A stretch of 56,299 nt of DNA, taken from Parasedimentitalea huanghaiensis (GTDB taxonomy: Bacteria > Pseudomonadota > Alphaproteobacteria > Rhodobacterales > Rhodobacteraceae). Below, in pieces: positions 1 to 56,299 of this stretch; the first letter of the stretch is position 1; the number at the start of each line of letters is the position of its first letter. The notes beneath the pieces are model-generated. The model saw only the letters and a program-made list of their open reading frames with translations, searched no databases and was not told the DNA's origin. Both the position numbers and the translations under genes were made by a program. The stretch is from assembly GCF_009753675.1 (NCBI RefSeq), contig NZ_WQLV01000020.1, forward strand, positions 1-56,299, in the 5' to 3' direction.

Positions 1-2
1 GA

Positions 3-491
3 AAAGCCCAGTCGCCTTCGAACGGATGGTGGCTTAAACGAGCACTTGGGGCGGCACGAAAGCGCGACAGGTCCAATCTGGCTAGTGGAGGAAACCTAGA
101 AGTCTGGAGAACAGATAGTTACGGAAAAGGAGGTCAGAACTATACTGGAGAATTGGTTTTGACCGCAGTACATTCTGATGTGGTTTTGCTGCTGAACGCT
201 GTTGATCAATGCGACGAGAGTTCTTCTTGTGAGCTTATGGATACGTTGATCAAGGAAGGTAAGCTGGAATTGATGTTAGCTAATGAAGTTGGTATCTTTT
301 CTGGGTTGATGTTTCGAAAAGACACACTTCTGCCTTTTGCAGAAAGAAATCAAATTCGAATAACCGCCATAAGGTTTCTGAATGAGTTGCTGGTAATCGT
401 TAATGATCCGGTGCCGAAAATAACCGAAAAAAACAAAAATCTCCCTGTTGGATATTCCATTTTTAGGATTGAGATGGAAACTAATGGCTGA
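3..491 (+). CDS. C-terminal part of an unrecognised protein, cut by the left edge
   Basis: The reading frame is open from the first bases of the window to a TGA at 489-491, giving at least 162 residues; the start lies outside the window. The TTG at 153 is only an internal codon, because sense codons continue upstream of it with no stop. The N-terminal visible part is basic and glycine-rich (KRDRSNLASGG region), and the C-terminal half alternates hydrophobic strands with charged turns. I recognise no domain or catalytic motif. By eye the 3' half is more AT-rich than the rhamnose genes that follow, which may mean it belongs to an acquired segment. The strand and frame are supported only by the long open frame, so moderate confidence. 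Confidence 0.5.
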   Translation, partial: KAQSPSNGWWLKRALGAARKRDRSNLASGGNLEVWRTDSYGKGGQNYTGELVLTAVHSDVVLLLNAVDQCDESSSCELMDTLIKEGKLELMLANEVGIFSGLMFRKDTLLPFAERNQIRITAIRFLNELLVIVNDPVPKITEKNKNLPVGYSIFRIEMETNG

Positions 492-842
492 AGTGAAAAT
501 TAGTTTATAATCGCCCACTGGCCGGCCACCCGTTTCAATTGGCGGGTTTGCTGTTGGAGTTAGCAAGTTGAAATAGTGGTAGATACCAATCGAAGCATAA
601 GGGACCACCCCTGCTTTCGCACGCTAGACGAGTGTACACTTTGGTACCACTTTCATACCGTTCATCCGAGCAAAGGGCTGTATGGGCCGTTGATCGTCGT
701 CTATGGTCCTCTGGTTCCATAATCGTAGGAGCGGACCATCTTTGTGGGGGAGGCTCAGCTCAGCCAATTGATACGGCACAGCAGAAGACTTGTTTGGAAA
801 GCCTCGGAATCCTTGAGGGGCTTATGAAATATTGAATTCTAG
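492..842. other. Stretch without a convincing gene
   Basis: About 350 bases between the partial left-edge gene and the end of rhaI. Short open frames exist on both strands (for example a 67-codon one at 632-835), but none has a ribosome binding site, a plausible start or a recognisable protein. I see no tRNA, insertion-sequence end or clear terminator. It may be decayed sequence, but nothing identifies a parent gene. Confidence 0.5.
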
Positions 843-2117
843 TTAGACAATACCGCCGCCAGCGCCCAGGATTTTTGGCCGTTCTTGTGCCACTTTTACC
901 CGATACCGCGAGGCGCGATAAGCCATGACAGGATCAATTGCGCCACCTGCCTCAAGTCGCGCCATGGCAAGTATCGGCTCAACATCAGTGCGAAATCCTT
1001 GTTTCAGCATGCTTGTTGCCATCAAGGCATCGTTGCTGTCCTGATAGCCCATCAGGGCCACACGATCCACCAGCAGCGCCTGCGCATAGGCGCGCTGCAC
1101 TTCCATAGCCGAGACCATCAAGCTCTCGATCGGGTCGGTCACATTGTGGCTCTGGTCCAGCATATGCCTGGGGTTGAAACCGGGGTCTGCCTCGGCCTCA
1201 ACCAGCTCGTTAAAGACCAAAAATAGGCGGTAGGGATCGATGCTGCCTGTATCCAGATCGTCATCGCCGTACTTACTGTCGTTGAAATGAAAGCCGCCCA
1301 ATTTGCCGAACTGGGTCAGGCGGGCAACGATCATTTCAATGTTCACATTAGGCGCGTGGTGGCCCAGATCGACTAGGCATTTTGCCTTGTCGCCCATCTG
1401 CTGCGCGATCAGCAGGTTGGTGCCCCAATCCTGCACCACGGTGGAATAGAAGGCGGGTTCGTACATCTTGTGTTCGGTTAGCAGGGTCCAGTCGTCGGGC
1501 AGGGCGTTATAGACCTGTTTGGTGGCGTCTAAATAGCGTTCAAGCTGGCGGGTGAAGTTGGTCTGACCGGGGAAGTTCGACCCGTCCCCCACCCAGATGG
1601 TCAACGCCGTAGAGCCGAGTTGCGCGCCCAGTTCGATACATTCGATATTGTGGTCAACGGCCTGCTGACGGGTGGCTGCGTCGGTATGCGACAGAGAGCC
1701 ATATTTGTAGCTATGCGCCTGATCGGGCTGGTCCTGGAAGGTGTTCGAGTTCATCGAGTCGAAAGTGAGCCCAAGCTCTTCGGCCTTGGCCAAAAGATCG
1801 CAGGCAGGGGCGTTGTCCCAGGGGATGTGTAGTGACACACAGGGTGTTGCCTTGGTAAGCTGTTGGATCACACCGCAATCGTCGAGCTTATCAAAGATGT
1901 CGCGGGGTTCACCGCCACCGGGAAAACGCGCAAAGCGGGTGCCGCCGGTGCCGACGCCCCAACTGGGCACAGCAACGCCGTAGTTGGCGACCTTATCTTT
2001 GATCTGGGCAATGTCGATGCCGCGACGGTCTAGGTGTTCACCCAAAGCATTATAGTCAGCCTTGAGGGTCGCGTGGGCACGGTCGTTGTCTTGGGCAAGG
2101 ATTGTATCGTTGATCAT
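843..2117 (-). CDS. rhaI: L-rhamnose isomerase, catabolic (RhaI type)
   Basis: This 424-residue cytoplasmic enzyme should convert L-rhamnose to L-rhamnulose, the first intracellular step of rhamnose use. It resembles the rhizobial RhaI family, a xylose-isomerase-like TIM barrel distinct from E. coli RhaA. Barrel metal and substrate segments are visible around TEHKMYEPAFYST, KCLVDLGHH and GFHFNDSKYGDDDL. The ATG at 2117 follows a GGAGACGG ribosome binding site on the minus strand and lies 11 bases after the rhaD stop, so the two genes form one transcript divergent from rhaRSTPQUK. The identification rests on family recall plus the complete rhamnose gene set around it. Confidence 0.93.
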   Translation of the reverse strand: MINDTILAQDNDRAHATLKADYNALGEHLDRRGIDIAQIKDKVANYGVAVPSWGVGTGGTRFARFPGGGEPRDIFDKLDDCGVIQQLTKATPCVSLHIPWDNAPACDLLAKAEELGLTFDSMNSNTFQDQPDQAHSYKYGSLSHTDAATRQQAVDHNIECIELGAQLGSTALTIWVGDGSNFPGQTNFTRQLERYLDATKQVYNALPDDWTLLTEHKMYEPAFYSTVVQDWGTNLLIAQQMGDKAKCLVDLGHHAPNVNIEMIVARLTQFGKLGGFHFNDSKYGDDDLDTGSIDPYRLFLVFNELVEAEADPGFNPRHMLDQSHNVTDPIESLMVSAMEVQRAYAQALLVDRVALMGYQDSNDALMATSMLKQGFRTDVEPILAMARLEAGGAIDPVMAYRASRYRVKVAQERPKILGAGGGIV

Positions 2118-2128
2118 GAACCGTCTCC

Positions 2129-4231
2129 TTAGCGGGTAAAGGACTGGACGTTACCGGCGTCCACGTTGATGATATTACCGGTGGATTTTGCAGATTGGTC
2201 TGAGGCCAAAAAATACGCGGCTTCGGCGATGTCTTCGGGCAGGACTGAACGTTTGAGCAGCGATCGCTGGCGGTAATGCTCCTCCAGTCCTTCCTTGTCT
2301 TTACCATAGGTCGAGGCGCGTTCCTTGAGCCAGTCACCGGACCATATTTTTGAGCCTTTCAGCACTGCGTCGGGGTTCACCACATTGACGCGGATGCCTT
2401 TGGGGGCGCCTTCTAATGCCAAACAGCGGGCCAAGTGGATCTCGGATGCTTTCGCGGTGCAGTAGGCGGCTGCATTGGGCGAGGCGGCGAGGCCATTTTT
2501 CGAGACGACAAAGACAACTGCGCCTCCGATGTCCTGAGTCTTCATCACTTTAAACGCCTCGCGGCTGACAAGGAAATAGCCGGTGGACAGGATGTCCATG
2601 TTCTTGTTCCACAGATCCAAACTGGTGTCTTCGATTGGGGCAGAGCTGGCGATGCCGGCGTTGGACACAAGGATATCGACACCGCCGAATTCTGCGGCGG
2701 TATAGTCAAAGGCGGCGATCACGGCGGTTTCGTCTGTGACGTTCATATTTACTGTACGGACCACGTCGGCCGAGTAACGGTTGGTGAGATTTTCTGCGGT
2801 GTCCGCTAGTGCGGCATCATCGATGTCTGCCAACATCACGCAGGCCCCTTCGCGTAAATAACGCTCTGCGGTGGCAGAACCAATGCCGCCCGCACCGCCG
2901 GTGACAAACGCCACGCGACCGGCCAGTGATTTTGGCTTGGGTAAGCGTTGAAGTTTGGCCTCTTCCAATAACCAGTATTCGATATCAAAGGCTTCCTGTT
3001 CAGGTAGGCCCTGGTATTCAGACACTGCATCTGCGCCACGCATGACGTTGATGGCGTTGACATAGAACTCGCCCGAGATCCGTGCCGTGGCTTTGTCTTT
3101 GGCAAAGGTGATCATGCCAACACCGGGGATCAGGTAGACCACGGCATTGGAGTCGCGGATGGTGGGGCTGTTGTCCTTCTTGCAGCGCTCGTAATAGGCT
3201 TTGTAGCCTTCGCGGTATTCGGCGACGGCATCGGTCAGACCTGCCAATGTGGCATCTACATCTGGGTTCTCGGGGTCGAAATCGACCACCAATGGACAGA
3301 TCTTGGTGCGCAGGAAATGGTCAGGGCAAGAGGTGCCAAGTGCAGCCAACCGGTTCATATCCTGTGCGTTTACGAATTCCAGCACTGTGTCGCTGTCGGT
3401 GAAGTGACCGACCATATGTTGGTCGCCAGACACCATACCGCGGATGGCTGGCATTAACCGTGCTGCTGCGGAACGACGGTCATCTGCTGGCAAACTGGAA
3501 TGAACCGCGCCACCAAAAGCCTCCTTGCCTTCGGTCTGAATTGCGAACCAATCCATCGCCGTTTGGATGATTTCCAGGGTCAGATCATAACAGTCCTGTG
3601 CATCATTGGCCCAAGTGAATAAGCCGTGACTTTCGAGTACTACGCCCTTGGCATCGGGGTTTTCAGCGCAAAAGTCAGACAACCAAAGACCCAATTCATA
3701 GCCGGGTTTCTTCCAAGGCAACCAGCCGATGCTATCGCCGAAGATCTGCTTGGTCAGTGCCTTGCTGTCTTTGGCGGCTGCAATTGCAATGATCGCGTCC
3801 GGATGCATATGGTCGACATGTTTCTTTGGCACATAGGCGTGTAGGGGGGTGTCGATGGAGGCCGCGCGTGGGTTCAGGTTGAAGGTGCAGTGAGGCAGGT
3901 AGGCAACCATTTCGTCTTCAAACTCAACGCCTCGATAGATGTCACGCAAAGCGTTCAGTTTGTCCATGTACAGGCTGGAGAACCCGTCCATCTTGATCGA
4001 CCCAACATCGCCTCCAGATCCTTTGACCCAAAGCACTTCGACGGCTTGCCCTGTCAGCGGATCAGCCTGCATCACCTTGGCTGATGTATTGCCGCCACCA
4101 TAGTTTGTGATTCGTTTGTCCGACCCCAGTAGATTTGATCGATAGAGTAGTTTCTTAGGTTCACTCATCCCTTCGGCACAGGTCGCATCCCACTTGTTTT
4201 CAAGGCGTTGGCTTTGGGTGGCGTCGGGCAT
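2129..4231 (-). CDS. rhaD: Bifunctional rhamnulose-1-phosphate aldolase / short-chain dehydrogenase
   Basis: This is a fusion of about 700 residues. The N-terminal part (roughly 1-420) is a class II aldolase/adducin-type domain with metal-binding histidines in HAYVPKKHVDHMHPD and LESHGLFTW. It should cleave L-rhamnulose-1-phosphate to dihydroxyacetone phosphate and L-lactaldehyde. The C-terminal part (roughly 435-700) is a short-chain dehydrogenase with the nucleotide motif TGGAGGIGSA, an SNAG motif and a YCTAK active-site pair, which should oxidise or reduce the lactaldehyde. I chose the ATG at 4231 because GGAGACGAAG sits just before it; in-frame ATGs at 4243 and 4252 are alternatives. It is first in the rhaD-rhaI unit and faces rhaR across a short control region. 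Confidence 0.92.
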   Translation of the reverse strand: MPDATQSQRLENKWDATCAEGMSEPKKLLYRSNLLGSDKRITNYGGGNTSAKVMQADPLTGQAVEVLWVKGSGGDVGSIKMDGFSSLYMDKLNALRDIYRGVEFEDEMVAYLPHCTFNLNPRAASIDTPLHAYVPKKHVDHMHPDAIIAIAAAKDSKALTKQIFGDSIGWLPWKKPGYELGLWLSDFCAENPDAKGVVLESHGLFTWANDAQDCYDLTLEIIQTAMDWFAIQTEGKEAFGGAVHSSLPADDRRSAAARLMPAIRGMVSGDQHMVGHFTDSDTVLEFVNAQDMNRLAALGTSCPDHFLRTKICPLVVDFDPENPDVDATLAGLTDAVAEYREGYKAYYERCKKDNSPTIRDSNAVVYLIPGVGMITFAKDKATARISGEFYVNAINVMRGADAVSEYQGLPEQEAFDIEYWLLEEAKLQRLPKPKSLAGRVAFVTGGAGGIGSATAERYLREGACVMLADIDDAALADTAENLTNRYSADVVRTVNMNVTDETAVIAAFDYTAAEFGGVDILVSNAGIASSAPIEDTSLDLWNKNMDILSTGYFLVSREAFKVMKTQDIGGAVVFVVSKNGLAASPNAAAYCTAKASEIHLARCLALEGAPKGIRVNVVNPDAVLKGSKIWSGDWLKERASTYGKDKEGLEEHYRQRSLLKRSVLPEDIAEAAYFLASDQSAKSTGNIINVDAGNVQSFTR

Positions 4232-4299
4232 CTTCGTCTCCATCAACAGCATTTTATCTGCATTTGTTTGTGACTAGGCTGGCTTGGAGACTTGATGAA

Positions 4300-4370
4300 G
4301 TCAATCACAAACGATCAATATCGATCATGAAAAGGTTGATAGTGATTGATATTGACATTTAGTGATTGAC
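4300..4370. promoter_or_regulatory. Probable RhaR (DeoR) operators between rhaD and rhaR
   Basis: The divergent control region holds three copies of one nonamer: GTCAATCAC at 4300-4308, and its reverse complement as GTGATTGAT (one mismatch) at 4342-4350 and GTGATTGAC at 4362-4370. AT-rich ATCAATATCGATC sequence lies between them. Repeated short boxes of this kind are usual for DeoR-family repressors, and the adjacent rhaR encodes one. This placement would let RhaR control both rhaDI and rhaRSTPQUK. The repeats are seen directly; the binding is inferred. Confidence 0.6.
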
Positions 4371-4421
4371 AGATGGAGACGACTCGCTCCACCTTATGAG
4401 AGCCAAAACGGAGAACGACGG

Positions 4422-5225
4422 ATGCACGAGAAAGACAGACACAGAGTTATTTTGTCGGCAGTGCAAGACCGGTCAGTGGTGACGGTTGCCGAGCTGTGTG
4501 TGCTGACGGGCGCGTCTGAGGCAACGGTACGCCGTGATGTCGGGACGCTGGATGGACAGGGTAAGTTGCGCCGTGTGCGCGGCGGGGCTGAGGCGCTCAT
4601 GACAACGCCATTTGTTGGGTTGGCTGGACGGCCATTTTCTTACAATGAGACAATCAACAGTGTTGAAAAACGGGCGATTGCCAAAGCTGCTGTTGAACTG
4701 TGCACTGATGGGGATCCGATCATCGTCAACGGCGGGACAACGACATTTCAGATGGTACATCCTCTGGCGTCTCTGCAAATGCAGGTCTTTACCAACTCCT
4801 TCCCGATTGCCGAGCACCTGTTGAAGAATACCCGTAACACGGTGCTGCTGTCCGGTGGGGTGATTTACCGCGAGCAAAACATCATCTTGTCGCCCTTCGA
4901 CAATGACGTAACACGCAATTTCTATGCCAAGCGCATGTTCATGGGCGCGCAGGGAATTGGCCCGTTGGGCTTGATGGAGCAGGACCCGCTGCTCATCCAG
5001 GCCGAGCAAAAACTGATTGGCCAGGCCGAGGAGTTGGTGGTGCTTGTCGATAGCTCCAAATTCGCCAACCGATCTAGCCTTATCCTGTGCCCATTGAGCC
5101 GAATTACCACGATCATCACGGATGATGGCATCGATGACCGAACGGCGGCGATGCTTGAAGCCGCGGATGTGAACCTGATCGTCGCGCCGACCAAGGGGGC
5201 GCAAAAAGAAGGGGCAGTGTCTTAG
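4422..5225 (+). CDS. rhaR: DeoR-family repressor of rhamnose genes
   Basis: This is a 267-residue regulator. The N-terminal winged helix-turn-helix (about residues 5-60) shows the DeoR pattern VTVAELCVLTGASEATVRRDV followed by LRRVRGGA. The C-terminal part is the DeoR sugar-phosphate sensor, with VNGGTTT, LLSGG and VDSSKF motifs that resemble sugar-phosphate isomerase folds. I chose the ATG at 4422 because GGAG lies 8 bases upstream; the longer frame starting with GTG at 4362 would run through the operator repeats. It is the first gene of the rha transport operon. In Rhizobium leguminosarum the equivalent RhaR is a negative regulator, so repression relieved by a rhamnose metabolite is the likely mode. 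Confidence 0.88.
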   Translation: MHEKDRHRVILSAVQDRSVVTVAELCVLTGASEATVRRDVGTLDGQGKLRRVRGGAEALMTTPFVGLAGRPFSYNETINSVEKRAIAKAAVELCTDGDPIIVNGGTTTFQMVHPLASLQMQVFTNSFPIAEHLLKNTRNTVLLSGGVIYREQNIILSPFDNDVTRNFYAKRMFMGAQGIGPLGLMEQDPLLIQAEQKLIGQAEELVVLVDSSKFANRSSLILCPLSRITTIITDDGIDDRTAAMLEAADVNLIVAPTKGAQKEGAVS

Positions 5226-5262
5226 GCGGTGTCCACAATGCAACCACTCCAGGGAGGAAACC

Positions 5263-6258
5263 ATGAGTGTATTCAAGAAAGCGATGGCATCTGCGGCCAT
5301 TGCAGCAACCATGTTCGCAGCGCCAGCTATGGCGGAAGACAACATGCGCATTGCGCTGGTGGTCAAAGCTCTGGGTATTGGCTTCTTCGAAGCTGCCGCT
5401 AAGGGGGCTGAGGAAGCAGCAACTGAACTGGGAGGTGTTGAAATCATCTATACCGGTCCAACGGATACAACTGCTGAAGGGCAGATTGAGGTGATCAATG
5501 CCCTGATCGCGCAAAATGTGGACGCAATTGCGATCTCGGCTAACGACACCGACGCCCTGGTGCCGGCACTGAAGAAAGCGATGAGCCGCGGCATTACTGT
5601 CATCAGTTGGGACAGTGGTGTGGCTGCAGAAGGTCGCCAGATGCATCTGAACCCATCATCCAACCCGCTGATCGGTAACATGATCATCAAACTTGCTGCT
5701 GATCACTTGCCAGATGGTGGAGAAGTTGCAGTCCTGTCCGCCACGGCTACTGCGACGAACCAGAACATCTGGATCGACGAAATGAATAAAGTGACAGGTG
5801 AATACTCAGGGATCAACGTCGTCGCGACGGTATATGGTGATGATTTGGCAGACAAATCCTACCGTGAAGCACAAGGCCTCATGGCCAGCTATCCTGACCT
5901 GAAAGCAATCATTGCACCGACAACAGTGGGCATCGTTGCGGCGGCACAAGCCGTAACTGACGCCGGTAAAATCGGTGAGATCAATGTGACTGGTCTGGCC
6001 CTGCCATCAGAAATGGCCGGTCATATCGATAGTGGTGCGTCCAAGTCTTTTGCGATTTGGAACCCGATTGATCTGGGCTATGCGGCAACGATGATCGCCT
6101 ACAATTTGGCCAAAGGCACTGCAACAGCGGAAGCTGGAAAGTCCATTCCGATGGGCCGCATGGGTGAAGTTGCGCTAGACGGTAACAGCGAAGGCGCTAT
6201 GGCGGATCCGTTTATCTATGATGCCAGCAACATCGACGCCTTCAAGTCGATCTTCTAA
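5263..6258 (+). CDS. rhaS: Rhamnose ABC transporter, periplasmic binding protein
   Basis: A 331-residue periplasmic sugar-binding protein of the ribose/rhamnose type (Peripla_BP_4 family). A signal peptide is clear: a basic start (SVFKK), a hydrophobic core, and AMA before EDN near residue 25. The mature protein has the two-lobed features of the family, including ALIAQNVDAIAISANDTDAL and VISWDSGV. A strong AGGAGGAAA ribosome binding site precedes the ATG, 37 bases after rhaR. It should capture L-rhamnose and deliver it to RhaT/P/Q. Confidence 0.92.
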   Translation: MSVFKKAMASAAIAATMFAAPAMAEDNMRIALVVKALGIGFFEAAAKGAEEAATELGGVEIIYTGPTDTTAEGQIEVINALIAQNVDAIAISANDTDALVPALKKAMSRGITVISWDSGVAAEGRQMHLNPSSNPLIGNMIIKLAADHLPDGGEVAVLSATATATNQNIWIDEMNKVTGEYSGINVVATVYGDDLADKSYREAQGLMASYPDLKAIIAPTTVGIVAAAQAVTDAGKIGEINVTGLALPSEMAGHIDSGASKSFAIWNPIDLGYAATMIAYNLAKGTATAEAGKSIPMGRMGEVALDGNSEGAMADPFIYDASNIDAFKSIF

Positions 6259-6266
6259 GCTCCCAA

Positions 6267-6302
6267 GTGTGGCTCGGTGCGCTACCCCGTGCTGGGCCAC
6301 AC
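6267..6302 (+). other. Hairpin between rhaS and rhaT
   Basis: GTGTGGC at 6267-6273 pairs with GCCACAC at 6296-6302, around a loop that can itself fold. It sits directly after the rhaS stop and inside the operon. Such structures often let the binding-protein message outlast the downstream ATPase and permease messages. That role is inference; the inverted repeat is seen. Confidence 0.45.
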
Positions 6303-6339
6303 ACTTTATGATCCAATTGCATAGCCGAGAAGAGCCGAA

Positions 6340-7860
6340 ATGACCGACCATGCAACACCCGTTGTGTCGATGGACGCGATCACCAAGACCTTTCCCGGTG
6401 TCAAAGCGCTGGATGCGGTTCAACTGGACCTTTACGCAAGCCAAGTGACGGCGCTGGTCGGGGAAAACGGCGCAGGAAAATCCACCACAGTCAAAATTCT
6501 AACCGGGATCTATTTTCCCGATGGCGGCACCATCCGCATTGATGGAGAGCCTGTTACCTTTGCAAACGCAAATGCGGCGGCAGACGCGGGTATTACAGCA
6601 ATTCATCAGGAAACTGTCTTGTTTGATGAACTGACAGTGGCCGAGAACATCTTTATTGGCCATGCGCCACGCACCCGCTGGGGACTGATCGATAAGGCTG
6701 CAATGCAGAGTGCAGCGTTTAAGCTGTTGCAGGACATCGGCGCGACGTTTGATCCGCGTACTCTGTTGCGGGATCTTGGCATTGCGAACAAGCACCTGGT
6801 CGCAGTTGCACGTGCCTTGTCCGTCGATGCGCGTGTGGTGATTATGGATGAACCAACAGCAGCCCTGTCTCACAAGGAGATCGAAGAGCTGTATGAGCTG
6901 GTAGAGACGCTGAAAAAGCAGGGTAAAGCGATCCTGTTCATCAGTCACAAATTTGATGAGATTTTCCGGATTGCTGACCGCTATACTGTCTTTCGCGATG
7001 GCGGATTTGTTGGCGCGGGTTTGATCTCTGAGATTGACGAAGATGCTTTGGTTCAGCTGATGGTTGGCCGCACCGTTGAACACATCTTTCCCGAGCGCAC
7101 TCCGAATGTTGCCGAAGACGTGTTGCAGGTGGTGGGCTATGCGCATCCGACCGAATTTGCAGACATCAACTTCACTCTGAAACGTGGTGAGATATTGGGG
7201 TTTTATGGATTGGTTGGAGCCGGTCGGTCAGAATTCATGCAATCGCTGTTTGGTATCACCAAACCATCCAAGGGTGTCTGTAAGATCAACGGAAGCATTC
7301 GCGTGATCCGTTCGCCTGCGGATGCTGTGGCCAATGGCATCGTTTACGTGCCCGAAGATCGCGGCAAGCAAGGGACTATTATCGGTCTGCCAATTTTTCA
7401 GAACATTTCTCTGCCCTCTCTGGGACGTACTTCGAAATCCGGGTTTCTGAGACTGGCTGAAGAGTTCAAACTGGCGCGCGAGTATTCCGAGCGTCTGGAC
7501 CTGCGCGCGGCTTCGCTGGATCAGGATGTTGGTAATCTTTCGGGCGGCAACCAACAAAAGGTGGTAATTGCCAAGTGGTTGGCGACGCAGCCCCAGGTGA
7601 TCATTCTGGACGAACCGACCAAGGGCATCGACATCGGCTCCAAGGCGGCAGTCCATGAGTTCATGGCCGAATTGGCAGAGCAGGGGTTGTCAGTGATCAT
7701 GGTCAGCTCAGAAATCCCCGAGGTGATCGGTATGTCGGATCGTGTCATCGTGATGCGTGATGGTCGGATTGAGGCAGAGTTGGAGGGCGATGCGTTGAGC
7801 CCGGAAACTCTGGTACGCCACGCTGCTGGAATTTCAGCCACCCAGATGGAAGAGGCTTAG
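6340..7860 (+). CDS. rhaT: Rhamnose ABC transporter, double ATP-binding subunit
   Basis: A 506-residue protein with two ABC domains, as in the sugar importers RbsA/XylG/AraG. Domain 1 (about 10-240) has Walker A GENGAGKST and Walker B VVIMDEPTAALS, with a degenerate signature (LGIANKHLVAVARAL) in place of LSGGQ. Domain 2 (about 250-500) has the degenerate Walker A GLVGAGRSE usual for this class, signature LSGGNQQKVVIAKWL and Walker B VIILDEPTKGID. It would power RhaP/RhaQ at the inner membrane. The name follows the rhizobial rhaSTPQ nomenclature and is not the E. coli proton symporter RhaT. Confidence 0.92.
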   Translation: MTDHATPVVSMDAITKTFPGVKALDAVQLDLYASQVTALVGENGAGKSTTVKILTGIYFPDGGTIRIDGEPVTFANANAAADAGITAIHQETVLFDELTVAENIFIGHAPRTRWGLIDKAAMQSAAFKLLQDIGATFDPRTLLRDLGIANKHLVAVARALSVDARVVIMDEPTAALSHKEIEELYELVETLKKQGKAILFISHKFDEIFRIADRYTVFRDGGFVGAGLISEIDEDALVQLMVGRTVEHIFPERTPNVAEDVLQVVGYAHPTEFADINFTLKRGEILGFYGLVGAGRSEFMQSLFGITKPSKGVCKINGSIRVIRSPADAVANGIVYVPEDRGKQGTIIGLPIFQNISLPSLGRTSKSGFLRLAEEFKLAREYSERLDLRAASLDQDVGNLSGGNQQKVVIAKWLATQPQVIILDEPTKGIDIGSKAAVHEFMAELAEQGLSVIMVSSEIPEVIGMSDRVIVMRDGRIEAELEGDALSPETLVRHAAGISATQMEEA

Positions 7861-7863
7861 GCT

Positions 7864-8847
7864 ATGGTATTGCGACACATTCCAATACGCGAAGGGATCC
7901 TTGGCGCGGCTATCCTGGTACTGTTAGGGCTGGTTTCCATCCGGTATTCTGGCTTCATCGCTCCGGCTAACCTTGCCAATGTGTTCAACGACACGGCGCC
8001 ATTGATTATTCTGGCACTCGGGCAAATGGTGGTTATCCTGACCCGCTGTATTGATCTATCCGTGGCGGCAAATCTGGCGTTAACCGGCATGGTGGTGGCC
8101 ATGTTGAATGTGGCCATGCCTGGCCTGCCAATCCCGGTCATCCTTGCCATTGCCATCCTGCTCGGCGCAATGATGGGGGCGATCAATGGACTGTTGGTTT
8201 GGAAACTGGCAATTCCACCCATCGTGGTGACACTGGGCACCATGACAGTCTTTCGAGGCATCATCTTTTTGATTTCCGAGGGCAAATGGATCAATGCCCA
8301 CGAAATGAGCACCGCCTTTACTGGGTTCTCTCGCACGGCATTTCTAGGGTTGCCGGTTCTGTCCTGGATCGCAATTGCGACCGTGATCGTTTTTGGAGTG
8401 ATGATGTCACGCACCGCTTTGGGACGGTCGGTATTTGCTGTCGGCGGCAACCCCCACGCGGCGGTTTATACTGGCATCGACGTTGGCAAGACCCAGTTTC
8501 TGGCCTTTGTCTTGTCTGGTGCCCTTGCGGGTCTAACGGGTTATCTTTGGGTTGCTCGCTATGCTGTGGCCTATGTTGATATTGCAAGGGGTTTCGAGCT
8601 TGAAGTGGTGGCGGCCTGCGTCATTGGCGGCATCTCAATCGCAGGAGGCATCGGCTCAGTCGGCGGTGCGGTACTGGGGGCTCTCTTCCTCGGCGTGGTC
8701 AAGAATGCACTTCCTGTGGTGAATATTTCTCCCTTCTGGCAATTGGCGATTTCCGGCAGCGCGATCCTGATCGCTGTGGCCTTTAACGCCCGCGCCGGCC
8801 GCTCAAAGGGCCGAATTATCCTCAAATCAGCCGAGGGTTCAGTATGA
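7864..8847 (+). CDS. rhaP: Rhamnose ABC transporter, permease 1
   Basis: A 327-residue integral membrane protein of the RbsC/BPD_transp_2 family with about eight to ten hydrophobic segments. The family features GQMVVILTRCIDLSV near the start and the cytoplasmic loop ALGRSVFAVGGNPHAAVYTGI are present. It begins 3 bases after the rhaT stop and its own stop overlaps the rhaQ start, which points to translational coupling. It should form the membrane channel with RhaQ. Which permease is called P and which Q follows gene order only. Confidence 0.88.
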   Translation: MVLRHIPIREGILGAAILVLLGLVSIRYSGFIAPANLANVFNDTAPLIILALGQMVVILTRCIDLSVAANLALTGMVVAMLNVAMPGLPIPVILAIAILLGAMMGAINGLLVWKLAIPPIVVTLGTMTVFRGIIFLISEGKWINAHEMSTAFTGFSRTAFLGLPVLSWIAIATVIVFGVMMSRTALGRSVFAVGGNPHAAVYTGIDVGKTQFLAFVLSGALAGLTGYLWVARYAVAYVDIARGFELEVVAACVIGGISIAGGIGSVGGAVLGALFLGVVKNALPVVNISPFWQLAISGSAILIAVAFNARAGRSKGRIILKSAEGSV

Positions 8848-9851
8848 GTGATACCACTATGGCAGCACGTTTTGTTCCCAATCGACTGAACAGCCGCGCC
8901 TTTCGCATTTTGCGCAGTTGGGAGGCCTTGCTGCTGGTCGTTGCCGTTGGGATCTTTGTGCTAAACAGTTTTGCCTCGCCCTATTTCCTGAATGTCTGGA
9001 ACCTGAGTGATGCGACGTACAACTTTACCGAAAAGGGAATGATTGCCTTTGCCATGGCACTGTTGATCATCTCGGGAGAGATCGATCTCTCCGTTGCTTC
9101 GATAATCGCGCTGGCTAGCACGGCAATGGGGCTGGCGGCGCAATACGGAGCAGGGACGACTGAACTGGTGATGATTGGCCTCACCGTCGGTTTGCTCTGC
9201 GGTGCTTTCAACGCATTTTTTGTCACAGTTCTGGGCCTGCCCTCTATCGTGGTCACTATTGGCACCATGAGCCTGTTCCGCGGCATCAGTTACATCGTTC
9301 TGGGGGATGGCGCTTATGGAGGTTATCCGGACAGCTTTGCTTGGTTTGGGCAGGGCTATATCTACTGGGTGTTCACGGTTGAGATCGCCATATTTGCCGT
9401 TATTGCTGTGATCTATGGCGTGGTGTTACACAAAACCAATTTCGGCCGAGCGGTCTATGCCATTGGTAACAACCCCACCGGCGCACTGTTCAGCGGTATT
9501 CGGGTGCAACGGGTTAAGTTTATCCTGTTCCTACTGACCGGCCTGATGTCCGGAGTGGCAGCTATTTGCCTGACCTCTCGCCTTGGCTCAACCCGCCCCA
9601 GCATCGCAGCAGGTATGGAATTGAGCGTGGTCACCATGGTGGTGCTTGGTGGGATTAACATTCTCGGCGGTTCTGGCTCGATCCCAGGTGTTGTGATCGC
9701 TGCCGTTGTCATGGGGCTGGTCACTTTTGGGCTGGGTTTGCTCAACGTTCCGGGCATTGTGATGTCGATTTTCATTGGCTTGCTGCTGATCGGAGTGATT
9801 GCCCTGCCACGACTCTGGGCGATGATTGCAGCGAAAAGGCGGAAGATATGA
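8844..9851 (+). CDS. rhaQ: Rhamnose ABC transporter, permease 2
   Basis: A 335-residue inner-membrane permease of the same RbsC-like family as its neighbour. It has multiple hydrophobic segments, the N-terminal [21 protein letters not shown] motif and the coupling loop [22 protein letters not shown] that would touch the ATPase. It overlaps rhaP by four bases (ATGA) and the mutarotase gene by four bases. Two distinct permeases beside one double ATPase match the rhizobial rhamnose importer. Confidence 0.88.
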
Positions 9852-10165
9852 GCGAACGGTTTGTGTTTCGGATGCGGTTGAATCCAGGCAAGGTCGAAGT
9901 CTACAAGCGCCGCCATGACGAGATCTGGCCTGAACTGGTAAGCTTGCTTCGGGAGGCAGGTGTCAGTGAATATAGCATTCATTTGGACGAAGAGACTGGA
10001 TTGTTAATTGGCGTGCTGATCCGTACCGAGGGCCACACAATGGACAGCCTGCCGGATCACCCTGTGATGCAGAAATGGTGGGCGCATATGGCTGACATCA
10101 TGGAGACCTGGTCGGACAATGCGCCTGTAGTCCTGCCGCTGCCCAGTTTGTTTCATATGCGATGA
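9848..10165 (+). CDS. rhaU: L-rhamnose mutarotase
   Basis: This 105-residue protein belongs to the RhaM/RhaU mutarotase family (ferredoxin-like alpha/beta barrel, dimeric), which interconverts alpha and beta anomers of L-rhamnose. Family marks are the opening [34 protein letters not shown], and the paired tryptophans of [14 protein letters not shown]. Its length matches the family (about 104 residues). It overlaps rhaQ and rhaK by four bases at each end. It is the counterpart of E. coli rhaM and R. leguminosarum rhaU. Confidence 0.92.
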
Positions 10166-11544
10166 AAACGCCACGCCACATCGCGGTCATTGATATTGGC
10201 AAAACCAATGCCAAGTTGGCGCTGGTTGATTTGGGCGCGATGAAAGAAATCGCCGTTGTGACGCGCCCCAATGCGGTTCTTCCGGGGCCTCCATGGCCAC
10301 ATTTTGACGTTGATACGCATTGGAAGTTCTTACTGGATGCGCTGGGGCAGTTTCATCGCGAACATGGCGTTGATGCTATTTCGGTTACCACTCACGGGGC
10401 TAGCATCGCGTTGCTGGACAAAAACGGCGAATTGGCCGCTCCAATCCTTGATTATGAATACGACGGACCTGTAGAGACAGCAGGGCAATATGATGCGATC
10501 CGCCCAACATTTGAGCAGACCGGGTCGCCACGTCTGGCCAATGGTTTGAATGTGGGTGCGCAGTTGTATTGGCAGTTTCATGCTGATCCAGGACTGCACG
10601 ACCGCACCGATCATATTCTGACCTACCCGCAATACTGGAGCTACCGTTTGACCGGCGTGGTGGCCAGTGATGTGACCTCAATCGGGTGTCATACAGATCT
10701 GTGGCAGCCGCATCGGGGGGCGTTTTCCGACTTGGTTGAAACGCTGGATATCGCAGACAAGATTGCGCCAGTACGCAAGTCGACGGATGTTTTAGGGTCG
10801 GTTTTGCCGGAAATTGCCAAAGTCACCGGGCTTCCTAAGGAAACGCCTGTAATCTGCGGTATTCATGACTCCAATGCTTCTCTCTACCCCCATGTGTTGA
10901 CCCAGAAAATGCCGTGCTCTGTGGTATCGACAGGGACATGGGTGGTGGTGATGGCAATGGGTGGGATCAAACCAGTTTTAGATCCATCTCGGGACACTCT
11001 GATCAATGTTAATGCGCTGGGCGAGGCGGTACCGTCAGCCCGCTTTATGGGCGGGCGCGAATTCGAGCAGATCCAGAAGGGCCATTCGGTTGAGATCAGC
11101 CCTGAGGATGTCGAACAGGTGCTGATGCAGGAAATCATGTTGTTGCCCGCAGTTGATCCCCTGACCGGACCATACCAAGGCAGGAACCTGAGCTGGCACG
11201 GGGCGCAGCCACCTGAGGGGTCTGGCCTACGTGCTGCTGCGCTTTCCTTTTACCTAGCGATGATGACAGACACTTGTTTGCGGCTAACAGGGGCGAAGGG
11301 GCCGACTATTGTTGAAGGCCCTTTTGCACATAACGCTCAGTACCTTGCGATGTTAGAGGCCGCCACTGGTCGCGCTGTCTGCTATAGTACGTCGTCTACC
11401 GGAACCAGCATTGGGGCAGCGTTGTTATTCGCGCGTGATGCCATGACCACGAAAACCAAGAATGTCACAATGCCAGAGAATACTTTAAAAATGGCAACAT
11501 ATGCTGAGAAATGGCGTTTAAAAGTTGAGCGCGACTTGGAATGA
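10162..11544 (+). CDS. rhaK: Rhamnulokinase (FGGY family, rhizobial RhaK type)
   Basis: A 460-residue sugar kinase of the FGGY/actin-like ATPase fold. The N-terminal phosphate-binding motif [16 protein letters not shown] and the later [14 protein letters not shown] and [16 protein letters not shown] segments are characteristic. It should phosphorylate L-rhamnulose to the 1-phosphate that RhaD cleaves. It is the last gene of rhaRSTPQUK, with a four-base overlap with the mutarotase gene. In R. leguminosarum the homologous kinase is also needed for transport activity, so a link to the ABC importer is possible here too. Confidence 0.88.
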
Positions 11545-11623
11545 CTGTGGGACCTGTTTCCGGGATCTGCCTCGGGCGATAGAAGTTCGTCGGTCAGTGA
11601 AGGAAGTACTCACCCATGTTGCA

Positions 11624-12526
11624 TTACCTTTTCGGCGAACCAGCACTCAGATTTGTTTCCCAATTTGTAGAGAGAATGACGTCCTTCAACTTCTCAGAAT
11701 ACTCCTGAAACGGAGATTTTTCTCGCAATAGAAGGTTGACCTGACGCCGGGATGTAAGGTCTGAGATCTCTCTGAAGATCAGGTCCGAGGGGGCTATATG
11801 CAATACAGCTTTGGGCAGGATGGTAACCCAGCGATCAGAGCGGACCATCGAAATGAGAGACAGGGTGTTTCGGGCCGATAAACTGGCGCGAGCCGTCATT
11901 TCCTGAAAAATTTGTGACGTTATTGATAGGCACAAATCATTCCTGATGAACTGATCAGAAATCACATCGACCAACTCTATAGGGCCTTTTTTGTGAGCAA
12001 GCGGATGGCGCGGTGAACAGATGAGCCCGAAACGATCCGAGAATAGCTTTGTTTGCTGAATCCCATTCAAGGTGTGATCATTGGAGGCAATTCCAATATC
12101 CGCTTTTCCTCGGCTAAGCGCATCAATGACTTGCTGGGTGTCTGTGTCTTGCAGCTCAATTCTGGTTCCGGGGCAGACAACACGAAATTTCTCGACCATT
12201 GAGGGGAAGACAAGCCCTGCGACGGATGGCACCGATGCCACGCGAACAAGCCCTTGGGGGGATACTGCTGCGGTCTGAATGGCCTTGATGGTGTCATCAA
12301 ACTGGCGCAGCTCGGTGCGCGCCAGTTCGAAGATCTGAAGGCCAACGGGCGTTAGTTGGCTTTTCCTGTCGCTGACAAACAGCCGTTGATCTAGGTGATC
12401 TTCTAGCTGTTTGAGTTTCATTGAAATTGCAGGCTGGGTTCTCCCCAACCGGACGGCAGCATCCGCCAGATTTCCAGCCTCAGCTACTGCACTGAAACAA
12501 CGCAACATTTCAATCTTGATTGCCAT
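11624..12526 (-). CDS. LysR-family transcriptional regulator
   Basis: A 300-residue LysR regulator. The N-terminal winged helix (residues 1-60) reads LRCFSAVAEAGNLADAAVRLGRTQPAISMKLKQLEDHLDQRLF, the usual LysR DNA-binding pattern. The C-terminal two-lobed effector domain includes PSVAGLVFPSMVEKF and RGKADIGIAS. It is divergent from the aldehyde dehydrogenase gene across 97 bases, the normal position for a LysR activator of the neighbouring catabolic operon (12624-20341). Its 3' end is convergent with rhaK. The effector is unknown; a metabolite of that operon is the obvious candidate. Confidence 0.9.
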   Translation of the reverse strand: MAIKIEMLRCFSAVAEAGNLADAAVRLGRTQPAISMKLKQLEDHLDQRLFVSDRKSQLTPVGLQIFELARTELRQFDDTIKAIQTAAVSPQGLVRVASVPSVAGLVFPSMVEKFRVVCPGTRIELQDTDTQQVIDALSRGKADIGIASNDHTLNGIQQTKLFSDRFGLICSPRHPLAHKKGPIELVDVISDQFIRNDLCLSITSQIFQEMTARASLSARNTLSLISMVRSDRWVTILPKAVLHIAPSDLIFREISDLTSRRQVNLLLREKSPFQEYSEKLKDVILSTNWETNLSAGSPKR

Positions 12527-12623
12527 GACTTCAGACTTCCTGAAATTAGATTAAGTTATTTAAATTTGACTGATATCAGCCTGCAGGTCCATTCTTTTCC
12601 CAATTCAATATGTGGGAAAGCTG
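12527..12623. promoter_or_regulatory. LysR-aldehyde dehydrogenase divergent control region
   Basis: This 97-base divergent gap is markedly AT-rich (around ATTAGATTAAGTTATTTAAA) and contains a perfect ten-base palindrome, CTGATATCAG, at 12570-12579. LysR proteins usually bind a partly dyadic AT-rich site in exactly this position, so this is the likely binding and promoter region. No -10/-35 pair was clear enough to place. Confidence 0.4.
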
Positions 12624-14075
12624 ATGTCCGAGACCAAACTGAATCTGATTGCTGGAAATTGGGCTACAGGCGAGAGCGAAGCTGAAAATCGCAATCCGTC
12701 TGATCTGAGCGATCTAGTAGGTATGTTCGCCCAGGCAAGCACACAACAGTTACAAGATACTCTGGATCAGGCGCAGGTCGCGCAGTTGGAATGGGCGGCC
12801 TATGGCATAGAGCGCAAGCAATCAGTGTTGATGAACATCGGCAACGAGTTGATGGCGCGTTCGGACGAACTGGGAGCCCTGCTGAGCCGGGAAGAGGGTA
12901 AACCTTTGGCTGAGGGCAAAGGAGAAGTCTACCGTGCCGGGCAGTTCTTTACATATTACGCCGCTGAATGCCTGCGTCAGCTTGGTGAGAATGCAGATTC
13001 GGTGCGCGCTGGTGTTGAAATCGACGTGCGCCGAGAAGCGGTGGGAGTTGTGGCCATCATCTCCCCATGGAACTTTCCCACCGCCACCGCTTCGTGGAAA
13101 ATTGCTCCGGCTCTTTGCTATGGTAACGCTGTTGTTTGGAAACCCGCCAATATCACCCCGGCATCGGCTGTGGCGCTTGCAGAGATCATCGCCAAACAGG
13201 ATATTCCCAAAGGGCTGTTCAGCCTCGTGATGGGGTCTGGCCGCTCGATTGGTCAACAGTTGGTCGAAAGCCCCAAGGTAAACGCGATTTCGTTTACTGG
13301 ATCGGTTCCTGTGGGCAAGGGCATAGCCACTGCAGCAATCCAGAACCTGACCAAGGTACAGATGGAAATGGGATCCAAAAACGCCTTGGCGGTGATGGAT
13401 GATGCGGACTTGGACCTGGCTGTCTCACTTGCCCTTGGCGGTGCGTTTGGCGGCACCGGTCAGAAATGCACCGCTTCCTCCCGGCTTGTGGTCCACCATG
13501 CGGTGCATGATAGTTTTGTAGAAAAACTGGTTGCTGGCACCAAGGCGATGAAGGTAGGCCACGCGCTGGAGGCTGGAACCCAGATGGGGCCGGTTGTTAG
13601 CCAACAGCAACTTGATGAAAACCTGGCCTACGTTGACTTGGGGCTTTCCGAGGGAGCTGAGCTGGCTTGTGGCGGCGCCCGGCTGGAGATGCCACATGAT
13701 GGGTTTTACATGTCACCTGGAGTGTTCCTGAACACCACCAACGACATGCGCATCAACCGTGAGGAAATGTTTGCGCCTCTAACCTCGGTGATCAAAGTGG
13801 GCAGCTACGACGAGGCCCTGAGCGTGGTCAACGATACCAAATTCGGCCTGACATCGGGGATAGTGACGCAAAGCCTTGCCCGTTCCACACATTTTCGCCG
13901 CAATGCACGGACTGGCGTTGTGACAGTCAACCTGCCAACTGCTGGCACTGATTATCACGTACCATTTGGCGGGCGCGGTGACAGTTCGTACGGACCGCGT
14001 GAACAAGGTAAGTCAGCTGCTGAATTCTACACCACCGTCAAAACTGCCTATATCAGCGCAGGGACACCAAGCTGA
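12624..14075 (+). CDS. NAD(P)-dependent aldehyde dehydrogenase, ketoglutarate-semialdehyde dehydrogenase-like
   Basis: A 483-residue ALDH-superfamily enzyme. Visible elements are the cofactor segments SPWNFPTATASWKIAPAL and ISFTGSVPVGK, the general base near Glu248 (QMEMGSK) and the catalytic Cys near 282 (TGQKCTAS). The overall wording, including SREEGKPLAEGKGEVYRAGQFF and the ending VNLPTAGTDYHVPFGGRGDSSYG, is closest in my memory to alpha-ketoglutarate semialdehyde dehydrogenases, so a five-carbon acidic semialdehyde is a plausible substrate. I use the ATG at 12624 rather than the GTG at 12612. Its stop overlaps the start of the next gene. First gene of the putative betaine-type catabolic operon. 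Confidence 0.85.
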   Translation: MSETKLNLIAGNWATGESEAENRNPSDLSDLVGMFAQASTQQLQDTLDQAQVAQLEWAAYGIERKQSVLMNIGNELMARSDELGALLSREEGKPLAEGKGEVYRAGQFFTYYAAECLRQLGENADSVRAGVEIDVRREAVGVVAIISPWNFPTATASWKIAPALCYGNAVVWKPANITPASAVALAEIIAKQDIPKGLFSLVMGSGRSIGQQLVESPKVNAISFTGSVPVGKGIATAAIQNLTKVQMEMGSKNALAVMDDADLDLAVSLALGGAFGGTGQKCTASSRLVVHHAVHDSFVEKLVAGTKAMKVGHALEAGTQMGPVVSQQQLDENLAYVDLGLSEGAELACGGARLEMPHDGFYMSPGVFLNTTNDMRINREEMFAPLTSVIKVGSYDEALSVVNDTKFGLTSGIVTQSLARSTHFRRNARTGVVTVNLPTAGTDYHVPFGGRGDSSYGPREQGKSAAEFYTTVKTAYISAGTPS

Positions 14076-15049
14076 TGCGGATAGACGGCCTGCAATATGC
14101 CAACTGGTCCGAAAAGATCTTTCGGCAATTGCGGGAGGGCAATGTGGATGCGGTGCATGTCACCATCGCTTACCACGAGAACTTCCGGGAAACGGTGCTG
14201 AATTTTGAAAAGTGGAACCGCTGGTTTGAACAATATCCAGACCTGATCATGAAGGGCCTGTGGGCCAGTGACGTCGACAAGGCTCGTGAAACCGGGCGCA
14301 CAGCTATTTTCTTTGGGTTTCAGAATCCCAGCCCAATGGAAGATGACATTGGGTTGATCGAAATTCTGCACTCACTGGGTGCCCGCTTTATGCAGCTGAC
14401 TTATAACAATCAATCACTGCTGGCGTCTGGATGCTACGAGAACGAAGACACCGGCATTACCCGTATGGGGCGGCAGGTCATCAAAGAGATGAACCGTGTG
14501 GGTCTTGTGATCGACATGAGCCACTCCGCCGATCGGTCGACTATCCAAGCGGCCGATCTATCCGGGCGCCCAATCGCCATCACTCACGCGAACCCGTATG
14601 ATTGGGCGCCGGCCTTGCGCAACAAAAAAGACGATGTGATCCGCGCTGTGACGGAAAACGGCGGCATGTTTGGGTTTTCGATTTACCCGCATCATTTGAA
14701 ACATAAATCAGACTGCACCCTGCAAGATTTCTGCGAAATGATTGCGCGTTGCGCTGATCGGTTCGGCGTCGAGCATTTGGGCATTGGCAGTGACCTGTGT
14801 CAGGACCAGCCTGATACAGTCGTGGAGTGGATGCGCGTTGGCCGATGGACCAAAGACATCGACTATGGCGAGGGGTCGGCCGATAAGCCTGGGTTCCCCG
14901 ATATGCCCAATTGGTTTCGCAACAACCGCGATTTTAGCAACCTAAAAAATGGGTTGCGCGATGTCGGGATGTCTGGCGCTGAAGTTTCGGCGGTTCTTGG
15001 CGACAACTGGCATCGTTTCTTTGCCACCAATTTCACGCCGCAGGTTTGA
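14075..15049 (+). CDS. Peptidase M19 (renal dipeptidase)-like protein with altered metal site
   Basis: A 324-residue TIM-barrel protein of the membrane dipeptidase/M19 family, without signal peptide. The two family histidines are kept in DMSHSADRS (His150) and ITHANPYDW (His171), 21 residues apart as in human renal dipeptidase (His198/His219). The RN..DD segment and IGSDL aspartate are also kept. The N-terminal HxD metal pair is missing: the expected DGHxD is DGLQY, with Leu6 and Tyr8 at the ligand positions. The bridging Glu of EGG is Gln83 in FGFQNPS. A binuclear peptidase site therefore looks impossible; it probably acts as a mononuclear hydrolase or lyase on a small amide or ring compound. 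It overlaps the dehydrogenase gene by one base. Confidence 0.8.
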   Translation: MRIDGLQYANWSEKIFRQLREGNVDAVHVTIAYHENFRETVLNFEKWNRWFEQYPDLIMKGLWASDVDKARETGRTAIFFGFQNPSPMEDDIGLIEILHSLGARFMQLTYNNQSLLASGCYENEDTGITRMGRQVIKEMNRVGLVIDMSHSADRSTIQAADLSGRPIAITHANPYDWAPALRNKKDDVIRAVTENGGMFGFSIYPHHLKHKSDCTLQDFCEMIARCADRFGVEHLGIGSDLCQDQPDTVVEWMRVGRWTKDIDYGEGSADKPGFPDMPNWFRNNRDFSNLKNGLRDVGMSGAEVSAVLGDNWHRFFATNFTPQV

Positions 15050-15053
15050 ACGG

Positions 15054-16742
15054 ATGACGGGTTCCCTGCGCCCTTCGCTCCGTGATCCAAGACAGGTCAT
15101 GCGGCTATCGCGGCTGGGATCGCTTCATCAATGCCGTCTTAGCTTTATGCGAATCCTGACCCGGCGCATGGCTGATGAGGCCTGGGAGTTTTCCCGCCCA
15201 ATATTCAACATAGCAGCGGATGGCACAGGACACGCGGTTTATTGCGCCAAAGGGCCGGATCGCACTTACTCCCTTGTTGCCTTTGCCCACGATCTACCGT
15301 CGGAAATGCGTTCTGACAGGGTCATAGCAGAGGCATGGGACGCAACGTTTACGCTTTTCGACGGTATTCCGACGGCCGATGATATAGAGCGACTGTCAAA
15401 GAATGTTCCGCTGCAGGAAGCAGGACGCATTCGTGAAAGCGAGCTGTCGCTGTCTCGCGCCAATCGGTCGGTCCGCCTCTGGAACCATGTGGTCGAAGTG
15501 CTTGCCAGTGGGCACCAGCCCGAGGCCGAGCAACTGGCCAACGTCGGCTACTTGATGCGGACCACCGCCGTGTACGGTTCAGGAAAATTCGGCGCTGCAG
15601 ACCGAGAGATGATTGCAGATCGACCTGAGTTTTCCGCACCATTCCAGGCCGAAATGCTCTCGGTTTTTCTGACCAGAGCCTTTGTGCGTGATCTGATCGA
15701 AGATGCTGCCCAAACCAAAGGCGGCGAGACCGCAGTACGGTTGGATAACAGGGTCGCGCGGCAGCTTGGTATTGGCAATTCAACGGGACTTGGTATGGCA
15801 CCGTTTATCGTGAACCATCCGATGTTGTTCAACAATTGGATCATGGCGCGCGAAGAAGCCCTGTTACGTGTCCGACAAGTTCAACGTGCGACAGACGCAG
15901 AGATTGCCCAATTCAAAGAGATGTTGAAACGGTGTTCTCAGTCCGTATCGCAGTGGCAATCTGAACACCCGCTGCAAGTCAAAAAACTCAACACCCTTCG
16001 CGCCGATCTGGATGCAGTGTTCAGCCATGTCGCAAAACACGATCTGTCAACAGATCTCCCCTGGGATCAGCTTGTTCGCTGGTCCGAGGCCCACCTGAGC
16101 GAAGAGGGTCAGGAATTGGTGAACTCCGTTGTGATGGAACCCTATGACCACCTTGTAGATGGATTGTCGAATAGTCTGTCTGATTGCAACTCAGATGCGT
16201 TCCTGATCGACGGCGATATGACCGTTGGCGCCCTGAAAGAGCTGATCCAGAACTGCTTTGGCTGGGCGTTGGAACTGGATTGGACCGCCTCTGAGAACTG
16301 CGCACAGGCCTGGTATGTTTCGGCTGAAAAACTGGAGCCGCGCATTGGTTCCCGGTTTAAGGAATCCATCGCGGAGTATGAACAACCGCTGGCCCCAGCA
16401 AGGGACGCGGTGCAAGCCTATGAGGAGCTGAGAAAATGGGAGCACGATAAAAAGATCTCAGATTTCCTACTACGTCACCCAGAACATCGCCACACGGTCA
16501 GACGCAGCCAGATCAGCGCCAGCGCGCCCTATAGCGAAATCCAGGACAATACCATCGGCGAAGATATCCTGCCGATTGATATGCTGCGTGCCAAACTCTC
16601 TTTCTTTGGGGCTACCCACTTTGATCCACGCTCGGACCGGTGGGTTCGGATTTGTATGTTCCAGGGGGCACCATACCCCAATGAACTGACCCACGACAAC
16701 GCGGACCACTGGGTTTACCCCAACCTGGAGGGCGCTGAATGA
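15054..16742 (+). CDS. Uncharacterised 562-residue protein of the LysR-linked operon
   Basis: I do not recognise a named domain. The protein is soluble, with no signal peptide or membrane segments, and largely alpha-helical. Charged stretches include RQVQRATDAEIAQFKEMLKR, and a conserved-looking C-terminal block runs SFFGATHFDPRSDRWVRICMFQGAPYPNELT. I start it at the ATG at 15054, 4 bases after the dipeptidase-like stop; the longer frame from 14949 would overlap that gene by 100 bases. Its stop overlaps the DUF3726 start by four bases (ATGA), so the two are probably translated together and may form a complex. Given the company it keeps, it is probably an enzyme or enzyme subunit of the same degradation pathway. 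Confidence 0.75.
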   Translation: MTGSLRPSLRDPRQVMRLSRLGSLHQCRLSFMRILTRRMADEAWEFSRPIFNIAADGTGHAVYCAKGPDRTYSLVAFAHDLPSEMRSDRVIAEAWDATFTLFDGIPTADDIERLSKNVPLQEAGRIRESELSLSRANRSVRLWNHVVEVLASGHQPEAEQLANVGYLMRTTAVYGSGKFGAADREMIADRPEFSAPFQAEMLSVFLTRAFVRDLIEDAAQTKGGETAVRLDNRVARQLGIGNSTGLGMAPFIVNHPMLFNNWIMAREEALLRVRQVQRATDAEIAQFKEMLKRCSQSVSQWQSEHPLQVKKLNTLRADLDAVFSHVAKHDLSTDLPWDQLVRWSEAHLSEEGQELVNSVVMEPYDHLVDGLSNSLSDCNSDAFLIDGDMTVGALKELIQNCFGWALELDWTASENCAQAWYVSAEKLEPRIGSRFKESIAEYEQPLAPARDAVQAYEELRKWEHDKKISDFLLRHPEHRHTVRRSQISASAPYSEIQDNTIGEDILPIDMLRAKLSFFGATHFDPRSDRWVRICMFQGAPYPNELTHDNADHWVYPNLEGAE

Positions 16743-17386
16743 GCTACTCTCTGAACGAAGTTGAAGCCCATAGTAAACGGGCCGCCCGTGGCGCTGGGCT
16801 GGGCTGGGGGCTAGCCGAAGAGGCTGCCAAGGCAACGCGCTGGCTGTGTGCCCAGAATATTGATGGCTGTCGTGTACTAACAGGTGTTCTTGAAGCGCAC
16901 CAAGATCCTGCTTGCAATCTACAGACGCCAATATCCCTGGTCGGAGAGTGGCTCGCTGAAGCTGGCAGGCTGTGTCCACTACACGTCGGTGCTTCGTTGT
17001 CGGACTGTGCAACACTGGTTGGTTCAAATGGGGTCAGGATCCGTGCTCTGTCTCACCCACTGTTCATTCTTCCGTTTGTGGCTGCGGCGGCGCGCAGGGC
17101 TAAAACCAATCTGCAGGTACACTGGCCAGGCGCAACGATGACGACAAATGGAAAGACCGTTGATCTAGCAACTTCAACGGAGGCTGCCTTCTATATCGAA
17201 CAGGTTGAGCAGGTGGAAATCATTGTGGCACCGCCGCTTACTAAAGACGCGAACCAGATTGGCCGTGCCAGACCCAGCAACCGGGACTGGGAGAAACTCA
17301 ATTCATTTGCCGCTCTGACCTATGCCCCGGCAACTGAAACATCACGGCGACTGGGGGCAGGGGCTGGACAATCCGACAATGACTGA
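16739..17386 (+). CDS. DUF3726-family protein
   Basis: A 215-residue protein that I place in the DUF3726 family from its opening NEVEAHSKRAARGAGLGWGLAEEAAKA and general architecture; the function of that family is unknown to me. It has no signal peptide and no clear membrane segment, though ALSHPLFILPFVAAAARRA is fairly hydrophobic. It overlaps the preceding unknown gene by four bases and is followed 12 bases later by the Ldh-family gene. Co-translation with the 562-residue protein suggests a two-subunit enzyme. Confidence 0.7.
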   Translation: MSYSLNEVEAHSKRAARGAGLGWGLAEEAAKATRWLCAQNIDGCRVLTGVLEAHQDPACNLQTPISLVGEWLAEAGRLCPLHVGASLSDCATLVGSNGVRIRALSHPLFILPFVAAAARRAKTNLQVHWPGATMTTNGKTVDLATSTEAAFYIEQVEQVEIIVAPPLTKDANQIGRARPSNRDWEKLNSFAALTYAPATETSRRLGAGAGQSDND

Positions 17387-17398
17387 TTTGGAGAACCT

Positions 17399-18409
17399 AT
17401 GATTGAGACCCGAACACTCAGCCTTGCTGACATCGAAGACCTGTCCTTTGCTGCGCTTGTGGCTGCTGGAACCTCTCCTGAGAATGCCCGGCCCTTGGCT
17501 GTCGCTACGGCGGCAACAGAAGCCGATGGCGTCGCCAGCCACGGGTTGGCCTATATCCCGATCTATGCAGAACATGTGCAGTGTGGAAAAGTCGATGGTC
17601 AGGCTGTTCCCAAGCTTGAGGTTCCCAGACCAGGCGTGATCACTGTAGATGCGGCAACGGGGTTTGCACACTCTGCGATCGACAAAGGGTTTGAACAGCT
17701 GATCCCGCTTGCTCGTCAACAGGGCGTCGCAGCACTGTCGATCCATAATTCCTATAATTGCGGCGTACTGGGATACCACACCCATCGGCTGGCCGAGGCG
17801 GGTCTTGTTGGACTTGGGTTCACCAATGCTCCGGCCTCTATTGCGCCATCTGGGGGATACAAGCCGGTTGTTGGGACCAATCCATTTTCGATCGCCGCGC
17901 CGGGAATTGATGGAAAACCGGCGATATTGATCGACCAGAGCGCCAGCACTATCGCCAAGAGTGAGGTGATGAAACATGCGCGCGAAGGGAAACCCATACC
18001 AGTTGGCTGGGCCTTAGATGGTGACGGCAACCCGACCACAGACCCGAATGTTGGCTTAAAGGGCTCGATGGCACCTTCCGGCGGATACAAGGGGGTCGGA
18101 GTTGCAGTGTTGGTTGAATTGATGGCTGCCGCACTCAGCGGCGCCACTTTGGGCATCAATGCCTCGCCATTTTCAGGGACCGCTGGTGGACCACCCAAAA
18201 CAGGACAGTTCTTTTTGGCAATTGATCCCGCTGCAACGTCCCGAGATCTGTTTGCGGCTCGCATCGCAGAGTTGGCCAACTCTGTTCATGAACAGGAGGG
18301 TGCGCATTTGCCGGGCGACGGGCGCAGCAAAAAACGCGCTTTGGCGCAGACACAGGGCGTTGCGGTCAACACCGCAACCCTTGCCCGGATCGAGCAACTG
18401 CTCGGTTAA
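17399..18409 (+). CDS. Ldh-family (malate/L-lactate/piperideine-2-carboxylate type) oxidoreductase
   Basis: A 336-residue NAD(P)H-dependent oxidoreductase of the Ldh/DpkA family. The family motifs are ATEADGVASHGLAYIP, the active-site segment HNSYNCGVLGYHT and APSGGYKPVVGTNPFSIAAP. Members reduce 2-oxo acids or cyclic imines such as delta1-piperideine-2-carboxylate and delta1-pyrroline-2-carboxylate. In an operon that may degrade an N-methylated heterocycle or betaine, the cyclic-imine reaction is attractive, but the sequence alone does not settle the substrate. GGAG precedes the ATG at 17399. Two small hairpins follow the stop. Confidence 0.85.
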   Translation: MIETRTLSLADIEDLSFAALVAAGTSPENARPLAVATAATEADGVASHGLAYIPIYAEHVQCGKVDGQAVPKLEVPRPGVITVDAATGFAHSAIDKGFEQLIPLARQQGVAALSIHNSYNCGVLGYHTHRLAEAGLVGLGFTNAPASIAPSGGYKPVVGTNPFSIAAPGIDGKPAILIDQSASTIAKSEVMKHAREGKPIPVGWALDGDGNPTTDPNVGLKGSMAPSGGYKGVGVAVLVELMAAALSGATLGINASPFSGTAGGPPKTGQFFLAIDPAATSRDLFAARIAELANSVHEQEGAHLPGDGRSKKRALAQTQGVAVNTATLARIEQLLG

Positions 18410-18416
18410 GGGAATG

Positions 18417-18462
18417 CCTGCCGGGGGAGGCAGGTAAATTGGGCAGGCCAGCATAAGGCCTG
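18417..18462 (+). other. Two small hairpins before the BCCT gene
   Basis: CCTGCC at 18417-18422 pairs with GGCAGG at 18429-18434, and CAGGCC at 18444-18449 pairs with GGCCTG at 18457-18462. No T run follows, so they are more likely an intra-operon attenuator or message-stabilising element than a full terminator between the catabolic genes and the carrier. Confidence 0.4.
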
Positions 18463-18505
18463 TTCCAAATGCTCGAATGAGCCAACAGTGGAAGGGAGAG
18501 TTCCA

Positions 18506-20341
18506 ATGTCAATCAAGCCTCCATTTACGGAGCTGGAAATTAAGAAAGCGGGGGCTGGATTCTATGAAGGATACAGTCTGCCGATCGCACTTATCAGCAA
18601 GATCACAATGGCCTTGCTGGTTATCTGGGCTCTCGTATGGCCAGCCAATGCAAACAACACTCTGGGGTCGTTAAACGGGCGCATCCTGAACGATTTCAAT
18701 ACGTTTTATATCGTGATCGTTGGGGCATTTGCCTTCTTTCTGTTTGTTGTAGCAGCCCTGCCGCAAACGGGGAAACGCGTCATGGGACGCGAAGGCGAAG
18801 CGCCGGAGTTCTCTAACTTTTCATGGTTTTCGATGATGTTCGGGGCTGGTTTGGGTGTTGGGTTGATGGTTTTCGCCACCGCTGAACCAATGGGGCTTTG
18901 GGGGTCAAACCCAGTGGTCGTTTCAGGTGAGGTCGCAGGCAACTCCGTAGAGGCTTTGCAATCGGGGTATCGCTACACCTTTCTTCACTACGGCATCCAT
19001 GCCTGGGCGATCTATGTCGTCACTGGTCTGGCGCTGGCCTACTACGCCTATACGCGTGATATGCCACTGACCATCAGATCTGCTCTGACGCCACTGTTTG
19101 GCAAATATGTGAATGGCATCTTTGGTCATATCGTTGATGTTTTGGGTGTTGTTGCGACAATCTTGGGCGTATCGGTAACCATTGGATTTGGCGTCAGCCA
19201 GTTCATTGATGGGCTTTATGCCATCACTGGTATGGACTGGATGATGGATATGACCGGCGACGCACCAGCACCTGGCACTGTAGGACTTGTTACTGGTTTG
19301 GTTGTCATCATGGGACTGTCGATCATTTCGGCGGTTTCCGGGGTGGGGCGTGGGGTGAAATACCTGTCGAACCTGAATCTGGTGCTGTCGATCATCCTAT
19401 TGCTGACTTTTGTCGTGTTTGGATCCTTCCTGTTTGCAATGACCACCTATGCCACGGCTTTGGTGGACTACATCCTGAATTTTGTCGCGCTGAGCTTTGG
19501 TGCTTATGGTCCGCAATCTGCGGATGCCTTTGCCGCAGCATTGCCCGAAGCAGCCAAGCCTCTGTCGGGGGATCTGATGGCAGGCGCAACCAACGCATGG
19601 GGATCGTTTGACGGGTTTAAGTCTGGGCTTGAAGGCGCAGCTGCGGAACTGCCAGAGGCAACTTTGGCCGCAGTATACGAAGCAGGTAACGCGGGACGTC
19701 AGTTCGGTTGGCAATCTGGGTGGACCACGTTCTACTGGGCCTGGTGGATCGCGTTCTCACCTTTCGTTGGCCTGTTCCTTGCCCGCATTTCCAAGGGTCG
19801 TTCCGTTCGGGAATTCATTGTCGGCTGCGTCTTTGCGCCAACGTTGGTTTGCTTTGCATGGATGGCAATTCTGGGCGGTACGGCTATTGATCTGGAACTG
19901 ACCGGTGGCGCAGATGGGGTCATCATCGGGGCGTCTAGCACCGCCAAGCTGTTTGTGACCTTGAGCGAGATGTTATCAGGCAGCTTCCTGTCGATTATCA
20001 CCATCATGTGTGTGGTCCTGATCCTGACGTTTCTGGTGACGTCGGCTGACTCGGGCATTCTGGTGATGAACACCATCATGTCGGGCGGAGAGCAGGAAAC
20101 GGGTGTCAAACATCGCATCGTCTGGGGCGTCATCCTGACACTGGTGATTGGCACTCTGTTGATTGCAGGCAAGATCAATGGCGGAGAAGATGCTATGAAG
20201 GCGTTGAAAAGCGCCATGATCATCGGGGCTCTACCTTTTACGATGGTGATGGGGCTGATGTGTGTGTCGCTGGCTAAGGCGCTGTATCGCGATGGGTTGC
20301 GTGATAAACACAGTGAAACAGCTGCCGCACCTGCCGAGTAA
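18506..20341 (+). CDS. BCCT-family betaine/carnitine/choline-type transporter
   Basis: A 611-residue inner-membrane carrier with about twelve hydrophobic segments, of the betaine-choline-carnitine transporter family. Family signatures are FSMMFGAGLGVGLMVFATAEPM near the third helix and the aromatic WTTFYWAWWIAFSPFVGLFLARISKGR block of the eighth. BCCT carriers import trimethylammonium or similar quaternary compounds, usually with sodium or protons. I start at the ATG at 18506, which follows GGAAGGGAGAG; the track of the frame further up to a GTG at 18488 is less likely. The position directly after the LysR-linked enzymes suggests it imports their substrate. A strong hairpin follows the stop. 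Confidence 0.9.
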   Translation: MSIKPPFTELEIKKAGAGFYEGYSLPIALISKITMALLVIWALVWPANANNTLGSLNGRILNDFNTFYIVIVGAFAFFLFVVAALPQTGKRVMGREGEAPEFSNFSWFSMMFGAGLGVGLMVFATAEPMGLWGSNPVVVSGEVAGNSVEALQSGYRYTFLHYGIHAWAIYVVTGLALAYYAYTRDMPLTIRSALTPLFGKYVNGIFGHIVDVLGVVATILGVSVTIGFGVSQFIDGLYAITGMDWMMDMTGDAPAPGTVGLVTGLVVIMGLSIISAVSGVGRGVKYLSNLNLVLSIILLLTFVVFGSFLFAMTTYATALVDYILNFVALSFGAYGPQSADAFAAALPEAAKPLSGDLMAGATNAWGSFDGFKSGLEGAAAELPEATLAAVYEAGNAGRQFGWQSGWTTFYWAWWIAFSPFVGLFLARISKGRSVREFIVGCVFAPTLVCFAWMAILGGTAIDLELTGGADGVIIGASSTAKLFVTLSEMLSGSFLSIITIMCVVLILTFLVTSADSGILVMNTIMSGGEQETGVKHRIVWGVILTLVIGTLLIAGKINGGEDAMKALKSAMIIGALPFTMVMGLMCVSLAKALYRDGLRDKHSETAAAPAE

Positions 20342-20351
20342 CCATATCAAC

Positions 20352-20376
20352 CGAGCGGGCTGTTGCGGCCCGCTCG
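20352..20376 (+). terminator. Hairpin terminator after the BCCT gene
   Basis: CGAGCGGGC at 20352-20360 pairs perfectly with GCCCGCTCG at 20368-20376 around a seven-base loop, 10 bases after the BCCT stop. No long T run follows. It probably closes the operon, upstream of the convergent TetR gene. Confidence 0.65.
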
Positions 20377-20431
20377 TACAGACAGGTCGCACCTAAACAC
20401 CCGTCGTTGTCTGCTGCGAGGAATTTCTTGG

Positions 20432-21058
20432 TTAAACTGCTGTATCTGGTGGCGACACTGCGGCAGAGATAAAGTCCCTTACACCACCCAAAATCTTGCG
20501 CATTGGAACGCCACTCAACATGCTTCGGGCGGCACTTCCTTCGATTAGCTCAAGTATTAGCTGAGCAGTATCAGAGGGATCTGATAGGGGGCGCAGATCG
20601 CCGTCTGCGGCGCCACGGCTCAGAACACTTGTCAGGCTCGAAGTCAGCAGGTCTCTGTTTTCCAAGAATAAATCAGCGATATCCGGCTTGCGGATTGCTT
20701 CGCTAGTTATTTCGATACTCAGTATCACATTCTCTGGCGCCGCGAGATATTTTGCATAAGCCGTGACAAACTTGTCCAAGACTTTTGGGGCAGGGGAGGT
20801 CTTCGCCAGGATTTTCAGAAATGGGGCTAGTTCGTCGCGTTCAAGTCCAGCGATCTCCACAAGAACATCATGCTTGCTGGGGAAGTGATTGTAGAGATTT
20901 CCCAAGCTCACACCCGCGCGGGTGGCAATGTCACGAACTCCGGTCTGGTGATAGCCGTTTTCCAGAAAACACATCACGGCCGCTTCAAGAATTTTGCGCC
21001 GCCTTTTAGCAAGTGCCTTGTCTCGTTTGCTCTCAGGCGCGACTTCTTGGTTGGACAT
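20432..21058 (-). CDS. TetR-family repressor
   Basis: A 208-residue TetR regulator. The N-terminal helix-turn-helix (about residues 15-65) reads RRKILEAAVMCFLENGYHQTGVRDIATRAGVSLGNLYNHFPSKHDVL, a near-consensus TetR DNA-binding domain. The C-terminal ligand domain is variable and its inducer cannot be read. It is divergent from the RND efflux genes, with a palindromic site between them, so it very likely represses the pump and itself until a toxic or fatty ligand appears. Confidence 0.9.
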   Translation of the reverse strand: MSNQEVAPESKRDKALAKRRRKILEAAVMCFLENGYHQTGVRDIATRAGVSLGNLYNHFPSKHDVLVEIAGLERDELAPFLKILAKTSPAPKVLDKFVTAYAKYLAAPENVILSIEITSEAIRKPDIADLFLENRDLLTSSLTSVLSRGAADGDLRPLSDPSDTAQLILELIEGSAARSMLSGVPMRKILGGVRDFISAAVSPPDTAV

Positions 21059-21074
21059 TTTTCAGCCTCATACT

Positions 21075-21092
21075 TGAACGAACGATCGTTCA
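21075..21092. promoter_or_regulatory. TetR-type operator
   Basis: The inverted repeat TGAACG-N6-CGTTCA spans 21075-21092, and the inner GAACGATCGTTC (21080-21091) is itself a perfect palindrome. It lies 16 bases upstream of the tetR start and in front of the efflux operon. Size and position are as expected for autoregulated TetR sites. Binding is inferred. Confidence 0.7.
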
Positions 21093-21163
21093 CTGTATAT
21101 ATAGCAATTCACGCACTGCCGCAAGTGGTGCTTTGGTTCGAATGATCGCTGGAAGGAATTGAA

Positions 21164-22318
21164 ATGGCCGACAAACCCACACAAGTTAGAGCTTCGAAAA
21201 CGTGGCGGTGGGTTTGGTTTTTTGTGTCTTTGACATTTCTGGCCACTGTTCTGGTCATATTGTCCGAAGCAGAAAACACAGCAGATGTATCTAGAACTGA
21301 GCCTCCGCGAGCTGCTCCGGTTGTGACCGTTCATGAGATCGGTTTCAAAGAGGTCAATGCTACGATTTCGGCTTACGCAGAGTTACGTCCGCACTGGGAT
21401 GCGGACATCCGGAGTGCCGTATCCGGGCGGATCCTGGAAGTATACGACGAAGCCCTAGCAGGTGCGCGTGTTCAAAAGGGCGCGCGTTTGTTTTCGATCG
21501 AAAAAACTCAGTTTCAAACCACAGTGGCATCTGCTGAACTGAGCCTTGAAGATGCCAGGTTGGCGTTATTGCGCGCTCAAAACAGCATGGCTGTAGCCCT
21601 ACGCCAGTTTGAGAGAGATGGCACCAAGCCGCCAACCGACCTTGCCATTCATTTGCCCCAGGTGCGTATTGCAGAACGTACCGTGGCCTCTGCAAAGGCC
21701 CAATTGCAGGCGGCGCAGCGAGAGCTTGAAAATACCGAGATTACCGCCCCGTTTTCTGGCTTTGTCACAAAGCGTTCGGCCAGCCTTGGGCAAACGGTCA
21801 ATGCGGGTGAAACTCTGGTACACTTATCGGATGACCGCCAGTTCGAGTTGATGGTGGAATTGAGCCAGGCCGACTGGGAATTACTTGATCATCCTATAGC
21901 AGGAAAAACGGCTGAGGTTTTTCATCGCGATGGGCGCCTACTTGGGCAGGCACGCATCCGGCAAGGGGGAGGGTTTTTGGATAAAGCTACCCGCCAGGTG
22001 CGCGTGTTTCTGGAAGTCCGCAATCCGAGCGAAGCAATGTTGGCAGGTGACTTTTTGAAAGTTGTATTCCACGGGCGGAGCATTTCGAACACATTGGCCA
22101 TACCCGAAGCCGCTCTTTCAAGGGCCGGTTATGTCTGGATGGTGGACAGAAAGAACCAACTGCGCCGTTTCAGACCTGACATCCTGTTTCGCACTGAAAA
22201 TGCAATTTCTGTATTTGCTCCGCAGGGATCAGGCCCCTGGAACATCGTCAAAACACCTCTTGCTTCGTTCCTGCCCGGCCAACGGGTGACCCCACAAAGG
22301 GTGAGGGTTGAGCTATGA
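21164..22318 (+). CDS. RND efflux periplasmic adaptor (HlyD/AcrA family)
   Basis: A 384-residue membrane fusion protein. It has an N-terminal signal anchor (WRWVWFFVSLTFLATVLVIL), then the biotinyl-lipoyl-like halves flanking a coiled-coil hairpin. The lipoyl marks are SAVSGRILEVYDEALAGARVQKGARLF and ITAPFSGFVTKRSASLGQTVNAGE, and the hairpin between them is rich in Ala, Gln, Arg and Glu. It bridges the inner-membrane pump to an outer-membrane channel; no TolC-like gene lies in the window. GGAAGGA precedes the ATG, and the stop overlaps the pump start by four bases. Confidence 0.92.
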   Translation: MADKPTQVRASKTWRWVWFFVSLTFLATVLVILSEAENTADVSRTEPPRAAPVVTVHEIGFKEVNATISAYAELRPHWDADIRSAVSGRILEVYDEALAGARVQKGARLFSIEKTQFQTTVASAELSLEDARLALLRAQNSMAVALRQFERDGTKPPTDLAIHLPQVRIAERTVASAKAQLQAAQRELENTEITAPFSGFVTKRSASLGQTVNAGETLVHLSDDRQFELMVELSQADWELLDHPIAGKTAEVFHRDGRLLGQARIRQGGGFLDKATRQVRVFLEVRNPSEAMLAGDFLKVVFHGRSISNTLAIPEAALSRAGYVWMVDRKNQLRRFRPDILFRTENAISVFAPQGSGPWNIVKTPLASFLPGQRVTPQRVRVEL

Positions 22319-25300
22319 AGTCACTTGCCTCTTGGTTCATCCGCAACCCCGTTGCCGCAAACTTGCTGATGGCATTGATATTGTTTCTTGGTGTGCAGAC
22401 GATGTTCTCAATCCGTATCGAAGGGTTTCCACGTATTCCCCCGGAAAGTGTAGAAATTTCCATCGTCTATCCGGATGCCACCGTCGAACAGGTTGATGAG
22501 TTGGTGACCCGGAAAGTCGAACAGGCGCTCGAGGGGGTGGAAGGTGTCCGCAGCATTTCCGCACAGTCGAGCAATGGAGTGAGTTCGATTTCCGTGCGCC
22601 GCGCAGGTGGGGTAAAACTGCAAACGGTTTTGGATCGCGTTCGCATCCGGATTGATGGGATGACCGATCTGCCAGCGACGGCGCGCCGACCTGTGATCGA
22701 GGCTTCAGGATATGACTTTCCGGCCCTCTATGTGAACCTGCATGGGGACGCCGATCCGGCGACCCTGCAGACATTGGCTCAACGGCTAAAAGAAGAACTG
22801 TTGGCGCAACCTGAATTGTCTCGGCTGAATATCTGGGGTTTGATCCCGCGCGAGTTGCGAATTGAGGTGGATCCACAAAAGCTACGCCAATACGGGCTAA
22901 CCATCGCTGATGTTTCCACCGCAATTCAGGCGAATTCACTGACATTTCAGGCTGGCCAATTGCGCACCGAAGGTGGCACCGTTTTTCTGCGCGCAGATGA
23001 CAGGGCGCGTTATGCCCCCGAATACGCGGCGCTGCCGATCATCGAACGGGCCGACGGTTCTTATGTTTCGTTGGCAGACCTAGCAACGATTGAAGATGGC
23101 TTTCTAGATGGTGATTTTCTGTTTCGGTTAAACGGAAACCCGACCATTGGCATGGAGATCTTGATTGGGCAAAAGGAAAATTTGCTGGAAATCAGCCAAG
23201 TGGTGCGAGAGGTCATCGAGGACTTCAAGGCACAGCTGCCGCCATCTATCGAAGCAGAGGTTTGGGGCGATAGTGCCGGTTACATTTCGGATCGCTTGGC
23301 ATTGCTTAAGTCTAACGGGGTGCAGGGACTGCTGTTGGTCACCTTCATATTGGCGGTGTTTCTAAATCTGCGGCTTGCCTTTTGGGTGGCGATGGGAATC
23401 CCGATTTCGGTCATGGGGGCGATGGCTGTCGCAGGTTCAAAATGGGTGGATTATTCGCTCAATGATGTCACAACGTTTGGGCTGATCATCGCTTTGGGCA
23501 TCTTGGTGGACGACGCAGTTGTCGTCGGCGAAAGCGTATTCGAAGAGCGAATGAAGGTAAAAGACCCCGTTGCGGGAACTGAACGCGGGGTGGAGCGCGT
23601 TGCAGTGGCTACGGTGTTTGGTGTGCTGACAACGATCGCCGCATTCTTCCCGATGCTGTTGATGGATAATCCTCTGGGCAAAGTCATGGCCAGCTTTGCA
23701 GGCATTGTGATCTTAGCGCTCATTTTCTCATTGATTGAAAGCAAACTCATTTTACCGGCACATCTGGCCCAATTGCCGATGGACGGGAAACGCCGCTACA
23801 TGGTGACCCGCCTTTGGGGGCGGGTTCAGGATGCAGCCCGTGGCGGTCTGTTCTGGTTCCGCGATCGTGTTTATCAGCCAATTCTTGTTGTTTCTATCGC
23901 GCATCGGTACGCGGTGCTGATCGTGTTCGTTGCTGCGGGCACATTGGGGTTGGGTCTGATGGGAATAGGCAAGGTTAAAACAGTGTTTTTCCCTGATGTT
24001 CCGGGACAGATTATCACGGTGAACCTTGAAATGGATGCGCGCGCGCCGTTTGCCCTGACAAAGGCCAATGTGGATAGGATCGAAAAACTGGGCCGGGAGC
24101 TGAATACAGAGATTGCAGAAGGCGAAGGTATGGAAAAGCCACCGATCAAGACCTTTTTCACCCTGATCAGCAGTGCAGGCAGTGCCCAGCTTTACGCCGA
24201 GATGCTGCCGGTGGCTGAACGACCCGAGGTGGCGATTTTGGACGTGGTGGCTGCCTGGAGGAAACGGGTGGGACAGGTCGAAGGTGCAACAGAACTCGAA
24301 TTTTCCGGGTCGGATGAGCTGGCCGGTGGGTTCCAGATCCGTCTGATGTCGAAAGATCCGGATTTACTTGCCCAAGCGAGCATCGAGATGCGCAGGTTTT
24401 TGGATGAAATTGACGGTGTAACGAATATTCGGGATGGCTTGGTGGGGGGGCAGCCAGAGTTGAAACTGCACCTGCGCCCGGATGCCCGCAATCTTGGCTT
24501 CACAGCAGAAACCCTGGCAAACCAGATTGGCTATGGCTTTGGCGGTGCTGAAGTGACCCGGGTCCATCGTGATGGGGCCGAGGTGCGTGTTGTTGTGCAG
24601 AACGCGCGCGTTGCGCGCGATACAATTGACGACCTGATGCAAACCCATCTGCGAAGCTCAACCGGTGCATGGGTGCCGTTGCAGACCGTTGCGGACATTG
24701 AAGGCAGTTATGTCGCTGGGATGATCTTTCGCCGTGACGGGCAGCGTGTGAACACTGTGGCCGCCTCCGTTGACCGTGGGGTGGTGGCCCCGGAAGAAGT
24801 TGGACAGGCCGTATTTGAACAGCTGCTGCCGCAGCTTTCCTCAAAATACCCAAGCGTCAAAGTTGTGGGAGCGGGGGAGCTGGAGGAAATCGGGGAAATA
24901 AAGGGCAATCTGATTGATGCGCTGATCTTGGCCGCAGTTCTGATCTATATTCTTATGGCAGTCCCATTAAAGAGCTATTGGCAGCCCATTATTATTCTGG
25001 CGATCGTGCCCTTTGGTTTTATTGCGGCTGCGGTTGGGCACTTGATCACAGGTGTGACTTTATCCTTGTTTTCCTTCTTTGGGATGCTGGCGCTGACAGG
25101 TGTTGTGGTGAACGACAGTCTGGTCATGATTACCCGTTACAATCAGGCGCGCGAAGACGGGAAAACCGTGCCCGATGCATTGAAAGATGCCGGCTTGGGG
25201 CGGTTTCAGGCCATTTTTCTGACCACAGCCACAACCGTGATCGGACTAATGCCATTGCTCATGGAAACCTCTGAACAGGCGCAATACCTTATTCCAGCAG

Positions 25301-25443
25301 CAGTTTCGCTGGTCTTCGGCGAGTTGTTCGGAACCGCGTTGATGTTGATCCTTGTACCGGTGTTGATTGCAATAACCGAAGACCTGTTTGCCTTGTTTCG
25401 CCCCAACACTTCCTCCTCAAAGGTTGGAAGGCAATCAATATGA
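22315..25443 (+). CDS. RND-family efflux pump (AcrB/MexF superfamily)
   Basis: A 1042-residue inner-membrane pump, a normal length for the family. The first helix (PVAANLLMALILFLGVQTMF), a long periplasmic part, the central helices with the proton-relay pair in LGILVDDAVVVGESVFEERM, and the repeated second half (ALTGVVVNDSLVMITRYNQ) are all visible. It expels hydrophobic or amphipathic compounds by proton exchange. The substrate cannot be read from sequence. It is coupled by four-base overlaps both to the adaptor upstream and to the DUF2141 gene downstream. Confidence 0.93.
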   Translation: MKSLASWFIRNPVAANLLMALILFLGVQTMFSIRIEGFPRIPPESVEISIVYPDATVEQVDELVTRKVEQALEGVEGVRSISAQSSNGVSSISVRRAGGVKLQTVLDRVRIRIDGMTDLPATARRPVIEASGYDFPALYVNLHGDADPATLQTLAQRLKEELLAQPELSRLNIWGLIPRELRIEVDPQKLRQYGLTIADVSTAIQANSLTFQAGQLRTEGGTVFLRADDRARYAPEYAALPIIERADGSYVSLADLATIEDGFLDGDFLFRLNGNPTIGMEILIGQKENLLEISQVVREVIEDFKAQLPPSIEAEVWGDSAGYISDRLALLKSNGVQGLLLVTFILAVFLNLRLAFWVAMGIPISVMGAMAVAGSKWVDYSLNDVTTFGLIIALGILVDDAVVVGESVFEERMKVKDPVAGTERGVERVAVATVFGVLTTIAAFFPMLLMDNPLGKVMASFAGIVILALIFSLIESKLILPAHLAQLPMDGKRRYMVTRLWGRVQDAARGGLFWFRDRVYQPILVVSIAHRYAVLIVFVAAGTLGLGLMGIGKVKTVFFPDVPGQIITVNLEMDARAPFALTKANVDRIEKLGRELNTEIAEGEGMEKPPIKTFFTLISSAGSAQLYAEMLPVAERPEVAILDVVAAWRKRVGQVEGATELEFSGSDELAGGFQIRLMSKDPDLLAQASIEMRRFLDEIDGVTNIRDGLVGGQPELKLHLRPDARNLGFTAETLANQIGYGFGGAEVTRVHRDGAEVRVVVQNARVARDTIDDLMQTHLRSSTGAWVPLQTVADIEGSYVAGMIFRRDGQRVNTVAASVDRGVVAPEEVGQAVFEQLLPQLSSKYPSVKVVGAGELEEIGEIKGNLIDALILAAVLIYILMAVPLKSYWQPIIILAIVPFGFIAAAVGHLITGVTLSLFSFFGMLALTGVVVNDSLVMITRYNQAREDGKTVPDALKDAGLGRFQAIFLTTATTVIGLMPLLMETSEQAQYLIPAAVSLVFGELFGTALMLILVPVLIAITEDLFALFRPNTSSSKVGRQSI

Positions 25444-25862
25444 AAACTCGTTTGCTCCCATTTCCTTTAGCGGCCTTTTTGACTTTATCTGCACCAGCGT
25501 TTTCTGAGGGCATCCAATTGACCATCGAAGGCGTGCGCAACAGCGCTGGAAACGTTTTGATCCTCGTGTTCGATAACGCCAAAGACTACGAGACACTCAA
25601 CTATTGGAATGTCGTGGACTATGCTGAAATATCGGCGCAGACGGGTATAGTGCGTCACAATTTCTCTGCGTTGAATGAAGGTCCCTATGCTGTTTTTCTG
25701 TTTCATGATGAAAACGAGGATGAGGATCTGAACATACGTGGCAGCCATTTGTTAGAGGGGGTAGGTGGGTCAGGTGCGCCAAACCGCGAGGATGACCCGA
25801 ACTTTAGCCAGGCCTCGGTGTTGCCGGGCAAAGTCACCGTACGTGTGCACTACGACAAGTAG
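25440..25862 (+). CDS. DUF2141-family small periplasmic protein
   Basis: A 140-residue secreted protein with a signal peptide (LLPFPLAAFLTLSAPAFSEG) and a mature domain that fits DUF2141. Its marks are the repeated VRNSAGNVLILVFD opening, the acidic FHDENEDEDLNIRG loop and a final VRVHYDK strand. The function of the family is not known to me; a small beta-sandwich that may bind calcium through the acidic loop is plausible. It overlaps the RND pump stop by four bases, so it is made with the pump and may assist it in the periplasm. Confidence 0.8.
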   Translation: MKTRLLPFPLAAFLTLSAPAFSEGIQLTIEGVRNSAGNVLILVFDNAKDYETLNYWNVVDYAEISAQTGIVRHNFSALNEGPYAVFLFHDENEDEDLNIRGSHLLEGVGGSGAPNREDDPNFSQASVLPGKVTVRVHYDK

Positions 25863-25982
25863 CCTCTGGGTCTGGTCCGTCTCTACATTGGGATTGTTCC
25901 AGTTCATTTGATATCGAGCCCTTGCACCCTGTGGGCGAAATGAACATCTTGAACACTAGGATTTGCAGAAAGGAATTTTGGT

Positions 25983-27227
25983 ATGCGCGTCACACGGAGA
26001 TGGGTTGCCGCCACAGGGCTGGCAGCAGTAATGGCCGGGTGCACGGCAGGATCTGTAACCGGGCCAAGCAACGCTCGCACAACCGATCCTGATCTACGCC
26101 CACAGCCAAATTCTGGCTATGACACATGGGTTGCCTCCTTTCGCAACCGGGCCATGCAACAGGGCATTTCGCAGGCGACCCTGAATGCAGCGTTTCGCAA
26201 TGCCGGATTTCTGCCCGGAGTGGTCAAGCGCGATCGCAACCAGACTGAATTCTCGCGTACGCTTGAGGATTATCTTGCCATTGTCGCATCGCCGGAAAAG
26301 GTGGCTGCAGGGCGGTCAAATTACCGCCAACGCGCGGCGCTGCTGGGGGAGATCGAAACGCGCTATGGTGTACCAACATCGGTGATTGCTGCGATCTGGG
26401 GAATGGAAAGCAATTACGGAACCCGTCGCGGTGACATTTCGGTAATCTCAGCAACGTCAACCTTAGCCTATGACGGTCGGCGCGGCGCCTTCTTTGAAAA
26501 GCAACTGATTGAATCGCTGCGGATCTTGCAGAAGGGTGATGTTGCTGCGTCTGGATTGGTTGGCAGCTGGGCTGGCGCGATGGGGCATACCCAGTTCATC
26601 CCCACAACCTATGCGGCCTATGCTGTTGATTTTCGTGGTGACGGACGCCGGGATATCTGGTCTGACGATCCTACTGATGGGCTGGCATCGGCTGCTGCAT
26701 ACCTGAAGGCGTCAGGATGGCAACGTGGCAAGCCCTGGGGCCAGGAGGTGCGCCTGCCATCAGGATTTAATACCGCCCTAGCAGGGCGCGACAAACGTCG
26801 TGCCATTTCAGAATGGTCAGCGCTGGGCATCAAAACTGTCACCGGTGGATCTGTGCCAGATCATGGTGCTGCGGCCTTGTTGCTGCCCTCTGGCCCCAGT
26901 GGCCCGGCATTTCTGGCCTTTCGCAACTTCAATGTCATTTTGCGTTATAACAATTCCGAGAACTACGGCATCGGCGTTGGCTATTTGTCGGATCGTATTG
27001 CCGGGGCGGGACCATTGTCCGCCAGTTTCCCTCCAGATCGCTACGGGTTGACGATTGACGACCGCCGCCGATTGCAGAAACAGTTGACCGCTGCAGGATT
27101 TGATACTGGGGGCACCGATGGGGTTATTGGCCCTAAAAGCGAAGCTGCAATCCGGTCCTATCAGACCAGCCGTGGCCTCCCGGTAACGGGTGCACCATCG
27201 CGCGAGCTGCTGGCAATGCTTGGCTAG
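25983..27227 (+). CDS. Lytic murein transglycosylase lipoprotein (MltB family) with peptidoglycan-binding domain
   Basis: A 414-residue protein. The N-terminus is a lipoprotein signal with lipobox AVMAGC (cysteine at about residue 20). The SLT_2/MltB catalytic domain (about 40-330) carries the catalytic glutamate in IWGMESNYGTRRG and the GAMGHTQFIPTTY motif. The C-terminal 60 residues form a PG_binding_1 repeat (LQKQLTAAGFDTGGTDGVIGPKSEAAIRSYQ). It cleaves peptidoglycan glycan strands at the outer membrane. It stands 120 bases after the DUF2141 gene and is convergent with the LuxR-type gene. GGAATTTTG precedes the ATG. Confidence 0.92.
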   Translation: MRVTRRWVAATGLAAVMAGCTAGSVTGPSNARTTDPDLRPQPNSGYDTWVASFRNRAMQQGISQATLNAAFRNAGFLPGVVKRDRNQTEFSRTLEDYLAIVASPEKVAAGRSNYRQRAALLGEIETRYGVPTSVIAAIWGMESNYGTRRGDISVISATSTLAYDGRRGAFFEKQLIESLRILQKGDVAASGLVGSWAGAMGHTQFIPTTYAAYAVDFRGDGRRDIWSDDPTDGLASAAAYLKASGWQRGKPWGQEVRLPSGFNTALAGRDKRRAISEWSALGIKTVTGGSVPDHGAAALLLPSGPSGPAFLAFRNFNVILRYNNSENYGIGVGYLSDRIAGAGPLSASFPPDRYGLTIDDRRRLQKQLTAAGFDTGGTDGVIGPKSEAAIRSYQTSRGLPVTGAPSRELLAMLG

Positions 27228-27238
27228 ATCACAAGCCG

Positions 27239-27901
27239 TTATTTGATGTTACTTCGCGTGACCACGTCACTACCGCTAAGCCCACCCAGCGCCTGAAATA
27301 AGGCGCTGGTATTGCCGACACCAAACTTCTTCAGCAAGTTGGCCCGGTAGACTTCAACTGTCCGATATGACAGCTCGAGTTTCCGGGCAATTTCCTTGCT
27401 GGTCATGCCGTCCATCAGAAAAGAAACAATTTCCCGCTCACGGCGTGTCAGCGCCACATAGGGGCGGACGTCTGATAGGTCGGCAAAGCTCCAGACTGCA
27501 CGCATTAAAGGTTCATCCGGGGTAAAGGAGTGACCACGAACACGACACCAGAACAGGGTGCCGTCCTTTCGGGCCATGACCCGTTCATCCCAATAAGTAT
27601 TTGATGCCTGCAGTTCCTCGACACCACGGTCGCGAATGTTCAGGAACTCGGTTTCGCTTGGGTAAAGGACTGAAAATAATTTGTTTTTCAGTTCATCTGT
27701 GTCGTAGTCAAACATCTCGGCGAAGGCGTTGTTATAAGTTCGGATCGTACGGTTTTCAGTCACAACAAGACCAACTGGCGCAAACTGAAAGGCCAGCTCG
27801 GCAAGGTCTCCGCTGCCAAAGCAATCATCTATACGTAGTTCCACGATGTTGATTTGTCCCCCAAGACACTGAACCATGCAGTCAGCAATATTAGAGAACA
27901 A
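27239..27901 (-). CDS. PAS domain LuxR-type transcriptional regulator
   Basis: A 220-residue regulator. Residues about 35-150 form a PAS domain (FAPVGLVVTENRTIRTYNNAFAEMFDYDTDEL, then DERVMARKDGTLFWCRVRG). The C-terminal GerE/LuxR helix-turn-helix reads LTRREREIVSFLMDGMTSKEIARKLELSYRTVEVYRANLLKKFGV. There is no receiver domain, so control comes through the PAS ligand or a partner rather than phosphorylation of a REC site. It is divergent from the ABC operon at 27964 across 62 bases and is the natural candidate to regulate it. A start 8 codons downstream is possible. Confidence 0.87.
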   Translation of the reverse strand: MFSNIADCMVQCLGGQINIVELRIDDCFGSGDLAELAFQFAPVGLVVTENRTIRTYNNAFAEMFDYDTDELKNKLFSVLYPSETEFLNIRDRGVEELQASNTYWDERVMARKDGTLFWCRVRGHSFTPDEPLMRAVWSFADLSDVRPYVALTRREREIVSFLMDGMTSKEIARKLELSYRTVEVYRANLLKKFGVGNTSALFQALGGLSGSDVVTRSNIK

Positions 27902-27963
27902 TATGACGGCAGGACTGACAGGCGCAATGCCCTAACAGCCTGTTCATTTAGGGAGAAACCATC

Positions 27964-29160
27964 ATGAAACCGGTGTTCCGAATGATCGGATCGACCATTG
28001 CAGCTATTGCCATCAGCGGCGCGGCTTATGCAGAGGACCCGATCAAAATTGCCCTCGTACACGGCATCTCAGGCTCGACCTACGAGGTGTTCTCGAAGCA
28101 GACACACACCGGGTTTCAAATGGGGTTGGAATACGCCACCGGTGGAACGATGGAAGTTGCCGGTCGTCCGCTAGAGATCATCATCAAGGACACGCAGTTC
28201 AAACCCGACGTGGCCCGCGCAGCGTTGGCCGAGGCTTACGGTGATGATGAGGTCCTGATTGCGGTTGGTGGCACGTCTTCTGGCGTTACCAAGGGCATGT
28301 TGCCCATTGCTGAGGAATATGAGCGTATCTTGCTCATTGAACCCGCGGTTGCAGACAGTCTGACCGGCGAAGACAGCAACCGGTATGTGTTTAAAACCTC
28401 GCGCAACAGCTCGATGGACATGCAGGCACAGGCGCTGGCCTTGGCGCCGGATGAGAACCTGTTTGTTGCAACTCTGGCAGAAGATTACGCCTTTGGCCGT
28501 GACGGGATCAGTGCATTCAAAGCAGCACTTGATGGCTCTGGTGCCACAATTGTCACCGAAGAATATGTGCCGCAGAAAACCACGGACTTCACCGCAGCAA
28601 CCGAGCGGATGTTTAATGCGCTCAAGGACAAGCCAGGCCGCAAAGTCATTCTGATTTATGTTGCCGGTGGTGGTGATCCGATGGGCAAAATTCAGGCAAT
28701 GGAGCCTGCGCGCTATGACATCAGCATTTCCACTGGTGGTCACATCCTGCCGGTCCTACCGACCTACAAGCGGGTGCCTGGTATGGAAGGCGCGATTTAT
28801 TACTACTATGAAATTCCCCGCAACGAGATCAATGATTGGTTGGTCAAAGAGCACCAAGCCCGTTTTGACAGCCCCCCCGATTTCTTCACTGCGGGCGGTA
28901 TGACAGCGGCTTTGGCTATCGTGAAAGGGTTGGAAACAGCTGAAAGCATCGACACCGAAAGCCTGATTGCGGCGATGGAAGGTATGTCTTGGGAAACGCC
29001 CAAGGGAACGATGACCTTCCGTCCCGAAGATCACCAGGCCCTGCAGGACATGTACCACTTCAAAATCCGCGTGGATGACGAGGTAGACTGGGCAATCCCT
29101 GATCTCGTCCGCGAAATCAGCGCAGACGAATTGAAAATCCCATTGGGTCGCACCAATTAA
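27964..29160 (+). CDS. Branched-chain-amino-acid-type ABC transporter, periplasmic binding protein
   Basis: A 398-residue periplasmic protein of the Peripla_BP_6 (LivJ/UrtA-like) family with signal peptide ending in GAAYA before EDPI. Typical segments are KIALVHGISGSTYEVFSKQ, IIIKDTQFKPDVARA and LAEDYAFGRDGISAFKAAL. This fold binds amino acids, urea, amides and aromatic acids, so the ligand is open. GGGAGAAACC precedes the ATG. It heads a full operon of two ATPases, two permeases and a hydrolase. Confidence 0.88.
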   Translation: MKPVFRMIGSTIAAIAISGAAYAEDPIKIALVHGISGSTYEVFSKQTHTGFQMGLEYATGGTMEVAGRPLEIIIKDTQFKPDVARAALAEAYGDDEVLIAVGGTSSGVTKGMLPIAEEYERILLIEPAVADSLTGEDSNRYVFKTSRNSSMDMQAQALALAPDENLFVATLAEDYAFGRDGISAFKAALDGSGATIVTEEYVPQKTTDFTAATERMFNALKDKPGRKVILIYVAGGGDPMGKIQAMEPARYDISISTGGHILPVLPTYKRVPGMEGAIYYYYEIPRNEINDWLVKEHQARFDSPPDFFTAGGMTAALAIVKGLETAESIDTESLIAAMEGMSWETPKGTMTFRPEDHQALQDMYHFKIRVDDEVDWAIPDLVREISADELKIPLGRTN

Positions 29161-29220
29161 TCCACCATTTTCCCCGGCCCTTAAAATGTGCCGGGGACGT
29201 TTCCTGCTTGGACTATTTTC

Positions 29221-29988
29221 ATGACTCAGCCTTCGCTTGTCACAAAAGACCTGACCATCCGATTTGGCGGCCACGTAGCGGTAAATCAGGTGAACTGTGA
29301 ATTTCGCCCCGGTGAATTGACCGTCATTGTCGGGCCAAACGGCGCTGGCAAGACCACCTTTTTCAACCTTATCTCAGGCCAGCTGGCAGCCAGCAGCGGG
29401 AAGGTTGTGAAAGATGGGGTTGAGATAACAAAGATGTCGCCTTCGACCCGTGCCCGTCACGGCATAGGCCGGGCTTTTCAGCTGACCAATCTTTTTCCTC
29501 AGCTTAGTGTGCTGGAAAACATCCGATTGGCGGTGCAGGCGCATTCGGGGGATGGGTGGCGACTGTTCAAACCTGTCTCCAGTTACAAAGAGCTGGCGGC
29601 CAAGGCTGAACGCTACCTCGAAGCCACCAAGCTAACCGACGTCGCCTTATTACCGGCTTCAGCACTGCCGCACGGTGATCAACGAAAGCTGGAGGTCGCC
29701 TTGCTGATGGCGATGGAGCCGGACATCTATATGTTTGATGAACCCACTGCGGGCATGTCACTGGATCACACGCCTGATGTGCTGGAACTGATTGCCGAGA
29801 TCAAGCACGACAAGAGCAAAACCGTTCTGCTGGTTGAACACAAAATGGACGTTGTGCGTGCCTTGGCAGATCGAATTATCGTGCTTCACAATGGCGAGCT
29901 GCTGGCCGACGGTGCACCGGATGAGGTCATGAGCAGCCAGATTGTTCGTGATGTCTATTTGGGCAAATCAGGGGAGGCCGCAGCGTGA
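29221..29988 (+). CDS. ABC transporter ATP-binding protein, LivG type
   Basis: A 255-residue ATPase with Walker A VGPNGAGKTTF, Q-loop region RAFQLTNLFPQLSVLENIRLAV and Walker B DIYMFDEPTAGM. The position of the LSGGQ signature reads LPHGDQRKLEVALLM, a variant seen in LivG-like proteins. I start at the ATG at 29221; a GTG at 29188 would add 11 residues without a ribosome binding site. Its stop overlaps the GTG start of the next ATPase. It energises import of the ligand bound by the protein at 27964. Confidence 0.88.
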   Translation: MTQPSLVTKDLTIRFGGHVAVNQVNCEFRPGELTVIVGPNGAGKTTFFNLISGQLAASSGKVVKDGVEITKMSPSTRARHGIGRAFQLTNLFPQLSVLENIRLAVQAHSGDGWRLFKPVSSYKELAAKAERYLEATKLTDVALLPASALPHGDQRKLEVALLMAMEPDIYMFDEPTAGMSLDHTPDVLELIAEIKHDKSKTVLLVEHKMDVVRALADRIIVLHNGELLADGAPDEVMSSQIVRDVYLGKSGEAAA

Positions 29989-30689
29989 CCCTTCTGACTT
30001 TGAACGCGATGCAAACCAATATCGAACAATATGCTGTTTTGCATGATGTCACCTTAACCGTACCCGAAGGGGGCGTGTTTGTGCTGTTGGGGCGCAACGG
30101 CGCAGGCAAGACCACCACGCTGCGCTCAATCATGGGGCTGTGGAGGCCATCCCCCGGTTCAGTCACGTTTCGTGGCGAAGATATATCCGCCTTGCACACC
30201 GCCGAGGTTGCCCGCAAAGGGATCGCCTACGTACCGGAAAACATGGGGGTTTTTGGCGGCCTGACGATCGAAGAAAATCTGATACTGGCCACCAAAACCG
30301 GCAAATTCGACACAGCCCGGCTAAATCGCATTTACGGCCTTTTCCCTGCCCTGAAAACATTCTGGGGCAAACAAGCCTGGTCCTTGTCCGGTGGGCAAAA
30401 GCAGATGCTGGCCGTGGCCCGTGCCATCATTGAACCCCGCGATCTGATTTTGATCGACGAGCCAACCAAGGGGCTGGCCCCTTCCATAATTGACGCTATG
30501 GCGGATGCCTTTCGCGAGATCTCCGAAACCACAACAATTCTGCTGGTCGAGCAAAACTTTCACTTTGCCAAATCCCTGGGCCGGGACATGGCCGTCATCG
30601 ATGACGGACGTATCGCGCATACCGGATCCATGGCTGATTTTGCAGCAGACAAGGCGCTGCAGGATCAACTGCTGAGCCTGTCGGCATAA
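29985..30689 (+). CDS. ABC transporter ATP-binding protein, LivF type
   Basis: A 234-residue ATPase with Walker A LGRNGAGKTTT, signature WSLSGGQKQMLAVARAI and Walker B LILIDEPTKGLAP. It begins with a GTG at 29985 that overlaps the previous stop (GTGA) and follows a GGGGAGG ribosome binding site, which decides the start. LivF-type proteins pair with a LivG-type partner as a heterodimer beneath the two permeases. Confidence 0.88.
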   Translation: MTLLTLNAMQTNIEQYAVLHDVTLTVPEGGVFVLLGRNGAGKTTTLRSIMGLWRPSPGSVTFRGEDISALHTAEVARKGIAYVPENMGVFGGLTIEENLILATKTGKFDTARLNRIYGLFPALKTFWGKQAWSLSGGQKQMLAVARAIIEPRDLILIDEPTKGLAPSIIDAMADAFREISETTTILLVEQNFHFAKSLGRDMAVIDDGRIAHTGSMADFAADKALQDQLLSLSA

Positions 30690-30698
30690 GGACTTAAA

Positions 30699-31691
30699 AT
30701 GAAAAACCTGACACAGATTTTAGCCAGGATGGGCGGGGTCAACCTGTTGCCGGTAGCTGTCGCAGCCGTGGCTTTTGTTTTGATTGGCGTCCCATCATCC
30801 TGGGTGACGCTGACCGTTGCTGGATTGGCCATGGGGATGATGATCTTCTTGATGGCCTCTGGCTTGTCGCTGGTGTTTGGCCTGATGGATGTGCTGAACT
30901 TTGGTCATTCGGCTTTTGTTAGTCTTGGTGCTTTTGTTGCTGCCAGCGTTTTGACATGGCTGGCCGGTTGGCTGGGCGCCGATAGTATATTCCTGAATGT
31001 TATGGCGCTGTTTTTGGCTCTCACTGCCGCACTGATCGTCGGGCTGGCCGGGGGGTGGTTTTTTGAAACAGTCATCATCCGCCCGGTTTACAAGGATCAC
31101 TTACGGCAAATCCTGATTACCATGGGTGCGCTAATCGTGGCTGAGCAGTTGATCCTTGCGGTCTGGGGCGGCACTCCAATGGCCGTACCTCGTCCTCAAT
31201 TCCTTGAAAGCGCAATCATCCTTGGTGACGTGTCGATTGAGATTTACCGGATCTTTGCCTTCCTGTTGGGACTGGCAGTTTATGTCGCGCTTTACCTCAC
31301 CCTGAACCGCACCCGCATAGGGCTGTTGATCCGCGCTGGAGTCGAAAATCGCGAGATGGTTGAAGCATTGGGCTTTCGCATCGACCGACTGTTCATTGGC
31401 GTTTTTATGCTGGGATCGGCATTGGCAACTCTCGGTGGCGCCATGTGGGCTGGCTACGAAACACTGATCTCGCCGTCCCTTGGGGCCGAGATGATGATCG
31501 TGGTGTTCATCGTGGTGATCATCGGCGGGCTAGGGTCAATCGAAGGCACTTTGCTGGGCGCCATCATGGTTGGGCTGGTGGGAAACTATGTCGGGTTTCT
31601 GATGCCCAAAATGGCGCTGGCCTCGAACATGATCCTGATGATGGCAATTCTTATGTGGCGCCCCAGTGGTCTGCGCCCTGCTGTGAAGTGA
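30699..31691 (+). CDS. ABC transporter permease, LivH type
   Basis: A 330-residue membrane protein of the LivH/BPD_transp_2 family with about eight hydrophobic segments. Family features are SGLSLVFGLMDVLNFGHSAFVSLGAF and the late EMMIVVFIVVIIGGLGSIEGTLLGAI block. It starts 9 bases after the LivF-type gene and would form the channel with the LivM-type permease that follows. Confidence 0.88.
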   Translation: MKNLTQILARMGGVNLLPVAVAAVAFVLIGVPSSWVTLTVAGLAMGMMIFLMASGLSLVFGLMDVLNFGHSAFVSLGAFVAASVLTWLAGWLGADSIFLNVMALFLALTAALIVGLAGGWFFETVIIRPVYKDHLRQILITMGALIVAEQLILAVWGGTPMAVPRPQFLESAIILGDVSIEIYRIFAFLLGLAVYVALYLTLNRTRIGLLIRAGVENREMVEALGFRIDRLFIGVFMLGSALATLGGAMWAGYETLISPSLGAEMMIVVFIVVIIGGLGSIEGTLLGAIMVGLVGNYVGFLMPKMALASNMILMMAILMWRPSGLRPAVK

Positions 31692-31698
31692 GAGTGCT

Positions 31699-32772
31699 AT
31701 GACTGAACAAAACTCCACCGGTGCCCTGATTGTGAAGATCACTGTACTGACCATTGGCGCTGCATTGTTGTTTGCTCCGTTCCTGTTTCAGGACGTGCGC
31801 TCGCTAGAAGTTGCAGCGCGGATCTGCGTGTTTGTGGTGCTGGTTGCCAGCTATGATCTGTTGATCGGCTATACCGGCATCGTGTCATTTGCTCATACGA
31901 TGTTCTTTGGCTTTGGGGCTTATGGCGCTGCAATTGCGTTGAAACAGATGGGACCGGGCTGGGATGCGGTGATGGTTGGTGGTCTGGCTGGAATGCTGGT
32001 CTCGCTCATCGTAGCTGTCGCTATCGGTTTGTTATCCTTGCGGGTCAAAGCAATCTTTTTCGCGATGATCACGCTGGCTGTTGCCTCGGTAGTGTTGGTC
32101 CTGGCCTCGCAGCTCTCTGACTTCACGGGCGGGGAAGATGGCATTACCTATCGCGCCCCACAGCTGTTCAAGACCGCCACCAAGCTGGCAGTGGATGAGG
32201 ATGGCAAGGTGTTGCGGTTGTTTGGGGTCAAACTGAACGGCAAGCTGGCGGCCTATTACTTTGTCTTCGCAACGTCTTTGGCGTTGTTTGTACTGATGTT
32301 CCGACTGGTTGGATCGCCACTGGGGACTGTGCTCAAAGCGATCCGGGAAAATGAAGCGCGCGCCGAAGCCATCGGGTATCGGGTCGTATCATACCGGACC
32401 TTTGTGTTCTGCATCGCAGCTCTTGCGGCGTCGCTGGCGGGCACAATCTACGCCATTTGGCTGAAATATACCGGGCCGGATACCATGCTCAGCTTTTCGA
32501 TCATGATCGATATCCTGCTGATGGTGGTGATTGGTGGCATGGGCACCATGTGGGGGGCGGTGATTGGGGCGGTTTTGATGGTGCTTGCTCAGTACTATCT
32601 GCGTGACCTGATGGGCGCGGCGGCTGAAGCCACATCTAACCTTCCCATCCTACCGGAGCTGCTGAACCCAGATCGCTGGCTGCTCTGGCTGGGGATTATT
32701 TTCATTCTGTTGGTTTACTTCTTTCCACGTGGAATTGCCGGAACGATCATGCAGAAAGGGATTGCCAAATGA
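31699..32772 (+). CDS. ABC transporter permease, LivM type
   Basis: A 357-residue membrane protein of the LivM family. Visible features are ASYDLLIGYTGIVSFAHTMFFGFGAYGAA, the cytoplasmic coupling loop SPLGTVLKAIRENEARAEAIGY and LLMVVIGGMGTMWGAVIGAVL. The gene starts 7 bases after the LivH-type gene and its stop overlaps the hydrolase start by four bases, so import and hydrolysis appear translationally coupled. Confidence 0.88.
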   Translation: MTEQNSTGALIVKITVLTIGAALLFAPFLFQDVRSLEVAARICVFVVLVASYDLLIGYTGIVSFAHTMFFGFGAYGAAIALKQMGPGWDAVMVGGLAGMLVSLIVAVAIGLLSLRVKAIFFAMITLAVASVVLVLASQLSDFTGGEDGITYRAPQLFKTATKLAVDEDGKVLRLFGVKLNGKLAAYYFVFATSLALFVLMFRLVGSPLGTVLKAIRENEARAEAIGYRVVSYRTFVFCIAALAASLAGTIYAIWLKYTGPDTMLSFSIMIDILLMVVIGGMGTMWGAVIGAVLMVLAQYYLRDLMGAAAEATSNLPILPELLNPDRWLLWLGIIFILLVYFFPRGIAGTIMQKGIAK

Positions 32773-33620
32773 CGGCCCCACTATTTTCCCTGGTCAAAAC
32801 TGCGAACCATGAACTGCATGTTACCGAATGGGGCGATCCTGAAAACTCACCTTTGGTGATGTGGCATGGCCTGGCACGGACGGGGCGCGATTTTGACGAG
32901 CTGGCCGCAGCCCTGTCTGATGAGTATTTTGTAATTTGCCCGGATACGATTGGCCGTGGGTTGTCCAGCTGGGCGCCGAAGTCTGAAACGGCCTATCGCA
33001 TAAATACCTATGCAGATCATGCGGTGGCTTTATTGGACCACTATCAAATGGACCGTGCCGCATGGGTTGGGACATCAATGGGCGGTTTGATTGGAATGCA
33101 TCTGGCTGCGGGGGCCTCTGCAGACCGATTGTCTTGCCTTGTCATCAATGACATCGGTCCTGAAGTTCCCCAAGCGGCCGTTGACCGGATTATTCGCTAT
33201 GCCGCTGATTTGCCTGAGTTCGATCAACTTTCTGAGGCGGAGGCATGGCTGCGTAATACCTACGCACCGTTTGGGCCTGCAGATGATGCATTCTGGCGGC
33301 GGATGACCCGGTCGTCTGTGCGACGTACTGGTCAGGGCAGGTTTACGCTGCACTATGACCCTGAAATTATCCAGCAGTTTGCTGCGTATTTGGACGACCT
33401 GTCCACTTGGGACAACTACAAGAAAATCAAACTGCCATGCCATGTTATTCGAGGCGAGAACTCGGACCTGCTGACCCCAGACATTCTTGCCAGAATGCAG
33501 CAAGAAGGCCCCAAACCCGGCGCAACGGAGTTCGCAGGTTGTGGCCATGCGCCTACATTGTCACGAAAGGCCGACATTCAACTTGTCAGAGGCCTGTTGA
33601 AAGACTTGCAGTTGGATTAA
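32769..33620 (+). CDS. Alpha/beta hydrolase of the ABC operon
   Basis: A 283-residue cytoplasmic hydrolase. The oxyanion region is VMWHGLARTGRDF, the nucleophile elbow is VGTSMGGLIG (serine near residue 107), and the catalytic histidine sits in AGCGHAPTLSRK near the C-terminus. The acid is probably an aspartate near NSDLLTPD. No signal peptide. The four-base overlap with the permease gene suggests it processes the imported compound, perhaps an ester, lactone or amide. The substrate cannot be read from sequence. A terminator follows. Confidence 0.85.
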   Translation: MTAPLFSLVKTANHELHVTEWGDPENSPLVMWHGLARTGRDFDELAAALSDEYFVICPDTIGRGLSSWAPKSETAYRINTYADHAVALLDHYQMDRAAWVGTSMGGLIGMHLAAGASADRLSCLVINDIGPEVPQAAVDRIIRYAADLPEFDQLSEAEAWLRNTYAPFGPADDAFWRRMTRSSVRRTGQGRFTLHYDPEIIQQFAAYLDDLSTWDNYKKIKLPCHVIRGENSDLLTPDILARMQQEGPKPGATEFAGCGHAPTLSRKADIQLVRGLLKDLQLD

Positions 33621-33639
33621 TCTGATTGGGCGAAGAAAC

Positions 33640-33660
33640 GCACCAAAGCAACTATGGTGC
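33640..33660 (+). terminator. Terminator between hydrolase and response-regulator genes
   Basis: GCACCA at 33640-33645 pairs with TGGTGC at 33655-33660 around nine bases and is followed by AATTTT. It lies 20 bases after the hydrolase stop, overlaps the end of the convergent response-regulator gene, and probably ends the ABC operon transcript. Confidence 0.6.
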
Positions 33661-34392
33661 AATTTTGACGACGGCTTCGGCCAGCTTATAGCCAGCCCCG
33701 TGAACCGTCAGAATAACACTGGTCTCGTTGTTCTGTGCTAACAACTTGCGTCGAAGGCGTGCAATGTGAGCATCAATAGCCCGGTCTGTCGCAGTCACCG
33801 CGTTGCCATAGACCAAATCCATGATCCGATCTCGTGTCAGGACATCTCCGGCGGCTTCAGCCAAGGCTTTGGCCAGGGCAAACTCGGTGCTGGTCAGGCC
33901 CAGATCTGTGCTATCTGACATCCGCCGTGCTGTGGACTTCAGGGTGTCCAGTTCAATGTCATCAAACCGTAACCAACGGACTGCTGCTTCGCTGGTGTCA
34001 GTTTCTGTGGTTGGGTCGACCTTACGACGTAGAACCGAACGGACACGCGCCAGTAACTCCCGCGGTTCATAGGGTTTGGTCATATAGTCATCAGCGCCAA
34101 TTTCCAGCCCGATGATCTTGTCAAAGACATCATCCCGACCAGTCAGCATAATAATGGGAACGTCCGAGGTTTTGCGGATCTTGCGCGCGACTTCCAGCCC
34201 GTCATCATCGGGCAGGTTAAGGTCCAAAACAATCAAATCAAATGTATGTTTTTGGAATTCACGAAAAACGCGCTCGGCGGTGCTGGCGGTGGACGCACGA
34301 TACCCGTGCTTCTTGAAAAAGCGTTCCAAGAACGCGGTCAGCTGACTATCGTCATCTACGACCAGAACATGTTCTGTCACGTTCGCCTCCAA
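33652..34392 (-). CDS. OmpR-family response regulator
   Basis: A 246-residue regulator. The receiver domain (about 8-120) has the acidic pair DDD at 13-15, phosphoacceptor Asp57 in DLIVLDLNLPDDDG, the Thr of IIMLTGRDD and the Lys of MTKPYEPREL. The C-terminal winged helix (about 150-240) ends in ATDRAIDAHIARLRRKL and VHGAGYKL, typical OmpR/PhoB DNA-binding sequence. It is divergent from the hybrid histidine kinase and lies upstream of the molybdoenzyme operon, whose leader carries phased repeats suited to this family. The pairing with the kinase is inferred from adjacency. Confidence 0.9.
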   Translation of the reverse strand: MEANVTEHVLVVDDDSQLTAFLERFFKKHGYRASTASTAERVFREFQKHTFDLIVLDLNLPDDDGLEVARKIRKTSDVPIIMLTGRDDVFDKIIGLEIGADDYMTKPYEPRELLARVRSVLRRKVDPTTETDTSEAAVRWLRFDDIELDTLKSTARRMSDSTDLGLTSTEFALAKALAEAAGDVLTRDRIMDLVYGNAVTATDRAIDAHIARLRRKLLAQNNETSVILTVHGAGYKLAEAVVKIAP

Positions 34393-34451
34393 ATCTGCAC
34401 TGTTTGATAGCGGGACTTGTGCCCGCTGACAATGAGGATCATGACTACAAC

Positions 34452-36665
34452 ATGGACACTTCGACCTTTTCCGAGCGGCTGTTGTGGCCGCGCCTGATTG
34501 CTGCTGCAGCCCTGATCCTGCTGGTGGTTACCGTTTCTTTGGGTGTGGTGCTGGGTGTCAAAACCCGCCAGCAGTTCCGCGAAATTGATTCCAGTTGGGA
34601 GGCTTATTCCGGTGGGGCTGAACATAAAGGTATCCTCATAAGTTCTCTTCGTGAACATCTCGGCTTTGGTGGGATCATTCACAATTTCAAAAACTACGTC
34701 CTGCGCCGTGATCCGGCTTACCTGACAGAAACACGGGTACAGATCTCTCAAACGATTGCGGTGGTGGAAGAGTTTAAACAACTAGAGCTCAGCAATCAGG
34801 AACGTGCAGCACTGGCGACTGTGTTGGGGACCATCCGGTTGTATCAGTCCCGATTGGATATGGTTGAAACCGCCATAGCCGAGGGCGCAAGCGTAGAACA
34901 TATTGACGGATTGGTGCGTGTCGATGACACCGCTGCTATTGGTGCCTTGCTCACGCTGGAACAGATTTGGAATGACATCCAAGCCGTCTCAAGCCGCCGC
35001 ATCGTATCGGCGGTTGATCAGGGGCAGCAGCTGATCCTGATCGGGTTCATGTCTGTTGCCGCGCTCAGCCTTGCCGCGCTTATCATTGCCGGGATGATCT
35101 ATTTCCTGGTGCAACACTTGCGCGGGGCCGTGTCCGAATTGGCTCTGGAACTGACCAAGCGGCGCAGGTTGCAACGGTCCGAGGCCCGGCTTGCTGCTGC
35201 GGTCGAACAAAGCCCGGCGACAATCGCCATCACTGGAACCGATGCCCGCATTCAATACGTGAACAAGAAGTTCGAGGCCTTGTCTGGGTGGAGCAGAGAT
35301 GAGGTGATCGGAGAGACCCCATCGTTTTTGCAGTCGGGGCGAACTTCAAATGAAACCTACACTCTTTTGCGCCAGAAGCTGATGGATGGTCAAAGCTGGA
35401 CCGGGGTGTTTCTAAACCGCAAGAAAGATGGTTCAGAGTACTGGGTTGAAACCACCATCCTGCCTTTGATTGCCGATAATGGCAGCATCCAGAATTTTAT
35501 AGCAGTGGGCGAAGACATTACCGAAAAACGTCATGCCCGCGATCAGGTGGTGCGGGCTCAAAAACTCGAGGCAGTGGGGCAACTATCCGGCGGTATCGCA
35601 CATGATTTCAACAACATCCTGACCACAATCATCGGCGCTTCACACCTTGCCTCGCTTGATGCCGACGAGGGGAGCGATTTGGCGGGTGAAATCGAGCAAA
35701 TTGACATCGCAGCGCACCGTGCGCAGGATTTGGTGCGTGAGTTGCTGAGTTTTGCCCGTCGCGAACCTGGCCAACCACAGCCGGTGGATCTTAGCGAAAT
35801 CACTGATGAGGTAACGCGATTGCTGCGGGCCTCGATGCCGCCAACGGTGCAGTCCAACTGTGACAGTTCCGGGCCAATGGTGGTACTGGGCGACCCAACC
35901 CACCTGCACCAGATCGTCATGAACCTGTGCAAAAATGCAGGTGAGGCGATTGGCTCTGATGAAGGTCTGATTTCGGTGGGCTTTGCCCCGGTCAAGCCGC
36001 CCCAAGGTTTGATACAACGCGCCGACGGTTGGGTCTTGTTGACTGTTCGAGACAATGGTCCGGGGATGAGCGAAGACACCCGGACCCGACTGTTCGAACC
36101 CTTTTTCACCACCAAACCAATGGGCAAGGGCGCAGGCCTTGGGCTGGCGGTTGTCTATGGACTGGTCGAGGAAATGGGCGGGCTGATCACGGTCGACAGT
36201 GCGCTTGGCGAAGGAACCTGTTTTTCGATCTACCTGCCTGCCAGCTCTGAGCAGGCCCTGAGCGAGGGGCGGCAAAGGCAGGACATGCCACGCGGTACCG
36301 AAACGATTATGCTGGTGGACGATGATATTGAAATCTCAGGTACATTCCGCCGGTTGTTGTTGCGGCTGGGCTACCGGGTCGAGGCCTTTACGTCGTCTGT
36401 GGTAGCTTTGGAAAGGTTTCGAAAACAGCCGGACCGCTTTGACATTATCTTATCCGATCTAATGATGCCCGAGTTAAGTGGCGAAGGGTTGATCACCGCC
36501 ATCCGTGAGCTACGCCCCGAAATACCTGTGCTGTTTTGTTCGGGATACAAGCCAGACTCGATTGTGGTGCCCGGTGAGCAGCCGGTCGTGTTGGATAAAC
36601 CTGTTGACCCGGTAGATCTGGCCAACGGCTTGCGCCAACAACTTGAAAACCGGCAAACAAAATAG
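34452..36665 (+). CDS. Membrane-bound hybrid sensor histidine kinase with PAS and receiver domains
   Basis: About 737 residues. Two membrane segments (about 14-36 and 205-227) enclose a helical periplasmic sensor containing LGFGGIIHNFKNYVLRRDP. Then come a PAS/PAC domain (about 255-370: IAITGTDARIQYVNKKFEALSGW), a HisKA domain with His384 in LSGGIAHDFNNIL, a HATPase (DNGPGMSEDTRTRLFEPFFTTKPMGKGAGLGLA) and a C-terminal receiver with Asp669 in DIILSDLMMPE. I start at the ATG at 34452; the frame extends to a TTG at 34404 but that lacks support. It is probably the sensor for the response regulator next door and, by position, for the iodate-reductase-like operon that follows. Confidence 0.88.
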   Translation: MDTSTFSERLLWPRLIAAAALILLVVTVSLGVVLGVKTRQQFREIDSSWEAYSGGAEHKGILISSLREHLGFGGIIHNFKNYVLRRDPAYLTETRVQISQTIAVVEEFKQLELSNQERAALATVLGTIRLYQSRLDMVETAIAEGASVEHIDGLVRVDDTAAIGALLTLEQIWNDIQAVSSRRIVSAVDQGQQLILIGFMSVAALSLAALIIAGMIYFLVQHLRGAVSELALELTKRRRLQRSEARLAAAVEQSPATIAITGTDARIQYVNKKFEALSGWSRDEVIGETPSFLQSGRTSNETYTLLRQKLMDGQSWTGVFLNRKKDGSEYWVETTILPLIADNGSIQNFIAVGEDITEKRHARDQVVRAQKLEAVGQLSGGIAHDFNNILTTIIGASHLASLDADEGSDLAGEIEQIDIAAHRAQDLVRELLSFARREPGQPQPVDLSEITDEVTRLLRASMPPTVQSNCDSSGPMVVLGDPTHLHQIVMNLCKNAGEAIGSDEGLISVGFAPVKPPQGLIQRADGWVLLTVRDNGPGMSEDTRTRLFEPFFTTKPMGKGAGLGLAVVYGLVEEMGGLITVDSALGEGTCFSIYLPASSEQALSEGRQRQDMPRGTETIMLVDDDIEISGTFRRLLLRLGYRVEAFTSSVVALERFRKQPDRFDIILSDLMMPELSGEGLITAIRELRPEIPVLFCSGYKPDSIVVPGEQPVVLDKPVDPVDLANGLRQQLENRQTK

Positions 36666-36668
36666 CCT

Positions 36669-36705
36669 CGTCACATTTCGTCACAACTCCGAACATCTCG
36701 TAACA
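36669..36705 (+). promoter_or_regulatory. Four helically phased repeats before the first peroxidase gene
   Basis: Just after the kinase stop, four related blocks begin at 36669 (CGTCACA), 36679 (CGTCACA), 36690 (CGAACAT) and 36699 (CGTAACA), spaced 10, 11 and 9 bases. OmpR/PhoB-family regulators bind tandem direct repeats at about this phasing. They lie about 200 bases upstream of the peroxidase start, near where a promoter would be expected. The first two copies are identical; the third is weak. Confidence 0.55.
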
Positions 36706-36903
36706 CAGACCACAACAAATGGTGGTTTCTCGCTCGCTATCCTTTGCGCGAGCAGCCCAATAGCCACTCCTGATCCTGACGTTTCTCTAGTGCATTGATC
36801 TGTCTCAACGGCAGGGCTGAGGCGTTTCTCTATCCCTGTTGACCAACTGCAGATGCCGGCAGAGGGACCGCAGACCTTTGCTAGCGATACAACAGGAGAG
36901 GAG

Positions 36904-37986
36904 ATGCCGATGTTCCTACGATCCCTTCTTGCAGGCGCGCTTGTCATGGGTAGCGCCGCAACGGCACAAGAGGCCGTAACCCCCCTAGATCCACTGGATG
37001 TGAACCCGGCGCAGGCGGAGCTGGGCAAACGGCTGTTCTATGATACCCGCCTGTCTGGCGATACCAGCCTGTCCTGTTCCAGCTGTCACCAGGCCGATAA
37101 GGCCTTTACCGATGGCGAGGCCCTATCACAGGCCTATACCGGTGGTGCCCATTTCAGGAATGCGCCTACTCTGGCCAACACCGGCTATCGCGCGGCTTGG
37201 CTGCATGACGGAAAGCTGGGCACCAACCTGAACGATGTTGCCCGTGAGATGATCACTGAAACCCACATGATGAACATGGATATGCGCATCATGCAGGAGC
37301 GGTTGAAGCAAGATGTAGTCTATGTCGAAATGTTCGAGGCAGCCGGTTACGGAGAACCCTCCAACGGTGGGGCGCGGAATGCTCTGCAGGCATTTCTGAA
37401 AACCATCGTGTCGCGTAACGCACCCGTGGATACCGGCGAGATGTCCGCTGCCGCACAAAGGGGGCAGGGTATCTTTGAGGGCAAAGGTCAATGTTCAACC
37501 TGCCACGCGGGCGAGCGGTTCACAGACGATCAGCCACATAACACTGGTGTGCCTAACAATCCTGACATCTGGAATGACCCAGCACGGCATTCGGTTTTTG
37601 TCTCTTATGCCAAGTTCATGGGTGTCGAAAACTACATGAACATCCGCGAAGATCTGGGTGCCTATGTTCGGACCCACGAAGAAAGCACCAAACGGACCTT
37701 CCTGACACCGAGCCTGCGCGAGCTGACCTATACCGCGCCCTACATGCACAACGGCATGATCACGACATTGGAAGAGGTGGTGGATTTCTACGACGCCGGT
37801 GGCGGCGATGACGTCAACAAGGACCCAATCCTGAAACCGCTGGGGCTGAAGCCCAGCGAAAAGGCGGATCTGCTTGCCTTCCTCCAATCGCTGAGCGGCG
37901 AGAGCTTTGATGTCGATGCCTATGTCTGGTCAGCCGACGACTATGGGTACCAGCTGATCCGTGACTGGCGCAACGTTAACAACTAA
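36904..37986 (+). CDS. Di-heme cytochrome c peroxidase, iodate-reductase cluster type (IdrP)
   Basis: About 360 residues. A signal peptide (MFLRSLLAGALVMGSAATAQ) directs it to the periplasm. Two c-type heme motifs, CSSCH and CSTCH, lie in the MauG/CcpA fold, with the distal region TAPYMHNGMITTLEEVVDFYDAGGG. It should reduce hydrogen peroxide with electrons from the periplasmic cytochrome pool. I start at 36904 or 36910, both directly behind AGGAGAGGAG; the frame back to 36853 would bury the signal peptide. It is the first gene of a run peroxidase-peroxidase-Rieske-molybdoenzyme, the gene set of the iodate reductase system. Which of IdrP1 and IdrP2 it corresponds to is not decidable here. Confidence 0.87.
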   Translation: MPMFLRSLLAGALVMGSAATAQEAVTPLDPLDVNPAQAELGKRLFYDTRLSGDTSLSCSSCHQADKAFTDGEALSQAYTGGAHFRNAPTLANTGYRAAWLHDGKLGTNLNDVAREMITETHMMNMDMRIMQERLKQDVVYVEMFEAAGYGEPSNGGARNALQAFLKTIVSRNAPVDTGEMSAAAQRGQGIFEGKGQCSTCHAGERFTDDQPHNTGVPNNPDIWNDPARHSVFVSYAKFMGVENYMNIREDLGAYVRTHEESTKRTFLTPSLRELTYTAPYMHNGMITTLEEVVDFYDAGGGDDVNKDPILKPLGLKPSEKADLLAFLQSLSGESFDVDAYVWSADDYGYQLIRDWRNVNN

Positions 37987-37998
37987 GGAGGCAAGGAT

Positions 37999-39120
37999 AT
38001 GAAACGCATTACCCCACTTATTGCAGGCCTTGCCGTGCTGAGCGCGTCCACTGCGCTGGCAAGTGACCGCCCCGCAGAACTCGAAGCACTGGGTCCACCA
38101 CCAATCCCAGCAGATAACCCCATGACCCCGGAAAAGATCGCGCTGGGCGAAAAGCTGTTCTTTGACCCGATCCTGTCGGGTAATTATTCGATGCCCTGTT
38201 CGGCATGCCACCTGCCAGACGCAGGTTGGGCCATTCAGGACAAAATCAGCTTTGGATATCCGGGCACCACACACTGGCGTAACAGCCAGACCATCGTCAA
38301 CTCGGCCTATTATGGCAAACTGTTTTGGGCCGGAGCCTCCGGCTCGCTGGAACATCAGGCCCGCTCGGCTGCCCGTGGTGGCGTTGCTGGCAACGGCGAA
38401 GACGACATGATGGAGGCCCGCTTGGCCTTTGTGCCAGAATATCGCGAAGCCTTTGCCGAGGTGTTTGGTGATGATTGGCCCAACATCCGTCACGCCTATG
38501 ATGCGATTGCCGCTTATCAGCGGACTATCGTGCAGACCGACACACCGTTCGACAACTATATGCGCGGTGACGATACGGCGCTGACCGAGCAGCAGTTGCG
38601 CGGTTTGGATGTCTTCACCGGTAAAGGAAATTGTGTCTCGTGTCACAGCGGTCCAATGCTGACCAACGAGGCCTATTATAACCTTGGCGTGCCGCCATTC
38701 GACGGTTGGGAAGACGATCCAATCGCGCAGATCACTTACCGCTTTGAGCTCTATGCCAAAGGCTCGACTGAAGACATGTACCGGACCACCAAGGATGATC
38801 CGGGTCTGTATTTCCGTACCAAGCAAAGCACCGACAAGGGTAAGTTCCGTGTGCCGTCGCTGCGTTACACGCAATACACCTATCCCTACATGCACAATGG
38901 GATGCTGGAGACGCTGCGCGATGTTGTGGAGTTCTACAACGATGGTGGTGGCGAGAACGAGTTTTCCAAAAACAAATCCGAACTGATCCAGCCCTTGGGC
39001 CTGTCAAACGGTGAAATGGACGACCTCGTAGCCTTCCTCGAGAGCCTGTCGGGCGAAGAACTTCTGCCGCCAGAGCCCGAAATCCCTGAGATGCAGCCGC
39101 TTCCTGCGGCCTCGAACTGA
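37999..39120 (+). CDS. Second di-heme cytochrome c peroxidase (IdrP)
   Basis: A 373-residue periplasmic protein with signal peptide (LIAGLAVLSASTALAS). Its two heme motifs are CSACH and CVSCH. Family segments are KLFWAGASGSLEHQARS, matching the FWDGR..SLEEQA region of cytochrome c peroxidases, and TYPYMHNGMLETLRDVVEFYNDGGG. The C-terminus is a proline/glutamate-rich tail. AAGGAGG precedes the ATG, 12 bases after the first peroxidase. The two peroxidases differ clearly in the first heme region, so they are not a recent duplication and probably have separate roles, such as removing peroxide formed when iodate is reduced. Confidence 0.88.
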   Translation: MKRITPLIAGLAVLSASTALASDRPAELEALGPPPIPADNPMTPEKIALGEKLFFDPILSGNYSMPCSACHLPDAGWAIQDKISFGYPGTTHWRNSQTIVNSAYYGKLFWAGASGSLEHQARSAARGGVAGNGEDDMMEARLAFVPEYREAFAEVFGDDWPNIRHAYDAIAAYQRTIVQTDTPFDNYMRGDDTALTEQQLRGLDVFTGKGNCVSCHSGPMLTNEAYYNLGVPPFDGWEDDPIAQITYRFELYAKGSTEDMYRTTKDDPGLYFRTKQSTDKGKFRVPSLRYTQYTYPYMHNGMLETLRDVVEFYNDGGGENEFSKNKSELIQPLGLSNGEMDDLVAFLESLSGEELLPPEPEIPEMQPLPAASN

Positions 39121-39134
39121 AAGGAGATCTGAGA

Positions 39135-39722
39135 ATGACTGTACTCGATCCCAAAATCGCTGCCGCAATCAACGGTGAAAACGGTGAAGCTGCCAAGGCA
39201 GGCACCCGTAAATGTCTGATGAACCGGCGTCAGGTCCTGCTGTCCGGTGGCATTGCAACCTCTATGGTTATGGTTGGTATTCCTGGAGCCCCAGAGGCCC
39301 AGACCCCGGCGGTGATCTCGACTTACCCCCGCAAGTTCATCGCAAAGCTGAGCGAGTTGAAGACCGATGAACCTTTCGACTTTGAATACCCGGACGAAGG
39401 GCAATACGCAGAGTCCATCCTTGTCAAACTGGGCAAAGAAGCCGGAGGCGGTATCGGTTCGGACAAAGATGTCGTGGCCTTCAACTATACTTGCACCCAC
39501 CAGGGTGGGCCCCTGCAGGGCACCTATAAAGCGGCCGACAAGGCGCTGGGGCCATGCCCACTTCACCTGACAACCTTTGATCTGACACGGCACGGGATCT
39601 TTATCTCCGGCCAAGCCTATCAATCGCTGCCGCAGGTGCTTTTGGAAGTGGATGGCGACGACATTTACGCCGTCGGCATGTTTGGCCTGATCTATGGCCG
39701 CTTTGACAATCTTCAGGCGTAA
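39135..39722 (+). CDS. idrB: Rieske iron-sulfur subunit with Tat signal (IdrB/AioB-like)
   Basis: A 195-residue small subunit. A twin-arginine signal at residues 31-32 (NRRQVLLSGG) precedes a hydrophobic segment, so the folded protein is exported by Tat, with the large subunit presumably carried along. The Rieske [2Fe-2S] ligands are Cys120-x-His122 and Cys141-x2-His144. The two extra cysteines that form the usual disulfide are absent: the motifs read CTHQGG and CPLH. It passes electrons to the large subunit. AAGGAG lies 8 bases before the ATG, and the molybdoenzyme gene follows 12 bases after the stop. The symbol rests on gene context; an arsenite oxidase small subunit would look alike. Confidence 0.8.
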   Translation: MTVLDPKIAAAINGENGEAAKAGTRKCLMNRRQVLLSGGIATSMVMVGIPGAPEAQTPAVISTYPRKFIAKLSELKTDEPFDFEYPDEGQYAESILVKLGKEAGGGIGSDKDVVAFNYTCTHQGGPLQGTYKAADKALGPCPLHLTTFDLTRHGIFISGQAYQSLPQVLLEVDGDDIYAVGMFGLIYGRFDNLQA

Positions 39723-39734
39723 GGAGGTACACCA

Positions 39735-42410
39735 ATGTCCACACCATATTATGTACCAGAAGAATCCATCCCACTGCCGCCGCCAGACGCCGAAGTCATT
39801 TCGACTGCGTGTGATTATTGCGTGGTTGCTTGTGGCTACAAAGTCTATCGCTGGCCCGTTCGTGGCGGCCACATGGGTGGCCCGCTGGCAGACCAGAACG
39901 CCTTTGGCGAGGATTTCCCGGTGGCCCCTCTGGGTCCTTGGGTCGCCCCGAACCAGCACAACATTGTGTTGCACAACGGCGAGCCGCACCACGTCGTGAT
40001 TATCCCGGATAAAGACACCGAGTTCGTCAATTACAGCGGTAACTCGTCCATCCGTGGCGGTGCGCTGGCGAAAAAAGTCTATAATCCGCAGACCCCAACC
40101 CGTGACCGGTTAAAGTCACCAATGGTTCGGATGTTTGGCGTCCTGATGCCGGTAACCTGGGATTTTGCGCTGGATATCGCGGCTGCTGTTGGGTTGGATG
40201 TTCAAAAGAAACACGGTACCAATGCTTACGGCGTCAAAACCTTCTCGTATGGGTTCATGGAGAACACCTACGCGATCACCAAATATGCGCTGGGCAATAT
40301 CCGGACCGCAAACTTCACCTTCCACGATACCCCGTCGGATGTGTCTTCGACCCCTGGTTTCCGGGATGCTGGGTTTGATAACTTTGGCCCCAGCTACGAT
40401 GACTGGGCCGAGGCCGACACTCTGCTGATGTGTGGCACCGACCCCTACGAGTCGAAAACTATCCTGTATACCGACTACATCATGCCGGCCATTCAGAACG
40501 GTCAAAAGGCCATCTTTATGCTGCCACGCAGCACTGGTGGTGTTGCTTTTGCTGAAAAGCACGGCGGTATGTTGTTGGACATTCAGCCCGGTACCGATTT
40601 GCCGGTGGTTCTGGCGATTGCTCGTGTCATCGTCGAAAACGGCTGGCAGGATGACGAGTGGATCAAGAACTGGGTCAACAACAAATGGGAAAGCTCCTCG
40701 GGGTTTGGCCAGGGAACACGGAATACCCCGTGGCAGTGGCGCACAACTTGGGGCAAGTTCCAGACCAAGGGCTTTGACGACTGGAAAGAATGGCTGCTGG
40801 CACAGGACTATTCAGTGCCTGAAAAAGCTGCTGAGATTGCCCAGATCGACGTGCAGAAAATCTATACTGCCGCCGAATGGATGGCCAAACCCAAAGCTGA
40901 TGGTTCCCGTCCAAAGACTTCGATCATGATCGAAAAGGGATTCTATTGGTCTAACAACACCGGCAACACCCAAGCGATTTCTGCGCTGGGCATTGCCTGT
41001 GGCTGTGGCGGTCGTCCGGGTCAGGTGATCGGCCGGGCAGGTGGTCACCAGCGTGGTGGTCTGCGTGGCGGTGGCTATCCCCGCAACAAGTCGCCCGAAA
41101 AATTGCCGGGTCGTCGCCGTCGCGCGATGGACACCGACCGGTATTTCATGTCGGGTCACACCCGGTTTGCCCATGTCATCGGCACCACCTGGGTGCAGGC
41201 GATGTGCGGAACCCAGTCGCTGCAAGCCAAGTTCGAAGAGCTGACAGTTCGTAATCCGCATCAGGTGACCAGCTTTGACAAGCAGGACATCATCGACACG
41301 CTGATCAAGCGCGCCGACAGTGGCGGCACCGTGGTGGTGAACCAGGATATCTATCTGGTTGATCCAATTGGTGCCCGGTATGCGGATATTGTCTTCCCGG
41401 CCTCTGGTTGGGGTGAAGAGGACTTTACCCGTGCCAATGGTGAACGCCGGATCCGTCTGTATCCCAAATTCTACGATGCACCGGGTGAGGCCAAGCCAGA
41501 CTGGTGGATCATTGCGCAACTGTCGCAGAAAATGGGCTTTGAAGGTTTCGACTGGAAAAACTCCAATGACGTTCTGGAAGAAGGGGCCCGCCACAGCCGT
41601 GGATCGCGCAAAGACTTTAACATGGTCAAAGTTGCGGCTCATCGTGAAGGCAAAACTCTGCATCAGAAGCTGGGCGAATTTGGAACCAATGGTATTCAGG
41701 GGCCAGTGCTCATGCGGGCCGATGGCACTCTGGAAGGCACCAAACGTCTGCACGATGTGAACCGTGAGCTTCCGGCCGAGGGACCGGTGGGCAGCAATGT
41801 CTTCAACAAGAAGTTGACCCACTTCAACAGCCAGACCGGCAAGTGCAACATCCAGAAAGCTCCATGGGATCTATTCTCGTCTTATTGGGAATGGCTGAAA
41901 CCGCGTGAAGGTGAAATCTGGATTTCTTCTGGCCGTATCAACGAGCGTTGGCAGTCTGGATATGATGACCGTCGGCGTCCGTACATTGTACAGCGTTGGC
42001 CTGAAAACTGGATCGAGATCCACCCAAAAGTGGCCGAAGCACGAGGCATTGAAAATGGCGACTATGTGCAGGTCTACTCAGACCGGATCCCAGTGCAGAC
42101 TGATACCATCGTGGGGGTCGAAGGGGATGATTTCGATTTTGCCTCCCTGCTTAAGAATGGTCATATCGAGCTGACAAATGCCTCGATCACTGCGGTGGCG
42201 ATTGTCACCCCTGCGGTTAAGGAAAACCTTGGCTATATGGACTTCCTGCACACCTCTCAGCCAGCCAACGCGCTGTCGGGGCGGGTCGTGGATTGGATCA
42301 GCGGCAACTACAACTTCAAGATGGGTGTCGGCAAAGTGCGTAAAATGGGTGAAAGCCCCTACAAGCACCAGTTCCGATCCATGTCTTTTGCCCGGCGCGA
42401 CATCGCCTAA
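39735..42410 (+). CDS. idrA: Molybdopterin oxidoreductase, probable iodate reductase catalytic subunit
   Basis: An 891-residue bis-MGD enzyme of the DMSO-reductase superfamily, arsenite-oxidase/IdrA branch. Cys26-x2-Cys29-x3-Cys33, with Ser104 where a fourth Cys would sit, indicates a [3Fe-4S] cluster. It has no signal of its own and should ride out with the Tat-bearing Rieske subunit. Arg434 and His438 (GRAGGHQ) match Arg419 and His423 of arsenite oxidase, but by manual alignment from memory the arsenite-binding His195 and Glu203 fall on about Gly208 and Asn216. That, and the two flanking di-heme peroxidases, favour iodate over arsenite. The likely reaction is iodate reduction in the periplasm. 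AAGGAGG precedes the ATG. Confidence 0.78.
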   Translation: MSTPYYVPEESIPLPPPDAEVISTACDYCVVACGYKVYRWPVRGGHMGGPLADQNAFGEDFPVAPLGPWVAPNQHNIVLHNGEPHHVVIIPDKDTEFVNYSGNSSIRGGALAKKVYNPQTPTRDRLKSPMVRMFGVLMPVTWDFALDIAAAVGLDVQKKHGTNAYGVKTFSYGFMENTYAITKYALGNIRTANFTFHDTPSDVSSTPGFRDAGFDNFGPSYDDWAEADTLLMCGTDPYESKTILYTDYIMPAIQNGQKAIFMLPRSTGGVAFAEKHGGMLLDIQPGTDLPVVLAIARVIVENGWQDDEWIKNWVNNKWESSSGFGQGTRNTPWQWRTTWGKFQTKGFDDWKEWLLAQDYSVPEKAAEIAQIDVQKIYTAAEWMAKPKADGSRPKTSIMIEKGFYWSNNTGNTQAISALGIACGCGGRPGQVIGRAGGHQRGGLRGGGYPRNKSPEKLPGRRRRAMDTDRYFMSGHTRFAHVIGTTWVQAMCGTQSLQAKFEELTVRNPHQVTSFDKQDIIDTLIKRADSGGTVVVNQDIYLVDPIGARYADIVFPASGWGEEDFTRANGERRIRLYPKFYDAPGEAKPDWWIIAQLSQKMGFEGFDWKNSNDVLEEGARHSRGSRKDFNMVKVAAHREGKTLHQKLGEFGTNGIQGPVLMRADGTLEGTKRLHDVNRELPAEGPVGSNVFNKKLTHFNSQTGKCNIQKAPWDLFSSYWEWLKPREGEIWISSGRINERWQSGYDDRRRPYIVQRWPENWIEIHPKVAEARGIENGDYVQVYSDRIPVQTDTIVGVEGDDFDFASLLKNGHIELTNASITAVAIVTPAVKENLGYMDFLHTSQPANALSGRVVDWISGNYNFKMGVGKVRKMGESPYKHQFRSMSFARRDIA

Positions 42411-42416
42411 ATAGCT

Positions 42417-42447
42417 GATCTCCGGCGACACCCCGTCGCCGGAGATC
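42417..42447 (+). other. Strong hairpin between molybdoenzyme and HEAT-repeat genes
   Basis: A perfect 13-base-pair stem (42417-42429 with 42435-42447) around the five-base loop ACCCC begins 6 bases after the idrA stop. No T run follows. It could terminate most transcripts, or stabilise the structural-gene message relative to the accessory genes that follow. Confidence 0.65.
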
Positions 42448-42467
42448 CCTAATTCCTGACGAAAGAT

Positions 42468-44564
42468 ATGAGGCACCCCATGCTGGCCGATCCGATCCGA
42501 ACCACAGAAATCACGTCCGCAATCCTGCCTCATGTTCACAGCGAAAATGAGGTGATCCGATGTGCCGCAGTGCGGGCTTTGGGGCGCAATGGTCAAGATG
42601 ACCCACGCAGCCGCGAAGTGCTTTTGGAACTGATCCGCGATGGGGATCCGGACATTCGCAGTGACGCTATCGAGGCGCTGGCCCCGTTGGCACAGGCCGA
42701 AGATGTCGACATGATCCTGGAGTCGCTGCAAGCTGATCCCGTGCGCGAGGTCAAGCTGGTTGCGATCCAGATTTTGGTGGCACTGAAGGACACCAAATGT
42801 GTCCCGCAATTGCGGGCGCTGGCGCTTAGTAAATGTGAAGACAGTGTGGTCTGGGAGGATGAGATCGCTGATTGGGACGACTGGATGGATATCCAGATCG
42901 CTGCGATCAACGCTCTGGGTTCATTGGGGGCAAGCGATAGCATTGATGATTTGCTGGCGGCGTTGAATGACGAAATGGGCCAGACGCTGGACATCCCGGT
43001 GTTCCGGGCATTGGCGCAGCTGGGGCAACAAGGTCTGGTCTGGCTGCTGGCCACGGTTGAGGCTGGCAAAGGTTTGGCGCGAAAACGTGCGGCGGACGCA
43101 TTGGCTGATGTGGACCCGGATCTGTTGCGCCCCTATCTTGATCGATTGACCGGAGCCGACGATGTGGCACTGCGGTTGTTGGGCTTGTCGCTGTTAACTG
43201 CAGACGATCCAAAGGCCGAACAACTAACGCTGCAAGATGCTTCACAAGATTTGCGTCTTGCAGGGCTGGTCAAATTTTCCAAATCTCGCCCTGAATGGGT
43301 GATCGCTGCTCTGGCGGACCCGTCCGAGAAGGTACAGGCGACGGCGTTGGAACAGTTGGAATTGCCACTGCCCGACTACCTGCACGATATGCTGGTGGAT
43401 AATATTCTGGCTTGGCTGCTGAATGGTGGTGCGATTTTGACCCCAGCGGCGGCAACCTTGCTCCCCAAAGTCGCTCCCCAGCGCGCGGCGGGCCCGTTAA
43501 ATGCGCTGGCGAGTGATGCGGACCGTCCGATCGAAGCTCGATTGGCGGCTATTCGTGGTCTTGGCGGCATAGGTGGTCCAGCAATGTCCGAGATTTTGGG
43601 CGCATTGCTTGCAGATCGCAGTCAGCAGGTGCGGCTGGTGGCTCTGCACGAGATCAAAGCGCTGGCACAAGCCGGTGACCGCACCGCTCTGGACATTCTG
43701 CTGCACGCAATCGGTGGCACCCAATTGGATGAAGAGGACAAAGTGCAGGTTCTGAATCTCGGGGCGGCACCGGATGTTGGCATGCCTAAAGAGGACGCAC
43801 CCTCAAACCTTCGTATCAGCGAAGAGGGTGAGATCCTGCAAGAGGATCCTTCTGAGAGTGATGTTCCTGCTACCGGATCAACTCTGGCCGCATTACAACT
43901 TGTTACCCCCGAGGCAGAGGCGCAGGCCGCAAAATCCAAGCCTAAGGGAAAGAAAAATAGAGTCGCAATTGAAGGACCAGATGCTGTTGGTGAAGACCTG
44001 AGCTGCGCTGCAATCGAGGCCGCGCGAACGTTGGGATCTGTGCGGGTTGCCGCGGCGGTGGCGACACAGATCACTGCATCATCAGATCGTATTCGCATAG
44101 CCTCGTGGCGGGCATTGGCCACGAGCTTCCCAAGTTGTTTCGAGGCGGCGCAGGCTGCTCCGATGGCATTGTGTGATGCTTCGCCCGAGGTGCGTCGCGA
44201 GGCCTTGAAGGTACTGATTTTGACCGATCAGTTGGATAGGTACTTGCTTCAGGCGCTGGACGATCAAGATGCTTTGGTGCGGGCGGATGCGGTGGCACAG
44301 CTCAGCGATGAACGCTTGCTCCCATTCATATCAGATACGGCGGTCTCCGTGCGCCACGCAGCCTTGTCCGCAGCCTTGGACAGTGGCGATAAAAAACTGT
44401 CGGCACAGGCCATTGCTCAGGTCTTTGCTGCTGGGCGCGTAGATACCCTTGCATGGGCAGTGAAACAGTCTGACGACATGCAGGCTGAAGCAGTGCGCCG
44501 GTTAAATACTGGCAAAGAGGGTCGTGCCAGTTTCATCATATTGGACGCTTTAGCGGCCAGCTGA
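42468..44564 (+). CDS. HEAT-repeat protein of the molybdoenzyme operon
   Basis: A 698-residue soluble protein built of helical HEAT/PBS-lyase-type repeats (for example EVIRCAAVRALGRNG, DPDIRSDAIEALAPLA, QQVRLVALHEIKALA, VRHAALSAALDSG). A charged low-complexity linker sits in the middle (about residues 440-510, with KSKPKGKKNR), dividing it into N- and C-terminal repeat blocks. There is no signal peptide, so it acts in the cytoplasm. It is a binding scaffold, not an obvious enzyme. Placed between the molybdoenzyme and MoeA, it is a candidate maturation or export chaperone. The ATG at 42480, behind GAGG, is an alternative start. Confidence 0.8.
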   Translation: MRHPMLADPIRTTEITSAILPHVHSENEVIRCAAVRALGRNGQDDPRSREVLLELIRDGDPDIRSDAIEALAPLAQAEDVDMILESLQADPVREVKLVAIQILVALKDTKCVPQLRALALSKCEDSVVWEDEIADWDDWMDIQIAAINALGSLGASDSIDDLLAALNDEMGQTLDIPVFRALAQLGQQGLVWLLATVEAGKGLARKRAADALADVDPDLLRPYLDRLTGADDVALRLLGLSLLTADDPKAEQLTLQDASQDLRLAGLVKFSKSRPEWVIAALADPSEKVQATALEQLELPLPDYLHDMLVDNILAWLLNGGAILTPAAATLLPKVAPQRAAGPLNALASDADRPIEARLAAIRGLGGIGGPAMSEILGALLADRSQQVRLVALHEIKALAQAGDRTALDILLHAIGGTQLDEEDKVQVLNLGAAPDVGMPKEDAPSNLRISEEGEILQEDPSESDVPATGSTLAALQLVTPEAEAQAAKSKPKGKKNRVAIEGPDAVGEDLSCAAIEAARTLGSVRVAAAVATQITASSDRIRIASWRALATSFPSCFEAAQAAPMALCDASPEVRREALKVLILTDQLDRYLLQALDDQDALVRADAVAQLSDERLLPFISDTAVSVRHAALSAALDSGDKKLSAQAIAQVFAAGRVDTLAWAVKQSDDMQAEAVRRLNTGKEGRASFIILDALAAS

Positions 44565-44597
44565 CATCAACCCGACAGCAAAGGAACATCAAAGCCA

Positions 44598-45875
44598 ATG
44601 ACCGTCATGCAACCCTTAGAGACCGCTGGATGCGGCTGTGATGCACTTGATTTACCGCAGGGTCTGACTTCTATCGCCGAAGCTCTTGACCTGATTTCGG
44701 ACTGGGTTGCGCCTCTTCCAGATATGGATTGTGTTGCTCTGGATCAGGCGCAGGGGCGCATTCTTGCGCAGGCTGTTACGGCACAGACGCTGACACCCCC
44801 CTTCGACAATTCAGCGATGGATGGCTACGCAGTGAGATCGACTGATTTTAGCGGGCCAGCACCTTGGCGGCTTAAGGTTACAACCTGTGTCCGGGCTGGC
44901 AGTCCGATGGTGACGTCTGTGATACCGGGAGAGGCAGTTCAGCTGTTCACCGGTGCGCCACTGCCGCTGGGCGTAGATGCGGTGGTGATGCAGGAACATG
45001 TGACCCGCATTGGGGATCACATCACCCTCACCAACCGTCCTAAACCCAAGGCCAACATTCGGTATGCCGGTGAAGATATGGCGCCGGGCCAACAAATCAT
45101 AACATCCGGTCAAAGGTTGGGCGCAGCTGAAATTGCGGTGTTGGCGGCTGCTGGGTGCAGTACCGTTGTGGTCCAGCGGCGACCACGGGTGGCGATCCTG
45201 ACGACCGGAGACGAGGTGCGCGCACCGGGTACTGATCTGGACGTATCCGCAATCTGGGATGTAAACGCGCCGATGTTGACCGCCGCCATCCGTTCTTCTG
45301 GCGGGGAGGTTATGCAGGTTGTTCAAGCTGGGGATAGCTTATTTGCGCTGCGCGATACACTGGCCACGCTGGCACACCAGGTGGATATGATTGTCACGAC
45401 CGGTGGCATCTCTGTTGGCGCTGCAGATTTCGTGAAGCCAGCAATTGAACAGCTGAGTGGCAAGATGGCGTTTTCCGGCGTAGCGGTCAAACCCGGTAAG
45501 CCCGTGTCTTTTGGCAAAATCGGGTCCGCCTATTGGTTGGGGTTGCCGGGCAATCCGGTCTCGGCATTTGTGACCTGGACGCTGTTTGGCAGCCGGTTGA
45601 TGAACGGATTGAGCAAGCGCACGACAGGACAATCGAAACGACGCCATGTGGTAACCGCTGCTCCACTTAACCACCGAACCGGGCGTTGCGAGTTGCGATT
45701 AGCCACCCTATCTGGCTTTGACGGTTTGGGACGTGAAGTGGTGAGTTGTCCGGCGGATACCCAATCGGCCCGTGTGTCGCGCCTAACTGGGGCAGATGGG
45801 CTGGTTTTTATTCCTGCTGACACTGACACCATCCCAGAGGGCGGGTTGGTCGAATTTATGCCCTTCAAGTACTAA
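44598..45875 (+). CDS. moeA: Molybdopterin molybdenumtransferase MoeA
   Basis: A 425-residue MoeA protein. The N-terminal domain includes LTPPFDNSAMDGYAVRS, and the MoCF-binding domain has AILTTGDEV, TTGGISVGAADF, VAVKPGKPVSFG and LPGNPVSAFVTW. It inserts molybdate into adenylylated molybdopterin to give the active cofactor. It lies 33 bases after the HEAT-repeat gene and is probably a dedicated copy serving the molybdoenzyme encoded upstream; whether the genome has another moeA cannot be seen. Confidence 0.93.
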   Translation: MTVMQPLETAGCGCDALDLPQGLTSIAEALDLISDWVAPLPDMDCVALDQAQGRILAQAVTAQTLTPPFDNSAMDGYAVRSTDFSGPAPWRLKVTTCVRAGSPMVTSVIPGEAVQLFTGAPLPLGVDAVVMQEHVTRIGDHITLTNRPKPKANIRYAGEDMAPGQQIITSGQRLGAAEIAVLAAAGCSTVVVQRRPRVAILTTGDEVRAPGTDLDVSAIWDVNAPMLTAAIRSSGGEVMQVVQAGDSLFALRDTLATLAHQVDMIVTTGGISVGAADFVKPAIEQLSGKMAFSGVAVKPGKPVSFGKIGSAYWLGLPGNPVSAFVTWTLFGSRLMNGLSKRTTGQSKRRHVVTAAPLNHRTGRCELRLATLSGFDGLGREVVSCPADTQSARVSRLTGADGLVFIPADTDTIPEGGLVEFMPFKY

Positions 45876-45885
45876 GGAAAACCTG

Positions 45886-46413
45886 ATGATGAAGATCGCC
45901 TATACTATGGCCTCGGGGCGCGGTGACACTGATTTACTGCTGGCTGAGGTGGCGAAAGACCTGCAGGCGCAGGGGATCAAAACCTGTGGCACTGTGCAGA
46001 TCAACACAGACCGCGCCGACAGCCACCGCTGCGACATGGATGTGCAGGTACTACCGGATGGTCCGATAATCCGCATTTCGCAGTCGCTGGGCAAAGAGGC
46101 GCGCGGGTGTCGTCTGGACCCAAGCGCACTGGAAACCGCCATCGCTATGGCAAGCACCGGGCTGGACAACGGCGCTGAGGTTCTGATCGTCAATAAATTT
46201 GGCAAACATGAAGCTGAAGGGCGCGGGTTTCGCGATTTGATTGCCGAGGCACTGGCCTTGGGTATTCCTGTGCTGGTGGGGACCAACGCGATGAACAGGG
46301 CAGCGTTCGAAGAGTTTACGGGCGGCGCTGCCGTGGCCTTACCACCTGTGGCCAGTCAGTTGCTGTCGTGGGTGTGGACGCCGGGTCTCAATGAAGTCGA
46401 ATTGGCCAGCTAA
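45886..46413 (+). CDS. DUF2478 NTPase-like protein
   Basis: A 175-residue protein that I place in DUF2478, a family found beside molybdenum-enzyme and molybdate genes. It opens with KIAYTMASGRGDTDLLLAEVA, which resembles a P-loop variant, and has a conserved ILIVNKFGKHEAEGRGFRDLIAEAL-like block (VLIVNKFGKHEAEGRG here). It probably binds a nucleotide. The doublet ATGATG at 45886-45891 follows AAGGAAAAC; the frame further up overlaps moeA and is rejected. It ends the operon, 7 bases before the convergent M56 gene. A role in cofactor or metal delivery is inferred. Confidence 0.78.
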   Translation: MMKIAYTMASGRGDTDLLLAEVAKDLQAQGIKTCGTVQINTDRADSHRCDMDVQVLPDGPIIRISQSLGKEARGCRLDPSALETAIAMASTGLDNGAEVLIVNKFGKHEAEGRGFRDLIAEALALGIPVLVGTNAMNRAAFEEFTGGAAVALPPVASQLLSWVWTPGLNEVELAS

Positions 46414-46420
46414 GAGCTGA

Positions 46421-47554
46421 TCAATCGAGGGTTACCACAAACCCACCCTGAAAGGCGCTAATGCCATTAGAACTGCGACTGTTCATGCGTTCAAGGTTAA
46501 CGATGGTCGACAACATCAAACGGTCATGGCTCCAGTCACGGGGGCGCTGCATTAGCAGGGTTGTCGCCAGCACAGCACCGACCAGAAGCACTGAAAGCAT
46601 CGCCCAGCTGTTGCTGTGTTCACCTTGAAACTGCTTTGCCGTCACCGCCAAAATGCGCTGCTCCAGAGTGGCGCTGCGGCGGGTTTCACGACGATCCACG
46701 AGTGCTACGGCTGGGCTTTGCCGTGTGAAAAAGACGCGATCTTGGGCGGCCATTGCACAGGCGCGGATCAGACATTCACAGTAAGCGCGGGCGTCAAAAT
46801 GAGGCCGCGCCATCAGCGCTTGGTCACAGGCGTGTTCACGCAGGGTACGCACTTCACTGCGCCACAGGTAAAAGGCGGGGTTCCAAAACAGGATGGGCCG
46901 CAGGGTTTCCAGTAGAAACTCACATTCAATGTCGCGTTGGCGGAAATGTTGGAGTTCGTGGGCCACGGTCAGCCGCAAGTCGCGGCTGTCGTTCAATAGA
47001 GAGGAAGGCAAGACCACATACAGATTGAACACCCCGCGTGTGGAATAGGCCACCGAGGCGGTGTCACTGAAGCAAAGCTGAACCCGCCCGATCTGTTTCC
47101 ATAAGAAAGCCCTACGCAGGCTGCGCTGCAGACGCCAAACGGAGGTAATGACATGCAAAGTACAAAGCCCGGCACCAAAGAAAAAGACCAGGGCCAGTGC
47201 TTGGCTCCAAGGGAGCTGCTGGGTGAGCAGGTTACGCACCAGATCTTCACGCAGGCCCAGGATGGCTTCAAAATGGCTGGCGCTCATGCTGACATGGCCC
47301 TGCAAATATTGCGATACCAACAGATCGGAAATATTTGGCGGATGCGGTACAACCCAAGTGGTGAAAGCCAATGCCAGCAAAGGGGAGGCGATTAGCAACA
47401 CCGTCAGGCGATTGAGCAGTTTTAACTGAGGAAGAAACGCATTGCCCAGCCCTCTGCGCATCAGCAATCGCCGCAATCCAAGCCAGATCGCTGCACCGCC
47501 AAGCAGAAGTAAATTCAGGTCGATATAGGCGTTTAAAAGAGCCTCAGCTAGCAT
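46421..47554 (-). CDS. M56-family membrane metallopeptidase (BlaR1-like, no penicillin sensor)
   Basis: About 377 residues. Several N-terminal hydrophobic segments are followed by a zinc-peptidase motif HELQHFRQRDIE, with the downstream acidic residue around REHACDQ. A further membrane segment (AMLSVLLVGAVLATTLLM) lies near the C-terminus. It is far shorter than BlaR1/MecR1 and has no penicillin-binding sensor domain. I start at the ATG at 47554, which overlaps the blaI stop and has GGGGGA before it. It should cleave or inactivate the BlaI-type repressor in response to an unidentified membrane signal. Confidence 0.83.
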   Translation of the reverse strand: MLAEALLNAYIDLNLLLLGGAAIWLGLRRLLMRRGLGNAFLPQLKLLNRLTVLLIASPLLALAFTTWVVPHPPNISDLLVSQYLQGHVSMSASHFEAILGLREDLVRNLLTQQLPWSQALALVFFFGAGLCTLHVITSVWRLQRSLRRAFLWKQIGRVQLCFSDTASVAYSTRGVFNLYVVLPSSLLNDSRDLRLTVAHELQHFRQRDIECEFLLETLRPILFWNPAFYLWRSEVRTLREHACDQALMARPHFDARAYCECLIRACAMAAQDRVFFTRQSPAVALVDRRETRRSATLEQRILAVTAKQFQGEHSNSWAMLSVLLVGAVLATTLLMQRPRDWSHDRLMLSTIVNLERMNSRSSNGISAFQGGFVVTLD

Positions 47555-47939
47555 TGTCCCCCAACCTTTCATTCAAGAGCGCCCGCATCTCCACGAGCAT
47601 ATCGTCGGTCACCTCTTCATCGTCGACCAGACGCGCCACCAGCGCAGCAGGGGTGTCATTGAAGAGTTTGCTCGAAAGGTTTTTGAGTGTTGTTTTTTGA
47701 TAGTCTGCCTTGGGGACCGCAGCTCGGTAGATCAGCGAGCGGTCAAGGCGTTCACTGGCCAGAAACCCTTTTTGCTCCATGATTTTGAGCACTGTCGCCA
47801 CAGAGGTATAGGCGCGCTCCTGGACTTTGTTCAGTTCAGCCAAGATGTCACGCACAGTACCACCACCTGTTGCCCAGACCACGGTCATGAATTCGAGTTC
47901 AACCTCGGTCAGTAGCGAATTGTCCTGCTTTTTTCGCAT
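47544..47939 (-). CDS. BlaI/MecI-family repressor
   Basis: A 131-residue winged-helix regulator of the penicillinase-repressor family: LTEVELEFMTVVWATGGGTVRDILAEL, then YTSVATVLKIMEQKGFLASERLDRSLIYRA, then a dimerisation tail. It overlaps the M56 peptidase gene, the standard two-gene sensor/repressor arrangement. No beta-lactamase gene is adjacent, so the target is unknown. Autoregulation from the region 47940-48030 is likely. Confidence 0.9.
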   Translation of the reverse strand: MRKKQDNSLLTEVELEFMTVVWATGGGTVRDILAELNKVQERAYTSVATVLKIMEQKGFLASERLDRSLIYRAAVPKADYQKTTLKNLSSKLFNDTPAALVARLVDDEEVTDDMLVEMRALLNERLGDNAS

Positions 47940-48033
47940 TGGGTCTGGTGTCCGGTCCGTTTTTTTGTGGTTTCGCCATCTTAGGCAGGGGAGGGGTGTT
48001 TGAAAACTAAATTATTAGAGGATAGTTTGTTGA

Positions 48034-48069
48034 GCTGGATCAGAGGGCAGTTTTGCCCTCTGATCCAGC
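48034..48069 (-). terminator. Perfect 16-bp hairpin, likely terminator of the glycerol operon
   Basis: Bases 48034-48049 pair perfectly with 48054-48069 around a GTTT loop. It lies just beyond the 3' end of the DUF2160 gene on the minus strand and upstream of the blaI start. No strong T run follows, so termination may be incomplete or it may protect the 3' end of the message. Confidence 0.65.
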
Positions 48070-48086
48070 GTTGCGTACAGGTTGGG

Positions 48087-48364
48087 TTATACCTTGCGAA
48101 AGCAGAAGACCCCCCACCCAATGGACAGAACCAAGGGTCCCCACAATGGCATTCCGAACAGTCCCAGCCAGGCCAGGAATATATAGCTGGTGCCGAGCAG
48201 ACTGATGAATAGCCGGTCGCCGCGGGTGGTGGTGAGCCCCAGCACACCTTTGCGTTCGTCGCCGCCGGGATTGCGGATTTCAAGAAGGATCAGCACGCCG
48301 ATCGCAGAGAATATACCGATAAAGACCAGTGCTGTGGGCCAGGTCCAGGCCATCCATGAAAGCA

Positions 48365-48365
<1 letters not shown>
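48087..48365 (-). CDS. glpU: DUF2160 small membrane protein of the glycerol ABC transporter
   Basis: A 92-residue integral membrane protein with two or three hydrophobic segments (WPTALVFIGIFSAIGVLILLEI, then SLLGTSYIFLAWLGLFGMPLWGPLVLS). It fits DUF2160, found in rhizobial-type glycerol transporter operons (glpSTPQUV of R. leguminosarum). It overlaps the preceding permease stop by one base and ends the operon. Its part in transport is not known to me. Confidence 0.82.
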
Positions 48366-49162
<797 letters not shown>

Positions 49163-49176
49163 CTCCACGGTCTCCT

Positions 49177-50040
49177 TTAGTTCAGGTCGTCTTTGGTCAT
49201 CAGCGTGTAGAACAGCCAAGAAACCAAGAGAGTGATTGCAAAGTAGATCAGCGACATCGCCGCCGCCGGGCCGAGGTCAAACTGGCCAAGGGCGCGTTTG
49301 ACCAAGTCGATGGACAGCAGCGTGGTCGAGTTGCCAGGGCCGCCACCGGTCAGCACAAAGGGCTCGGTGTAGATGTTGAAACTGTCCATGAACCGCAGCA
49401 GGATAGCGATGGTCAGCACCGGTTTCATCTTGGGCAGTTGGATGAACCGGAACACGGACCAGTTGGAGGCTCCGTCGATCTTGGCAGCCTGATAGTAGGC
49501 ATCCGGGATCGAGACCAGACCGGCGTAGGCCAGCAGCACCACAAGCGAGGTCCAGTGCCAGACATCCATCGTAATGATGGTGATCCAGGCGGCAATCGGA
49601 TCCTGTGTCATATCGTACTGAATACCCAGCACATTGTTCAGGAAATACCCCAGCAAGCCAATGTCGGGCAGGGTGAAGATGTTCCACATTGCCCCAACCA
49701 CGTTCCATGGGATCAACATCGGCAGCGCCATCAGCACCAGACAGACCGGCACCCAGATGCCTTGCCGTGGCATCGCCAGGGCAATGGCAATACCCAGTGG
49801 AATTTCGATTATCAGGATCAAGCCAGTGAACATGAACTGACGCCCCAGCGCCTTATAGAACCGCTCTTCGGTCAGCAATTGCTGGAACCAGTCCAGCCCC
49901 TGCCACAGGAACACGTTGTTGCCAAAAGTTTCCTGCACCGAATAGTTGACCACCGTCATCATCGGGATCAGTGCGTTAAAGGCGACCAGCACCAACACCG
50001 GCAGCACAAAGAACCAGGCCTTCTGGTTTACGGTTTTCAT
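49177..50040 (-). CDS. glpP: Glycerol ABC transporter, permease GlpP
   Basis: A 287-residue MalF-type permease with about six hydrophobic segments and the EAA-like loop SIPDAYYQAAKIDGASNWSVFRFIQLPKM. Its start overlaps the stop of the ATPase gene glpT by four bases. The gene set with two ATPases, DUF2160 and a large binding protein identifies the glycerol class rather than a generic sugar importer. Confidence 0.86.
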   Translation of the reverse strand: MKTVNQKAWFFVLPVLVLVAFNALIPMMTVVNYSVQETFGNNVFLWQGLDWFQQLLTEERFYKALGRQFMFTGLILIIEIPLGIAIALAMPRQGIWVPVCLVLMALPMLIPWNVVGAMWNIFTLPDIGLLGYFLNNVLGIQYDMTQDPIAAWITIITMDVWHWTSLVVLLAYAGLVSIPDAYYQAAKIDGASNWSVFRFIQLPKMKPVLTIAILLRFMDSFNIYTEPFVLTGGGPGNSTTLLSIDLVKRALGQFDLGPAAAMSLIYFAITLLVSWLFYTLMTKDDLN

Positions 50041-51122
50041 GACTGTGCCTCTTGCGATTGGGTGGCAATCCAGCCGTCGACATACAGTCGGGTCTGGTTT
50101 TGTTGGAAACTGAGAAACACAGGCGAACCTTTTTCGGGGCCTGCACCGTCAATGATGGCGCTGATCTTGCTGCCGTTTGCGTCACATTCCACCACTGTAT
50201 GGCGGCCAACGTCTGAAACCTTGCTGACCGTGGCGGCCAAGCCGCTGGCGGCGAGCGTCACAAATTCGGGGCGAATGCCGATTTCTGTGCGGCCGCTGGG
50301 CTCGCCGATAATGGCGCCTTCCAGAGCAACCAGTTGATCACCGAAATAGGCCTGCCCGTCTGACAATGTACAGGGCAGCACGTTCATACCGGGCGAGCCG
50401 ATGAAATGACCAACAAAGGTATGTGCGGGGCGCTCGAACAGTTCAACCGGGGTGCCGATCTGAACAACTTCGCCGTCCTGCATCACCACCACCTGATCGG
50501 CAAAGGTCAGTGCCTCGGTCTGGTCGTGGGTGACGTAGATCATCGTCGCTTTGATGCGCTGATGCAGTTCTTTCAACTTGGATCGCAATTTCCACTTTAG
50601 ATGTGGGTCGATCACTGTGAGCGGCTCATCGAACATCACAACGTTGACGTCTTCGCGGACCAAACCGCGCCCCATCGAGATTTTCTGCTTGTTGTCCGGA
50701 CTTAGGCCTGCGGCCTTGGTGTCCAGCATGTCGGTGACTTCCAGCATCTCGGCAATTGCCATAACACGCTTGTTGACCGTTTCTTCGTCACGGCCACGGT
50801 TACGCAGCGGGAAGGCGAGGTTATCGTAAACCGTCATGGTGTCGTAGATTACCGGGAACTGGAACACCTGCGCGATGTTGCGTTTGTCCGGTGCGAGTTC
50901 TGTTACGTCCTTACCATCAAACAGGATTTGTCCTTCGGAGGGGACAAGCAAGCCGGAAATGATGTTGAGCAGGGTGGATTTGCCACAGCCAGAAGGCCCC
51001 AGCAGTGCATAGGCCCCGCCATCGTTCCAGTCGAGATCGATTTCCTTCAGCGCATAGTCCGACGGTTGTTTGGGGGTGGGGTAGTAGCTGTGACGCAGCT
51101 TGGAGAGTGTAATTTTAGCCAT
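50037..51122 (-). CDS. glpT: Glycerol ABC transporter, ATP-binding protein GlpT
   Basis: A 361-residue ATPase of the MalK type. It has Walker A GPSGCGKSTL, Q-loop QVFQFPVIYDTMTVYDNLAFPL and Walker B NVVMFDEPLTVID. The signature is divergent, LSPDNKQKISMGRGLV in place of LSGGQ. A C-terminal regulatory TOBE-like domain follows (about 240-355). It pairs with the second ATPase GlpS 9 bases upstream. The name follows the R. leguminosarum scheme and is not the E. coli glycerol-3-phosphate antiporter. Confidence 0.86.
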   Translation of the reverse strand: MAKITLSKLRHSYYPTPKQPSDYALKEIDLDWNDGGAYALLGPSGCGKSTLLNIISGLLVPSEGQILFDGKDVTELAPDKRNIAQVFQFPVIYDTMTVYDNLAFPLRNRGRDEETVNKRVMAIAEMLEVTDMLDTKAAGLSPDNKQKISMGRGLVREDVNVVMFDEPLTVIDPHLKWKLRSKLKELHQRIKATMIYVTHDQTEALTFADQVVVMQDGEVVQIGTPVELFERPAHTFVGHFIGSPGMNVLPCTLSDGQAYFGDQLVALEGAIIGEPSGRTEIGIRPEFVTLAASGLAATVSKVSDVGRHTVVECDANGSKISAIIDGAGPEKGSPVFLSFQQNQTRLYVDGWIATQSQEAQS

Positions 51123-51131
51123 TATTGCGCC

Positions 51132-52196
51132 TCACGCCACGCGGGAGCCATCGGGGGCAAAGACATATGCCGCCGTGGGGTCCATAAAGAATTCATGCAT
51201 TTCGCCCACCTGATAGGGGTGAACACCGGGGGCCAGCGACACCCAGCTGCCAGTGCCCATCTCAAAGTGGGCGCTGCTTTCGGAGCCAGACAATTCCGTC
51301 ACCTGGACGCGACCAGACATGCGAACTTTGGCTTTGTCGTTTGCAATTGGCACAATGTGGTGCGGACGAATTGCAATGGTGTAATCACCATCCGACAGGC
51401 CTGCTGCCTCACCGGTCAGTTCCCAGCTTACCCCTGCGTTCAGGGTGGCTGTTGAACCTTGTTTGACAATAGCGGCCGTATTGATTGGCGGGTCCGAGAA
51501 GACGGCGGCGGCAGACACATTCGCCGGATTGCGGTAAATGTCGGCGGTGACGCCAAACTGGGTTACATGGCCATCTTCCATCAATGCGGTTTGACCGCCC
51601 AGCAATAGAGCCTCTTCCGGCTCTGATGTGGCATAGACTACCACGGCGCCACGGCCAGCAAACAGCTCGGGCAACTGATCGCGCAGCTCTTCGCGCAACT
51701 TGTAGTCAAGGTTGGCCAGCGGCTCGTCGAGGAAGACGGCCTTGCTTTCTTTGGCGATGGCACGGGCCAGCGCGGTGCGCTGCTGCTGGCCACCGGACAA
51801 TTCATGTGGCATCCGCTGCAGCATTGGCCGCAACTGCAGAATATCGGCAGCCTCTTCGACGCGGCCCTGGATTTCAGACTTGGCCATGCCCGCAACCTTG
51901 AGCGGCGAGGCGATGTTTTCATACACAGTCATGTGCGGGTAGTTGATGAAAAACTGGTGCACCAAAGAGATGTTGCGTTTCTGAGTGTTGAGCTTGGATA
52001 CGTTCTGACCATCCATCCAGATCTCACCGCTGGCCAATGGGTCAAGCCCTGCCATCAGTTTGATCAGAGAGGTCTTACCAGATCCAGTTGCGCCCAACAG
52101 GACATTGAAGTGACCGGGGTGCAGGATCAGGGAAGTTTCCTTGACGTGCAAATTGGCGCCGACGCGCTTGGTCACGGATTTTAATTCGAGAGCCAT
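51132..52196 (-). CDS. glpS: Glycerol ABC transporter, ATP-binding protein GlpS
   Basis: A 354-residue ATPase with Walker A GATGSGKTSL, signature HELSGGQQQRTALARAI, Walker B AVFLDEPLANLD and a C-terminal regulatory domain. In place of the usual H-loop region (YVTHD in GlpT) it reads YATSEPEEAL, so the switch histidine is replaced. With the divergent signature in GlpT, this suggests an asymmetric pair with one competent and one degenerate ATP site. Confidence 0.86.
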   Translation of the reverse strand: MALELKSVTKRVGANLHVKETSLILHPGHFNVLLGATGSGKTSLIKLMAGLDPLASGEIWMDGQNVSKLNTQKRNISLVHQFFINYPHMTVYENIASPLKVAGMAKSEIQGRVEEAADILQLRPMLQRMPHELSGGQQQRTALARAIAKESKAVFLDEPLANLDYKLREELRDQLPELFAGRGAVVVYATSEPEEALLLGGQTALMEDGHVTQFGVTADIYRNPANVSAAAVFSDPPINTAAIVKQGSTATLNAGVSWELTGEAAGLSDGDYTIAIRPHHIVPIANDKAKVRMSGRVQVTELSGSESSAHFEMGTGSWVSLAPGVHPYQVGEMHEFFMDPTAAYVFAPDGSRVA

Positions 52197-52258
52197 CTTG
52201 GTGGGGCTTTCCGGCAGGTGGCCTGTTGCGCGCGATGTTGCGCGTTCTTGGGATAATG

Positions 52259-52289
52259 TGCCCCAGAGACCGAGGGGATCTCTGGGGCA
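52259..52289 (-). other. Hairpin between glpV and glpS
   Basis: TGCCCCAGAGA at 52259-52269 pairs perfectly with TCTCTGGGGCA at 52279-52289 around nine bases, in the 138-base gap after glpV. It probably lets the binding-protein message accumulate above those of the ATPases and permeases. Structure seen, role inferred. Confidence 0.6.
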
Positions 52290-52334
52290 ACAGGGCTGAA
52301 CAATTGCTGGGTTCAGCCCATCAGGGAGGTCCTG

Positions 52335-54068
52335 TTACTTAGTGGCCCAACGCGCGACCAGATCGTCATAGTTGACTGTCTGACCAGCTGGTTTTTCGTT
52401 GTCCAACATTGGCTTGGCGCCACCATTGGCCATCCACCAGTCTGCGTCTTTTTCGTCATTCAGACGTGGACCACAACCACCGTAGACATTGGCAGCCTCA
52501 TCGGCGCGCTGCATGCGGCCCATGGTGATGTCCATTTCTTCGGCCAGACGATCCATGGCTTCCTGTGGTGTGAACGCACCCGAGTTGACGTCACCAATCT
52601 GCTGCCACCAGATCTGGGCCAGCTTTGGATAGTCAGGAACGTTGATACCAGTCGGCGACCAGGCAACACGATCAGGCGAACGGTAGAATTCTACCAGACC
52701 ACCCAGTTTACCAGCCCGCTCCGAGAAGCTCTCGTGGTTGATCGAGCTGTCGCGGATGAAGGTCAGGCCAACGTGGCTTTTCTTCACGTCCACAGTCTTG
52801 GACACGACGAACTGCGAGTAGAGCCATGCGGCCTTGGCACGATCCAGAGGCGTAGACTTGAGGATTGTCCAGGAACCAACGTCCTGATACCCAACCTTCT
52901 GGCCTTCTTCCCAGTATGGGCCGTGTGGGCTTGGGGCCATCCGCCATAGTGGCGTGCCTTCGGCGTCAACTGTGTTGTTGCCTTCGGACTGTGGCTTCAC
53001 CATGTCGGCGGTGAATGCTGTGTACCAGAAGATCTGCTGAGCAACGTTGCCTTGCGACAGGGCTGGCAGGGACTGGTAGAAGTCAAAGGAGGCCGCACCT
53101 GGAGGCGCATAGGCCCGCAGCCATTCGTCCCATTTGCGGATCGCATAAACCGCAGCCGGACCGTTTGCAGCACCACCACGGGTGACACTTGCGCCCGATG
53201 GGTTACAGGAACCGGCTTCCATGCGGATGCCCCATTCGTCGATTGGCACACCGTTTGGCTCACCTTTTGAGCCAGCACCGGCCATTGAAAGCCAGGCATC
53301 GGTCATACGCCAGCCAAGGTCAGGCGCGCGCTTACCATAGTCCATGTGACCATAGATGGCTGTGCCGTCGATTTCCTTGACGTCCTTGGAGAAGAACTCA
53401 GCGATGTCCTCATAGGCTGACCAGTTGACGGGAACGCCCAGATCATAGCCGTACTTGGCTTTGAACGCTTCCTGCAGATCGGCGCGGTCGAACCAGTCCT
53501 TGCGGAACCAGTACAGGTTGGCGAACTGCTGATCGGGCAGCTGGTACAGATCCCCATCGGGGCCAGTGGTGAACTGGGTGCCCATAAAATCTTCGAGATC
53601 CAGACCGGGGTTGGTCACGTCAGCGCCTTCGCCTGCCATAAAGTCGGTCAGGTTGTAAGCCAGTTGCAGACGCGAGTGGGTGCCGATCAGATCCGAGTCA
53701 TTGACGTAAGCGTCATAGAGGTTCCGTTGCGTTTGCATTTGGGTCTGAACCGCCTGCACAACTTCGCCTTCACCCAGAATCTGGTGGTTGACCTTGATGC
53801 CAGTGATTTCCTCAAAGGCTTTGGTCAAAACTTCGGATTCATAGCTGTGTGTCGGAATGCCTTCGGACAGCACGTTGATTTCCATGCCGGAAAAAGGCGC
53901 AGCGGCTTGGATGAACCATTGCATTTCCGCCAGCTGTTCGTCCTTGGTCAGAACCGAGGGCTGGAATTCCTCGTCAATCCATTTGTTGGCAGCGGCCTCA
54001 TCGGCATGCCCTATTGATCCCGCAACTACAGCAGACGCTGCAACAGCGGAGAGAAGATACTTGCGCAT
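52335..54068 (-). CDS. glpV: Glycerol ABC transporter, periplasmic binding protein GlpV
   Basis: A 577-residue extracellular solute-binding protein, longer than most sugar-binding proteins and of the length usual for GlpV. The signal peptide (YLLSAVAASAVVAGSIGHA before DEA) is clear and GGGAGGTGACAAG precedes the ATG at 54068. Family-like segments include LYQLPDQQFANLYWFRKDWFDRADL and SWTILKSTPLDRAKAAWLYSQFVVSKT. It heads the operon glpV-S-T-P-Q-U, whereas in R. leguminosarum the binding-protein gene comes last. No glpD, glpK or glpR is in the window. The AT-rich 262-base gap upstream should hold the promoter. Confidence 0.88.
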   Translation of the reverse strand: MRKYLLSAVAASAVVAGSIGHADEAAANKWIDEEFQPSVLTKDEQLAEMQWFIQAAAPFSGMEINVLSEGIPTHSYESEVLTKAFEEITGIKVNHQILGEGEVVQAVQTQMQTQRNLYDAYVNDSDLIGTHSRLQLAYNLTDFMAGEGADVTNPGLDLEDFMGTQFTTGPDGDLYQLPDQQFANLYWFRKDWFDRADLQEAFKAKYGYDLGVPVNWSAYEDIAEFFSKDVKEIDGTAIYGHMDYGKRAPDLGWRMTDAWLSMAGAGSKGEPNGVPIDEWGIRMEAGSCNPSGASVTRGGAANGPAAVYAIRKWDEWLRAYAPPGAASFDFYQSLPALSQGNVAQQIFWYTAFTADMVKPQSEGNNTVDAEGTPLWRMAPSPHGPYWEEGQKVGYQDVGSWTILKSTPLDRAKAAWLYSQFVVSKTVDVKKSHVGLTFIRDSSINHESFSERAGKLGGLVEFYRSPDRVAWSPTGINVPDYPKLAQIWWQQIGDVNSGAFTPQEAMDRLAEEMDITMGRMQRADEAANVYGGCGPRLNDEKDADWWMANGGAKPMLDNEKPAGQTVNYDDLVARWATK

Positions 54069-54330
54069 CTTGTCACCTCCCTAAGGTATAATATGTCAGA
54101 AATGCTCTGCGGCACCTGACTGTTACATAGCTTTCATTTGATCTTCGTTTTTGTCAAACTAATTTTTTAGTAAGTTGTATTTCTTTGATTTTGTTTGAAA
54201 AATTTCGAAAGCAATTATTGGTACTTGGCTGGTATCTTACACGTGATTCACAGATTCTGTGATGACGAAGCAAGTCCTGCCCTCCTAAAAAGAGGTCGCT
54301 GCCCCTCTGGTTTCCCTCTATGCAGGGCCC

Positions 54331-55449
54331 ATGATGACAGACACTGAATTCGATATTTTCCTCGTGGCAGCGCCCGGAACCGAAACAGCCCTGCGGGACG
54401 AAGCCCGCGAAAAGGGGTTCAAATCGCCGCAAATCCTGCCCGGAGGTGTGACTGTTAAAGGCACATGGGGTGAGGTTTGGCGTGCTAATCTGCACCTGCG
54501 CGGGGCGGCTCGCGTACTGGCGCGCATCGGTGAAATCCGCGCCTTTCACCTGGCCCAACTGGACAAACGTGCCCGCAAATTCCCCTGGGGGGATGTGCTG
54601 CGCCCGGATGTGCCGGTTAAGGTCGAAGTGACAACCAACAAAAAGTCCAAGATTTATCATGCAGGGGCCGCCATCCAGCGGTTTGAAAAGGCCATCACCG
54701 AAGAGTTGGGCGCGCCGATTTCCAACGAGGCTGAGGTCCGTATCAAGGTCCGTATCGACGACAATCTCTGCATCATCAGTATTGATACCTCGGGTGAGGC
54801 CCTGCACAAGCGCGGCCACAAGCCCGCTGTTGGCAAGGCACCCATGCGGGAAAATCTGGCGGCGATGTTCCTGCGCCAATGCGATTATGATGGCAAAGAA
54901 CCGGTGGTTGACCCAATGTGTGGATCCGGCACCTTTGTGATCGAAGCGGCGGAAATTGCCATGGGGCTGATCCCCGGCCGCAGCCGCAGTTTTGCCTTTG
55001 AACAACTGGCCAATTTTGATGAAGCAGCGTGGCAACAGATGCGCAGTGCAGGGCAGGGGGCTGAGACGGAACTCCGGTTCTACGGTTCAGACCGCAACGC
55101 AGGCGTGATCGACAGCACCATAACCAACGCCGAGCGCGCTGGCGTCGATGGCTGTACAGTCTTCACCCATCAAGCCGTCAGTGATCTGATGCCACCCGAA
55201 GGTCAGCCGGGTCTGGTCATCGTGAACCCACCTTATGGGGCCCGGATTGGCAATAAGAAACTGCTCTATGCCCTGTACGGCGCTTTGGGCAAAACGCTCA
55301 GCACCCGGTTTTCTGGCTGGCGTGTTGGTATCATCACCAGCGAGCCGGGCTTGGCCAAGGCCACCGGCCTGCCGTTCCTGCCAACGGGCGCTGCTGTTGC
55401 TCACGGTGGCATAAAAATCCGCCTGTTTCAGACTGCACCATTACCCTGA
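54331..55449 (+). CDS. THUMP-domain RNA guanine-N2 methyltransferase (RlmL N-terminal type)
   Basis: A 372-residue SAM-dependent methyltransferase. The N-terminal THUMP domain (about 45-160) is followed by a Rossmann methyltransferase with VVDPMCGSGTFVIEAA and the catalytic NPPYGARIG motif. It resembles the N-terminal methyltransferase half of E. coli RlmL, which makes m2G2445 in 23S rRNA; the C-terminal RlmK-type half is absent, as is common in alphaproteobacteria. Tandem ATGs occur at 54331 and 54334. It is divergent from glpV and seems a single-gene unit with its own terminator. Confidence 0.88.
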   Translation: MMTDTEFDIFLVAAPGTETALRDEAREKGFKSPQILPGGVTVKGTWGEVWRANLHLRGAARVLARIGEIRAFHLAQLDKRARKFPWGDVLRPDVPVKVEVTTNKKSKIYHAGAAIQRFEKAITEELGAPISNEAEVRIKVRIDDNLCIISIDTSGEALHKRGHKPAVGKAPMRENLAAMFLRQCDYDGKEPVVDPMCGSGTFVIEAAEIAMGLIPGRSRSFAFEQLANFDEAAWQQMRSAGQGAETELRFYGSDRNAGVIDSTITNAERAGVDGCTVFTHQAVSDLMPPEGQPGLVIVNPPYGARIGNKKLLYALYGALGKTLSTRFSGWRVGIITSEPGLAKATGLPFLPTGAAVAHGGIKIRLFQTAPLP

Positions 55450-55454
55450 AGGGC

Positions 55455-55473
55455 GCACACTCCCTGAGGGTGC
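55455..55473 (+). terminator. Terminator after the methyltransferase gene
   Basis: An eight-pair stem with one mismatch (55455-55462 with 55466-55473, loop CCT) starts 5 bases after the stop codon and is followed by TTTCCTT, a plausible rho-independent terminator. Confidence 0.55.
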
Positions 55474-55867
55474 TTTCCTTGGCTGCTCATGTTTGCTGAG
55501 GATACTCATAATGCAACCGGTCTGGACGGGTTTGCGCGACCAAATGGGTGTTGCGCAGGTAGCGCACGCTCAGTTCACCTGAAATGTGTTTTTGCCGGTT
55601 AGTTTTCCCCAATCGCGCGATACCTGCCGGGCTGACATTCCGGCACTTAGAACAGGGCCTCCATTGGAAAGGGGCGCTATCGAGATGCATCTACGCACGG
55701 GGGATGAAAACCCCGGCCAATTCTGCTTTGGCGACGTCGCCGCTCGTAACTGCAATCGGCAACATAAAGCGTAACAAGATGAAATTCACCGACGGGAAAT
55801 AGGTCTCGGCGGACCATCCGCCTGCGCCATTTTCCGTGACACGCTCTGGCCTATTGGGAACACAAAA
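55474..55867. other. Stretch without a convincing gene
   Basis: Nearly 400 bases between the methyltransferase terminator and the terminator of the right-edge gene. Only short frames of about 60-70 codons are open on either strand, without ribosome binding sites or recognisable products. It could be a decayed gene, but I cannot identify one. No tRNA or insertion-sequence end is apparent. Confidence 0.5.
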
Positions 55868-55894
55868 AGGGACGGCCCGCGTTGGGCCGTCCCT
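55868..55894 (-). terminator. Rho-independent terminator of the right-edge gene
   Basis: An 11-bp perfect stem (55868-55878 with 55884-55894, five-base loop) is followed on the minus strand by TTTTT (A run at 55864-55868). It lies about 60 bases past the stop of the repeat-containing gene and should end its transcript. Confidence 0.8.
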
Positions 55895-55951
55895 GACGAT
55901 TTGACTGTGTGAGAGGGCACCTCCCCCAATGCCCCCTCACCAGACGATTGT

Positions 55952-56299
55952 TTACGTGTAGGCAAACGGATCGTCGTCTGGATCGTCCGGATCATTGGAT
56001 GCCGGATCGTTGTCTTCAGGATCTTGGTTCATCAGCGCCATGATGTCCTTGGCATTGGGCGATTTCCACCCGTCACCTCCAGATCCACTACCGGATCCAC
56101 CAGACCCTGATCCACCAGACCCGCTGGCATAGACAACATCATCGCCACCCTCAGCATCATCGGGTTCGCCCGTAAAGGCTGGTAACGCAGGGGTTGTTTT
56201 CCACTGCATCTCGCCACCGGTCCCCGAGCCAGAGCCCTTGCTGCCGCCCGAACCGGAGCCCTTGCTGCCGCCCGAACCGGAGCCCTTGCTGCCGCCCGA
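55952..56299 (-). CDS. C-terminal end of a Ser/Gly/Lys-repeat protein, cut by the right edge
   Basis: The minus-strand frame is open from the right edge to a TAA at 55952-55954, at least 115 residues. The ATG at 56209 is internal, because sense codons continue upstream. The visible N-terminal part is an octapeptide repeat of the type SGGSKGSG, about three copies. A spacer (MQWKTTPALPAFTGEPDDAEGGDD), a second Gly/Ser tract and a very acidic tail rich in Asp, Pro and Asn follow. I do not recognise the family. Repeats plus an acidic C-terminus suggest a surface, secreted or flexible linker protein. An 11-bp terminator follows, which supports the strand. Confidence 0.65.
   Translation of the reverse strand, partial: SGGSKGSGSGGSKGSGSGGSKGSGSGTGGEMQWKTTPALPAFTGEPDDAEGGDDVVYASGSGGSGSGGSGSGSGGDGWKSPNAKDIMALMNQDPEDNDPASNDPDDPDDDPFAYT
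56232..56299 (-). repeat. 24-bp in-frame tandem repeat
   Basis: Two identical 24-base units (56232-56255 and 56256-56279) and 20 bases of a third (56280-56299) run into the right edge. They encode the SGGSKGSG octapeptide on the minus strand. Exact identity at the DNA level, including third positions, points to recent expansion or homogenisation. Confidence 0.9.

Follow-up and report, generated by a model that had tools for sequence, protein, structure and literature searches.

A probable iodate-reductase operon flanked by HEAT-repeat and kinase/OmpR genes in the alphaproteobacterium Parasedimentitalea huanghaiensis

The stretch of DNA analysed here (the window) comprises the 56,299 nucleotides of contig NZ_WQLV01000020.1 of the marine, Roseobacter-type bacterium Parasedimentitalea huanghaiensis, and includes four open reading frames on the forward strand, lying head to tail between positions 36904 and 42410 as originally located. 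The first, idrP2 (36904..37986, + strand; 360 residues), encodes a protein of the di-heme cytochrome c peroxidase type (Pfam CCP_MauG, 2.5e-36) that carries the heme motifs CSSCH and CSTCH, its label having been assigned by position in the published order (PMC10989891); the mechanical reading frame opens at 36853. It is followed by idrP1 (37999..39120, +; 373 residues), which encodes a second protein of this type (CCP_MauG, 1.3e-40) with motifs CSACH and CVSCH, so that a motif search recovers two CXXCH motifs in each peroxidase, and both display a hydrophobic, Sec-type N-terminus, as judged by eye rather than with a signal predictor. The third gene, idrB (39135..39722, +; 195 residues), encodes a Rieske [2Fe-2S] subunit (Rieske, 1.8e-5) that is of the AioB type in a PDB search (3.3e-31) and bears a Tat-type signal with the motif NRRQVL, likewise recognized by eye and not by a predictor; an ATG at 39219 is a possible later start. 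The fourth, idrA (39735..42410, +), encodes an 891-residue molybdopterin catalytic subunit, assigned on the basis of Pfam matches (Molybdopterin, 2.5e-35; Rieske_3, which covers the 3Fe-4S region, 8.1e-33; Molydop_binding, 5.5e-14), phylogeny and diagnostic residues, in which no signal of its own is seen.

The intergenic gaps in this run measure 12, 14 and 12 bases, and direct reading places an AGGAG-type ribosome binding site before all four starts, in agreement with the strong sites that had been predicted. Open reading frames, Pfam matches and motifs likewise concur with the predicted arrangement of two signal-bearing di-heme peroxidases, a Tat-exported Rieske protein and a large molybdoenzyme in a single run, an arrangement that is well past chance. 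The run extends beyond 42410 through genes for a HEAT-repeat protein, MoeA and DUF2478, up to 46413, and a pair of regulatory genes lies upstream of idrP2, from 33652. Scans for promoters and terminators yielded numbers close to chance (9 matches versus 6.8 in shuffled sequences, and 15 versus 14.6, respectively).

The original prediction held that the order of these genes departs from that of known iodate reductases, and on this point it was mistaken: the order idrP2-idrP1-idrB-idrA is the published one, being reported for Pseudomonas sp. SCT and Denitromonas sp. IR-12 in the accessible part of PMC10989891, while the available portion of PMC8801600 states that two peroxidases always precede idrAB. 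An unusual gene order was thus rejected, a correction that matters in that the name idrABP1P2 differs from the order of transcription. Conservation was followed in named loci (L038 to L117), the best 80 of 505 IdrA relatives, so that the resulting counts describe relatives of at least 74% identity because only these 80 were kept; a locus was eligible for a given gene if it had enough flank (77 for idrB, 73 for idrP1, 69 for idrP2, 75 for HEAT, 62 for the kinase and 61 for the regulatory pair). Among these relatives, idrB, idrP1 and idrP2 keep their positions in every eligible locus (77/77, 73/73 and 69/69).

Directly downstream of idrA lies a gene for a 698-residue HEAT-repeat protein (42468..44564, +; HEAT_2, 1.3e-24) in which no signal is seen. 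It occupies this place in 75/75 eligible loci among the best 80 of 505 relatives, and is present in 13 of 295 genomes of the same family, all 13 of which carry the clade-I, window-type IdrA (the type being set in genomes G095, G069, G245, G019 and G191 by identity of a partial protein rather than by the tree). HEAT and kinase counts were obtained by tblastn, the simple gene caller having overlooked some genes (it placed 73 members in the HEAT cluster), while counts for Crp/Fnr and cupredoxin genes were taken from the clusters of that caller. The HEAT gene is a fifth conserved gene of window-type idr loci. Its sequence changes fast among relatives. The search for solved relatives returned 32 chains, all HEAT-type repeat proteins and many of them designed alphaRep molecules, and a role could not be drawn from these. 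TorD and NarJ are chaperones of molybdoenzyme assembly, serving cofactor loading or export. Judging from association, the HEAT protein likely has some dedicated role in the Idr system, and the same association allows the more tentative suggestion that it may be an assembly factor for Idr.

Between idrA and the HEAT gene, the window holds a perfect 13-bp hairpin with no T run (42417..42447, +); perfect hairpins of at least 8 bp occur within 100 bases downstream of idrA in 17 of the 80 best relatives (out of 505), versus approximately 1.5 expected. The block continues with two optional members, a moeA-type molybdotransferase gene (44598..45875, +; MoeA_N, 2.6e-43), found beside idr in some relatives only, and a DUF2478 gene (45889..46413, +; DUF2478, 7.4e-51), which also lies near idr in some relatives and directly follows idrA in loci L135 and L137.

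Upstream of idrP2, an OmpR-type response regulator (33652..34392, - strand; Response_reg, 5.2e-30; Trans_reg_C, 3.9e-21) is divergent from a hybrid sensor histidine kinase with PAS, HisKA, HATPase and receiver domains in Pfam (34452..36665, +; the frame opens at 34404, with an ATG at 34452). The sensor region of the kinase is helical and lies between two likely membrane helices, as seen by eye; a sensor domain scoring at least 100 bits is encoded in 12 of 295 same-family genomes, all 12 of which also carry IdrA. Within the best 80 of 505 relatives, kinase and divergent regulator occur together in 17 of 61 eligible loci, and of the 62 loci eligible for the kinase, 34 lack it upstream. Between the kinase gene and idrP2 lies a candidate operator (36669..36708, +) composed of four 10-bp tandem CGTCACA-like units, CGTCACATTT, CGTCACAACT, CCGAACATCT and CGTAACACAG. 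In a comparison of 79 upstream regions, the window included, from which L153 (the same record as L039) and loci with fewer than 300 bases before idrP2 were omitted, a half-site occurs at most 300 bases upstream of idrP2 in 29 of 34 loci with the kinase versus 8 of 45 others, counts that carry no correction for kinship. The half-site is missing from 5 of the 34 kinase loci, two of which score 18 as tandem repeats, on a score modelled on the window's own repeat. Across the genome the repeat pattern has a single match, which is no evidence because the reversed control also has one, and its use as the mark of a genome-wide regulon was rejected. Taken together, these sequence associations make it reasonably likely that the linked kinase/OmpR pair controls idr.

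The placement of the catalytic subunit was addressed with a tree of 49 rows, which took 25 of the 80 named loci, omitted L028 (internal stop), L037, L024/L140 and other partial IdrAs, and whose rows do not include an experimentally proven IdrA. In this tree, 35 Idr-type rows are split from 14 Aio-type rows with an SH-aLRT support of 100, and the window IdrA lies inside a 27-row clade (support 99). The substrate-site glutamate of AioA, which we take to be Glu203, corresponds to Ser205 in the window protein; this position is Ser in 27/27 rows of the window clade, Asp in 6/6 rows of a sister clade that holds Azonexus, and Glu in 14/14 Aio rows. The window IdrA is approximately 30% identical to AioA-type rows, while the two Idr clades are approximately 50% identical to one another, and the best-proven IdrAs, those of Pseudomonas sp. 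SCT, Denitromonas sp. IR-12 and Azoarcus sp. DN11 (AYH44092.1), probably sit in the sister clade. The 3Fe-4S motif consists of C26, C29 and C33 together with an invariant Ser105 at X71, with a neighbouring Ser104 at X70; the Azoarcus DN11 motif is printed as CX2CX3CX70S (PMC10149662). The IdrB motif of the window, CXHX18CX2H, is identical to that printed for DN11 in the same paper, and its spacing of 18 is also found in 79 of 88 Idr loci (the other 9 have no match to the Rieske pattern), whereas Aio loci have 15 in 13 of 14 cases and 13 in a Thermus locus.

The idrABP1P2 systems of strains SCT, IR-12 and DN11 share with the window the four genes and their order, the Tat-type Rieske protein, the two di-heme peroxidases and the signal-less catalytic subunit, and differ from it in that the HEAT gene is on the window's side alone, and in that the place of the OmpR-type pair is taken in DN11 by atoS/atoC, together with a sigma-54 regulator (PMC10149662). 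Thalassovita taeanensis (DSM 22007, locus L040) has an IdrA that is 91% identical, in a locus with a regulator, kinase, four idr genes, HEAT and DUF2478; under its synonym Litorimicrobium taeanense, it is listed in PMC8692401 among organisms with iodate-reduction genes. Pelagimonas varians DSM 23678 (locus L050) is another cultured relative that carries this island. The idr clusters of Roseovarius azorensis, Notoacmeibacter marinus and Aliiroseovarius sediminilitoris resemble that of the window in class and habitat. The mass printed for the R. azorensis IdrA (WP_093034476.1) is 99.4 kDa, to which one of three alphaproteobacterial sister-clade rows rounds (L137, 99.41) and none of the 27 window-clade rows (nearest 99.52).

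The main rival assignment is that of an arsenite oxidase (AioBA) with two adjoining peroxidases, which would oxidize arsenite and pass electrons out via the Rieske protein. AioA and AioB are indeed the best solved relatives in the PDB, both subunits exceed the NCBIfam arsenite-oxidase cut-offs (large, 418.9 versus 359.05; small, 121.6 versus 95.65), an iodate-reductase model is not among the NCBIfam matches listed, and AioBA of Pseudorhizobium banfieldiae NT-26 shares the fold family, with 3Fe-4S and Rieske centers, as well as two-component genes upstream and a moeA-type gene downstream. However, the NT-26 system, at approximately 30% identity, lacks peroxidases and has a Glu at the substrate site, a Rieske spacing of X15 and an aioX gene, and its large-subunit gene is followed by one for a c-type cytochrome; the Pfam-scanned neighbours in the window do not include an aioX-type gene. 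Tree, active-site residue and Rieske spacing led to rejection of this assignment, which is very improbable. By these same features and the two adjacent peroxidases the catalytic protein is IdrA-type, and it therefore falls outside AioA; the IdrA-type rather than AioA-type identity is well supported by sequence, so that the predicted iodate-reductase character stands in these respects while the NCBIfam labels run against it. A second possibility, that of an Idr-kind reductase whose main substrate is another oxyanion, such as bromate, would explain the serine in place of Asp or Glu as a changed pocket and draws on the divergence between the two Idr clades; nevertheless, the four-gene synteny is identical, iodate is an abundant candidate in seawater, and marine alphaproteobacteria with idr are described as reducing it in the available part of PMC11445184, leaving this possibility unlikely. 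A chlorite-dismutase route was also rejected: PF06778 has no match in this genome, against a match in 7 of 14 control genomes.

On the direct basis of its genes and their order, its family placement and its diagnostic residues, the locus is regarded as a likely iodate-reductase operon, idrP2-idrP1-idrB-idrA, of an alphaproteobacterial lineage, with iodate probably as its main substrate, although the window clade is tied to iodate only indirectly. Following the published Idr model (PMC8692401), IdrA, with its Mo cofactor and 3Fe-4S cluster, and IdrB would fold in the cytoplasm and be exported together, IdrA being carried across on the Tat signal of IdrB. In the periplasm, electrons from the quinone pool would reach IdrB and IdrA via a soluble carrier, IdrA would convert iodate into hypoiodous acid, whose disproportionation gives iodide and iodate, and the two peroxidases would clear oxidant by-products. 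To this scheme may be added a kinase/OmpR pair that would turn the operon on upon iodate and/or low oxygen, its regulator presumably binding the four tandem units upstream of idrP2; a HEAT protein that could serve IdrAB specifically, as an assembly factor in the cytoplasm ahead of Tat export; and MoeA, which might help cofactor insertion.

As to purpose rather than reaction, iodate may serve as a low-oxygen electron sink or be detoxified, instead of supporting energy-yielding anaerobic respiration, a reading that is compatible with the iodate-reductase operon and is somewhat favored. In the available part of PMC11445184, three marine alphaproteobacteria with idr clusters, all aerobes, reduced iodate when static, and neither grew nor reduced it in N2-filled serum bottles; the present genome also encodes NapA. 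On the other hand, Denitromonas IR-12, which belongs to another class, needs idrA for growth on iodate (PMC8692401). A further alternative concerns the flanking genes: HEAT and the kinase pair could be passengers of a mobile block with no Idr role, given that block surroundings differ between relatives of the same genus and that other lineages lack HEAT or have a different regulator. The occurrence of HEAT in 13 of 295 family genomes, each with window-type IdrA, despite fast sequence change, the specificity of the sensor region to Idr genomes and the repeats upstream of idrP2 that accompany the kinase all oppose this, and make it rather improbable.

The idr genes and their order being already known, the novelty appears to lie in the HEAT and kinase/OmpR associations beside the core, neither of which was found described in the open-access papers searched; one of these, in the accessible part of PMC11445184, records a response of R. 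azorensis idrA to 0.1 uM iodate and names no sensor there. It is conceivable, if still doubtful, that the alphaproteobacterial idr island represents a distinct module with an iodate- or redox-sensing kinase/OmpR pair, a four-unit operator and a type-specific HEAT assembly factor. The HEAT gene is a candidate fifth component that surveys for idrABP1P2 alone would miss, and candidates for the sensor, its regulator and the operator are now available, which makes an iodate switch testable in cultured relatives. If confirmed, this module would provide, as far as the open-access papers searched show, the first iodate-sensing system and the first case of a HEAT-type protein assisting the maturation of an enzyme from the DMSO reductase family.

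The four genes named in the original prediction, encoding two di-heme peroxidases, a Rieske protein and a molybdopterin catalytic subunit, are all present as judged by open reading frames and Pfam: idrP2 (36904-37986), idrP1 (37999-39120), idrB (39135-39722) and idrA (39735-42410, 891 residues) lie tightly spaced on the forward strand, with an AGGAG-type site before each start. Their order had been thought to depart from a published idrABP1P2, but it is the ordinary one. The organisation is written idrP2,P1,B,A and is the same in Pseudomonas SCT and Denitromonas IR-12 (PMC10989891), idrAB is described as always preceded by both peroxidases (PMC8801600), and an Azonexus hydrophilus plasmid carries the identical succession of peroxidase, peroxidase, Rieske and catalytic genes. 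Among eligible named loci, drawn from the best 80 of 505 relatives, IdrB lies directly upstream in 77/77, P1 is in place in 73/73 and P2 in 69/69. The window is one entire contig of a 4.86-Mb draft genome, in which the closest other match to the catalytic protein is NapA (25%). Five of eight genomes searched for the genus, this one counted, carry idrA; an RpoB comparison gave matches in ten named genomes, the closest being an unclassified Rhodobacteraceae MAG (that of locus L039, 95%), and none in the genome of L038.

Whether the enzyme is an IdrA or an arsenite oxidase is addressed by several lines of evidence. A catalytic-protein match at E 1e-50 or better occurs in 37 of 295 same-family genomes, of which 17 (own included) hold the IdrA type, at 46% or more, and 20 the AioA type only (30-36%); among the 17, G191 carries both types. 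The suggested placement in a tree of IdrA and AioA puts the protein on the Idr side, apart from the Aio rows: in the maximum-likelihood tree of 49 rows, built by a quick method without bootstrap and with long Thermus and two long Vibrio-type rows, the 35 Idr-type and 14 Aio-type rows fall into separate groups (SH-aLRT 100). The window falls within a clade of 27 alphaproteobacterial rows (clade I, support 99), next to which lie the two Vibrio-type rows; a six-row sister clade comprises Azonexus, Thiothrix, one other phylum genome and three same-family genomes. The position of the AioA substrate-site glutamate (Glu203) holds Glu in 14/14 Aio rows, Ser in 27/27 clade-I rows, Asp in 6/6 sister-clade rows, and Ser and Ala in the Vibrio-type rows. 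Furthermore, the window and 79/88 Idr loci (the other nine gave no call) share a Rieske spacing of 18, against 15 in 13/14 Aio loci; the spacing printed for IdrB of Azoarcus DN11 is likewise 18 (PMC10149662).

Regarding the substrate, growth of Denitromonas IR-12 on iodate needs idrA, as shown by deletion and complementation, and genomes with idr synteny have been argued to be likely iodate reducers, Litorimicrobium taeanense being named among them (PMC8692401). This species is now Thalassovita taeanensis, whose IdrA is 91% identical to that of the window. In addition, three marine alphaproteobacteria with idr clusters reduce iodate, nearly completely in static and partially in shaken culture, and iodate raises idr RNA 59-102-fold in statically grown R. 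azorensis; in N2-filled bottles the three strains neither grew nor reduced iodate, and crude-extract activity was below the detection limit while a gel band was active (PMC11445184). The experimentally proven IdrAs (SCT, IR-12 and DN11) probably sit in the sister clade, because Azonexus, of the Rhodocyclales, is found there and SCT IdrA is called closest to betaproteobacterial IdrA such as that of Azoarcus DN11 (PMC8692401). The tie between clade I and iodate is indirect, and the Ser of clade I versus the Asp of the sister clade makes the placement of the proven enzymes matter.

Nineteen loci (including L133, L138, L068 and L052), among them Roseibium, Ruegeria and Vibrio, have close to idr a small cupredoxin gene whose product looks exported, with Copper-bind in 4/4 members checked by Pfam; Azonexus has a c-type cytochrome there. 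The cupredoxin is a possible alternative electron carrier; in the window, neither gene adjoins idr.

Three more genes extend the run 3' of idrA, encoding a HEAT-repeat protein (42468-44564), a MoeA-type protein (44598-45875) and a DUF2478 protein (45889-46413). A HEAT relative directly follows idrA in 75/75 named loci (best 80 of 505 relatives) whose sequence extends more than 900 bases downstream, and the motif W-x(5-9)-W[DE]x[WF]x[DE]xQ is found in 71/75 of these proteins, even though the sequence changes fast (25% identity in L090, versus 77% for IdrA). At E 1e-20, the HEAT profile matches 13/295 same-family genomes, in all of which the contig also encodes a clade-I IdrA; 13 of 14 same-family clade-I genomes thus carry it, the exception (G095) having a partial idrA match, and the other 281 gave no match. 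Of 398 phylum genomes, only the window's own and G250, both with clade-I-type IdrA, have the gene; it was not found in the other strong Idr-type genomes (G520, G308 and G316), nor adjoining the fetched Vibrio-type and sister-clade idrA loci. This genomic association gives good support to a predicted dedicated role in the clade-I Idr type. That role may be IdrA maturation, since the protein is likely cytoplasmic (by eye it shows no signal sequence), IdrA must acquire its fold and cofactor before it is exported together with IdrB, and a moeA-type gene adjoins in the window. A perfect 13-bp hairpin separates idrA from the HEAT gene, and perfect hairpins of 8 bp or more follow idrA in 17/80 loci (best 80 of 505), versus about 1.5 expected; the hairpin may keep HEAT output below that of the enzyme. 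No description of a HEAT-repeat gene together with iodate and idrA was found in the main texts of the open-access literature searched, and published neighbourhood figures may well include the gene unlabelled.

The idr block moves as a unit. The genome G690 (IdrA 98%) shares flanks with the window on both sides, while G691 and the L039 record (same genus, IdrA 93%) keep regulator through HEAT; their 20-kb stretches showed no moeA, no DUF2478 and none of the genes that flank the block in the window. The core would comprise regulator, kinase, P2, P1, B, A and HEAT, to which moeA and DUF2478 are optional additions, and the changing surroundings fit the mobile island described in PMC8692401. DUF2478, which may serve molybdenum supply, recurs beside idr (L135, L137 and L140) and directly follows idrA in two sister-clade genomes without HEAT. 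BlaR1-type M56 peptidase and BlaI-type repressor genes (46421-47939, reverse strand) directly follow the block, as in G690, and a branched-chain amino-acid/urea-type ABC transporter set (27964-32772; binding protein by Pfam, remaining genes by eye) is followed by an alpha/beta hydrolase.

Upstream of idrP2 lie a hybrid sensor kinase gene (ending at 36665) and a divergent OmpR-type regulator gene (33652-34392). The sensor region matches 20/295 same-family genomes; IdrA is present in all 12 that reach 100 bits, two of the three sister-clade genomes among them, and in one of the 8 weaker ones (G064), and 5/17 IdrA genomes are without a strong match. Among eligible named loci (best 80 of 505), the kinase is upstream and co-directional in 28/62, accompanied by the divergent regulator in 17/61; Ruegeria loci place the regulator after moeA. 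A Crp/Fnr-type gene stands before idrP2 in place of the pair in 20 loci (one cluster, including L053 and L068; two members confirmed by Pfam), none overlapping the 32 kinase-cluster loci, and further loci have neither. A candidate operator of four 10-bp units (36669-36708) precedes idrP2. Its half-site, [CT]GT[ACT]ACA, lies no more than 300 bases ahead of idrP2 in 29/34 kinase loci versus 8/45 others (Fisher 1.4e-9; shuffles predict 2.8 of 34). The 4 x 10 tandem score, modelled on the window's own repeat and at 15 or less in 99% of shuffles, ranges over 12-22 for kinase loci (median 18) and over 10-19 for the others. Relatedness inflates both sets of figures; sister-clade loci L135-L137 have the half-site in 3/3, two scoring 17 and 18. 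For a histidine kinase with idr, the open-access literature searched gave one paper, which places atoS and a sigma-54 regulator (atoC) next to the DN11 cluster (PMC10149662). The iodate-reductase operon was correctly spotted; its gene order is ordinary, and its lineage-specific surroundings contribute a fifth conserved gene and, probably, a dedicated switch.
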